From: a virus
Direction: 5' to 3' (one strand)
Length of the DNA stretch: 42,783 nucleotides
IMG/VR virus record: IMGVR_UViG_3300009159_000120
Coordinates: 1-42,783 of that record
Shown in pieces: positions 1 to 42,783 of the stretch. Under the pieces are notes generated by a model. It was not told the DNA's origin. It ran no database searches and saw nothing but the letters and a program-made list of their open reading frames with translations. The first letter of the stretch is position 1, and the number at the start of each line of letters is the position of its first letter. The position numbers and the translations under genes are program-made.

Positions 1-102
1 TATGGTTATGTTGAGTTGACAAACACAGCTTCTTCTCTAGGTAACGCAGCTGACTACCTAGCGACTGTTGCTGTAACATCCGCTAACCTACGTTTTGCTT
101 AA
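1..102 (+). CDS. C-terminal end of an unidentified protein (partial)
   Basis: The window opens inside an open frame that reads 33 codons to a TAA at 100-102 (ending ...TSANLRFA). A strong stem-loop terminator follows 24 bases later, which supports a real gene end. The visible tail is rich in Ala, Thr, Asn and Val, as in phage structural proteins, and all the downstream genes are virion genes, so a late structural protein is likely. Too little is visible to name it. A major capsid or other head protein is possible but not shown. Confidence 0.6.
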   Translation, partial: YGYVELTNTASSLGNAADYLATVAVTSANLRFA

Positions 103-126
103 TCCGTAATACGTATAGTGAAAGTT

Positions 127-152
127 CAAAAAGGCTCTTCGGAGCCTTTTTG
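127..152 (+). terminator. Intrinsic terminator with TTCG tetraloop
   Basis: A perfect 11-bp stem (CAAAAAGGCTC / GAGCCTTTTTG) closes on a TTCG tetraloop, and the 3' arm contains a run of five T. It lies 24 bases after the stop of the partial upstream gene and ends six bases before the next late-promoter-like octamer, so it separates two transcription units. Confidence 0.9.
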
Positions 153-157
153 TTTGA

Positions 158-165
158 CTTAAATA
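158..165 (+). promoter_or_regulatory. T4-like late promoter (CTTAAATA)
   Basis: The octamer matches the T4 late promoter core TATAAATA at six of eight positions and lies just after the terminator at 127-152. Transcription starting about six bases after the core, as in T4, would begin at the ATG at 171, giving a leaderless message. Confidence 0.5.
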
Positions 166-170
166 TCAGG

Positions 171-440
171 ATGAAAGTAGAATCAGACCAAGATTTTAAA
201 CAACTTCGTGAACAGTTTACAGCATGGCGCAATCGCTTTCCTATGTTTATTCATGATGTACAACGCATTGAAAAAATAATAAATCAACACATTACTGCAC
301 ACAGTAAAATAATGGTCATGTACAGACAGACCAAAAATCGCAGCTACTTAGAAAAAGCACAACAAGAAATCAACACCATCAACACAGTATTAGCCACGGT
401 GGAAAAAATGGAACTGATGAGTCTGCTGAGCCGCGGATAA
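171..440 (+). CDS. Small helical phage protein of unknown function
   Basis: An 89-residue, charged and probably all-helical protein with a heptad-like C-terminal half (residues about 55-85: AQQEINTINTVLATVEKMEL). It resembles the short conserved proteins found among virion genes of marine T4-like phages, but I cannot assign a function. The ATG at 171 (MKVESDQ) is preferred over the in-frame ATG at 150, because the latter lies inside the terminator stem and upstream of the late-promoter-like octamer. The sequence CAGG just before 171 is too close to be a normal ribosome site, so the message may be leaderless. Confidence 0.7.
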   Translation: MKVESDQDFKQLREQFTAWRNRFPMFIHDVQRIEKIINQHITAHSKIMVMYRQTKNRSYLEKAQQEINTINTVLATVEKMELMSLLSRG

Positions 441-443
441 ATA
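436..443 (+). promoter_or_regulatory. T4-like late promoter (GATAAATA)
   Basis: The octamer differs from TATAAATA only at the first base and overlaps the stop codon of the preceding gene. It would give a leader of about 60 bases ahead of the gene at 512 and could drive the whole fibre operon. Confidence 0.7.
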
Positions 444-511
444 AAGTATCTAGAATTTATTATGCGGTACCCGCCGCGTATGACCTAGAACGTCAACACA
501 AGGAGAAACAA

Positions 512-910
512 ATGGGACGTCCGATTAATAAAAGATATTTTGGTGTATTAGGTAGTGCAACTACTCCACACATTCCAGTAGAAGCAGCAGGATTCGCTAA
601 CAAAGATCAAATCACAGAAGATTCATCAGCCGATGTTTATATTCTTAAACAAAAATCTTCACGTAAATTTTTAGTCAAACACGCCGAAGACGGTGATGAA
701 GCAATTTGTAAATTGGTTGATAAAGCGTATGATGACTCTACAAATATTGTAGCAGGTGAAATGGTTATTGTAGGTTATATTAACGGAAGCCAAAAAGTTA
801 GACTACGTGAATTAACCAACAGAATTGCTACAGATTTTAACAGTGTTCGTTACAAGTGGTCATTAAGTGATGACTCATCAACCACTATTCTTATTTTAAC
901 AACAATGTAA
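512..910 (+). CDS. Putative virion structural protein
   Basis: A 132-residue protein preceded by a good ribosome site (AAGGAG, about 7 bases before ATG). It begins MGRPINKRYFG and looks like a compact beta protein with no signal peptide or membrane segment. Proteins of this length starting MGRP(I/L)NKRYFG occur among structural genes of marine T4-like phages as I recall them. It is the first gene after the promoter at 436 and is followed 13 bases later by a fibre-like gene. A role in the particle is inferred from position. No enzymatic motif is visible. Confidence 0.65.
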   Translation: MGRPINKRYFGVLGSATTPHIPVEAAGFANKDQITEDSSADVYILKQKSSRKFLVKHAEDGDEAICKLVDKAYDDSTNIVAGEMVIVGYINGSQKVRLRELTNRIATDFNSVRYKWSLSDDSSTTILILTTM

Positions 911-923
911 TTAGGATATACTA

Positions 924-1976
924 ATGGGGCAGTTTCTTAGAGTCAACGGTGACTACAACATTCGAGCAGGCGATGGTGCCAAGATAACACTTGACACCGG
1001 TCCTGTTGCCAGTGGCGGTTCGGTTAGAGTCACTGGTAATCTTGTAGTAGAAGGTGAAACCGTCAGTGTTAGTGCCACTGACTTATCTATTGAAGACAAC
1101 ATTATATCGTTGAACGTTGGGGAAGTTGGTCCAGGTGTCACGCTGGGGTATTCGGGTATTGAAATCGAGCGTGGCAGCACAGCTTCAATAACACCGCAGA
1201 ACAATGCCAGCTTTCTTTATGATGAAAGCACTGATGCGTGGATAATAGCACACGGGACAGCCCCAGGTCCGTTTAACTTTGATGCTAGCAGTCTAAGACT
1301 CAAACAAATACTAACCAACACAACCACTGACAGTGGAGACCTTACTCTGATAGGCACAGGTACCGGTGTAGTAAAGGTATTTGGAACCGATAATTATGAA
1401 GCTCAAGTCACACACGATGATGATATCCCTAACAAAAAATTTGTTGACGATGCAATTCAAAATAATCCCACATTTCAGATCGTTGCTCCACAGAGCCAAG
1501 ATACCAAAGTTGTTATTGCTGATAAAGAAATAGATGCCATAGATCCCGGCGGCCCAGGCTCATTAGCTTATTTTACATCTAGTACTACACATTCAACCTA
1601 CGGAGAAAGTGCGGTATCGATTGTGGTCGATGGAGCCTTAGTTGGACAATTTTATACAAATAGATTTGAGACCGGTGATTTAGAAATCGCCGGCGGTCCT
1701 GACCGCAATGAAATCACAAGTCGTGCCGGTATAACCAACGAAAACATTTATGTAAGAACTCAAGGTACAGGTAAACTGCAAACCAACTATGCTATGCAGT
1801 TTGAGAAAATTGGCACGGTGCCTAGTTATGTTTCCAATAATACACTGTTGTATGCAGCTGAGTCTGGTGCTGGCACTACAGGCATATATTTCGTCAATGA
1901 CAACGCAGAAGTAGCTAAACAAAACGGCGAGCTGATAAGTAAAAACAAAGCACTGGTATTCAGTATGCTATTTTAA
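924..1976 (+). CDS. Tail-fibre-like virion protein
   Basis: A 350-residue protein rich in Gly, Thr, Asn and Val with short beta-strand repeats, typical of phage fibres. Residues about 38-70 carry a 'TGNLVVEGETVSVSATDLS' unit, in which a projected-structure phrase is followed by 'IEDNIISLNVGE'. This arrangement is common in marine T4-like fibre or baseplate-associated proteins. The middle (residues about 130-180) has DLTLIGTGTGVVKV and a 'PNKKFVDDAI' helix of the kind that joins fibre repeats. A weak ribosome site (TTAGGATA) precedes the ATG. Adjacent structural genes follow at 10 bases or less. The exact location in the particle is unknown. Confidence 0.75.
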   Translation: MGQFLRVNGDYNIRAGDGAKITLDTGPVASGGSVRVTGNLVVEGETVSVSATDLSIEDNIISLNVGEVGPGVTLGYSGIEIERGSTASITPQNNASFLYDESTDAWIIAHGTAPGPFNFDASSLRLKQILTNTTTDSGDLTLIGTGTGVVKVFGTDNYEAQVTHDDDIPNKKFVDDAIQNNPTFQIVAPQSQDTKVVIADKEIDAIDPGGPGSLAYFTSSTTHSTYGESAVSIVVDGALVGQFYTNRFETGDLEIAGGPDRNEITSRAGITNENIYVRTQGTGKLQTNYAMQFEKIGTVPSYVSNNTLLYAAESGAGTTGIYFVNDNAEVAKQNGELISKNKALVFSMLF

Positions 1977-1985
1977 GAGACAACT

Positions 1986-2387
1986 ATGATAAGAAATTAT
2001 GAAAACCCAGAAGGCACACTATCACTGATCGATTCCGCTAGTGTTACAGTTCCTGTAAAAGTTTTTACCAGTTCAACCACAGGTGGACCAATTGCAGGCG
2101 GCGTCACAGGCAGAGAAAATGCTGTGACCACTATAGCATTGTGTAACACAGCAGCACCAGATGCCGCAGACGAAACAACTAATTCAGTCACAGTAAATAT
2201 CTATGTGGTACGCAGCGGTTTGAGTTACGGCCCCGGCAATCTTGTAGTTAGTAGTCTAGTTGTGCCAGCAGGCGAAACTGTGTTCTTTTCAGAAGAACGC
2301 ATGGTGTTGGCCAGTGGCGATGCTATCTGGGTTGGAACATCATCAGCTGCGAAGTTGGCTGTTACCGTGAGTGTTCTAGCGGTATGA
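1986..2387 (+). CDS. Small beta-sandwich virion protein
   Basis: A 133-residue beta-rich protein. The pattern is: a strand with 'TTIALCNTA', a strand with 'VNIYVVRSG', then 'LVVPAGETVFFSEERMVLASGDAIWV', ending in alternating hydrophobic residues. The same layout (a strand naming a neighbouring group, a proline-glycine turn, then a 'gd.I.V' strand) recurs in the genes at 5394 and 20207, so the three are probably diverged copies of one fold. It overlaps the next gene by four bases (ATGA), which suggests translational coupling. It is probably a small fibre- or capsid-decorating protein, but this is inferred from context. Confidence 0.7.
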   Translation: MIRNYENPEGTLSLIDSASVTVPVKVFTSSTTGGPIAGGVTGRENAVTTIALCNTAAPDAADETTNSVTVNIYVVRSGLSYGPGNLVVSSLVVPAGETVFFSEERMVLASGDAIWVGTSSAAKLAVTVSVLAV

Positions 2388-3109
2388 AATTTTTAAAGAC
2401 CAAAAATATTTCGCAGTTCAGTATCAATGATCGTGCGCTGATATATTATCCTGCTGGCAACGGCCCTGGCAACAGAGTAGTAGTCAACGCCAACGGCGGT
2501 ATGATGCTGCCCAAAGGCACAACGGCACAACGTCCACAGCTAACCAGTGTTCGCCAGCCCACAGATGCCAACGGCACAATCAGATATAACACAACAATTC
2601 CTGCACTAGAAGCCTATGTAGGAGGAGCTTGGGTCACAGTAGCCAGTCCATTTGCTGCTGCTATTACCAAGCAAACACTAGGACCAGGAGACGGTGTTAG
2701 TACTATTTTTGGACCGTTAAACACTGCCTATGCACCATCATATGCTGCTAGTGCAGACAATGTACTTGTGTTAGTAGAAAACGTCATGCAGATTTCTTCC
2801 ACTAACTTTACAATAAATCAGAATCCTTCATCTACTGGCACAGGTGCTGAAATCAATGCCACAGCATTGAGCAGTGCCAACAACGGTACTAGTTATGTAA
2901 TTACTTCAGTAGGAACCACAACATTTACATCATTTGGTGCTGGTGCAAACACAGTAGGAACGGTATTCACAAAAAGCGGCGGAACTCCTACAGGCTCGGG
3001 TAAGGTGCGTATTGCCGGTTATTATCTCACATTTACATCAGCAGTTCCAAACACAGGAGGTGGCGGTAATCCAGTCTACATAACTGTATACTACGGATAC
3101 GCCAACTAA
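2384..3109 (+). CDS. Fibre protein with inserted 45-residue beta module
   Basis: A 241-residue structural protein whose start overlaps the previous stop (ATGA). Residues about 38-88 carry a 'LPKGTTAQRP...GTIRYNT...LEAYVGGAW' adaptor unit that also occurs at the C-termini of the genes at 3112 and 4338. Residues about 125-241 resemble a beta domain (NVLVLVENVMQ...) that ends in TVYYGYAN. Between them, residues about 160-209 hold a module with the pattern Y-x-I-x-S-x-G-T-T-x-F ... T-V-G-x-x-F ... G-S-G, which is also found in both giant fibre genes. The module therefore looks inserted. The function is structural or adhesive by inference. Confidence 0.75.
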   Translation: MKFLKTKNISQFSINDRALIYYPAGNGPGNRVVVNANGGMMLPKGTTAQRPQLTSVRQPTDANGTIRYNTTIPALEAYVGGAWVTVASPFAAAITKQTLGPGDGVSTIFGPLNTAYAPSYAASADNVLVLVENVMQISSTNFTINQNPSSTGTGAEINATALSSANNGTSYVITSVGTTTFTSFGAGANTVGTVFTKSGGTPTGSGKVRIAGYYLTFTSAVPNTGGGGNPVYITVYYGYAN

Positions 3110-3111
3110 GC

Positions 3112-4206
3112 ATGAGTCAATTGGGGCGCATAGGTGGTCAGGTATTAACAGACAACCTGTTACGTGCCGGTGTTGACCTAGCATTTGAAACTGATCTACT
3201 ATATCTTGATGTAAACAATCAACGAATTGGAATTAAAGATTCAACTCCTATATACGATCTTGATGTAAACAGTAACATCTACTCCAATGATCTCACAGCT
3301 GTCACACAACTTGCTCCAGGCAATTTACGTTTTAATGCTCCTAACACTATTTCTACCAGCGTGGGCGGCATTGATGTTTATATTAATGGCGGTGGCGAAA
3401 TTTTTCATGATAGACTTGCTACAGATAATCTTGTTCTAGATGGTAATCTCATATCTAGTTTAAGTAACAGCAACATAGTGTTAGATCCAAACGGGTCAGG
3501 CACGGTAGAGTTAAGATCTGATACCAATATTACTGGAGATCTTGCAGTCAGTGGTAATATTTCTATGAGTGGAAATCTTACAGGTCTGGGCACACTGACC
3601 TTTGGTAATCAAACCATAGATACTGTTACAGTCAATACAGATTTCACACAGAGTATTATACCAGGAGATGATCTCACATTTGCTTTGGGTGCCGATGCAG
3701 GTGATTCTAGTGCTAGACGCTGGGCAGATCTACATACACTAGAGTGGCAGTACATAACTAATGGTGCTTGGCCCGGAAGCGGCATTATACCACTGTCTGC
3801 CACAGTCAGTAATCAAACAACTATTGATGGCACAATTAACAAAATATCAACAATTCAATCCAATGAAGACATCATACTAAATCCCTACACCGGAATAACA
3901 TTCATAGAAAACACCAAATGGCAAAACAATGATATCACAAACTTGTTAAACACACCGTTAACTGTTGCTGCTACTGGTATAGGATACTATGTGTTTTCAG
4001 GCAACAACGGTATGGTAATACCTGCTGGACCAGAAATTGATCGAAGAGCCAGTCCAGCAGTTGGCGAAACTAGATGGAATACTGATGAACAGTATCTTGA
4101 ATGTTATGATGGCACAGTGTGGGCAGTAAGCACTGGTGGCGGCATCGAAGTTGATATTCCTATCATGGAAGATCTTGGTCACGTATACACGCTTATGCTG
4201 GGGTAA
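3112..4206 (+). CDS. Tail-fibre-like protein, tandem copy 1
   Basis: A 364-residue fibre-like protein, clearly paralogous to the gene at 4338. Both start with a Gly-Arg-Ile-(G/S)-Gly-Gln unit and continue with NLLRAG..LAFETDLLYLDV (residues about 15-38). Both then have a 'LDPNGSGTV' unit (about 124-132), a 'DTNITGDLAVSGN' beta-repeat stretch, and a C-terminal 'P.GP...R....GETRWNTDEQYLECYDGTVW' adaptor. This is the arrangement of trimeric fibre repeats. It follows the previous gene by two bases. The end is GHVYTLMLG. No catalytic motif is seen. It is likely a fibre or baseplate-decorating subunit. Confidence 0.8.
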   Translation: MSQLGRIGGQVLTDNLLRAGVDLAFETDLLYLDVNNQRIGIKDSTPIYDLDVNSNIYSNDLTAVTQLAPGNLRFNAPNTISTSVGGIDVYINGGGEIFHDRLATDNLVLDGNLISSLSNSNIVLDPNGSGTVELRSDTNITGDLAVSGNISMSGNLTGLGTLTFGNQTIDTVTVNTDFTQSIIPGDDLTFALGADAGDSSARRWADLHTLEWQYITNGAWPGSGIIPLSATVSNQTTIDGTINKISTIQSNEDIILNPYTGITFIENTKWQNNDITNLLNTPLTVAATGIGYYVFSGNNGMVIPAGPEIDRRASPAVGETRWNTDEQYLECYDGTVWAVSTGGGIEVDIPIMEDLGHVYTLMLG

Positions 4207-4218
4207 AATCCAAAAATT

Positions 4219-4226
4219 GATAAATA
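4219..4226 (+). promoter_or_regulatory. T4-like late promoter (GATAAATA)
   Basis: One mismatch to TATAAATA, 13 bases after the stop of the gene at 3112. The expected start is near 4232, so the transcript would open with the hairpin at 4235-4256 and carry a leader of about 105 bases ahead of the gene at 4338. Confidence 0.7.
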
Positions 4227-4234
4227 CTTTTAAT

Positions 4235-4256
4235 TGCAAAAACGACCATTTTTGCA
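4235..4256 (+). other. Stem-loop at the predicted 5' end of a late transcript
   Basis: An 8-bp perfect stem (TGCAAAAA / TTTTTGCA) with a six-base loop begins about nine bases after the late promoter core. It has no following T-run beyond the stem, so it is more likely a 5'-end structure than a terminator. A second small hairpin (CGGTG-AAA-CACCG, 4308-4320) sits shortly before the start codon at 4338. Confidence 0.5.
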
Positions 4257-4337
4257 GGATCCGACTGTGGTAAACCGACAAAGAGCATGAGCTGAAAATC
4301 TGGTTAACGGTGAAACACCGGGTAAATTGGAGAGCAC

Positions 4338-5390
4338 ATGGCTATCGGTCGTATTTCCGGTCAGCTCTTAAAGTCTAACTTACTCCGAGCGGGTGAGAAT
4401 TTAGCCTTTGAGACAGACTTACTCTATCTTGATGTGGTGAACTCTCGAATCGGGATACGCACAGCGACCCCCACCGTTGACCTAGATGTCAACGGACACA
4501 CCCGTTCTACAAACATCACAGTAGACAATCAATTAAACATCGGTAATCTTCATTTTACTGGAAATACCATAACCAGTGATTCAGCAACTATAAATTTTGC
4601 AGCGGCCGCAGGCGAAGCCACTGTGTACCACTCAAGACTGCAGATAGACGATCTACAACTACAAGGCAGCACGATTTCAACCACGGTCAGCAACAGCAGT
4701 ATAGAGCTTGACCCTAACGGCACTGGCACAGTTAATATCGTAGCCGATACCAATATCACTGGTAATCTTGTGGTCACAGGAAACGTAAATGCCACAGGCA
4801 ATGTGGTCATCGGTGGAAATATAACTATTGGTGATGCTCTCACAGACAATATTGTAATTAACGCTAGTATCCGCAGTGACCTAGTACCCGAAACTGACAA
4901 CATCTATGATTTAGGATCTGCCTCATATAGATGGCGAGCTGTGTATACTGGAGCATTATACACAACATCAATTAACGTACCTAGTTTAGATGTTGGCAAT
5001 TTGATGTTCCGCGACAACGAAATCACAACAACCACAGGACAAGATCTCTATCTTGACGGTAACGGCGCAGGCGGAGTAAGATTAGGTAATTTTAAAATAG
5101 TCGATAACACAATCACTAATGTGGTTTCAAATGCTATCTCTCAGATTGTTCAATCAGGAACAGGTTATTTTAAAATACAAGGTACAAATGGATTTGTGCC
5201 TCCTGTAGGAGCAGATGCCACTAGACCAACTGCTTATGCTGTGTTGGGGATGACTAGATTTAATACCAATTCTAAAGCATTAGAAATTTGGGACGGAGCA
5301 GACTGGGCAAGTCCAGCAGGTTCAGCAGGCGCTGTGTCTGTTGCAGAAGCCAACGACATTGCAGTGCAGATAGCACTCACACTAGGATAA
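4338..5390 (+). CDS. Tail-fibre-like protein, tandem copy 2
   Basis: A 350-residue paralogue of the preceding fibre gene. It has the same N-terminal unit (GRISGQLLKSNLLRAGENLA), the same LDPNGTGTV unit near residue 130, and a repetitive 'GNLVVTGNVNATGNVVIGGN' stretch near 145-165. It then has a 'DNIYDLGSASYRWRAVYTG' segment (about 185-205) typical of phage fibres before an intramolecular chaperone or knob region. The C-terminus carries the 'RP.....GMTRFNTNSKALEIWDGADW' adaptor. It uses its own late promoter and a structured leader rather than coupling to copy 1, so the two copies may be made in different amounts. Confidence 0.8.
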   Translation: MAIGRISGQLLKSNLLRAGENLAFETDLLYLDVVNSRIGIRTATPTVDLDVNGHTRSTNITVDNQLNIGNLHFTGNTITSDSATINFAAAAGEATVYHSRLQIDDLQLQGSTISTTVSNSSIELDPNGTGTVNIVADTNITGNLVVTGNVNATGNVVIGGNITIGDALTDNIVINASIRSDLVPETDNIYDLGSASYRWRAVYTGALYTTSINVPSLDVGNLMFRDNEITTTTGQDLYLDGNGAGGVRLGNFKIVDNTITNVVSNAISQIVQSGTGYFKIQGTNGFVPPVGADATRPTAYAVLGMTRFNTNSKALEIWDGADWASPAGSAGAVSVAEANDIAVQIALTLG

Positions 5391-5393
5391 AAT

Positions 5394-5726
5394 ATGCCAA
5401 CCTTATTTAAACATTCGTTAGTAACACAGATAGGCACTACTCCTACCGATGTGGTAGAAATTGGCGCCGGAGTTAGAGCCACAGTGATCGGATGTAATCT
5501 AACTAACGTCACAGAATATGACACAGTAGTAGTAGGAATACAAGTAGTTGGTGCAGATACTACAGCCACTCATTATATCAAAGGATTAATAATTCCTCCG
5601 AACACTAGTGTAAAAGTTATAACTCAGGGAGAAAAATTAATTCTTCCTGCAGAGACAGAATTACGGATAGTCAGCAACACTGCAGACAGTGTTGACGCTA
5701 CAGTAAGTTACGTCGAGATATCATAA
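5394..5726 (+). CDS. Small beta-sandwich virion protein
   Basis: A 110-residue beta-rich protein starting four bases after the previous stop, with an AGGATAA ribosome site. The pattern VIGCNLTNVT ... VVVGIQVVGADT ... IIPPNTSVKVI ... LILPAETELRIVS is that of the proteins at 1986 and 20207: a 'neighbour' strand with Cys-Asn, a central Pro-rich turn, and two closing strands. This suggests a shared Ig-like fold used repeatedly in this particle. No catalytic features. A fibre-linked or head-decoration role is inferred from operon position. Confidence 0.7.
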   Translation: MPTLFKHSLVTQIGTTPTDVVEIGAGVRATVIGCNLTNVTEYDTVVVGIQVVGADTTATHYIKGLIIPPNTSVKVITQGEKLILPAETELRIVSNTADSVDATVSYVEIS

Positions 5727-5735
5727 GGATAAGAC

Positions 5736-6107
5736 ATGCCCAGCACATATTACATTGGAACAAGTCCAGAAGAATCGTTAGGAGATAGTCCTAGATATTT
5801 TTACGGACTACGCCGCAACGATCAAGGAGAATTATTTTTTGTTCGCAGCGATCAATTAGCAGACATAGATGATGTTGTAATCAATCAACCTGGATCTTTA
5901 GTAGATACATTCCAAGATTTTGAAGCCGGGGTAGATTATTTTGACGGAATTGACTCTGAGCACGAAATTTTGTACGAAAACATGAAGTATCCTCAATATA
6001 AATGGGATAATAGATCTTTGTTCTTCTATGTCGATAGTCAAGGACAGTTGGTAATTAGAATTAATAGAGGATATACATATCCTGTTGGCATTTCAGCAGA
6101 AGGATAA
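5736..6107 (+). CDS. Hypothetical virion-operon protein
   Basis: A 123-residue acidic and aromatic protein (GTSPEESLGDSPRYFYGLRRNDQGELFFVRSDQL...). Its composition differs from the Thr/Gly-rich fibres: it has many Asp, Tyr and Phe residues and probably forms a small mixed fold. It is preceded by AAGGAT and followed after nine bases by the first giant fibre gene, so it may be a linker or a cofactor of the giant fibre. I do not recognise a named family beyond similarity to short proteins before large fibre genes in marine T4-like phages. Confidence 0.65.
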   Translation: MPSTYYIGTSPEESLGDSPRYFYGLRRNDQGELFFVRSDQLADIDDVVINQPGSLVDTFQDFEAGVDYFDGIDSEHEILYENMKYPQYKWDNRSLFFYVDSQGQLVIRINRGYTYPVGISAEG

Positions 6108-6116
6108 AAGAAAAAA

Positions 6117-9100
6117 ATGGCAGAATTTAAATTAAACAGATTTAGATATAACTGGAGAAACCAGTGGGGCGTCTCTACCGCATACAATCGAGATGATGTA
6201 GTGCGTTATGGCGGCAAAGTATATGTCTGCATTAGACAGCACACTTCAGCTAGTACAAACATTTATGTAGACATCAATTATATTCCCCCTGGCCAAACAG
6301 TAGCACAACCAGCGTGGACAGAAATGTTAGACGGGTACAACTGGAGAGGTCCGTGGACTGGTACAACATTTTATTCACTTAATGACTTGGTTGTTGATGG
6401 CGGAAATGTTTGGAGATGCACTACTGCCCATACTTCTGGCATTAGACGAGGAATAAATTCTAGTGATTGGCAAAACTATGTTTCTGGATTCAATCTCATA
6501 GGAGATTGGCTATTTGGTACTATATATCGAGTTGGTGATGTAGTAGTACACGGCGGAATTCTATATCGTTGTGCGACTGAACATTCTTCTGGAGCTAGAT
6601 TTGAAACTGATCTAGCATTTAGTTATTGGGAATCTATATTTGAAAATGTTGAGTATAGAGGAGCATGGGTAAGTTATACCAGATACAAATTAAATGATCT
6701 AGTAAATTATGGCAGCAATATATGGATTTGTACCCTAGCACATGACGGCGGCTTCACTGAGAATGAATGGGATATTTTTGCTCCAGGACAGAAATTTATA
6801 GGTCAGTGGGGTAGTTTGACATCATATGTGCCCAACGACATTGTTCGTCACGGTGGTAATTTGTATGTGGCTAAAACATTAAATGACGGCATTAGTCCAG
6901 ATGTCGACAGTGTTGCTTGGGATTTAGTTTTAGAATCTGTATTTTTCCGAGGCACCTGGAGCAACACTTCGTCGTATGCTCCTGGAGATTTAGCCATACG
7001 AGGCGGCAACGTATACAGAGCATTAAAAGATAGCACAGCTGTTGAACCATCAGACACGGCTGCTTCAGACGGCTCTACTCTAGGAACACAGCGTTGGAGT
7101 TTGCTTGTTCCTGCAGTTGGTTGGAAAAATTTCTGGACACTAGCAACTGATTATGGACTCAATGATTATGTTACATTTAACGGTAATACATATCGTTGTA
7201 TTGTTTCTCATGTTTCCGAAGATTATAGTTACCCAGACAGTGGAAGTCTGTCAACTCCTTACTGGGAAATAGTTCTGCAAGGATCTGCTATAAGTGCAAT
7301 ATCACAAAAAGGCGACCTATTAATCAAGGATAAGAGTCTTGATGGCAGTACTCTACAAAATAATAAAATATCTATAGGTGAGGACAGACAGTTATTAAAA
7401 GTATCACCTGCTGAAGGTGCGCCTGTAGGCGGGTATACTTGGATTGTTAGCTACGCCGACCCACTACCTCCAGATATTAATGAACAATATGTACTAGACG
7501 GAGATGTAAAAAATGTTCGACCTCCGTTGGAAATGTATGTAGGAGCTACATACACATTTGATCAATCACCGAATCCTGAAGATCCTACGGATCTGAATAA
7601 TCTTCGCCCATGGCAGTTTGCGTTAACACCAGAAGGCGGCATCTCAATCAGAGCTGCCTATGAAGAAAACGTTGTTTATAGATTAGACAATACTGTGGTT
7701 GACAGATTAACTTGGGTTGGATCTACACAGAGATCAAATGCTGTTAGAAGAACAATCTCCATCACAATTACAGAAAACACTCCAAAGACACTGTTCTACT
7801 ATTGTTACGACAATCTTAATATGGGTAACGCCATTACGATAAAAGATCTAGGAAACAGCGTTCATTGGGGAGAATGGGGTCGAATTGCTAGAAATTATTA
7901 TGTTGACCCGCTCGGTGAAGATATTCCTGGCAACGGGTTAAATCCAGAATATCCTTGGAAAACTGTAAGATACGCCTGCGAAAATGCAGGATCGTACTCT
8001 GTTATCAATATAGCAGCTGGATATTACAGTGAAATTTTACCTATAATAGTTCCAGCCAATGTATCGTTGGAAGGCAGTGAATTAAGATCGTCAGTGATAG
8101 TAGCTTCTCCTCCTATAGCTGCTTTGGTCAATGATATACCTTATACAAAAGCAGTATTAACACACATTAAAAATTTAATGGATGATTTGATTTTAAATGT
8201 TGCAATTACACCTACTGCTGGAAACACAGTATCTCAAGTACGTAATCTAGATCCGGGAACTAATACAGCTTCATCACAGATTAAATTTCTTATAGATGAT
8301 ATTATAGATTACATAGATTATAGAGTCGACGGATCAGCTGCTGATCCAGCAGTCTATAGCACAAACACACGTTCTGCCTTAACAGCACAATTCAACGCAT
8401 ATAGGATCTTAGCTGCCAATACGGAATTTATAGCTGCCGAAGCCACAGCTTTTGTTGCTGCTGGTTTTCCTTCTTATGTGTTTGATCCAGATCTCTGCAA
8501 GAGAGATATGCGCCGATACATCAGCGCATGGCAATATGACATAGTCTATACCGGCAATTATAAATCTATTTTATCTGCAAGGTATTATTATAATGCTGTG
8601 ACCGGATCAGAACTAGAAGATATGTTCTTGGTAAGAGATTCAGTGAATATTAAAAACTTTACATTTAAAGGATTAAATGGAACATTGACTCCTGACGAAG
8701 TACCAGTAACAGCAGGAACTTTTGTTATAGGACAATCATATACTATTCTATCTTTAGGTACTACAGACTTCGTACCGGTAGGTGCAGTTAGAAATGAAAT
8801 TGGTTTGGTTTTTGAAGCTACAGGGCCGGGCACAGGAACAGGTGTTGCAGAAACCAATGTGGTTGAAATTATTCGTAGACCCACAGCAGGTGCATATGTT
8901 TCTCTTGATCCAGGTTGGGGCCCAACTGATGAGCGTGTTTGGATCACTTCAAGATCGCCTTATGTACAAAACATAACGTTGTTTGGAACCGGATGTGTAG
9001 GACAAAAAATTGACGGAGACCTTCATAATGGCGGCAATAAGTCAATAGTTTCTAATGACTTCACCACTGTGTTAAGTGACGGCATCGGAGCATGGGTAAG

Positions 9101-12100
9101 CAATCAAGGCCGAGCTGAATTAGTTTCAGTGTTTAGTTATTACTGTCATATTGGTTATCTTGCAGAAAATGGAGGAATTATTCGAGGCACCAACGGTAAT
9201 AATTCTTACGGTAGACACGGAGCAGTAGCCAGTGGAGTATCAGACGAAGAAACTCCATTAACTGCAACTGTAGACAATCGAACCCAAGAAGCCGTAGTGG
9301 GCAATGCATTTGCAGGAGAAGTGTACAATCAAGATGAAATTATATTGTTCGAATTTAATAATGCAGGACAAAATTATACCAACGCAACTTATACCATTGT
9401 ATCGTCGGGCGCCGGAGTTCAGCTTGTACAAGACGAATTTAGAGATGATGCAGTATTTGAAGTTAGAATATTAGACGAAGGAGATTCTACTGCACCGGGC
9501 GGCGGCGGTTACTTAATAGTTGGTAACAATGCACAAGCCGGTAATACAACTTCTATAACATTAGCAGCCGCTGATGATAATTTACAAGCAGATTATCTAG
9601 GTACTAGAATTACCATAGTCAGCGGAACCGGCACAGGACAGTATGGATATATCACAGCATATGATGATAACAGTCTAGGTTCAACTCTAATAGCCACTGT
9701 TTCGAGAGAAAGCGACGGACAACCAGGATGGGACCACGTTATTGCCGGAACCCATTCAATAGCTACACTAGACACCACTACTCAATATAGAATAGAACCA
9801 AGGATAGAATTTTCTCATCCGGGATTTGCAGCCACAGGATCACAGTTTGGTTCAGTGCTTGATTACGATAAAATAATTTTTGGTTCGACCACAGAAACCT
9901 ATGCTGGAGTGTCTGGTGAATTAGGAACAGGCACAACCATAGGCATACCGCCCGATGAAGCAACATTCAATGTTGTAAAAACAGGCTCAACCTATGCAGT
10001 AACTATTAATAATGCGGGAGCTGGATATCAAATTGGAGATGAAATTACTCTATCAGGAGCCAACCTGGGAGGAGCCACACCAACTAATGATATTACAATC
10101 ACCGTATCGACTATCTCTGATGACAGCACAAATTCTGTAGCATCATTTAGTTTTGCTGGAACAGCATACGGTGGTAAATTTGCTGTCACCGCTCTAGCAC
10201 AAAATATAGTGTCTTGGAGCAGAGACGGCACTAATTGGGCGAATAATGCTATGCCAAATGGCGGGACTGGATCTACAGCTTGGCTGTTAAGCCCCGGCAA
10301 TAACAGATGGGTAGCAGTTCGTCCAGGAACCAGCGTAGGCGGATATTCGTTAGACCTCGAAACCTGGACCACTATAACTCTACCAGTTTCTAGAACTTGG
10401 ACAGACATTGCCTACGGTGACAGCAAGTGGATTGCTATAGCATCAACCGGAAATACCTATATATATTCTACCAACGGCACAACTTGGACCGAAGATACAT
10501 TCCCAGATTTCATAGCAGACTCTACCATAGGTGACTGGACTAATATTGTCTATGGCAGAAACACATTTGTGGCATTGTGTAAAAACACCAACGTTGCCGC
10601 AGTTTCGACTGACAACGGAGTGACCTGGACCCAGGTGCTAGTGCAAGCAGACTCGACTATAGGCCAATGGACTGGTCTTGCATACGGTAACAACAGATTC
10701 GTGGCCATATCCGAACAACAGAATGCAGCTGCTTATAGCCTAGACGGACTAACATGGTATGCTGTCACTTTACCTAGCCAAGATGGTTCAACTTCTCATC
10801 AATGGTATGATCTTAAATATGGTCAAGGTGTATTTTTTGCTATTGGCGACACAGGCGCTAGAACCGTCGGCGCCGATGTTACAGCTGCTCCTTCGACATT
10901 CTGTATCACATCTGAAGATGGCATAGTATGGACTTCTAGATCTCTTAATTCTGCAAGAGAATGGAGATCGGTGGCATTTGGTAATCCAGGAAATAATCCA
11001 CAGTGGATTGCTGTAGCCAGAAACACAGATGTGTACAACAAAATTATCACTGGTTGTAGAGCCAAAGGAAGAGTAGTTATTGCAAGTGGAAGAATTGGTA
11101 CTGTAAGGATTTGGGAACCTGGTTCTGGGTATGTCACTGCTCCGTCGATGACTGTTACAGATCCAGGCAATACTTCTAATGTAAGTGTAGATTGTAGATT
11201 AGGAAACGGAGTACTGGCTCAACCAACATTTATAACTAGAGGAACTGGATATAGAACTTCCACAACAAGTGTAGAAATTTTAGGTGACGGATTTGCAGAT
11301 ATTATTCCAGTGGGCAAATATCTGTATGCGAAAGGACTGCAACGATATCCAAAAACAGGTTCGAACTTATATATCAACGGATCAGAAACTTTATACACCA
11401 TAGTTTTTGTTGTAGAAAGTGGTGGTGTAGCAGGAAATCTTAGTGCCAGGTTCCAAGTAGCACCTGAATTAGAAATCATAGATAGCGTACCCCATAATGC
11501 ACCATTGGTGATTAGAGAGCAATTCAGCCAAGTACGGCTAACCGGTCATGATTTCCTAGACATCGGCGTAGGAAGCCTCACAGCATCCAACTATCCAATT
11601 GTTGATAGAACATTTTTCTCCCCAGAAAACGAAGTAGTAGACGAAAATGGTGGTAGGGTTTTCTACACCAGTTCCGACCAGGACGGTAACTTCCGAGTAG
11701 GAGAATTATTCCAGGTAGAACAGGCCGCAGGTATAGTTACGATCAGTGCGGATTTCTTCGACCTAAATGGACTATCAGAATTGGCACTAGGTGGTGTTAG
11801 ATTAGGCGGCTCTGGTACAGTAATTAGAGAATTTAGTACAGACCCACTGTTTACTGCTGACAGTAACAATGTGATACCAACACAGAGAGCAATCAAATCA
11901 TATTTACAGAGAAGATTGACTCTGGGCGGTAGTGAAGTTAGTACAGGTCAACTCACTGCAGGTGTGGTTATAGTGGGTCCGCAAAGATTTGACACTACAA
12001 CTTCAGCTAGAATAAATGTTCCATATAGAGTAGTAGTTCGTGGACCATTTGCTGGAGTCGCCGGTCGATACTTAGCACAACTCATGTTTTTTAAATCTTT

Positions 12101-12113
12101 TAAGGATGATTGA
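6117..12113 (+). CDS. Giant tail fibre (1998 residues) with CBM-like, beta-helix and propeller regions
   Basis: A very large adhesin, read as separate regions. Residues about 10-385 hold seven repeats of a W-x5-Y-x3-D-x-V-x-Y/H-G-G-x-x-Y-x-C-x3-H pattern, resembling carbohydrate-binding (CBM5/12-like) modules. Residues about 460-590 are a cupredoxin-like domain that has lost ligands (Arg497 and Asn566 where the paralogue has His; Cys563 and Met569 are kept). Residues about 600-670 and 930-1100 look like a pectate-lyase-type beta-helix (NPEYPWKTVRYACENA...). A 45-residue module is inserted at about 864-916. Residues about 1360-1630 have repeated WVAV...S.DG.TW blades (BNR/propeller-like). Residues about 1843-1930 are the '[16 protein letters not shown]...EFSTD...[10 protein letters not shown]' C-terminal unit common in marine T4-like fibres. 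The ribosome site is AAGGAT. Host recognition is inferred. Confidence 0.85.
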   Translation: MAEFKLNRFRYNWRNQWGVSTAYNRDDVVRYGGKVYVCIRQHTSASTNIYVDINYIPPGQTVAQPAWTEMLDGYNWRGPWTGTTFYSLNDLVVDGGNVWRCTTAHTSGIRRGINSSDWQNYVSGFNLIGDWLFGTIYRVGDVVVHGGILYRCATEHSSGARFETDLAFSYWESIFENVEYRGAWVSYTRYKLNDLVNYGSNIWICTLAHDGGFTENEWDIFAPGQKFIGQWGSLTSYVPNDIVRHGGNLYVAKTLNDGISPDVDSVAWDLVLESVFFRGTWSNTSSYAPGDLAIRGGNVYRALKDSTAVEPSDTAASDGSTLGTQRWSLLVPAVGWKNFWTLATDYGLNDYVTFNGNTYRCIVSHVSEDYSYPDSGSLSTPYWEIVLQGSAISAISQKGDLLIKDKSLDGSTLQNNKISIGEDRQLLKVSPAEGAPVGGYTWIVSYADPLPPDINEQYVLDGDVKNVRPPLEMYVGATYTFDQSPNPEDPTDLNNLRPWQFALTPEGGISIRAAYEENVVYRLDNTVVDRLTWVGSTQRSNAVRRTISITITENTPKTLFYYCYDNLNMGNAITIKDLGNSVHWGEWGRIARNYYVDPLGEDIPGNGLNPEYPWKTVRYACENAGSYSVINIAAGYYSEILPIIVPANVSLEGSELRSSVIVASPPIAALVNDIPYTKAVLTHIKNLMDDLILNVAITPTAGNTVSQVRNLDPGTNTASSQIKFLIDDIIDYIDYRVDGSAADPAVYSTNTRSALTAQFNAYRILAANTEFIAAEATAFVAAGFPSYVFDPDLCKRDMRRYISAWQYDIVYTGNYKSILSARYYYNAVTGSELEDMFLVRDSVNIKNFTFKGLNGTLTPDEVPVTAGTFVIGQSYTILSLGTTDFVPVGAVRNEIGLVFEATGPGTGTGVAETNVVEIIRRPTAGAYVSLDPGWGPTDERVWITSRSPYVQNITLFGTGCVGQKIDGDLHNGGNKSIVSNDFTTVLSDGIGAWVSNQGRAELVSVFSYYCHIGYLAENGGIIRGTNGNNSYGRHGAVASGVSDEETPLTATVDNRTQEAVVGNAFAGEVYNQDEIILFEFNNAGQNYTNATYTIVSSGAGVQLVQDEFRDDAVFEVRILDEGDSTAPGGGGYLIVGNNAQAGNTTSITLAAADDNLQADYLGTRITIVSGTGTGQYGYITAYDDNSLGSTLIATVSRESDGQPGWDHVIAGTHSIATLDTTTQYRIEPRIEFSHPGFAATGSQFGSVLDYDKIIFGSTTETYAGVSGELGTGTTIGIPPDEATFNVVKTGSTYAVTINNAGAGYQIGDEITLSGANLGGATPTNDITITVSTISDDSTNSVASFSFAGTAYGGKFAVTALAQNIVSWSRDGTNWANNAMPNGGTGSTAWLLSPGNNRWVAVRPGTSVGGYSLDLETWTTITLPVSRTWTDIAYGDSKWIAIASTGNTYIYSTNGTTWTEDTFPDFIADSTIGDWTNIVYGRNTFVALCKNTNVAAVSTDNGVTWTQVLVQADSTIGQWTGLAYGNNRFVAISEQQNAAAYSLDGLTWYAVTLPSQDGSTSHQWYDLKYGQGVFFAIGDTGARTVGADVTAAPSTFCITSEDGIVWTSRSLNSAREWRSVAFGNPGNNPQWIAVARNTDVYNKIITGCRAKGRVVIASGRIGTVRIWEPGSGYVTAPSMTVTDPGNTSNVSVDCRLGNGVLAQPTFITRGTGYRTSTTSVEILGDGFADIIPVGKYLYAKGLQRYPKTGSNLYINGSETLYTIVFVVESGGVAGNLSARFQVAPELEIIDSVPHNAPLVIREQFSQVRLTGHDFLDIGVGSLTASNYPIVDRTFFSPENEVVDENGGRVFYTSSDQDGNFRVGELFQVEQAAGIVTISADFFDLNGLSELALGGVRLGGSGTVIREFSTDPLFTADSNNVIPTQRAIKSYLQRRLTLGGSEVSTGQLTAGVVIVGPQRFDTTTSARINVPYRVVVRGPFAGVAGRYLAQLMFFKSFKDD

Positions 12114-12127
12114 TAATGTTTTTTTTG

Positions 12128-12135
12128 TATAAATA
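12128..12135 (+). promoter_or_regulatory. T4 late promoter, perfect core (TATAAATA)
   Basis: An exact match to the T4 late core, located in the 51-base gap between the two giant fibre genes and followed by ATGTTG, the same bases that follow the core at 35508. It implies independent late transcription of the second giant fibre, with a leader of about 24 bases and a GGAG ribosome site before 12165. Confidence 0.85.
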
Positions 12136-12164
12136 TGTTGAGATTACAAAATTTGGAGTGATCA

Positions 12165-15100
12165 ATGGCTGAATTTAAACTAGGAAGAATAAAATTTGTA
12201 TGGAAGAACTCGTGGAGCACTTCTACGGTTTACTATGTAGATGATGTTATCAGATATGGCGGAAATACCTATATCTGTGTTGTAGGCCATACGAGTGCTG
12301 CAGATTTTGATACTGATTTATCTAATTCTCCCACAAAATGGAATAAGATGTCCAGCGGACAAGAGTGGAAAGGCGATTGGAATACCAGTCAGTTATATAA
12401 AGAAGGTGATCTAGTTGTATATGGAGGCAATGTCTTTGTATGTGTAGACAATCACACATCGGCCGCGACAGCAGCATCTGGACTTGAAGCCAATTCGGCC
12501 AGCTGGAATACTTTTGCAGAAGGGTTTAATTGGGAAAGCGAGTGGGCTGTATCAACAAGATATCAAGTTGGTGATACTGTAAGTTACGGAGGCTTTGTTT
12601 ATAGATGTAGCATAGGCCACACATCTTCAGCCACAACTACATTGGGACTCGAAAATGACACTGCAAATTGGCAGGTCGTTAACCGAGGCTTGGATTATAA
12701 AGGGCTATGGAGCCCGAGCACGATTAGATATAAAATAAATGATCTTGTCAAGTACGGAGCAAAAGTTTATATCTGTACTACATACCATACTTCTTCTGCC
12801 ACATTTGCCAGTGGCAACTGGGCAGAATTTGTAGAAGGCACAGAGTTTGAAGGAGCATGGTCCAGCGGCTCATCTTATCAGCCCGGTGACATTGTAAACT
12901 ACGGTGGATTTATCTATGTAGCCAAGAGCTTCAATACTGCGGCTAATCCAACTACTAACGCCAGCGATTGGGACAAAGTAACTGAGGGATTGATCTTTCA
13001 GAGCACATGGTCAAGAAGTACCTCGTATCTAGTTGGCGGAGTGGTGTTGGTTAACAATACCACATACCTAGCCATTGCTGATTCTCCATCCGTGTCTATG
13101 ACCGTGACAGCATCTTCGGCTTCAACAAATCGATACACAACGTCTAGCACTGCTAACTTGGCAGTGAATATGAGCCTAGTGTTTTCCGGAACTAGTTTCG
13201 GAGATACAAATATCGGAGCTGTGTATTATGTAAAAACAGTTGACAGCGCAACACAATTTACAATCAGTGAAACCCCTGGAGGTACTGTTGTAATACCAAC
13301 TACCGCCTCAGGAACAATGACAGCAATAGCTGCCTTCCATCCTACTAATACCACTAAGTGGGCAGAGTTAGCAGGCGGTATTAAATGGAGAGGTAATTGG
13401 ACCGACGATACAGAATTTGATGTAAACGATGCTGTAAAACTTGGCTCTAATTCTTATATTTGTATACTCAAGCATAGGTCAGAAGGCGATGACGGATCTA
13501 CAATCGGTGTAGAAGGCGGCGGCCGAAGTCTTAGCCGTCCAGATTTGGACACTACAGGAACATATTGGAACGTAATAGCCATCGGTGCTGAAGATGATGT
13601 GTTGACTACGCAGGGAGATATGATATACTACGGTGGAGCCGGTCCTACAAGACTACCTATTGGAATAGAAGGCCAAGTACTAACTGTAAACACACAAGAT
13701 GAACCATTTTGGAAAACCTACGGTTTTTCAGATTTTACTTTTTATGTAGGAACAACCGGGGCAGATTTGCCAGCACCTATATGGGGCGTTTCTATTGACA
13801 AGCCTTGGGCGTCTATTAGATATGCCTGCGAACAGATACTCAAAGGTGCAGCTAATCCTAATTCTGCACGTCTGTTAGAAATGAACAGAGTATTCATACA
13901 AAAAGAAGTCACAGAGTGGATTCAATATCAGATTGATAATAATTTAACACCATTCAGTAAAGTTACAGTAAGTTCTATAACTACTACCAACACACTGAAT
14001 ACTGCTACTGCCCACGGACTAGTAGCAGGTAGAACATTGAGAGCTAAAACAACTGCTAATGGTGTAGTTGCAGAACGTGATTATTATGTAATTTCAACAG
14101 GGTTGACCGCTACCGCGTTTCAATTGTCGCTGACATTGAACGGCACAGCAATTTCAAGTTTTACTAATGGCACAGGCTTAAGTATAAATTTAGTATTTGA
14201 TTATGATGAATACAAGTGTGAACGCGATGTGGGACTTATCATAGATAGATTAATACATGATCTTACCCACGGCGGCAATTTAAAAATGCGTTCCGCAGCT
14301 TTGGCCTTTGTTGGCGGCCTTGGAGATCCAGGAGAATTTTCTGCAGCTTCAGAAGATGTTCCTTATGCCACTCTCTCTGCTGAAAAAGAAGAAAGTGTTG
14401 CAGCATACGCATACATGTTAACATTGATAAACAAGATTTTATCTAATCAAACTCCTACCGTTAACTATCAAGTTTTAAACGGAGATAATTCTACCACTGT
14501 TGTTGCTCAATTTATTGACACAGACATAGTAGCAGAAACTGGTGCGTTAACAACTATAACCAGTCTAGTTGAAATTGTAACAGATGCAATAACTGCTGGC
14601 AATTCTGATGACATTCCGGCAAGATATATACCTAATTATGTGATCAAAGTCAAAGCAGGCACATATACTGAAGTTTTACCAATAATAGTTCCAGCAGAAA
14701 CTGCTGTGCTTGGAGAGGAAGTAAGAACAACAATAGTAAAACCAGAAGGCAGTGTTGTTGATATCACTGATAGCTATTATTCTGTAAGAGCGTTTGATCA
14801 TTTAACTGGAGTTATCGGAGACATTGTCAAAGGTGCCACAGTTACACCTACCAGCGGAAATACTGCTAGTCAAGACATTGCGGCACCGTTTGGCGGCACC
14901 CTAGAAGAAACCGCGGTAGAACAGCTTGTACAGGTTATGAAACACCAGACCGATTCCAAGTTGAATACCAAGCACATTTCCTATACCACTGATCCAACTG
15001 GATATAATGCTTCTTATCTTATCGGATACGGAGATGCTAGAAAATTAATCAGCGAAAATAAAAAGTTTTTCCAAGAAGAAATTATTTCTTATTTCAGCGA

Positions 15101-18100
15101 TGCCAGCATAACAGGATCAATTACTGGCAGTACGCTAACTGTTACAGCAGTTGCTAGTGGAAGAATCTTTATTGGACAAAATGTCACAGGACAGGGCATC
15201 GTCAATGGTACTAGAATCACTGCACAACTGACCGGTACCGCAGGCGGAACAGGAACTTATACTGTTAACCAAAGTCAGACTGTTGGTAGTGTGTCTATTA
15301 CTACTAATTTAAGATATCAGCATACATTGACCAGAAGAGACATTGGATATATTGTTGATGCAATAGTCTATGATTTAACCTATGGTGGCAACGCCATGAC
15401 TGTGAAGACAGGGCTGGCATACTACGACGGCGACGACAATACAGAACCACAGGTTGCTGACGTCATCAAAGCTGCAACACTGGCGTCATTGGCTTACCTA
15501 AAAACGCTCCTGACTCAGGTAGCAGTTGATACTGATGTTACAGAATTACAAACAGTAATACCTCAGTATAGAGATACTGCTGGTTCAGCTGGTTCAGCCA
15601 CATTCATTGGTAACAATTTAGATAATTTAATTAGCATAGTAGATGTGGGACCAACAGCAGTAGGAACTACGGTAACGTTGAGTGATCCAGCAGCGACTAA
15701 CGGAGTAAGCTCAACAACTGCACTGATCAGTGCATACAGCACATTAAATGCAGCAGCAGCAACCATACGTTCAACTACAATATCTTATATTAACACCACT
15801 TATCCAACATTAGTCTACGATTCTGCCAAATGTTCCAGAGACATCGGTATAATATTAAAAGCAGTAGGTTACGATTTTCAGCTTAACAGCAACTTCCAAA
15901 CAGTTATTGCTGCGCTGTCCTATTTGAGACCCACAGCTACAGAAGTTTATACATTGAATCAAAAAACTGTTACTAGAAATGCGATACAATATGCACTAAC
16001 ACTTGCAAACGCAAACGTAGGAGGCAATGCAACAGCTCAGTCTAGAATTACTGCGTTGGCTGTGATCATAGACAATGTAATTTACGGTGCAACCAACGAA
16101 GGATCTGTCTGTCAGACCAACGAACGCAATCGTGACTATGCTAGACTTCAGTTAGAAAGAAATCGTAACTTTATCAAAGCTGAAGCCACAGCCTATATTA
16201 ATAATACATTTACGGCTACTGCTACTAATACTACTGTGACCACAAATATAGTAACTGTTGCTAGCACCAGCTGGTTGAAGAGAAACACTGCTGTCGTATT
16301 CAGCGGAACTACATTTGGTGGAATCACTGCCGGCACTGTGTATTATGTACAGAATATTGTAAGTGCGACCACATTTAAGATTGCTACTACTAGAAATGCT
16401 ACTTCTGCATTAACCTTAACCACAGCGTCTGGAAGCATGACAGTTAAACTTTATTACAGTAGCAGCTTGTGTCAGCGAGACATTGACACATATATCGATG
16501 CGTTGAAATATGATCTGCAATGGCCCGGAAATTATAAATCAAGATATGTGGCATTATACTATGCCAACGCTGTTACAGGCTGTGCTGAAGAAAACATGTT
16601 CTTGGTACGTAACGGCACCGGCGTTAGAAATATGACTCTGCGAGATCTACAAGGTCAACTAACACCAGCCAATGCATATGGAACTTCAAGAACCACAGCA
16701 GGAGCATATGTTTCTCTTGACCCAGGATGGGGCACAGCTGACTTCAACGCTTGGATAATAAGCAGATCATGCTATGTACAAAACGTAGCTACGTTTGGTA
16801 ATGCAGCAATTGGTCAGAAAATTGACGGCGCATTACACGATGGTGGAAATAAATCCATAGTATCAAACGATTTCACACAGCTAATCAGTGATGGTATCGG
16901 CGCATGGATCACTAACAACGGCAGAGCAGAACTTGTTTCTGTGTTCTCATATTATTCACACGTTGGATATCTTGCAGAAAACGGCGGTAAAATCCGTGCT
17001 ACCAACGGCAACAACTCATACGGCGAATTTGGAGCAGTGGCAGAAGGTATAGATAGTACAGAAACTCCAGTTACCGCAGTGATCAATAATCGATCATTCG
17101 AAGCACAAGTGGGCGCAGCCTACGTAAGCGGATCCACAGTATACAATCTAGAATTCAGTCATGCTGGATCTATGTACACTAGCCAAGGTACAACCATAAA
17201 CATCAACGGTTCTGGATTAAACGCTGCCGTAGTGGCCGACGAACTTCGAGATGGAGCAGTCTATCAAGTAAGACTAACCGACCTAGCAGACTCGTCTGGA
17301 GAAAATGATTTTGGCGGAACAGGATTTGTAACTGCGGCTAATACAGCGCAGGCAGGTTCAGCAACAACGTTGACAATAGCTGCCACAGATGGAAATTTAA
17401 GCACAGCCTTTCCAGGTATGTTAGTTTATCTCGATGGCGGCACAGCTGTTGGACAGATAGCAAAGATACTGACATATAACAGCGGTAGTAAAATTGCCAA
17501 GATTGGCAAACCTTGGTTCGATACATTGACCTGTACGGCTACCACCACAAGTACCAATCTAATCACAGTTAGTAGCACAGCAACGCTGAGAGTTAATCAA
17601 CTAGTGGCTTTCAGTGGTACTGCACTAGGCGGATTGTCGTTGACTACCACCTATTACGTTATTACAATTAATAGTGGTACTACCTTTACAGTTAGTACAA
17701 CCCAAGGTGGATCTGCTGTAAGTCTGTCCACTGCTGCTGGAAGCATGACTCTTGATGAACTAGGATGGGATCATGTAGTTCCAGGAACTACTATTGTATC
17801 TCCGGATGCGTCTACTACCTATGAAATTACACCTCGTTTAAGTTTCACTGAGCCAGGATATACTGCTGTTGCTGCTACCTTACCGAGCGCATCAGCTTGG
17901 GTAGATATCAAATACATAGAAACCAAACAATTTTTCAACAATCTATCACCAACCGGCGGATCAGGAACAGGTGCAAGATTTGACGTTTTGAAAGATGGAA
18001 AAGGTTATACAGTAATCCAGTTAAGCGGTGGTACAGGATATACACGACTAAACACACTGACCATAGCCGGCACCAGCCTCGGCGGCGCAACACCTGCAAA

Positions 18101-20192
18101 TGATTTAACGCTGATAATTACCGCAGTAAATTCAACCACAGGTGCTGTACAGGCCTATGAACAAAATGGCGAAGGCCGTGGCGGCAATTTTGTTGCGATA
18201 TCCAGCACTACTGCTGGCGGCTATTCTATAGATGGAGTTACTTGGTCAACGTCAACACTGCCGTCGGCAACTTGGTCTAGTCTAGCAGGCGGAAGTAGAA
18301 CCGACCTTACCACTGCTGGGGCTTTTGTTACTGGTCAAGCCTATGAAATTGTCACAGCAGGCAACACCAATTACACGTTAATTGGCTCTACTAACAGCAC
18401 AGTCGGAACATATTTTGTGGCCACAGGTGCTGGTGTAGGAACAGGTACTGCTAGACTGGTAAAAACACACATAGTAGCTATCTCTTCCGGTGGAACAGCC
18501 ACAGCTTATTCCAATGACGGCGGAGTTACTTGGACATCCGGCGGGGCTATAAGTTCTTCATCTGCGTGGTCTAGCGTAGCATACGCCGGCGGCCGTTGGG
18601 TGGCAGTATCTGATACCAGCGCATCGTTGAGCGTGTTCTCCGTTGACGGAGGAGTGTCTTGGAGCAATGGCGGAGCAATGGCCTCAGCTAACTGGAAGAG
18701 CATTGCATACGGAATGGGATTATGGGTAGCAGTGGCTAGTGGCGGTACTGTTGCAGCCAGTTCAGCAGATGGCGGATTAACCTGGACTGCAAGAACATTA
18801 CCATCTAGTTCCAACTGGAATTCAGTAACTTGGGGCAACGGACGCTGGGTAGCAGTATCTAATACCAGCGGACAAGTAGCCGCATACAGCTTAAATGGAA
18901 CTACATGGACAGCAGCTTCCCTAGGAGTCACGCAGGGTTGGTATAGAGTAGCATACGGTCAAGGCCTGTTTGTTGCGGTCACAAATGACACAGATGTTAG
19001 TATAGTCACTTCAGAAGACGGTATTGTATGGCGCGAAAGAGCTTTATATAGCACAGCTCAGTCTAACATAGGTATTGCTTTTGGAAACCCAAATAGATCT
19101 CCTATGTGGATCACTATATCTAACAGTGCAACAGCCGCCAGCAAAGTAGTAACTGGTGCTAAAACCAAAGCTAGATGTGCAGTTGCAGACGGAAAGATAT
19201 TTTCAACTGCCATCATAGAACCAGGCTCAGCATATGCAGCTGCACCTACATTAACTATCACTGATCCTAATGTGATCTATCCTGCGCCTTTCACCGTAAG
19301 ATACGGAAACGGAGCATTGGCTAATCCTACATTCACTAATAGAGGCACAGGATACTCAGCTGCTACAGCCACAGTGTTTGGAGACGGCTACGCTGATTTC
19401 TTCCAAAGCGGATCATTCATCGGAGTAAAACGAATTAGTGCGCTTCCGTTAGCAGGTGCTAACATTGAGTTCTCTAGTATTCCTGGACGCTATTTCAAAC
19501 TGGTACAAACAAACAGTTTTGTAGGTGAATATGATGGTGCATACACAGCATTCTTACAGATAAGTCCAGAAGTATCGTTAAGCGAAGAGCTCACACACGA
19601 ATCAACAGCCACTCTTAGAATACAATATAGCCAAGCTAGATTAACTGGACACGATTTCTTAAATGTAGGAACCGGAGGATTTGTATCGTCAAATTATCCA
19701 GACAATCCGATTTATAATCCGATACAGGCCAACGAAACTGTTGAATCCGGTGGCGGTCGTGTATTCTTTACATCAACGGACCAAGATGGTAATTTCCGTG
19801 TTGGTGATTTGTTTACTATTCAACAAAGCACTGGTGTAGCTACATTAAATGCTGACGCATTTAACATCGCAGGATTGAATGAACTGACTCTAGGTGCAGT
19901 GGCACTAGGTGGCGGCTCAGCTACTATCCGTGAATTTTCAACAGATCCGTTCTTCACTGAAAATTCAGACGATATTGTGCCTACCCAGAGAGCTATTAAA
20001 TCTTATATTAGTTCACAGATCGGAGGAGGTGGTGCGTCACTGAACGTAAATACACTGATCGCAGGATCGATACTTATATCGGGCAATACGATAAGTACAA
20101 CTACTGGAGGTCAGATCAACGTGAGAGCGGTATTAAACTTCCAAAGCGGAATAGAAGGCATTCCACTTTCATTCCAATACTTTTTAACATAA
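12165..20192 (+). CDS. Giant tail fibre (2675 residues), paralogue of the preceding fibre
   Basis: It shares the whole plan of the 1998-residue fibre: seven CBM-like repeats (residues about 8-450), a beta-helix region (about 530-900 and 1455-1640), WVAVS...DGG.TW propeller blades (about 2008-2305) and the C-terminal [15 protein letters not shown] unit (about 2528-2615). It is larger mainly because small beta modules have been added. A YYV-containing 75-residue module sits at about 309-388 (splitting the sixth CBM-like repeat), 1348-1428 and 1789-1863. A related one lies at 599-678, a different 'LTVTAVASG...GTYTVN' module at 978-1045, and the 45-residue module at 2044-2101 (splitting a propeller blade). 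Four 'C-x-RD-x3-I...YDL' units occur near 685, 1053, 1222 and 1434. It is probably a long side or tail fibre that binds host surface glycans. Confidence 0.85.
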
Positions 20193-20206
20193 TGGAGAAA
20201 TAAAAC

Positions 20207-20551
20207 ATGGCAACAGGAAGATTAGGGGTCGCAGACCTAGCAGCAACTACAGACACCACAGTCTATACGTGTCCTACAGACACTTTTTCAGTAGTAACAG
20301 TGTCTTTGTGTAATAGAGGAGCTACTACAGCTACAGTAAGAATTGCTGTGAGTACATCCGCTACACCATCAGCATCAGAGTACATAGAATACGATACAGA
20401 TCTTCTAGCTAAGGGTGTATTAGAAAGAACAGGTATCGTGATGGATAACAATCAACAAGCAGGCAGCATCGGCGGAAAATATATAGTAGTTAGGTCTAGT
20501 CTAACCAGTGTCAATGCTGTGGTAATGGGCATCGAAACATCAACATTATAA
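20207..20551 (+). CDS. Small beta-sandwich fibre-associated protein
   Basis: A 114-residue protein (MATGRLGVADLAATTDTTVY...). The pattern 'FSVVTVSLCNRGATTATVRI', a 'YIEYDT' strand and 'VLERTGIVM' is one that recurs in many marine T4-like phages next to fibre genes. It shares the layout of the proteins at 1986 and 5394. A GGAG ribosome site stands 10 bases before the ATG. It begins 14 bases after the second giant fibre and is probably co-transcribed. The function is structural by context. No enzyme motif is present. Confidence 0.75.
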   Translation: MATGRLGVADLAATTDTTVYTCPTDTFSVVTVSLCNRGATTATVRIAVSTSATPSASEYIEYDTDLLAKGVLERTGIVMDNNQQAGSIGGKYIVVRSSLTSVNAVVMGIETSTL

Positions 20552-20563
20552 TAAGGAATTAAC

Positions 20564-21157
20564 ATGGGAAGAAGAATATCCGCGGGCGTTGGGGGCTCGT
20601 CAAATCTAGGAGCAACAGTAATTGTTGGATCGGAATTATCTCCAACGCAAACCAACGCAAACCTGCTGTTCAGTCCCAATGGAACCGGTAGCGTTTTGTT
20701 TGAAGTTCCTAATAATACCACAAGAGGAACATTTAGCAGCACAGGATTAACCGTTGTTGGTACTACTAGTGCTACTGGATTTACAGTGGGAACAGATGGT
20801 ATTAACACCATCACTGAAAAGATTGCTGTATTAACTTCTGCTACAGGTACTGTAGCACATGATTACTTAACATCACAAATCTTTTGGCATACTGGCATAT
20901 CCGCAAACTTTACTGCAAACTTTACCAATGTTCCTACTACAGATAATAGAAACGTTAACTTTACACTGGTTTTAGTGCAAGGTGGAACAGGAAGACTTCC
21001 TAGTGCAGTTCAAATAAATGGATCAGCAGTTACCTTGAGATGGGCCAATAACCTTACACCAACTCCGTCTGTTAATCTCATAGACATTGCCTCATTCTCA
21101 TTGTTCAGAGTTGGGGGTGTAAATTATTGTGTAGGAAATCTTGCACCATTCGCATAA
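20564..21157 (+). CDS. Fibre-like virion protein
   Basis: A 197-residue protein with a 'LFSPNGTGSVLFEVP' unit (residues about 35-50) like the LDPNGTGTV units of the fibres at 3112 and 4338, then a short projected repeat (GTFSSTGLTVVGTTSATGF). The C-terminal beta domain (about 85-197: NVNFTLVLVQGGTGRLPSAV...FSLFRVGGVNYCVGN) resembles the end domains of many phage structural proteins. The ribosome site is AAGGA. It lies 12 bases after the small beta-sandwich gene and 12 before the adhesin gene, in a tight operon. Confidence 0.7.
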   Translation: MGRRISAGVGGSSNLGATVIVGSELSPTQTNANLLFSPNGTGSVLFEVPNNTTRGTFSSTGLTVVGTTSATGFTVGTDGINTITEKIAVLTSATGTVAHDYLTSQIFWHTGISANFTANFTNVPTTDNRNVNFTLVLVQGGTGRLPSAVQINGSAVTLRWANNLTPTPSVNLIDIASFSLFRVGGVNYCVGNLAPFA

Positions 21158-21169
21158 GGATAAAAGAAT

Positions 21170-22663
21170 ATGCCTTTTAGAAATGCCCTAACCAGTGGTC
21201 TGATAGCAGCTAGATTTGGAGGATTACCTCCACCTTCGGTTACCAGCATATCTGGTACCATAAACGTAGACACAACAACAACGGTCACGGTCAACGGAGC
21301 TAGATTCTTATCACTGGCAACAGTGTCTGTAAGCGGAGCCGCAACCGGCGGCGTTCCCAGAGCAATGGCCACTACCTATGTTAACAGCACCCAATTGACT
21401 TTTTCCACAAATGCCACCGCAGTACCGTTTACTGCCAGTCAATCATTTGATATAATAGTTGCCAACGGTCCGGGAGCTAGCTCAACACTGTCAGCCGCAG
21501 GCACAATAGACCCAGATCCCACATGGTCAACAGCCGCTGGATTGGTAGGAACCACTGCTACTATGTCAGCTGCGAGTTATGCTCACACAGCCACAGATCC
21601 TACCGGAGTCACGGTATCTTTAGTCAGTGGAGCGATCCCCGCAGGTATGAGCCTGGCCTCCAACGGCACTGTGTCTGGAACCATAAACTGGGCCACACTT
21701 AGTGCTGCCTGGCAGCAAGATTTCAGTTATACATTAAGAGCCACAGCCACTGACGGACTAGGTTCAGCAGATAGAGCATTTAGCATACGTGCTACCAACA
21801 GTTATTATTATAGACAGGTCTATGCCTTTGGCTATGTGGTTGGTGGATATTCAGCGTCAACACCTTGGTACGCTGCGCACAGAGTCACGGTGTCTAGCGA
21901 TGCTTATTTCACAATCGGAGATAGGTTAAACAACCGTGCAGGATACGTTGGCGGTGCGTGGAGTGACACAGGACTATGGGTGTACGGAACTGGTGACGGT
22001 CTAGGAGCATATTCTGCCTATTCGGGATTTAACATGTTCAGTGAATCCGGATTCAACAACGGAGACATGGGACGCACCAAAGACGACACAGGCGTGATGA
22101 GCAATCACGGTGCTTACACAGGTGTTGTGGCCAACTATGTAATTGGTGGTAGCGAAGGTACCAACGTTAGACATAACATGTCAAACAACACCATCTCATA
22201 TGTTAACGCCAGCGGACTCAGCTCATCCAATTACGGAAACGCTTGGGAAAGCGACTCATACGGTTATGATGCATTTGGTGCTTATCGTATTAGATTTTCC
22301 GACGAAGTGACCTCAAGTATGCCCAGCGGTAGACCACCGGGCAGTGATCAAGCACATAGTAAATCGATGGGTACTAAACAAGGTTTTGCGTTTGTCGAAG
22401 ATGGCGGCAACAGTTCTTATACCTACACTAGACACAATTATGCAGCAGAAACTCTACAGAACAACTGGACCAACAAACCTCAAACCTGCGGAGAAACTAA
22501 TTTTGTAGAAGGACAAGATTGGGGATACGGCATGGGCTGTTGCGGTTCTGCTTGTCAAAACAACTGGTTCTGGAAACAGAATTATACCAACACTTCGAGT
22601 ACATGGCTAGGCGGTTCAGATCGCGCTATGTCATCTGGTGACTCGGGATCTCGCAGATCTTAA
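21170..22663 (+). CDS. Adhesin with Ig-like domains and a Gly/Tyr-rich receptor-type C-terminus
   Basis: A 497-residue protein. Residues about 20-115 look like an IPT/TIG-type Ig domain (PPSVTSISGTINVDTTTTVT...). Residues about 125-205 look like a He_PIG-type Ig domain ('SGAIPAGMSLASNGTVSGTI'). The remaining 290 residues are Gly/Ser/Tyr/Trp-rich and open with 'YAFGYVVGGYS'. They include a 'DWGYGMGCCGSACQNNWFW' stretch near residue 450 and a 'S.G..GS' tail. This resembles host-range tail proteins of marine T4-like phages that contain GQDWGY segments. The three clustered Cys (CCGSAC) are unusual in a fibre. It is likely a tail-tip or short-fibre adhesin. Confidence 0.75.
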   Translation: MPFRNALTSGLIAARFGGLPPPSVTSISGTINVDTTTTVTVNGARFLSLATVSVSGAATGGVPRAMATTYVNSTQLTFSTNATAVPFTASQSFDIIVANGPGASSTLSAAGTIDPDPTWSTAAGLVGTTATMSAASYAHTATDPTGVTVSLVSGAIPAGMSLASNGTVSGTINWATLSAAWQQDFSYTLRATATDGLGSADRAFSIRATNSYYYRQVYAFGYVVGGYSASTPWYAAHRVTVSSDAYFTIGDRLNNRAGYVGGAWSDTGLWVYGTGDGLGAYSAYSGFNMFSESGFNNGDMGRTKDDTGVMSNHGAYTGVVANYVIGGSEGTNVRHNMSNNTISYVNASGLSSSNYGNAWESDSYGYDAFGAYRIRFSDEVTSSMPSGRPPGSDQAHSKSMGTKQGFAFVEDGGNSSYTYTRHNYAAETLQNNWTNKPQTCGETNFVEGQDWGYGMGCCGSACQNNWFWKQNYTNTSSTWLGGSDRAMSSGDSGSRRS

Positions 22664-22671
22664 GGAAAATC

Positions 22672-23358
22672 ATGTACGTAATCTATAAAAAATATCACGA
22701 ATCAGTAGATCCAAGACACACAGTCATAGACAATTTCGCGGGGTTCACGCTGGTCCAGGTCAGCAACCTCGATTGGATAAACTGGGAACAAGGTCGTCCT
22801 AGAATAATTCCGGAAGATGTTGCTCGTTGGTATAATTATTTTGGTCGTCCAGAATTCCGAGGATATCAAGATAGGGACACAGGCGAAATACATGCTTCAA
22901 AATATCAGCTTAAAGATCCGTTAAAGATCACAAGACCATATACCGAAGAAGAAGCTGCCGGAGTATTAGAATACATGAAAACAGTGATGCGTGTGCGTGT
23001 CGAAGATATTTTTTACCAACGCTATCTAGAGCTTCAAACACACATAAACGCTTTTGAAATGAGCACATGGCCTCAACAACTAAAAGAAGCCGAAGAAGGC
23101 CGTGGCATACTCATTGAAGAAATTGCCAAGGCACGGGGAATCACTGTTTCTATTCTAGCAGATAAAATCAAAAGAAGTGCCGCAGAATATCATGCAAACG
23201 TTGGAAATCTCCTAGGCCGACAACAAAGACATATTAGAGATATTGACGCTTGCTCTTCTATAGAAGAAGCAGCTGAAATAGCCGACCTTAAATTTGGAAT
23301 AGCCAAATATCCACAATTTGGTACAAGTAGACATGGTGACTTTGTAGTCAGAATCTAA
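22672..23358 (+). CDS. Probable fibre accessory or assembly protein
   Basis: A 228-residue protein directly after the adhesin (8-base gap, AAGGAAA ribosome site). The N-terminal half is a mixed fold with many Trp and Tyr (LDWINWEQGRPRIIPEDVARWYNYFGRPE). The C-terminal half, from about residue 95, is helical and charged, with 'RYLELQTHINAFEMSTWPQQ' at about 117-136 followed by a likely coiled coil. Small proteins after fibre genes are often chaperones or assembly factors, and the 'E.ST...Q..EA' helix is of that sort, but I cannot tie it to a specific family. Confidence 0.6.
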   Translation: MYVIYKKYHESVDPRHTVIDNFAGFTLVQVSNLDWINWEQGRPRIIPEDVARWYNYFGRPEFRGYQDRDTGEIHASKYQLKDPLKITRPYTEEEAAGVLEYMKTVMRVRVEDIFYQRYLELQTHINAFEMSTWPQQLKEAEEGRGILIEEIAKARGITVSILADKIKRSAAEYHANVGNLLGRQQRHIRDIDACSSIEEAAEIADLKFGIAKYPQFGTSRHGDFVVRI

Positions 23359-23377
23359 CTTTCAAAAATTTTCCTAA

Positions 23378-23385
23378 CATAAATA
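23378..23385 (+). promoter_or_regulatory. T4-like late promoter (CATAAATA)
   Basis: One mismatch to TATAAATA, placed at the left arm of the stem-loop at 23381-23413. The same 35 bases may therefore end the fibre operon and start the next one. The expected start is near 23391, leaving a leader of about 33 bases with a GGAG ribosome site. Confidence 0.65.
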
Positions 23386-23413
23386 TCTTGTCTAACAAAC
23401 AAGATATTTTTTT
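23381..23413 (+). terminator. Intrinsic terminator after the fibre operon
   Basis: An 11-bp perfect stem (AAATATCTTGT / ACAAGATATTT) with a seven-base loop is followed by more T (seven T in a row at 23407-23413). It is AT-rich, so moderate in strength. It lies 22 bases after the stop at 23358. Confidence 0.75.
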
Positions 23414-23424
23414 ACGGAGAAACT

Positions 23425-24315
23425 ATGCCCAGTCATATTGTACCTTTAGATAGAATAAAAAGATCACTAGCGCCAGAAGAATTTAACATTGATTATGAAA
23501 ATCTGTTAGATTTAAAAGTCGTCTCTAAAGAAGATGCCGACATAGTGAAATTTTTATCGTCTGTAATCACCCCTTATTCAACTTTTCAATCTAGATCTTT
23601 TGTTATAAACACAGAAGTTACAGATCATAGGAAACTCCAACAAGTTGGTCTAGAAATCAAAGCCAGGGTTCTAGGACTAGCCGACAGTACTTATAAAATT
23701 AAAAAAGCCGAAATAGAAGTAAAAAAAATACAAAGAGCACTTGAACTAGAAGAAGATGAGTTAGAAAAAGAGTTAATGGAATTAGAAATTAAAAAGATAA
23801 GTTTTGATGTAGCGCAGACTAAATTATTGCAAGAGCAAAGTAATTACGAAATCAATAATTTTTTAGAAATAGCAAAAGAGATAGCCCCAGAAAACACATT
23901 AGAAACGATTAAAAGTTACAAGGACAACTGGGAAGAAAAAGAAGAAGAATATTGGATCAAAAGATTTGGTAAACAAGCGATGTATGATGTGTTACTTTCA
24001 GGAAAAATTCAGTCTGGAAATCTTGATTCTATCATAGGCATGCCACTAGAAGCACAACAAAAAGTAATTTCGTATGCGTTGTTGCAGACCCAACGTATGG
24101 AACAAGGCATTTCTGAACTAGGAGAAGCAGTAAGGCATGTGTTGACAGCATCTCCTAACGATAGGCAACCCTATCAACTGCCGGATATTTCCGGTATAGT
24201 TGGAAACTATGGAGGAAGCAGTACATTGTCCACACAACAGTTAGCGACAAATAGGACACAAATTAATGAAAAAATTACCTACAACCCCACCACCGCCAGG
24301 TTACATATCAGGTGA
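23425..24315 (+). CDS. Coiled-coil protein of unknown function
   Basis: A 296-residue protein with a long charged coiled coil at about residues 72-150 (heptads such as KKAEIEVKKIQRALELEEDE). A helical domain follows (about 165-240: EEEYWIKRFGKQAMYDVLLS), then a low-complexity tail. There is no signal peptide or membrane segment. It has its own late promoter and a GGAG ribosome site. Its end overlaps the zinc-ribbon gene by 50 bases. It is probably a structural or scaffold-type protein made late, but no family is recognised. Confidence 0.65.
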   Translation: MPSHIVPLDRIKRSLAPEEFNIDYENLLDLKVVSKEDADIVKFLSSVITPYSTFQSRSFVINTEVTDHRKLQQVGLEIKARVLGLADSTYKIKKAEIEVKKIQRALELEEDELEKELMELEIKKISFDVAQTKLLQEQSNYEINNFLEIAKEIAPENTLETIKSYKDNWEEKEEEYWIKRFGKQAMYDVLLSGKIQSGNLDSIIGMPLEAQQKVISYALLQTQRMEQGISELGEAVRHVLTASPNDRQPYQLPDISGIVGNYGGSSTLSTQQLATNRTQINEKITYNPTTARLHIR

Positions 24316-24550
24316 TTGGGAATTTAGACTTCACCGAGTTGAAATTTGTTATAACTGCGAACACTTTTTCTTAGATGATCAGGAAGACAAATCTGCTGAT
24401 CGTATATTCTTTAGGACACACTGTGGAGAATGTGCTTGTTCTAGTTACATGATGTCTGCAGATCGACACAGGCAAAGATGTCCGTTAAATAAATGGCCTG
24501 TTTGGTCTGATTGGGAAAAAAATCTAAAGGAAAATGATGAAAATATTTAG
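24266..24550 (+). CDS. Small zinc-ribbon protein, copy 1
   Basis: A 94-residue protein with the spaced cysteines C28-x2-C31, C53-x2-C56-x-C58 and C72-P-x2-K-W. The same set and spacing style appears in the minus-strand protein at 28408, so the two are paralogues. It starts inside the end of the coiled-coil gene (50-base overlap) and ends inside the start of the fusion gene at 24534, which suggests coupled translation of the three genes. It probably binds zinc or an iron-sulphur centre. Its partner and role are unknown, although its position next to the tailoring enzymes suggests an accessory role. Confidence 0.7.
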   Translation: MKKLPTTPPPPGYISGDWEFRLHRVEICYNCEHFFLDDQEDKSADRIFFRTHCGECACSSYMMSADRHRQRCPLNKWPVWSDWEKNLKENDENI

Positions 24551-26228
24551 TATCCCACTGAATCCTAAATTATCTGAACAAGAATTTAAACAATTTTACG
24601 ATTTTTGTAGCACACATAAAGATTATATCTATGATATATATTTTACCTGCAGAATTCCCCCATTTGTAACTGACGCAATGGGAGACGTGTTTGACAGTAA
24701 ACAGGCTGTTGAGTTAATTAATAATGCTTTAATTTTACAAACAAATTTAGGAATACCGCTCTCAGCAACATTTAATAATATAGAGGTTCCACCCACACAA
24801 GAATTCTTAGAGACGTGGATAAAATATTTCAGACCTTTATATGATCAAGGAATACGAACAGTTACACTGCCACATACTATCTGGATGTTGTCCGGAAGAA
24901 TACAGAAAGAATATCCGGAATTATTTGTAAAAAATACTATATTAAGAAATGTACAGAGAGCTAACGAATTAGTTAAATTAGTAGAAGCAGGATTTAGTTA
25001 TATAAATCTTGACAGAGATCTAATGAGAGATCGAGAAAGTTTATTAGAAATCAAGAAAGCCAAAGAATACTGTATAGAAAAGTATGGAAGAGAAATAAAA
25101 GTATCTTTATTGGCCAACGAAGGATGTTGGGGTAATTGTTCTGTACAAGATGAACACTTTCAATATAACAATACTAGAGTAGAAGGCAAGCATCCTACTT
25201 ATTTCATGACACCATTGTCAAAAGTCACGTGCCCATCTTGGGATAGAGACGATCCGGGGCAATCATTAAAGAAAGCAGATTTTCCGCCTTGGAAAACAGA
25301 TTGGTTAGAATTTGTCAATGAGTTAGGTATAGATGTTTTTAAAATGCATGGTAGAGAACATACACCTAGAATGTTTGAAACTATGAAAATCATAGAAAAT
25401 TTTGCCAACGATAAAGAAATATTATTTGATGGATTTGAATCATACGTTGACGATATGGCTATAGAAGGATCCCCTATTAACGCATGGCGGAAAAAAATAA
25501 AAACATGTAAATTTGATTGCTGGGATTGTAATTATTGTAATCAAGTAGTGATAAGCAAATCTAAAAATAGATTTATAGAAAAAATAAACGAATCTCTTAG
25601 AAAGTCTGAAAACTTAGAATCTAAATTAAGTGAAGAAATACTCAAAATAAACGGATTAACATCAAACAAAGTTAAGCACTTGTTGAATAATCTATTAGAA
25701 ATGCAAGATTCTCGATATTTAGAAGTAGGAGTTTATCAAGGTGCAATTTTTTCTTCGGCACTATATAAGAATGAGCATGCATTTTGTGTAGGTATAGATA
25801 ATTTCGAAAACGACGGCATTAAGCCAATGAGAGACATGGAAGAATGGGTATCTGTACCGGGACCTACTAAATCTTTACTATATCAAAATATTTCAAAAAC
25901 AGGAAATAAAAATTTTAAAATCATAGATAAAAGTATAGATGAAGTAAAACAACCCGACTTACCATTCAAGGCATCGATAGTCTTTTATGACGGTGATCAT
26001 TCTTTAGAAAGTCACGAAATGTTCTTAACAAAAGTAATAGAAGTTTGTGATGATATTTTTATTTTTATAGTAGATGATTGGAATTGGCTTCAAGTCGCTC
26101 ATGGAACAAAACAATGTATAAGCGGTCTAAACTTAAAAATAATTTTTGAGAAAGAGATTTTCACCACCGGTGAAGATCCAAACGATTATTGGAACGGCTT
26201 AGGAATATATGTATTGGAGAAAAAATGA
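24534..26228 (+). CDS. Cys-rich TIM-barrel-like protein fused to a class I methyltransferase
   Basis: A 564-residue two-part protein. Residues 1-340 look like an alpha/beta barrel of the U32-peptidase type (a guess from layout). The motif NEGC198WGNC202 is followed by C233 and a CxxxCxxCxxC cluster (C325, C329, C332, C335), so an iron-sulphur centre is plausible. Residues about 390-564 are a class I SAM methyltransferase: motif I 'RYLEVGVYQGA' (394-404), acidic strand ends 'GIDNF' and 'FYDGDHSLESH' (484-494), and 'DDWNW' (514-518). The two start codons (24534, 24537) are adjacent; AAAGGA favours the second. The stop overlaps the halogenase start (ATGA). Some U32-family proteins are oxygen-independent hydroxylases, which would fit the neighbours. 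Substrate unknown. Confidence 0.65.
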   Translation: MMKIFSIPLNPKLSEQEFKQFYDFCSTHKDYIYDIYFTCRIPPFVTDAMGDVFDSKQAVELINNALILQTNLGIPLSATFNNIEVPPTQEFLETWIKYFRPLYDQGIRTVTLPHTIWMLSGRIQKEYPELFVKNTILRNVQRANELVKLVEAGFSYINLDRDLMRDRESLLEIKKAKEYCIEKYGREIKVSLLANEGCWGNCSVQDEHFQYNNTRVEGKHPTYFMTPLSKVTCPSWDRDDPGQSLKKADFPPWKTDWLEFVNELGIDVFKMHGREHTPRMFETMKIIENFANDKEILFDGFESYVDDMAIEGSPINAWRKKIKTCKFDCWDCNYCNQVVISKSKNRFIEKINESLRKSENLESKLSEEILKINGLTSNKVKHLLNNLLEMQDSRYLEVGVYQGAIFSSALYKNEHAFCVGIDNFENDGIKPMRDMEEWVSVPGPTKSLLYQNISKTGNKNFKIIDKSIDEVKQPDLPFKASIVFYDGDHSLESHEMFLTKVIEVCDDIFIFIVDDWNWLQVAHGTKQCISGLNLKIIFEKEIFTTGEDPNDYWNGLGIYVLEKK

Positions 26229-27751
26229 ACAGAATTATTAATAACATTATCATCGTAGGAGGAGGTTCAGCAGGATGGATGACTGCCGCTCACCTTAGTA
26301 ATAATTTACCTCCGGCAGTTAAGATATCAATGGTCGAATCGACAACGATAGGAACCATAGGAGTAGGCGAAGGTACCCAGCCATACACCACAGCATTTTT
26401 ATTAGAATGCGGTTTACAACCAGAAGATTGGATGTCTCTCGCTGAAGCTACACTTAAATTAGGTGTTGAGTTAACCGGCTGGGCTGACGAACCTGCGTTT
26501 GTTGACAACGATTCAGTAGCCACCGCAGTTTTAGGTAGAGATACATTTTTAGCAAAATACGTATTATCTCAAAAGATCACTAAAAAAGAATACAATGATT
26601 GGCTACCCGCATACAGATTTGCCAAGGCTAATAAATCTACTAAACTGGATGATCATAAATTAGATTTTAATCTAGGTATGTATGATTTCACTTGGGATGC
26701 TGTGCATTTTAGAGCAGATGCACTTATTGAAGCACTTAAAAAGAAATGTAAAAGAAAAATAAAACACTATGATGATGAAATAACAGAAGTGTTTTCTGAC
26801 GATACTGGAATAACTGGTTTAATGTCTAAAGAAAACGGATTGTTACATGCAGATTTATACATAGACTGTACTGGTTTTAAATCTTTGTTGCTAGAACAGA
26901 CTTTAAAAGAACCGTTTATATCTTTTGAAGACATATTATTGTGTAATAGAGCAGTTGCCATCCCAACGGAATATAAAAATAAAACAACAGAGATGCATCC
27001 CTACACTAAAGCCATTGCAGAACCCTGCGGCTGGCGCTGGACTATTCCTACATTTAATAGAATAGGAAACGGTTATGTATATTGCGATAAATTTATCAGC
27101 CCAGAAAACGCTGAATTGTATCTAAGATCTGTTTTAGATGAATGGTCTGCTCCAGCCAATCATATAAAGATGAAAACAGGAACACACAGAAACATCGCAG
27201 TAAAAAATGTTTATGCTACTGGGCTAGCGGCAGCGTTTGTAGAACCGTTAGAAGCTACAGGTATTACATTTACTACCAAAGGCATACAAGCATTAACTGA
27301 AGTAATTTTGCAAAATGGTGGTGCTTACAACGCCGAATCGGCGTTGATGCTCAGCGACAAATATAATCTTATGGTGAAAGAGATAGTAGATTTTGTACTA
27401 GTACATTATTTAATGTCCACTAAGGATGATACTGATTTTTGGAAAGCAGCAAAAATGATACAACCTCCTGCATCTACTAGAACAGCGTTAAATCATTTTA
27501 TACCACAACCTCCTGATAAAATTGTAAACCCGGGAATTTATAGCATGTTTCACCCAGGGCAGTGGTTTTCGTTGTTGTATTCATTCGGTGCATACGACCA
27601 ATTTGTCGATGAGTACACCTGTGAAGAGTCGGTTAAAAAATACGGAAAGATGATGTGGGATTCGCACAAATTTAGAATAGATCAATGTTTGGAAGTATTC
27701 CCTAATCATGCTGACTATATGGAAAAATGGTATACAGGAAAAGATAGATAA
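26225..27751 (+). CDS. Flavin-dependent halogenase (tryptophan halogenase family)
   Basis: A 508-residue protein. The N-terminal FAD motif is GGGSAGW (residues 12-18). The second signature is GWRWTIP (269-275), matching the WxWxIP motif that distinguishes flavin halogenases from monooxygenases. The catalytic lysine is in place: Lys78 in 'ATLKLGVELTGW', equivalent to Lys79 of PrnA. Residues 'ATGLAAAFVEPLEATGI' near 340 fit the family's FAD/chloride loop. The chosen ATG at 26225 has GGAG 8 bases upstream and overlaps the previous stop; the longer frame from 26189 lies inside the upstream gene. No flavin reductase is visible, so reduced FAD would come from the host. A related phage enzyme, VirX1 of cyanophage Syn10, is known to halogenate. 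The substrate here is unknown. Confidence 0.93.
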   Translation: MNRIINNIIIVGGGSAGWMTAAHLSNNLPPAVKISMVESTTIGTIGVGEGTQPYTTAFLLECGLQPEDWMSLAEATLKLGVELTGWADEPAFVDNDSVATAVLGRDTFLAKYVLSQKITKKEYNDWLPAYRFAKANKSTKLDDHKLDFNLGMYDFTWDAVHFRADALIEALKKKCKRKIKHYDDEITEVFSDDTGITGLMSKENGLLHADLYIDCTGFKSLLLEQTLKEPFISFEDILLCNRAVAIPTEYKNKTTEMHPYTKAIAEPCGWRWTIPTFNRIGNGYVYCDKFISPENAELYLRSVLDEWSAPANHIKMKTGTHRNIAVKNVYATGLAAAFVEPLEATGITFTTKGIQALTEVILQNGGAYNAESALMLSDKYNLMVKEIVDFVLVHYLMSTKDDTDFWKAAKMIQPPASTRTALNHFIPQPPDKIVNPGIYSMFHPGQWFSLLYSFGAYDQFVDEYTCEESVKKYGKMMWDSHKFRIDQCLEVFPNHADYMEKWYTGKDR

Positions 27752-27755
27752 TATT

Positions 27756-28268
27756 ATGGATACCTTTAGAATAATTGGATCTTTCGATCAAGATCATTTG
27801 GAAAGCTGGATTTTAGAACAAAAAAGAAAATTATCTAGCCCATGGAAAATTGCAGGCCATTCTTTTATAATTTTTCAGAAAGACAATCCACCATACATTT
27901 ATAAATCTTTAGCGAACGTCCACGTAGACTCTGTAAAAGATTTATTAACAAAATTTCCTGATAGTTTTATGCTGTGTATCGTGTCGGAAGTTTTTATAGC
28001 TTATTCCCGGCCTAAAACTGTAGAAAAACTATTTCCTATCGGTGAGCTAAATGGAAACAACGAGCTTATGAATATTCATATAAACAACGATAATGAAGGT
28101 TGGGAATTTTCTATCACAGGAAGCATCATGACTAATAGACATTCGTTTTCAACAGAAAAAATATTTTTAAACGAAAAAGATGTGTATCAAACAGATGATA
28201 ATATAAGATTAGATTTTGTAAACAAGAAAATTATCAGCAAGCTAATTGATTATGATCACGCTTCTTGA
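27756..28268 (+). CDS. Hypothetical protein of the halogenase operon
   Basis: A 170-residue protein starting five bases after the halogenase stop. The start at 27756 (MDTFRIIGSF) is preferred over the in-frame ATG at 27708, which lies inside the halogenase gene. It is a soluble, mixed alpha/beta protein with aromatic strands (SPWKIAGHSFIIFQ, EGWEFSITGSIM). No cysteines are clustered and no catalytic signature is recognised. Its place in a unit with the halogenase and the fusion protein suggests an accessory or substrate-handling role, which is inference only. Confidence 0.65.
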   Translation: MDTFRIIGSFDQDHLESWILEQKRKLSSPWKIAGHSFIIFQKDNPPYIYKSLANVHVDSVKDLLTKFPDSFMLCIVSEVFIAYSRPKTVEKLFPIGELNGNNELMNIHINNDNEGWEFSITGSIMTNRHSFSTEKIFLNEKDVYQTDDNIRLDFVNKKIISKLIDYDHAS

Positions 28269-28407
28269 AAATAATAAAGAATTTAATTATCAGATTTGGA
28301 ATAGTGATGTAATAACAAATCATCTCAATGAAATAATTGATGTGGCCTATAATTTTATAGGCGAAGATCATCCCTTAGATTATCAATTAATGCCCTTGAT
28401 ACTGTGA
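28252..28407 (+). CDS. Short ORF of 51 residues, uncertain
   Basis: An ATG at 28252 (MITLLENNKEF...) overlaps the end of the previous gene by 17 bases and runs to TGA at 28405-28407, next to the convergent stop of the minus-strand zinc ribbon. The product is acidic, contains one Trp and ends MPLIL. It could be a small protein, a decayed remnant of a longer gene, or noise. No ribosome site is evident. Confidence 0.35.
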   Translation: MITLLENNKEFNYQIWNSDVITNHLNEIIDVAYNFIGEDHPLDYQLMPLIL

Positions 28408-28626
28408 TTACCATTTCTTTATTGGGCAAGTAAAAATAGCAAATTTGGTTTTTAATGGCATATAGCAATGGCATTCTTTGCACATGTGTAGATCGCTGTA
28501 ATTTTCGCAGCTTCTACAAACGTCCAATCTTTGTTTGTGTTCTTCTTCGGAAACTACTAGTTTGTTCTTGATATTTTTAACTAAAGTTTCGGCCTGGCTG
28601 CCGAATCTTTCCTGTATCCAATTCAT
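28408..28626 (-). CDS. Small zinc-ribbon protein, copy 2
   Basis: A 72-residue minus-strand protein with C37-x2-C40, C49-x2-C52-x-C54 and C67-P-x2-K-W. The pattern matches the zinc ribbon at 24266, including the CPxxKW ending. The ATG at 28626 is supported by a perfect AGGAGG ten bases upstream and by a late-promoter-like AATAAATA further up; the longer in-frame start would have neither. The N-terminus is helical (MNWIQERFGSQAETLVKNI). It is convergent with the halogenase unit and divergent from the fibre at 28693. Probable metal binding; role unknown. Confidence 0.8.
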   Translation of the reverse strand: MNWIQERFGSQAETLVKNIKNKLVVSEEEHKQRLDVCRSCENYSDLHMCKECHCYMPLKTKFAIFTCPIKKW

Positions 28627-28636
28627 AATTAGTGTG

Positions 28637-28642
28637 CCTCCT
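28637..28642 (-). promoter_or_regulatory. Perfect Shine-Dalgarno (AGGAGG) for the minus-strand zinc ribbon
   Basis: The plus strand reads CCTCCT. The site decides the start at 28626 and is the strongest ribosome site in the window. Confidence 0.8.
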
Positions 28643-28646
28643 GATA

Positions 28647-28654
28647 TATTTATT
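28647..28654 (-). promoter_or_regulatory. T4-like late promoter, minus strand (AATAAATA)
   Basis: One mismatch to TATAAATA, reading toward the minus-strand zinc ribbon. It lies 12 bases from the plus-strand late promoter at 28667, forming a divergent pair. Confidence 0.55.
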
Positions 28655-28666
28655 TTAAAAAACAGT

Positions 28667-28674
28667 GATAAATA
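28667..28674 (+). promoter_or_regulatory. T4-like late promoter (GATAAATA)
   Basis: One mismatch to TATAAATA. The expected start is near 28680, leaving a short leader of about 13 bases that holds AGAGGA just before the ATG at 28693. Confidence 0.75.
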
Positions 28675-28692
28675 CAAGACTAGAGGAACATT

Positions 28693-31500
28693 ATGAGCTA
28701 TAATAACAGACCTATCTTTAAAAGCGTTAGGATTCTTACAGAAGATCCTGAAATATTAGATAGAAAAACAGGTCTATCCGGTGAAATTTACGTGGATCCC
28801 ACACACTATACCTTAAAGGTATTTGACGGTGCTACGCAAGGCGGCATAGAGATCGCCAGATCCGATCTAGCCAATGTTTCAACTACCGCAATCAAATCTA
28901 AAGTTACAGAAGCAAATGTAGCCACAGTTAGCTATACAGTCACAATAGCCGGTCCGGTAGCCCCCGATACCGGAAACAAATATAGAATCGATGGTGTTTA
29001 TAAACCAGCGTTATCCTTGGTTGTGGGTTATACTTATATTTTCAATCAAACAGATTTGACCAATGTTTACTACCCCAACGCTAACGGAACTACCCAAAAT
29101 AGACACCCTTTAAATTTTTCAGCAGACAATCTCAGCGGAGTACCAGGTGGTGGTACTGCTTACACCACTAATGTAGTTTATAAATTAGATGGAAGCCCTG
29201 TTACATATGCTGTGTATAACAGTGTGGCCTTTGTTACCGCAACTTCCAGAACAGTAGAAATACAAGTAACTAGCTCAACTCCTAGTACTTTATATTACTG
29301 GTGCTATCAACATCTTGCAATGGGTAATTCTATTGCAACATCCGATCCTGGATCGGGTTCGGGATCAAGTGATAGATTGGTCAACGGAAACCTAGAAGTG
29401 GTGCTAGAAGATGACGGCACTATTACAATACCTACCGGTGGAAGGATCGGCAACGTACAAGGACAGGAATCGGCATTTGCATTTAACGGAGTAGATTTAT
29501 ATGCTCCGACCACAGTTGACTATGTGCAATTAAATTACAACAACGAATTTTTCTCCTACGTAGAAAGAAAAGCCGCTAGTAATTTTGGTTATTTTGTAGC
29601 GGATCTAGGTGCTGGTAATAATTGGGTGTTGGATGGTGAAACTAAAACTACTTCATTTCCTGCCTTTACATTTCCAGGCACCGACGGCGCAGCTAATCAA
29701 TACTTACAAACCAACGGTTCTGGAATACTCTCTTGGGTCAGTGTACCCAATGGATTTGCCACGATAGCAGTAGCAGGGCAATCTAATGTGGCAGCCGATT
29801 CAGCCACAGACACCTTGACATTAGCTGCCAGCACAGGAATTGCAATCACTACCAATGCCGGAACTGACACAGTAACCATAGCTTCTACGCTTAATACTTT
29901 TTCTACTGTTCGTGTAGCTGGTCAAACTGATATAGAAGCAGATGTTGCACAAGACGTTCTTACAATCGTAGGTAACGGAATCAACGTTACTACATCAGCT
30001 AACACATTGACCTTAACAACAACCAGCAACGTGACCGCAGCGTTTACAACCATGGCGGTAGCTGGACAGAGCAGTGTTGTTGCAGACGGCGAAGCAGATA
30101 CAGTGACGTTGGTAGCTGGACCTAATATAACTATATCTACATCTGCTGGAACAGATACTATCACAATTGGAGCAAACGTAGGCGGGTCGTCATCAGTACA
30201 GTCTATTACTTTAAACAATCCTATAGTAATCGCAACAACAGCAGCTCATAATCTTGCCAATGGTCAACAGATTACTATCACTGATGTAGTGGGCACTACA
30301 GAATTAAATGGTAATAGCTATTTTGCGGACGTTGTATCTTCGACACAGTTTAGATTGTACAGCGACACCGGATTAACCACCACAGTAAACGGTACTGCGG
30401 GATTTACAGCATATGTCAGCGGAGGCTCTGTAGCAGGTACAGCAGGTAGCAGTGGCGTAAGTACAGCTAGTCAATATGAATTGTCCTATTACTCTCAGAC
30501 TGGCAATGTTATAGCAGGAACTACAGGTTTATCTTGGAATGGTAGTAGACTGTCAGTCACCGGTAACATATCAGTGAATGGTGAATCACCTATATACGAA
30601 AGTACTAGAAAACGCACACAGTTCTTTGTGGCTGCTGATGACTCTACAATCAGGACTGTGAGTGAAGACGAAAGTATTAAATTTATAGGAAGTGGTGGAA
30701 TAACAACTGCGTCTGACGCCGAGGGTAATATAACCATCACTGGCAGCGATACAACATTAGCCTTCCAGACTATTGCCGTGGCAGGCCAAACCAGTGTTGT
30801 GGCGGATTCTGCAGCAGACACACTTACTTTGGTTGCAGGCACCGGCGTGGCTATCACCACTAATGATTCTACCGATACTATTACGATCACTAACAGTAGT
30901 CCAAACGTTGCACAAAATGTATTTTCAACTGTGAATTTCAACGGTACAGATTATATTGCCGACACTACAACAGATACATTAAGAGTCAATGCTGGAAGAT
31001 TCATCTCGATGACTCATGATGCTGCCAATGATATTGTAGAGTTAGGAGTATCTAACAGTATGAACTGGGCTGATTTATCTAGCATAGGTACTTGGATATA
31101 TCTAGGCGATGGAATGACCATCGACAAGGTGGCTTTTCAAGCCATTACTAGACTGCACGTAACAAACGTTGGACAGATTTATTATTTCGACACTGACGGA
31201 CAGTATACTGGAGCTAATCCTACTATATACGCAATATCCGGAACAACCATAGCCTTTAATCTCAACGTCAATGGCCACCCATTTTTAATTCAAAACAGCG
31301 GCGGCACAAATTACAACACCGGTCTAGTGCATGTATTTTATGATGGAACTGTAACTACTGGTTCAGCCGCACAAGGAAAGATATATGGTACGCTGTATTG
31401 GAAAATACCTGCTAACATATCAGGAACATATCGATATCAATGCTCGGCTCACGCACTAATGCAAGGTAACATTGTAATCAAAGACATATCAACAATATAA
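28693..31500 (+). CDS. Fibre protein with two cupredoxin-like domains and beta repeats
   Basis: A 935-residue virion protein. Residues about 75-215 form a cupredoxin-like domain with the ligand pattern His138 ... Cys204-x2-His207-x2-Met210. Residues about 785-935 hold a second with His862 ... Cys917-x2-His920-x2-Met923. Both fit the type-1 copper set. Between them are five repeats of a 45-residue unit, F-x-T-(I/V/M)-x-V-A-G-Q-(T/S)-x-V ... A-D-x-x-x-D-T-L-T, at about 355, 403, 449, 692 and 742. These are split by a 'NPIVIATTAAHNLANGQQIT' domain of the E1-FCCH-like type (about 503-580). The N-terminus 'SGEIYVDPTHYTLKVFDGAT' is a common phage-fibre start. AGAGGA precedes the ATG. The domains could bind copper or be used only as a fold. 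Confidence 0.85.
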   Translation: MSYNNRPIFKSVRILTEDPEILDRKTGLSGEIYVDPTHYTLKVFDGATQGGIEIARSDLANVSTTAIKSKVTEANVATVSYTVTIAGPVAPDTGNKYRIDGVYKPALSLVVGYTYIFNQTDLTNVYYPNANGTTQNRHPLNFSADNLSGVPGGGTAYTTNVVYKLDGSPVTYAVYNSVAFVTATSRTVEIQVTSSTPSTLYYWCYQHLAMGNSIATSDPGSGSGSSDRLVNGNLEVVLEDDGTITIPTGGRIGNVQGQESAFAFNGVDLYAPTTVDYVQLNYNNEFFSYVERKAASNFGYFVADLGAGNNWVLDGETKTTSFPAFTFPGTDGAANQYLQTNGSGILSWVSVPNGFATIAVAGQSNVAADSATDTLTLAASTGIAITTNAGTDTVTIASTLNTFSTVRVAGQTDIEADVAQDVLTIVGNGINVTTSANTLTLTTTSNVTAAFTTMAVAGQSSVVADGEADTVTLVAGPNITISTSAGTDTITIGANVGGSSSVQSITLNNPIVIATTAAHNLANGQQITITDVVGTTELNGNSYFADVVSSTQFRLYSDTGLTTTVNGTAGFTAYVSGGSVAGTAGSSGVSTASQYELSYYSQTGNVIAGTTGLSWNGSRLSVTGNISVNGESPIYESTRKRTQFFVAADDSTIRTVSEDESIKFIGSGGITTASDAEGNITITGSDTTLAFQTIAVAGQTSVVADSAADTLTLVAGTGVAITTNDSTDTITITNSSPNVAQNVFSTVNFNGTDYIADTTTDTLRVNAGRFISMTHDAANDIVELGVSNSMNWADLSSIGTWIYLGDGMTIDKVAFQAITRLHVTNVGQIYYFDTDGQYTGANPTIYAISGTTIAFNLNVNGHPFLIQNSGGTNYNTGLVHVFYDGTVTTGSAAQGKIYGTLYWKIPANISGTYRYQCSAHALMQGNIVIKDISTI

Positions 31501-31545
31501 TTAATTTGTTGTTTTTGTAGATTGTAATCCTATCGGTCTGTAACA

Positions 31546-32187
31546 TTAATTATGTTTTAAATCATACTGTATATCAAACGCCATATTGATTCTAGGTCTC
31601 ACCGAAGGGTTGGGCTCTACAAAATGTGCGAGATATGAAGGAAACATCAAAAGATCCCCGTCGTTGGGATTATATCTTGCTGATCCAAAATATGGCCAAC
31701 AGTAATTCATACTTTTATAAAGATAACTCTGAGACATGAATTCGATATATCCTGTATCCATGGCTTGAAAATACAACGTCCCACTTAGATAATTTCCCGA
31801 ATGTGTGTGTACAGGATTGCCACCATTGATCCCATTGACATTGAACCATGCACTGATTTTAGGATGATCTATGTCATATCTACTTATTTCATCAGTAGGC
31901 TGGCCGAACGACTGTGGGCGTATTAGAGTTTGGTCATAAACAGTGTGATAACGAGAAATCACATCCTGTAAAATTTCGTTGATCTCATCAGTGAGCCCTG
32001 TCTCGGATAAATGCGGATTACCTCTCCAACAGTTCGGAGAGGTATTTTCTGAAGTAAGGTTTTGAGACTTGTACGCTAATACTTGTCTTGATATTTCTCG
32101 GCAAAGAGACACATCTAATACCTGCGTCGCATGCAGTATATTAGTCATTTCTACGGTATTCACATAAATGTTATCTGTTTGATTCAC
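31546..32187 (-). CDS. 2OG-Fe(II) oxygenase (TIGR02466-like), HxH type
   Basis: A 213-residue protein with the C-terminal double-stranded beta-helix of 2-oxoglutarate/iron oxygenases: His127-x-His129 in 'NPVHTHSGNYLSGTLYF', the distal ligand His188 in 'FPSYLAHFVEPN', and Arg199 in 'RPRINMAFDI' for binding 2OG. The HxH pair and the following LSG resemble the TIGR02466 family. The start is a GTG at 32187, overlapping the upstream gene's stop by 17 bases, with only a weak ribosome site. The internal Met14 is an alternative. It is the only oxygenase of the six on the minus strand. Substrate unknown. Confidence 0.85.
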   Translation of the reverse strand: MNQTDNIYVNTVEMTNILHATQVLDVSLCREISRQVLAYKSQNLTSENTSPNCWRGNPHLSETGLTDEINEILQDVISRYHTVYDQTLIRPQSFGQPTDEISRYDIDHPKISAWFNVNGINGGNPVHTHSGNYLSGTLYFQAMDTGYIEFMSQSYLYKSMNYCWPYFGSARYNPNDGDLLMFPSYLAHFVEPNPSVRPRINMAFDIQYDLKHN

Positions 32188-32443
32188 CGTGATCTTTGCA
32201 GAGGTTATTTAATTTTTTTCTTAAAAGTGAAATATTTTCTTTGGACCGTTCTAACCCAGTAGGTTCTTTAAAGGTACTAGGGTCTATATGAAGCGTATCA
32301 ATTTTCTTTACTTCAAAAATTAGTTTATTGATCATTGTGTCAATTTCATTTTTTAGACCTTGGTCGCTAATATTTTTTTGCACTTCTGTGAACTTTTTAA
32401 GTTCATTTTGGAAACTCAAACTTTTTTCGATAGACGGAAGCAT
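32171..32443 (-). CDS. Short coiled-coil protein
   Basis: A 90-residue protein that is almost all helix and highly charged (Lys/Glu), with heptad-like spacing from residue 10 to 50 and again near the C-terminus (RSKENISLLRKKLNNL). A GAGGA ribosome site lies eight bases upstream of the ATG. It is followed by the oxygenase at 31546 with a 17-base overlap, so the two are probably co-translated. No domain is recognised. It could be a partner or adaptor for the oxygenase. Confidence 0.6.
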   Translation of the reverse strand: MLPSIEKSLSFQNELKKFTEVQKNISDQGLKNEIDTMINKLIFEVKKIDTLHIDPSTFKEPTGLERSKENISLLRKKLNNLCKDHGESNR

Positions 32444-32486
32444 TTTAAAATCCTCATATAGTATAATTATGTAAAAAAATTATAAC

Positions 32487-32508
32487 CCTAAATAAATGTG
32501 GGTAAATA
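32487..32508 (+). promoter_or_regulatory. Two late-promoter-like octamers (CCTAAATA and GGTAAATA)
   Basis: Both lie in the 71-base AT-rich gap between divergent genes. CCTAAATA (32487-32494) would give a leader of about 15 bases. GGTAAATA (32501-32508) would start transcription at or next to the ATG at 32515. A 7-bp inverted repeat (TATAATT / AATTATA, 32462-32484) stands just upstream. Confidence 0.5.
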
Positions 32509-32514
32509 GAGTTT

Positions 32515-33069
32515 ATGCTTTTAGAGAAAAGAAATTTTTTAAACACAACAGAGTTTCAAAATTCGTTTGGTTTTCTTAACGGCGACATGGCATTCCCTTG
32601 GTTCTACAGTAAAAACACTGCGTATGGAATGGCCGAAGACAATCATCAATTATGGGATTTTTCCTTTAGCCATGTAGTAGCAGTAGACGGTCGGGGGGAT
32701 AGTCCTCTTACAGAAAAATCAATGCTACTAGCTGAGAATATTTGCAGAAGTTTTGATCTTGGATCGTTGGAAGTAAAAAGGATACGACTAGGAATGATGA
32801 CTAAAACTCCGACGAATTTTACTCATAATCCTCATGTAGACTATCCCTTTCCTCATCTCACAGCTTTGTTTTATTTCACTACCTGCAATGGCCCAACAGT
32901 ATTGTATGATCAAAAATTTCCAAATGATACTTTTTTAAAAACCCAACAGCTGATACATTCTGAAGAAAATAAAGTAGTGATATTTGATGGATTGCAATAT
33001 CATGCCAGTACTACCCAAACAGATAAAAAACAAAGAATAGTAATGAATGTAAATTTCAAAGTAAAATAA
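32515..33069 (+). CDS. 2OG-Fe(II) oxygenase, HxD type
   Basis: A 184-residue protein with the prolyl-4-hydroxylase-like core: His107-x-Asp109 in 'HNPHVDYPFPHLTALFYF', distal His163 in 'FDGLQYHASTTQ', and Arg174 in 'KKQRIVMNVNF'. The metal and 2OG ligands are complete, so it should be active. It resembles the oxygenase at 33643 (both have 'FDG..YHAS' and 'IV.N.'), a pair of diverged copies. It is the first gene of the oxygenase operon and starts right after a late-promoter-like octamer. The ribosome site is poor. Substrate unknown. Confidence 0.88.
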   Translation: MLLEKRNFLNTTEFQNSFGFLNGDMAFPWFYSKNTAYGMAEDNHQLWDFSFSHVVAVDGRGDSPLTEKSMLLAENICRSFDLGSLEVKRIRLGMMTKTPTNFTHNPHVDYPFPHLTALFYFTTCNGPTVLYDQKFPNDTFLKTQQLIHSEENKVVIFDGLQYHASTTQTDKKQRIVMNVNFKVK

Positions 33070-33070
33070 T

Positions 33071-33640
33071 ATGTACGCCATTGAATCCAATGATATTGTA
33101 AAAACATTTAATTATACCAGTATGATTAGTGCCGAAGATAATCAAACCGTAATGAAAATAATAGAAGAATTAGTTAGAAAGGGTAACTATTTTACCAACA
33201 GTCCTAGATATCAAACAAATGTAAACCTATTCAAGTTAGATGAATCAATATGGTTAAAATATCGATTAAGCTTTCTTTTTAGTGTGTTCATGTATCTAGG
33301 TCGCGAAGTAAAAGTATCAGAGATGATGGCTTGGAGTTATATGACTAATCTAGATACTGAAGAAAATCGAGACTTGTATTGGCATCATCATAACAATAAT
33401 CCATATAAGAAAAAAATGAGCGGAATTTTTTATTTGCATATACCCGATGATGTTAAACAATTAGAATATGCAGGAACAGAATTTGCTCCCGACGGAGTTG
33501 AGGGACAAAATAAATATTTTGTTAAACCTCAACAATTTAGCTGGGTTGTATTTCCTGGAGATCTTTGGCATAGACCCGGCATCATCCAAAGTAGTAAATA
33601 CAGATTCATTATTGCAGCAGACATGGAGATTACAGAGTAA
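33071..33640 (+). CDS. 2OG-Fe(II) oxygenase with triple-His motif
   Basis: A 189-residue protein. A 'YWHHHNNNPYKKKMSGIFYLHIP' region gives His105, His106 and His107 as candidate metal ligands, followed by the SGIFY strand. The distal ligand is His167 in 'FPGDLWHRPG' and Arg178 sits in 'KYRFIIAADME'. The fold looks like the 2OG-Fe(II) group used for phage oxygenases with an all-His metal site, but which of the three His residues bind is not clear. It starts two bases after the previous stop. The insert between SGIFY and the distal His (EFAPDGVEGQNKYFVKP) is not seen in the others. Confidence 0.8.
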   Translation: MYAIESNDIVKTFNYTSMISAEDNQTVMKIIEELVRKGNYFTNSPRYQTNVNLFKLDESIWLKYRLSFLFSVFMYLGREVKVSEMMAWSYMTNLDTEENRDLYWHHHNNNPYKKKMSGIFYLHIPDDVKQLEYAGTEFAPDGVEGQNKYFVKPQQFSWVVFPGDLWHRPGIIQSSKYRFIIAADMEITE

Positions 33641-33642
33641 AA

Positions 33643-34245
33643 ATGATCAATGACATAATTATTATCGATGACTTTATTTCTGAAACCTATCAAGATAAGA
33701 TAGCTCAGGACACATTATACAATCCAGATTTTCCTTGGTATTTTGCAGCCAGCATTACTAAAAAAATACCCCTAGACCAAAAAATGGAACACGATTCGCA
33801 CGGGTTCGGCCATATGTTTTATAAGAAACAAACGGGGTCGATCAGTGCCATAACTAATCTGCTTCTACCCTTGGCGTATCAGGCCTGTGATAAAATAAAT
33901 TTTAAATTTAATGAGCTATATTGGGGAAGAGTATTTTTAACATTTCCTAACGTACAAGATATTTTTCAAAAAAAATATAATCTACTGCACGTAGATGCTG
34001 ACATTCCGCATTTAGTCTGTCTGTATTATGTCAATGATGCAGATGGCGACACTGTTATAACTACTAATGCAACATATCCGCAATTCAGTCAAGATGAGGT
34101 CAACAGCCTTATTCCTCCAGCCCAGATCACTCACAGGGTCACTCCAAAAAAAGGCCGGGTCGTGCTGTTTGACGGCAAGTTTTATCATGCCAGCACTAAT
34201 CCCACTAAAGACAGAAGATGTATTGTCAACTTTGATATTATTTAA
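33643..34245 (+). CDS. 2OG-Fe(II) oxygenase, HxD type
   Basis: A 200-residue protein with His116-x-Asp118 in 'LLHVDADIPHLVCLYYVND', distal His182 in 'FDGKFYHASTNP' and Arg192 in 'DRRCIVNFDI'. It is a sister of the oxygenase at 32515. It begins two bases after the previous stop, and its own stop overlaps the next start (TAATG). The N-terminus (INDIIIIDDFISETYQDKI) is the usual opening of this family. Complete ligands suggest activity; substrate unknown. Confidence 0.88.
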   Translation: MINDIIIIDDFISETYQDKIAQDTLYNPDFPWYFAASITKKIPLDQKMEHDSHGFGHMFYKKQTGSISAITNLLLPLAYQACDKINFKFNELYWGRVFLTFPNVQDIFQKKYNLLHVDADIPHLVCLYYVNDADGDTVITTNATYPQFSQDEVNSLIPPAQITHRVTPKKGRVVLFDGKFYHASTNPTKDRRCIVNFDII

Positions 34246-34793
34246 TGCAACTGCCTATATATCTAACATCAATAGACTGGGGTCGAAATCAAAATCATAT
34301 CACAGAATATATTTTGCAACGGCATGCTTCTTACCCGTATCATATTCATCCCGGTGATGCTAGTTTGCCTTTAGAAGATACTATAACCAACGATTTAGAT
34401 CATCTGTACACGCTATTTTTAGAACATGCAACTAAATGGCTTGGACCTTTAGAAATAAAAAAAAATAATCGTAGAAAAATTTGGGCTTACGTGAGTCGAT
34501 CTAATGAATTTTTTCGAGGGGTACACGATCACAGTCACACATGTGAAATCAACGCAGTCTATTATCATAAAATACCCGTATCAACATCTCCAATTGCAAA
34601 TTGTTTAGGCATATACAATTCAAATAAAGAACTGAGATTTTGGTACAAACCCAAAGAAGGCGATTTAATAATTTATCCAGGCTGGTTAAAACACGAACCC
34701 ATCCCGCCAGATACCGACGAATATCGAATAGCACTTAATATGGAAATTCAGTGTCAATTAATTTGGCCAAGAAATTTAGAGAATTTCTTATGA
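34245..34793 (+). CDS. 2OG-Fe(II) oxygenase, HxH type (divergent)
   Basis: A 182-residue protein. A 'VHDHSHTCEINAVYYHKIP' stretch supplies His96-x-His98 (with His94 before it). The distal ligand is His150 in 'YPGWLKHEPIPP' and Arg161 sits in 'EYRIALNMEI'. It is more divergent than its neighbours but keeps the order HxH - NAVYY - GDLIIYP - H - R. Start and stop both overlap neighbours (TAATG upstream, ATGA downstream), so the genes from 33643 to 34790 are probably translated as a coupled set. Confidence 0.82.
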   Translation: MQLPIYLTSIDWGRNQNHITEYILQRHASYPYHIHPGDASLPLEDTITNDLDHLYTLFLEHATKWLGPLEIKKNNRRKIWAYVSRSNEFFRGVHDHSHTCEINAVYYHKIPVSTSPIANCLGIYNSNKELRFWYKPKEGDLIIYPGWLKHEPIPPDTDEYRIALNMEIQCQLIWPRNLENFL

Positions 34794-34801
34794 ATATGTT
34801 G
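34768..34801 (+). repeat. 34-base direct repeat, copy 1
   Basis: Identical to 35487-35520 except for two A/G differences. It contains a near-perfect stem (AAGAAATTT - AGA - GAATTTCTT) and ends in ATGAATATGTTG. Here the repeat forms the end of one oxygenase gene and the first codons of the next. In copy 2 the corresponding bases are a late promoter. Confidence 0.85.
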
Positions 34802-35437
34802 CCTGGAAATATCCATCCTATTTTTTCTACTCCGATCCTTACAAATAATATAAGAAGACCACTTGCCAGCGAAGAGATGCTTACTTGTAAAAACGGAGAT
34901 TACTATGACGATAATGCATCGTCAGCGGAAACTCCTACCCATATAGCATACACCAAATCTAACAATGTCTTAGAAAATCCTGCACTTACAGATATTAAGA
35001 AGTTTATCTTTGATAATATCAATCAATATTTGTTTGACTTATTAAAGATAAACGATCGTATAAACTTTTATGTTTCTAGATCTTGGTTTGTAGAATCAAA
35101 CAAAGGTGATTTTAGCCGGCGACATAGTCATCCAAACAGTGTGTTGTCCGGAGTTTTTTATTTTAAAGCACCTGCTAACTGCGGTAATTTGATATTGTAC
35201 GATAATAGAGCATCATTATTTGGATCATTGCATTTCAGCTACGGAGAATCATCGCCAGCTAATAGTACATTAATTAGCATACCGCCTGCCGAAGGAAATT
35301 TAATTTTATTTCCTTCAAACATGATGCACGAAGTAGGAATCAATTTATCAAATGAGACAAGATATTCATTATCGTTTGATGTATGGTTTACTGGACAAAT
35401 TGGCCATAGTACGTCTATGACTATTTTAAGTGTTTAA
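34790..35437 (+). CDS. 2OG-Fe(II) oxygenase (TIGR02466-like), HxH type
   Basis: A 215-residue protein and the clearest TIGR02466-like member: His112-x-His114 in 'SRRHSHPNSVLSGVFYFKAP', distal His180 in 'FPSNMMHEVG' and Arg191 in 'ETRYSLSFDVWF'. The N-terminus 'IHPIFSTPILTNNI' is the typical family start. The ATG at 34790 overlaps the previous stop (ATGA) and is preferred over the in-frame ATG at 34751, which lies deep inside the previous gene. It is the last gene of the five-gene oxygenase run. Substrate unknown. Confidence 0.9.
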   Translation: MNMLPGNIHPIFSTPILTNNIRRPLASEEMLTCKNGDYYDDNASSAETPTHIAYTKSNNVLENPALTDIKKFIFDNINQYLFDLLKINDRINFYVSRSWFVESNKGDFSRRHSHPNSVLSGVFYFKAPANCGNLILYDNRASLFGSLHFSYGESSPANSTLISIPPAEGNLILFPSNMMHEVGINLSNETRYSLSFDVWFTGQIGHSTSMTILSV

Positions 35438-35486
35438 AATTTAATAATTTTTTATAACTTTCTAGTTAAATTAAATATTTTAATGT

Positions 35487-35520
35487 CAAGAAATTTAGAA
35501 AATTTCTTATAAATATGTTG
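35487..35520 (+). repeat. 34-base direct repeat, copy 2, containing a hairpin
   Basis: The second copy of the element at 34768-34801, located in the gap after the oxygenase operon. It has a perfect 9-bp stem (AAGAAATTT / AAATTTCTT, loop AGA), immediately followed by TATAAATA. The two copies lie 719 bases apart. Confidence 0.85.
35508..35515 (+). promoter_or_regulatory. T4 late promoter, perfect core (TATAAATA)
   Basis: An exact match to the T4 late core, at the 3' edge of the hairpin in the repeat and followed by TGTTGGGAG. It would drive the gene at 35531, whose ribosome site (GGGAG) lies 7 bases before the ATG. Confidence 0.8.
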
Positions 35521-35530
35521 GGAGACTATT

Positions 35531-35746
35531 ATGACTACTAGAAAATACCTTATGCCAATGGCTAAAAATAGCACGACTGGTCAAACTGTTAAAATACAGG
35601 ACATGGACGGATTGAAATATACTTCAGATCAACAGCTTTTTTGCCAGCAGCGAGCTGAACAACTAGCTGAAAACATGACACAACGCACTGGTGATTCTTG
35701 GCTCCCTATAATAAAAGAATACATTCCTTCAACACGGAAATCATAA
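35531..35746 (+). CDS. Small hypothetical protein
   Basis: A 71-residue basic and polar protein (MTTRKYLMPMAKNSTTGQTVKIQD...) with one Cys and a helical middle (DQQLFCQQRAEQLAENMTQ). There is no signal peptide. It has its own perfect late promoter and a GGGAG site, so it is likely expressed late and on its own. No family recognised. It follows the oxygenases, but nothing in its sequence (no leader-core pattern) marks it as their substrate. Confidence 0.65.
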   Translation: MTTRKYLMPMAKNSTTGQTVKIQDMDGLKYTSDQQLFCQQRAEQLAENMTQRTGDSWLPIIKEYIPSTRKS

Positions 35747-35784
35747 TTTCAATTCCACACTGATTTCTCCATAGTACTTGTACT

Positions 35785-35792
35785 GATAAATA
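35785..35792 (+). promoter_or_regulatory. T4-like late promoter (GATAAATA)
   Basis: One mismatch to TATAAATA. The expected start, near 35798, falls at the first bases of the stem-loop at 35797-35820, so the transcript for the membrane protein would begin with a hairpin. Confidence 0.7.
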
Positions 35793-35796
35793 TATG

Positions 35797-35820
35797 GCAC
35801 TATAATTATAGTGCTTTTTT
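35797..35820 (+). terminator. Stem-loop with T-run (terminator or 5'-end hairpin)
   Basis: A 7-bp stem (GCACTAT / ATAGTGC) around an AATT loop is followed by TTTTTT. It can end transcripts from the gene at 35531. It also begins at the predicted start of the transcript for the next gene, so it may double as a protective 5' hairpin. AAAGGAG follows. Confidence 0.7.
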
Positions 35821-35832
35821 AAAGGAGAAAAG

Positions 35833-36873
35833 ATGGACTTCATCACAAACGTTCTGTTAAAGAACATATCATACTTATGGATGATATTCTTCATTATGAT
35901 CACTGCCGGACTAGCAAAAGAGTATCAACTCTTCGCCCCGGCATTTGCCTATGTAAGAAACACATTCAGAAGTAACAAGTTTGTAGTAGTTCTCCTAAGC
36001 GCAATTGGAGGTATTCTTCCAATTGAAGGTCGAGTCACTGTGTCAGCAGGTTTGCTGGATACAGTAGCACCAAAAGATGGACCAGGCCGTGAGAAGTTGG
36101 GCATTGTTGATTACTTGAGTACGCATCACTATTATTTGTGGTCGCCGCTTGAGAAAACAGTAATCCTGCCAATTGCGGCATTTGGTTTAACTTATGGTGC
36201 TTGGCTCGGCCTAATTGCGCCCTTGTTGATTGTTACTATTGCGTTTATAACTTGGTACATTTGGAGCCAGGTTAATGACGACGAAATAATAATCACACCG
36301 GGAAACTTTAAACTATCATCAGTCTTACGAAACGTTGTTCCAATGTTTGCGGCCATTGGCCTTTACATTTACAACGATGCATGGATGGTTGGTTGTTTTG
36401 GTTTCTTAACCCTGTATTACATCGTCATCAGTCAGCAATGGAGTCCTAAAAAACTTCTTGGCTATGTTCGCTGGGATGTGTTAGCATGGGTTGGTGCAGT
36501 TATCATGTTAGGTAACTACATGAAAACTTATGATGCCGCATGGCAAACAATGTTAAAGACCAGTGTGCTCGATCCGCATACTTTCGTTGGCATGTTAATC
36601 ATCAGCGTCATAGGTCTCATAGCTAGCTTTTTAATGGGTAGTTCAGGTAAGTTTATTGCGATTGCTGTATTAATGTCTCAGGTCTTTGGAGTTGAGTATT
36701 TCTTATGGTTCTTTGCTATTGACTTTGCTGGTTACTTGTTAAGTCCCACTCACAAATGTGTTGTAATCGGTAACCGTTATTTTGGAACACCGTTCGGCAC
36801 CTATTACAAGGCTTTGGGCGCATGGGGATTGTTATTGTTAGCAACTTCTGCTATAATAACATTTTTACTGTAA
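35833..36873 (+). CDS. Multi-pass inner-membrane protein, transporter-like
   Basis: A 346-residue protein with about nine hydrophobic segments (near residues 10-30, 50-66, 108-145, 168-183, 188-205, 214-230, 250-268, 275-305 and 328-346). The conserved-looking 'GGILPIEGRVTVSAGLLD' near 58-75 and 'STHHYYLWSPLEKTVILP' near 96-113 recall permease-like proteins of the DUF401 type in the ion transporter superfamily, but I cannot confirm that. AAAGGAG precedes the ATG. Its Arg codons are mostly CGN (five of seven), unlike the AGA-rich fibres, as expected for a host-acquired gene. It is paired with an outer-membrane barrel gene downstream. Confidence 0.75.
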   Translation: MDFITNVLLKNISYLWMIFFIMITAGLAKEYQLFAPAFAYVRNTFRSNKFVVVLLSAIGGILPIEGRVTVSAGLLDTVAPKDGPGREKLGIVDYLSTHHYYLWSPLEKTVILPIAAFGLTYGAWLGLIAPLLIVTIAFITWYIWSQVNDDEIIITPGNFKLSSVLRNVVPMFAAIGLYIYNDAWMVGCFGFLTLYYIVISQQWSPKKLLGYVRWDVLAWVGAVIMLGNYMKTYDAAWQTMLKTSVLDPHTFVGMLIISVIGLIASFLMGSSGKFIAIAVLMSQVFGVEYFLWFFAIDFAGYLLSPTHKCVVIGNRYFGTPFGTYYKALGAWGLLLLATSAIITFLL

Positions 36874-36884
36874 GGTAAAAATAA

Positions 36885-36909
36885 AAGGGTCGGCAGAGAG
36901 TCGACCCTT
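36885..36909 (+). terminator. Stem-loop after the membrane protein gene
   Basis: An 8-bp stem (AAGGGTCG / CGACCCTT) with a nine-base loop, 11 bases after the stop at 36873. There is no long T-run, so termination is weak or the structure stabilises the mRNA between the two genes. Confidence 0.5.
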
Positions 36910-36929
36910 CATCATACAAAAGGAAAATT

Positions 36930-37481
36930 ATGAAAAAAGTATTAGCAATTTTGGCAGTAGCATTTGCCGGCACAGCCTTCGCAGGCGGGTATGCAGGAGT
37001 CGAGTATGAAGACCAAAATGGTCGTAACGGCACTAGTGACAGTGTGGGTACAGCAGTTATTGTAGGGTATAAAGACGGCGCAACAGCTTACTCTGGTAAA
37101 GTGTCATCTAGCAAAGCTAGTTTAGACTCTGGTAATATCAGCAATCAATACGAAGCTCGTGTCAAACACAAGTATTCGGTGATGAATGTTAACCCTTACC
37201 TAGGACTGCGTATTGGTGAGAAAGTTAGTTCAACCAGTCACTTTGCTTACTATGCCGTGGATACTGGAGTCGTATTACCAGTTGCAAAAGCATTTGAAGT
37301 AGACGTTAGCTATCGTTATCGCAATGCGTTTGAAACCAGTAACAGCTTTCAAACCAACCGTGTTGGCATCGAAGGTATCTACAAAGTTACCAAAAACGAC
37401 AGTGTAGGTTTGCGTTTTGCACGTAGTTATGGTGATTCCGAAACAAACTCAATTCGTTTGAATCTAACTCACAATTTCTAA
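36930..37481 (+). CDS. Outer-membrane beta-barrel protein (porin-like)
   Basis: A 183-residue protein with a clear Sec signal peptide: KK at 2-3, a hydrophobic core (VLAILAVAFAG) and an A-F-A cleavage site after residue 18. The mature part alternates polar and hydrophobic residues, in about eight amphipathic strands (YAGVEYEDQN, GTAVIVGYKDG, VNPYLGLRIG, FEVDVSYRYRN). It ends in 'SIRLNLTHNF'; the C-terminal Phe is the usual signal for the BAM complex. All nine Arg codons are CGT or CGC and none is AGA. AAGGA lies eight bases upstream. It resembles small bacterial barrels rather than phage structural proteins. It could change the host surface and block superinfection, but that is inference. Confidence 0.85.
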   Translation: MKKVLAILAVAFAGTAFAGGYAGVEYEDQNGRNGTSDSVGTAVIVGYKDGATAYSGKVSSSKASLDSGNISNQYEARVKHKYSVMNVNPYLGLRIGEKVSSTSHFAYYAVDTGVVLPVAKAFEVDVSYRYRNAFETSNSFQTNRVGIEGIYKVTKNDSVGLRFARSYGDSETNSIRLNLTHNF

Positions 37482-37496
37482 TCCACTACGCTTGAT

Positions 37497-37520
37497 GAAA
37501 GGCTACTTCGGTAGCCTTTC
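37497..37520. terminator. Bidirectional terminator with TTCG tetraloop
   Basis: A perfect 10-bp stem (GAAAGGCTAC / GTAGCCTTTC) around TTCG lies between the convergent genes ending at 37481 (+) and 37503 (-). The stem contains the stop codon of the minus-strand gene. T-runs are short in both directions. Confidence 0.8.
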
Positions 37521-37922
37521 TAACCCCATAATGGTTTCAATTTTAGTTCTAATAACAGTGTTATTTAATGTGGTGCGTAGTCCGGAATGCAGTTGTTTTG
37601 GAAGATGATCTAGATTAGCCCAAGCAACAGTGGAAGCACTCTGTGTTAAAAACTCTTGATCGACCACACAGACGTATGTGCCGTATTCAAAACCACGATC
37701 TTCACTGAGATACAGTTCAATAGGAACTATACGACCATGTTCATATTGATTTAATAATTCGTCCGCATCTTCTAAGAGACTGTTATTGCGCTGAAATGTA
37801 GGCACAGTCCAACGTTCTGTATCTAGGATCAGCAGTATACGACCTGTGGTTTTAGCTAAAAATAGTAGTCCGGCACGCTGTTGCATGCCAGTACTTATCC
37901 GCCGGCGAGCTTGAAGTTCCAT
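37503..37922 (-). CDS. Nudix-fold-like protein lacking the Nudix box
   Basis: A 139-residue protein with phage Nudix-like features: 'GLLFLAKTTGRILLILDTERWTVPTF' (first strands) and 'AWANLDHLPKQLHSGL' (residues about 100-115), the W-x2-L-x2-LPxxLHxGL ending typical of phage Nudix proteins. The segment between them, which should hold GX5EX7REUXEEXGU, is short and lacks the REXXEE residues, so catalysis is doubtful. It overlaps the end of gp15 by 28 bases and is the last gene of a minus-strand unit with gp14 and gp15. A structural or regulatory use of the fold is likely. Confidence 0.6.
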   Translation of the reverse strand: MELQARRRISTGMQQRAGLLFLAKTTGRILLILDTERWTVPTFQRNNSLLEDADELLNQYEHGRIVPIELYLSEDRGFEYGTYVCVVDQEFLTQSASTVAWANLDHLPKQLHSGLRTTLNNTVIRTKIETIMGLERLPK

Positions 37923-39472
37923 TCTCCTGGCAAGTACTCGCCTTCAAAGGCCTTGATCCATTGTGTGCCATCCCACTTATATTTGATACCTGTGCGTATA
38001 TTTTGAATATAAAACGGAGCAAAATCTTCACCTAGAGCATCTGCTGCCTCTGCAGTATTTTGATCTGGATCCCATATTGTTGTCCACTTACCTCCAGTCC
38101 ATTCTACGACAGAGTTGGCTTTGATGACTGGATCTGTGCCATCTTGATTTTCCCATGATGAATCATTGTTGCTGGGCTCTCTCCAAGCCTGCGGTCCACG
38201 ATAAGGCACACTGGTACTGTCTGCCGGATTAGAAGGTAGATTGATATAACCGCCACGATTTACGCTGTTGTTGACATCATCTAACATCAAGAATCGCAGT
38301 CCTATGGGGATGGCTGCATGTGACCCGTAGACCTCTAACGGATTATACTTGTAAGGATCGATAATAGCATCTATCGTGCCACCAGCAGTTACTCCGGGCA
38401 CAGTGCTGGCTATGTCATCATTGCCCGGATATGTATCCGTATCCAAGGACACTATTAGTATACTAGGTTCTATTGGGTTAATTACAAATGTTCCTACTAT
38501 TTCAAATCCGTTGGCCTTTTTAAACACAACTTCACTGCCTGGAACATAACCGCCTTGTGCATTCAATATTATATTCCAATCGATTGGCTCACCGTTTTTT
38601 ACTTCTTTTTCGCTGAGTCCTAGTGATGTCACTGCCTCTATGGGATTGACCAATGTTAGGTCGTATTGATTGTCGTTGGGGTTGCCGGTATTTGATTTAA
38701 ACAGTAAAACTCTATATCTGCCGAATGGTTGGCCGGTTAAGCTAACATTAGGAGCACTGTTGTTATAAATTAAATCTTCGAGATTAATCACATCTCCTTG
38801 CTCGGTCAACACGTTGGCCACAATGCTTTGCACTATACCTAATTTTTTAACTTTGGCCGGCGGCGATATAAACACAGGCATTTCGAAGTCCATGCTACAG
38901 ATATCTATGTCCGAATCTGCACCTTGTGGTATAGTCCTGCTTGAAAAATTAGTGCCGGTTAGATACATGGCGCTAAGGCTGGTCCAGTCTACGTAGTTGT
39001 CTGTGGTTTGGAGTTCCAGACTGGGATTAAACAACACCAGTATTTGTTCAAGTAACTGTAGTTTTTGATCTGTGTTAGAAGTCCACAGATCTGCCTTCAT
39101 GGTCAATTTAAATGGTGTAGGCATCAATCGTTCTACGGTATAGCTGCCGCCTTGCGTACCGGTGTACTCTCTAGTACCGTTGGCATCTGTGAATCTGCGC
39201 TCTCGGATATTTATCTTTGAAACAAATGTAGGGTCGCTGAGTCTACTGGTATCCATTTCAAGACCTGTGATATAACAGGCTATCCTAGGCACAGTGGGCA
39301 TTTTATTTTCTGAATTGTCTTTGATGATGCTGGCTACTTGCCTAGTTAGGTCTCCGTACATAACAGGAATCTGTCGTTGGTCACCGTCACCTGCTTGATA
39401 CTTAAATCCAATAAACACACGCATGAACTGTGTGACATATCGTCTTATCTGTCCGTCATAGTGAAAATCCAT
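37895..39472 (-). CDS. gp15: gp15-like proximal tail sheath stabiliser
   Basis: A 525-residue protein whose first 240 residues follow the T4 gp15 pattern: 'DGQIRRYVTQFMRVFIGFKY', 'QIPVMYGDLTRQVASII', 'VPRIACYITGLEMD', 'PTPFKLTMKADLWTSNTDQK' and 'LLEQILVLFNP'. T4 gp15 is 272 residues, so this one carries about 250 extra residues. These end in 'KYKWDGTQWIKAFEGEYLPG', a phrase I associate with marine T4-like phages. It starts with an ATG that overlaps the stop of gp14 by one base. Together with gp14 it joins the neck to the tail. The order in T4 (13-14-15 on one strand) is broken here: 14 and 15 are on the opposite strand from 13. Confidence 0.82.
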   Translation of the reverse strand: MDFHYDGQIRRYVTQFMRVFIGFKYQAGDGDQRQIPVMYGDLTRQVASIIKDNSENKMPTVPRIACYITGLEMDTSRLSDPTFVSKINIRERRFTDANGTREYTGTQGGSYTVERLMPTPFKLTMKADLWTSNTDQKLQLLEQILVLFNPSLELQTTDNYVDWTSLSAMYLTGTNFSSRTIPQGADSDIDICSMDFEMPVFISPPAKVKKLGIVQSIVANVLTEQGDVINLEDLIYNNSAPNVSLTGQPFGRYRVLLFKSNTGNPNDNQYDLTLVNPIEAVTSLGLSEKEVKNGEPIDWNIILNAQGGYVPGSEVVFKKANGFEIVGTFVINPIEPSILIVSLDTDTYPGNDDIASTVPGVTAGGTIDAIIDPYKYNPLEVYGSHAAIPIGLRFLMLDDVNNSVNRGGYINLPSNPADSTSVPYRGPQAWREPSNNDSSWENQDGTDPVIKANSVVEWTGGKWTTIWDPDQNTAEAADALGEDFAPFYIQNIRTGIKYKWDGTQWIKAFEGEYLPGEWNFKLAGG

Positions 39473-40869
39473 TATAGGTCTGCCTCGGGTCTAAGAGCCT
39501 TGCTGAGACTCTGTTTTTCTTTGACTGTGTGACCGTCAATGGTACTCACAGTAGAGTTATTAATGAATGTAGATTTTTGTGTAAGGCGTACATCTTTGCC
39601 TGCAAACGGTTCACCGACAGCAACGTCACTAGCACCAAGGTTGCTCGTGGTCATCCTCACATTATCCTCAAATTTACGCCACCTTAATCCATCAAATCTA
39701 AACAGTCTATTGGGTAGATAATCTGTACGCAGCGCAAACTGTCCATTAACCGGGTTGCTTGGGAATGAAATGCCTGCGGTAAACGGAGCTCCGTTAGGAG
39801 GTACACCGTCTTTGGTTAGATAACCTTCATAGCCATCTCCATCTGCCGGCAATATTACACTACTGGCAGTCTGCCCAACATACACGGCATTGCCATCTGT
39901 GTCGTATAAAAGATTACCTGCTTCGTCAGTGGCCTGTGTCTGTGCATCCACTGTCACAGATCCTGCATCCACTGTAGCTAGTTCTGTGGTGCCGTCCTCT
40001 GCTCTCTGTAGTGTATAATACTTGCTGGTGTCGTAGCCGCTGCGCGGTACATCTGCTTCTGCTTGATCTAACACCGCAGCAGTGATCTGCATTTCTTTTT
40101 CATAGGTGCTGACAACATCTCGTAATGTGTCAGCTAACGCAAAATATGTGTTGTTAGGAGGAGCAATGCCTGTGACTTCACGTATGACTTGATATTTTTT
40201 ACCGTTGGTGGCTAATACTACTTCGCCTGGATAATAAGTAATGTCTGCATTATAGGTGCCTCGATAAGATTCGCTGTCGGCAATGTCATCTAGAATCTGT
40301 TTAAATTCTTGACTATCTACCAATGGCTTGCACTTGGCACGATATAAGTGTGGGTACCACGTGACTGAAAATCCTTCGGCTGCCCTGCTGACTTCTTCTA
40401 TCACAAAGAAACGTTTCAAGGCAAATGTGAGATCATTTAAAGCATATTCATCTTTAAGGTGTGGCAGTTCTATCACATCACCTGCTATGATTTTACGACC
40501 TAGTTTTTCCACAGTGTCAGTGATATGGAAGGTGATAAAGATTGTGTCATTTTGTAGAAATAGTCCAAACTGGCTGAGGTTAAAATCAATATCAGATATA
40601 TTATAGACACCGCGCATGACATAAACATCGGGATCGTACTTGCGATCTCTGTTTTCCAAAAACAACAGATCCTGTATGTTTGCCACATTATCAGTAGTGT
40701 AGTTAGGAGTACTAGGAGTATCGCCTTGAGTTGCAGCTCCCGGTCCGATGTATCTGTGAACCAGTACATCTGTTCCGCCAACCTGGAACATTTCCCAAGC
40801 GGATCTATCGATAAAGCGGAACTCGTTGCCCTTTTCGGTACTGTATAAACTGAGTCTTGGCATAGTCAT
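39472..40869 (-). CDS. gp14: gp14-like neck protein
   Basis: A 465-residue protein that contains the T4-like gp14 core: 'GTDVLVHRYIGPG', 'IQDLLFLENRDRKYDPDVYV', 'IDFNLSQFGLFLQNDTIFI', 'AGDVIELPHLKDEYALND' and 'YPHLYRAKCKPLVDSQEFKQ'. T4 gp14 is 256 residues; the rest is a long C-terminal extension with Gly/Thr-rich and 'FPSNPVNGQFALRTD...LFRFDGLRWRKFEDN' adaptor parts. The start is uncertain between ATG at 40869 and ATG at 40863. Both are within a few bases of a GGTAAATA octamer, which would make the message leaderless. It is the first gene of a minus-strand unit 14-15-Nudix. Confidence 0.85.
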   Translation of the reverse strand: MTMPRLSLYSTEKGNEFRFIDRSAWEMFQVGGTDVLVHRYIGPGAATQGDTPSTPNYTTDNVANIQDLLFLENRDRKYDPDVYVMRGVYNISDIDFNLSQFGLFLQNDTIFITFHITDTVEKLGRKIIAGDVIELPHLKDEYALNDLTFALKRFFVIEEVSRAAEGFSVTWYPHLYRAKCKPLVDSQEFKQILDDIADSESYRGTYNADITYYPGEVVLATNGKKYQVIREVTGIAPPNNTYFALADTLRDVVSTYEKEMQITAAVLDQAEADVPRSGYDTSKYYTLQRAEDGTTELATVDAGSVTVDAQTQATDEAGNLLYDTDGNAVYVGQTASSVILPADGDGYEGYLTKDGVPPNGAPFTAGISFPSNPVNGQFALRTDYLPNRLFRFDGLRWRKFEDNVRMTTSNLGASDVAVGEPFAGKDVRLTQKSTFINNSTVSTIDGHTVKEKQSLSKALRPEADL

Positions 40870-40870
40870 A

Positions 40871-40878
40871 TATTTACC
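40871..40878 (-). promoter_or_regulatory. Late-promoter-like octamer, minus strand (GGTAAATA)
   Basis: The core TAAATA is kept; the first two bases differ from TATAAATA. It lies directly at the gp14 start and faces away from the promoter of gp13, giving a divergent pair in a 27-base gap. Confidence 0.45.
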
Positions 40879-40883
40879 GCTAC

Positions 40884-40891
40884 GATAAATA
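40884..40891 (+). promoter_or_regulatory. T4-like late promoter (GATAAATA)
   Basis: One mismatch to TATAAATA. Its last base is six positions before the A of the gp13 ATG at 40897, which is where a T4-type late transcript would start. There is no room for a ribosome site. Confidence 0.65.
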
Positions 40892-40896
40892 CTCGT

Positions 40897-41655
40897 ATGA
40901 GCACATCAGATCAAGCCAAAAACTCTGTTTACAACTACTGCAAAGCCATGCTAGGCGATGGCATGGTAGATGTAGAATTAGATCCCATACACTACGACAC
41001 AGCACTTAATCGTGCTCTAGCAACGTTCCGTCAGCGCAGCGATAACGCTGTAGAGGAAAGCTATGTGTTTATAACGTTGACAGAGAGCAACAACGAATAC
41101 ATTCTCCCCAAAGAAATTCAACAGGTACGTCAAATTTTTAGACGCAGCGTTGGTTCTAGAACCGGTAACGGCACCGGCGGCACAGTATTTGAACCATTTA
41201 ATTTGGCCTATGCCAACACCTATCTGTTAAGCAGTACCAACATGGGAGGACTACTAACCTATGAACTGTTTAGTCAATATCAGGAATTGGTTGGAAAAAT
41301 GTTTGGTTCTTTTATTAATTTTACCTATCATCCTCAGAGTCGCAAGTTGATAATTCATCAACGTCCTCGTGGTGAGGAAAGCATAATGCTACAGGTCTAC
41401 AATACCAAGCCTGACTTTTCTATCATAGATGATGTATACTCAGGGCAATGGATCAAAGACTATAGTTTGGCTAACTGTAAGATGATGCTGGGACAGGCAC
41501 GAAGCAAGTTTGGACAAATAGCAGGTCCACAAGGCGGCACACAGCTCAACGGCACAGCATTGATCACAGAAGCTCAAGCTGAGATGGAAAAACTCATAGA
41601 TGATTTAATGAAATTGGTTCCCGGCGGCAGCGGCTATACCTGGATAACTGGTTGA
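40897..41655 (+). CDS. gp13: gp13-like neck protein
   Basis: A 252-residue protein with the gp13 signature of marine T4-like phages: 'TFRQRSDNAVEESYVFITL', 'EYILPKEIQQVRQIFRR', 'FEPFNLAYANTYLLS', 'ELVGKMFGSFINFTY', 'QWIKDYSLANCKMMLGQARS' and 'GPQGGTQLNGTALITEAQAE'. T4 gp13 is 309 residues, so this is somewhat shorter. gp13 and gp14 form the neck that closes the filled head and takes the tail. The start codon follows a late promoter by six bases. Its stop overlaps the -35 element of the promoter of the next gene. Confidence 0.85.
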   Translation: MSTSDQAKNSVYNYCKAMLGDGMVDVELDPIHYDTALNRALATFRQRSDNAVEESYVFITLTESNNEYILPKEIQQVRQIFRRSVGSRTGNGTGGTVFEPFNLAYANTYLLSSTNMGGLLTYELFSQYQELVGKMFGSFINFTYHPQSRKLIIHQRPRGEESIMLQVYNTKPDFSIIDDVYSGQWIKDYSLANCKMMLGQARSKFGQIAGPQGGTQLNGTALITEAQAEMEKLIDDLMKLVPGGSGYTWITG

Positions 41656-41680
41656 CCTTATAACTAATCTATATTATAAT
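41652..41680 (+). promoter_or_regulatory. Host-type (sigma-70-like) promoter for the dNMP kinase
   Basis: TTGACC (41652-41657; five of six bases of the -35 consensus), a 17-base spacer, and TATAAT (41675-41680; perfect -10). Both elements lie in the gap after gp13, the -35 overlapping its stop. It suggests early transcription by the unmodified host polymerase, unlike the late octamers elsewhere. Confidence 0.75.
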
Positions 41681-41700
41681 TGTTCTAAAGGGGACAATTT

Positions 41701-42357
41701 ATGATCATAGGTGTATGCGGTTTTATAGGCTCGGGTAAAGACACTGTGGCCGACTATCTAGTTAATTTTCACGAATTTCGCAGAGAAAGTTTTGCGTCAA
41801 CACTCAAAGACGCTGTGGCCAGTGTGTTTGGTTGGGATCGAACCATGTTGGAAGGACGTACAGCACAGGCTCGAGAATGGCGGGAACAGGTAGATCCTTG
41901 GTGGGCAGAGCGATTAGATATGCCCACACTAACTCCTAGATGGGTTCTACAATACTGGGGCACAGAAGTCTGTCGTAGATCGTTCCATGATGATATATGG
42001 ATCGCTTCATTGGAAAACAAACTACGCACCAGCAAAGACCATATAGTTATTTCAGACTGCCGTTTCCCCAACGAGATTAAATCAATTAAAGACGCAGGCG
42101 GACAGATTGTTTGGGTGCAGCGTGGTGAGTTGCCCGAATGGTATGCAGATGCTATCAGCGCCAATCAGGGCAACAACGTAGGCCTTAATGCTATGAAGAT
42201 GCGAAAAATACATGCATCAGAGTGGGCATGGTTAGGCAGTGAGTTTGACAGCACTATCAATAACAACGGTTCTATTGATGAGCTCTATGAACAAAGTGCA
42301 AATCTAGTAGTCAGCCACCAGATCTCCTTGCCTCCAAGTGATGCCCTCTTTGCCTAG
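41701..42357 (+). CDS. gp1: Deoxynucleoside monophosphate kinase (T4 gp1-like)
   Basis: A 218-residue P-loop kinase: the Walker A motif is G7-F-I-G-S-G-K13-D-T15, with the SGKDT form used by T4 gp1. Later elements fit the same group: 'LTPRWVLQYWGTEVCRRSF' (about residues 77-95), 'HDDIWI', and 'HIVISDCRFPNEIKSIKDAG' (about 112-131) with DxRFPNE. It converts dNMP to dNDP during phage DNA synthesis. T4 gp1 is 241 residues. GGGGA lies before the ATG. It stands between neck and sheath genes but has its own sigma-70-like promoter. Its 3' end overlaps the convergent HNH-like gene by 54 bases. Confidence 0.9.
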   Translation: MIIGVCGFIGSGKDTVADYLVNFHEFRRESFASTLKDAVASVFGWDRTMLEGRTAQAREWREQVDPWWAERLDMPTLTPRWVLQYWGTEVCRRSFHDDIWIASLENKLRTSKDHIVISDCRFPNEIKSIKDAGGQIVWVQRGELPEWYADAISANQGNNVGLNAMKMRKIHASEWAWLGSEFDSTINNNGSIDELYEQSANLVVSHQISLPPSDALFA

Positions 42358-42642
42358 GATAGAAGCACAGTTCAAGCACACGGTTTTGAGATTGTTGGGC
42401 CTGCAGTTGTTGAGATTTTCATCTATGTGGAACACACGAAACACCTCTGCGTGTTGGGATCGATAACCGCATTTTTCACATACAGTCTTGGGTTTGTATC
42501 CTGAACGTTGCCAACGAGGAACATGGGCACCTGCCCCGTGTGACAAACAAATCTCACACAGTGTTCTATAATAGGTTCGATTATCTTTGTAGTAATTAAT
42601 GGCTCTAGGGCGCTGTGCGCAGGCCTTACAGAGTGGTCGCAT
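42304..42642 (-). CDS. HNH-like zinc-finger protein, probably altered active site
   Basis: A 112-residue protein. Two CxxC pairs near the N-terminus (C5xxC8 and C29xxC32) come before an HNH-like core: C55xxC58, 'FHIDENLNN' (His72), 'RPNNL' (Asn84) and C89xxC92. In standard HNH proteins the second CxxC is followed by a metal-binding His (CxxCH); here it is Ala (CLNCAS), and the HH pair is FH. The start at 42642 (MRPLCKAC) is chosen over the frame from 42723 because of the compact fold and the GGTAAATA octamer just before it. The 3' end overlaps the dNMP kinase gene. It may be a homing-type or DNA-binding relic. Confidence 0.7.
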   Translation of the reverse strand: MRPLCKACAQRPRAINYYKDNRTYYRTLCEICLSHGAGAHVPRWQRSGYKPKTVCEKCGYRSQHAEVFRVFHIDENLNNCRPNNLKTVCLNCASILGKEGITWRQGDLVADY

Positions 42643-42646
42643 ATGG

Positions 42647-42654
42647 TATTTACC
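42647..42654 (-). promoter_or_regulatory. Late-promoter-like octamer, minus strand (GGTAAATA)
   Basis: It ends four bases before the ATG of the HNH-like gene at 42642. It is identical to the octamers next to the starts at 32515 and 40869. Confidence 0.4.
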
Positions 42655-42705
42655 CTTTTCTGCCCCTTTTGTTATGTGCCTAACTCGCTGTTTTTGGAAT
42701 AGAAT

Positions 42706-42713
42706 GCTAAATA
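42706..42713 (+). promoter_or_regulatory. T4-like late promoter (GCTAAATA)
   Basis: It keeps TAAATA. The expected start, near 42719, gives a leader of about 28 bases with CAGGAG before the sheath ATG at 42747. Confidence 0.6.
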
Positions 42714-42746
42714 TTATGAGCAACTATTACCAGGAGAATAGGCGAT

Positions 42747-42783
42747 ATGGCACTAACATCACCAGGCGTACAAGTTACGGTAA
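42747..42783 (+). CDS. gp18: Tail sheath protein gp18 (N-terminal start, partial)
   Basis: Twelve codons are visible, MALTSPGVQVTV, the N-terminus usual for the contractile tail sheath of marine T4-like phages. CAGGAG lies 10 bases before the ATG and a late promoter lies about 40 bases upstream. The gene continues past the window end. The following gene is expected to be the tail tube (gp19), but it cannot be seen. Confidence 0.8.
   Translation, partial: MALTSPGVQVTV

Follow-up and report, generated by a model that had tools for sequence, protein, structure and literature searches.

Gene content of the window and its enzyme island

The window, meaning the whole stretch of DNA that was analysed, spans 42.8 kb of a virus record and carries many tail-fibre and baseplate genes. 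Within it lies an island of halogenase, oxygenase and methyltransferase genes, which a preliminary description had placed between fibre genes; fibre genes indeed flank the island on both sides, and they also interrupt it. The island comprises two modules, a tight adhesin operon with the order F-T-K-C-U-H-P, followed by a fibre gene and six 2OG genes. The features are as follows:

21170..22663, + strand: F, phrog_1417 fibre/adhesin of 497 aa, first gene of the conserved operon and proposed substrate
22672..23358, + strand: T, probable tail-fibre assembly chaperone (phrog_1604 match)
23425..24315, + strand: K, phrog_1409, helical/coiled-coil-rich by sequence, strictly co-occurring with U
24266..24550, + strand: C, small Cys-rich protein with the look of a metal-binding ribbon, found in the U-H-P clade
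24534..26228, + strand: U, phrog_1458, U32-like TIM barrel (predicted Fe-S) plus class I methyltransferase
26225..27751, + strand: H, complete flavin-dependent halogenase of 508 aa, in ATGA overlap with the U stop
27756..28268, + strand: P, 170 aa, directly 3' of H in the clade of this phage
28693..31500, + strand: fibre/baseplate-connector-like protein (phrog_677, phrog_708), start of the second, exchangeable module
31546..32187, - strand: O1, 2OG-type oxygenase (PF13759, HxH...H)
32171..32443, - strand: small protein before O1, conserved in the relatives of 95% identity
32515..33069, + strand: O2, 2OG-type oxygenase (phrog_274, HxD...H)
33071..33640, + strand: O3, 2OG-type oxygenase (PF13759-like, HxH...H)
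33643..34245, + strand: O4, 2OG-type oxygenase (phrog_274/phrog_61, HxD...H)
34245..34793, + strand: O5, 2OG-type oxygenase (PF13759, HxH...H)
34751..35437, + strand: O6, 2OG-type oxygenase (PF13759, HxH...H), with no counterpart in the related contigs L002 and L003
35833..36873, + strand: D, DUF401-type membrane protein (PF04165, 1.2e-9), often just 3' of U, O or H in the cassette

Thirty D-type ORFs were found among the fetched loci, and D adjoins U in cyanophage S-H25. The neck protein (40897-41655) was best matched by jumbo T4-like phages (44% for PA5oct-type Pseudomonas phages and 42% for Agrobacterium phage Atu_ph07) and grouped with them to the exclusion of cyanophages, which makes the earlier label of a marine T4-like phage doubtful. 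The nearest isolate matches of U, in contrast, were cyanophage proteins at approximately 45%, and the tail-tip cassette is therefore common to distant phage groups. In pelagimyophages and cyanomyophages, the corresponding genome region is a hypervariable host-recognition cluster (PMC7029224).

The AlphaFold model of F (pLDDT 80.5) showed all-beta N-terminal domains and a C-terminal six-bladed Kelch-type propeller, and Foldseek comparison with Kelch domains gave E-values of 1e-11 to 1e-12, with TM scores to target of 0.76-0.80. Judged from this model, F is plausibly a tail-tip adhesin. The protein contains 5.4% Tyr, 2.4% Trp and 43% Ser+Gly+Asn+Thr. Halogenase loci and loci with a 2OG enzyme did not differ significantly in the Trp, Tyr, Phe, Cys or Pro content of F, although a difference might be expected if F were a specific target of halogenation, and aromatic content was dropped as a marker of halogenation. 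A collagen-like substrate for prolyl hydroxylation was set aside, as family searches reported no collagen family for the window proteins scanned. A TW..Q..EA-like motif, which we take to mark tail-fibre assembly chaperones, is present in 114 of 142 relatives of T, and this motif together with the gene position makes T a probable chaperone. P had no family match in Pfam, PHROGs or NCBIfam, and its candidacy as a flavin reductase was rejected after inspection by eye.

The barrel-methyltransferase, the halogenase and the oxygenases

The Cys-rich barrel-methyltransferase fusion of the preliminary description was confirmed. U matched phrog_1458 with an E-value of 2.8e-176, a family labelled in PHROGs only as of unknown function, and consists of an N-terminal barrel (approximately residues 1-345) and a Methyltransf_24-like C-terminal methyltransferase (approximately residues 375-564), with seven invariant Cys (C198, C202, C233, C325, C329, C332 and C335). 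Its structural model (pLDDT 83) showed a TIM barrel joined to a class I methyltransferase. The barrel aligned with the U32 structure 5d88 (TM score to target 0.67, E 8e-6), and small-molecule/catechol O-methyltransferases matched the methyltransferase half at least as well as RNA methyltransferase folds did. PF01136 gave no direct profile match with U or with any of 35 aligned members, U had no direct sequence match in the PDB, and profile-profile comparison of U with six U32 proteins gave a probability of 39%. Bridging bacterial proteins (L265-L269), from the phylum of a Desulfocapsa genome, matched the U barrel, those of the L265/L267 type at about 1e-6 to 1e-17. L265 and L269 scored 52 and 32 bits, respectively, against PF01136, both over the cut-off of 22.4, and matched the TrhP and UbiU models weakly (TrhP at 4.5e-7 for a bridging protein). 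The U barrel and the bridging proteins have NEGC...C, K..GR and CxxxCxxCxxC-like motifs in common. Given these bridging matches, motifs and its modelled fold, we place the U barrel in the U32 superfamily as a divergent representative, resembling the O2-independent hydroxylases TrhP and UbiU, and is predicted to bind an Fe-S cluster.

The surroundings of cellular homologues of the U barrel were also inspected. In a Desulfocapsa contig (L255), a U-like barrel has an RTX-repeat protein on one side and a type I secretion ABC transporter on the other, and in L254 a GLUG-repeat protein lies approximately 4 kb from the homologue. No adhesin link was found at the homologues in L295-L297, and most of the cellular homologues examined are not next to an adhesin. 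With one clear case (L255), these neighbours were not taken as proof of adhesin modification and are at most suggestive.

The complete flavin halogenase reported previously was likewise upheld. H matched Pfam Trp_halogenase PF04820 over residues 19-471 with an E-value of 1.7e-93 (314 bits against a cut-off of 21), and an alignment of 16 phage halogenases including H showed full or nearly full conservation of the GGGSAG(W) motif, the catalytic Lys, the W-x-W-x-I-P motif and the EPLE Glu. A start at 26189 was not borne out; the ATGA overlap with the preceding stop places the true start at 26225, and the numbering of Lys78 counts from this ATG. H scored higher against the bacterial tryptophan halogenases 5lv9 and 2wet (249 and 242 bits, respectively) than against VirX1 6qgm (202 bits). 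Tryptophan halogenases, its closest solved relatives by sequence, act on free tryptophan.

An iterated 2OG-oxygenase profile fitted exactly six window ORFs, in agreement with the six oxygenases first described. Of the metal ligands first described as intact in all six, the classical HxD...H iron motif is present in O2 and O4 only; O1, O3, O5 and O6 have HxH...H, and their ligand sets are at most putatively intact. The HxH...H state occurs in 322 of 738 aligned homologues and, as aligned, in the PF13759-type PDB entries 3bvc and 2rg4, and thus does not indicate decay. PF13759 matched O1, O5 and O6 over threshold and O3 below threshold. O2 and O4 matched phrog_274, together with phrog_81 or phrog_61, and reached Pfam families only below cut-off. 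The label of DNA endonuclease V, attached to phrog_274 in cyanophages, was rejected for O2 and O4, since the 2OG profile fits both and each has the HxD...H motif. Searching viral contigs with O6 returned no relatives.

Linkage to the adhesin operon and exchange of partner enzymes

Gene contexts were typed with per-gene profiles in 251 sequences, mostly loci fetched with halogenase, U and K as baits; many of these loci overlap or are closely related, and the counts given here are accordingly not independent. U nearly always closes an F-T-K-U or F-K-T-U run. It was present in all 153 loci having K, was located after K in 80 of 80 K-anchored loci, and had K within 3 kb in 136 of the 142 U genes with upstream room. 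Most loci have a 2OG gene after U, and others have a halogenase there. The U-H spacing was -63 to +3 nt in 27 of 27 adjacent pairs listed, a few of which represent overlapping loci; U-2OG pairs overlap or abut in most cases, with one additional gene between them in the remainder. Since U overlaps or abuts the start of its partner enzyme, the two are likely translationally coupled.

Phylogenetic analysis of 56 non-redundant U sequences revealed that the halogenase-partner state needs five changes on the tree, four of them forced by well-supported branches; the partner of U, 2OG enzyme or halogenase, has thus been swapped at least four to five times. In the halogenase tree, the U-linked sequences formed one supported clade of 22 rows, 17 of them adjacent to U and several of the remainder on short contigs, and a separate group of four. 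A 2OG gene was found within 5 kb of 115 of 139 non-redundant halogenases.

The gene orders of the island were seen again in many other contigs, and the gene set is therefore not a chance assembly. Sets resembling that of the window, with U, H, several 2OG genes and often a DUF401 membrane protein, occur in the divergent contigs L117, L118, L119, L125 and L128 (42-45% halogenase identity with H); the set F-K-T-U-H-O-D was found again in L118 and in part in the other four. The co-occurrence in relatives that the preliminary description regarded as support for a pathway thus exists, for the enzymes with one another and with fibre genes, and extends to U plus H in divergent lineages.

A single co-conserved pathway did not emerge, however, since the six 2OG genes proved separable. 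In relatives of approximately 60% identity (U approximately 65%), the tail-sheath stabiliser and neck genes come immediately after F-T-K-C-U-H-P; both the 2OG genes and the phrog_677/phrog_708 fibre gene are missing from this interval. In L002 and L003, which are 92-97% identical to the window, the 2OG block is kept, the O6 stretch is missing (window 34801-35487), an additional 425-bp stretch at window 28342 carries another 2OG gene, and a 1.4-kb gene for a radical SAM protein (PF04055) is present at window 31511-31542. Absence at 60% identity and variation among near-identical relatives together identify the 2OG genes as an exchangeable set.

Possible function and comparison with known systems

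With a confidence close to even, we propose that the locus is a fibre-linked tailoring cassette, in which the operon enzymes modify the co-made adhesin F and the second module is an exchanged hydroxylase add-on. F-T-K-C-U-H-P would be co-transcribed as a late operon, with the Kelch-propeller adhesin, the probable chaperone and the modifying enzymes made from one transcript, and F would be modified before its incorporation into the virion. Going by fold and family, U would be a hydroxylase-methylase, whose U32-like Fe-S barrel carries out the O2-free hydroxylation of a residue and whose fused methyltransferase methylates the hydroxylated product, and H would add halogen to aromatic side chains (Trp/Tyr) or to the activated ring. 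The genetic linkage points to F as the substrate. The second fibre gene and the six 2OG genes would form a separate, fast-exchanged hydroxylase add-on at the host-recognition locus, and the purpose may be altered host binding or adhesin stability. That the adhesin-enzyme block is kept and its end enzyme swapped in relatives suggests, short of proof, chemical decoration by the phage of the protein with which it recognises its host. Weighing against modification of F are its similar residue content at halogenase and 2OG loci, the position of most cellular barrel homologues away from adhesins, the closeness of H to halogenases of free tryptophan, the missing direct PF01136 match of U and the large halogenase/2OG arrays that occur without F-T-K-U. 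More tentatively, U and an interchangeable halogenase or 2OG enzyme may constitute a post-translational modification system for the receptor-binding protein, marking the Kelch adhesin with hydroxyl, methyl and halogen groups, in a cassette that moves between phage families.

A serious rival, though less probable, is a phage-encoded secondary-metabolite or capsule-decoration pathway, in which the halogenase, 2OG oxygenases and methyltransferase would build or modify a small molecule or surface polysaccharide and would adjoin fibre genes because both occupy a common hypervariable host-recognition region. H is closest to tryptophan halogenases, and large arrays of up to four halogenases and approximately ten 2OG genes exist without F-T-K-U; the hypervariable cluster is rich in glycosyltransferases (PMC7029224), and a metabolite or capsule pathway is the reading given to the halogenase/2OG/methylase cluster of S-SSM6a in the passage devoted to it by Iyer et al. 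2021 (PMC7824862). Among the window ORFs scanned by family searches, on the other hand, there was no recognisable scaffold-making enzyme (NRPS, PKS, glycosyltransferase or nucleotidyltransferase), and a metabolite pathway alone would predict neither the strict linkage of U to adhesin and chaperone nor its overlap with the start of the halogenase or 2OG gene.

The gain and loss of 2OG genes between 92-97%-identical relatives, and their absence between P and the neck genes at approximately 60% identity, would also fit unrelated auxiliary genes at a hypervariable insertion site, with the 2OG enzymes serving separately in DNA/RNA repair or control of the 2OG level and the halogenase as independent cargo; published proposals do put cyanophage 2OG proteins in DNA repair or nitrogen signalling. 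We regard this as improbable, as overlapping U-H and U-2OG pairs arise on separate branches and halogenases have 2OG genes nearby at the frequency given above (115 of 139). The 2OG genes also crowd within 9 kb of a halogenase in Syn9 (8 of 13) and S-CREM1 (8 of 10), a density reached by 7-8% of random positions per genome. Least probable by far is that U modifies RNA in the manner of RlhA or TrhP, hydroxylating and then methylating rRNA or tRNA to tune translation during infection, with its operon partner incidental. The nearest characterised U32 relatives do hydroxylate tRNA or 23S rRNA (PMC6599085; PMC6747719), a bridging protein matches TrhP, and the methyltransferase half has RNA methyltransferase folds among its structural matches; but small-molecule/catechol enzymes match that half equally well or better, U is bound to fibre genes in every K-anchored locus, and UbiU/UbiV extend U32 enzymes beyond RNA (PMC6747719).

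If the adhesin is indeed the target of the cassette, enzyme swapping would alter adhesin chemistry with the adhesin gene unchanged, host recognition would gain a chemical layer beyond sequence, and biotechnology would gain access to a class of enzymes that work on folded proteins. The purpose of 2OG oxygenases and halogenases in marine cyanophages is debated, with antibiotic, DNA repair, nitrogen signalling and capsule roles under discussion; 2OG signalling is the proposal of Sullivan et al. 2010, and the S-CREM1 paper, reporting ten 2OG genes and a halogenase, suggested host metabolism and antibiotic protection. The strict tie of U to a tail-adhesin operon, with an exchangeable halogenase or 2OG enzyme, offers a concrete and testable target, namely the adhesin.

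Individually, the enzymes resemble characterised ones. H has the whole fold and the catalytic residues of PyrH, Th-Hal, PrnA and VirX1, but differs in sitting in an operon with U and P. U shares with TrhP, RlhA and UbiU/UbiV the TIM-barrel fold, a conserved Cys cluster and, via L265/L269, the NEGC..C and K..GR motifs; it differs in the spacing of its seven invariant Cys, the fused methyltransferase, the phage fibre context and the lack of a direct Pfam match. UbiU and UbiV bind 4Fe-4S clusters and carry out O2-independent hydroxylation (PMC6747719).

The combination of enzymes, initially thought to be undescribed, has precedents. The cultured cyanophages Syn9, S-RIM44 and S-CREM1 (Kyanoviridae) have one or more halogenases followed by a run of 2OG genes just 3' of tail-fibre genes, but these stretches are without the F-T-K-U operon, their halogenases lie on other tree branches, and those of Syn9 and S-RIM44 are two in tandem; VirX1 is the characterised halogenase of Syn10, which is related to this group. 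As set out in the S-SSM6a passage of PMC7824862, that cluster, like the island, has a halogenase, several 2OG enzymes and methylases. It contains halogenase, 2OG and cupin enzymes and a HemK-like methylase and, unlike the island, carbamoyltransferases and sugar-related enzymes (PMC7824862, same passage). No carbamoyltransferase or sugar-nucleotide enzyme next to the halogenase was among the family matches of the window ORFs, and the passage itself mentions neither an adhesin operon nor a U32-like fusion.

A further counterpart is the F-T-K-U operon of T4-like cyanophages (for example Syn33 gp042-046 and ACG-2014j), which has the same gene order up to U and a U approximately 45% identical to that of the window, and differs in having a 2OG gene in place of the halogenase after U. 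The window has both hallmarks of this operon, the F-T-K-U order and a U stop overlapping the start of the next enzyme. In cyanophages the genes of this operon carry the labels 'sericin 1 precursor-like', 'minor coat protein' and 'DNA endonuclease V' or are given as hypothetical proteins. A search of open-licence papers found no account of the F-T-K-U operon, of U as a fusion of U32-like barrel and methyltransferase, or of the exchangeable partner of U. The cassette is real, recurrent and under-described: its parts and neighbours are of known kinds, and the adhesin-locked arrangement is a fresh variation on them, with modification of the adhesin as the leading candidate function.

Annotation of short phrog_274 proteins

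Short phrog_274 proteins are annotated as 'DNA endonuclease V' in cyanophage records (e.g., L029:13695-14195). These proteins match the iterated 2OG-oxygenase profile, and the phrog_274 members of the window contain the classical HxD...H iron motif, so the label appears to be wrong for the short cyanophage proteins.

Genes bordering the putative tailoring enzymes

Downstream of the putative tailoring enzymes, the window encodes two membrane-type products, followed by minus-strand virion genes:
35833-36873, DUF401-type membrane protein
36930-37481, small outer-membrane beta-barrel-like protein with an N-terminus resembling a signal peptide
37895-40869, minus strand, tail-sheath stabiliser and virion structural gene

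The DUF401-type protein may be part of the proposed tailoring cassette. In other contigs it often lies immediately 3' of genes for U (U32-like barrel-methyltransferase fusion), halogenase or 2OG oxygenases, and in cyanophage S-H25 it adjoins U. The beta-barrel-like product is bacterial in appearance and is encoded by a phage genome. The minus-strand pair is flanked by plus-strand fibre and neck genes, an arrangement kept in relatives.

Adjoining the oxygenase gene O1, the 92-97%-identical relatives carry an additional gene that is cleanly absent from the window at 31511-31542:
L003:15704-17122, minus strand, radical SAM protein
L002:5260-6678, radical SAM protein

Variation in cassette composition

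In phage contigs L007-L012, L020, L022, L023, L184, and L191, which lack the F-T-K-U adhesin operon, a single run of genes combines between two and four halogenases with as many as a dozen or so 2OG genes. Two U homologues retain the barrel with a strongly diverged methyltransferase half, and the halogenase still follows each immediately:
L056:9989-11545, U homologue
L057:7406-8962, U homologue

A contig from a Desulfocapsa MAG (L255:1-4316) also encodes a U-like barrel; the gene is flanked on one side by that of an RTX-repeat protein and on the other by that of a type I secretion ABC transporter, which has a peptidase C39 domain.
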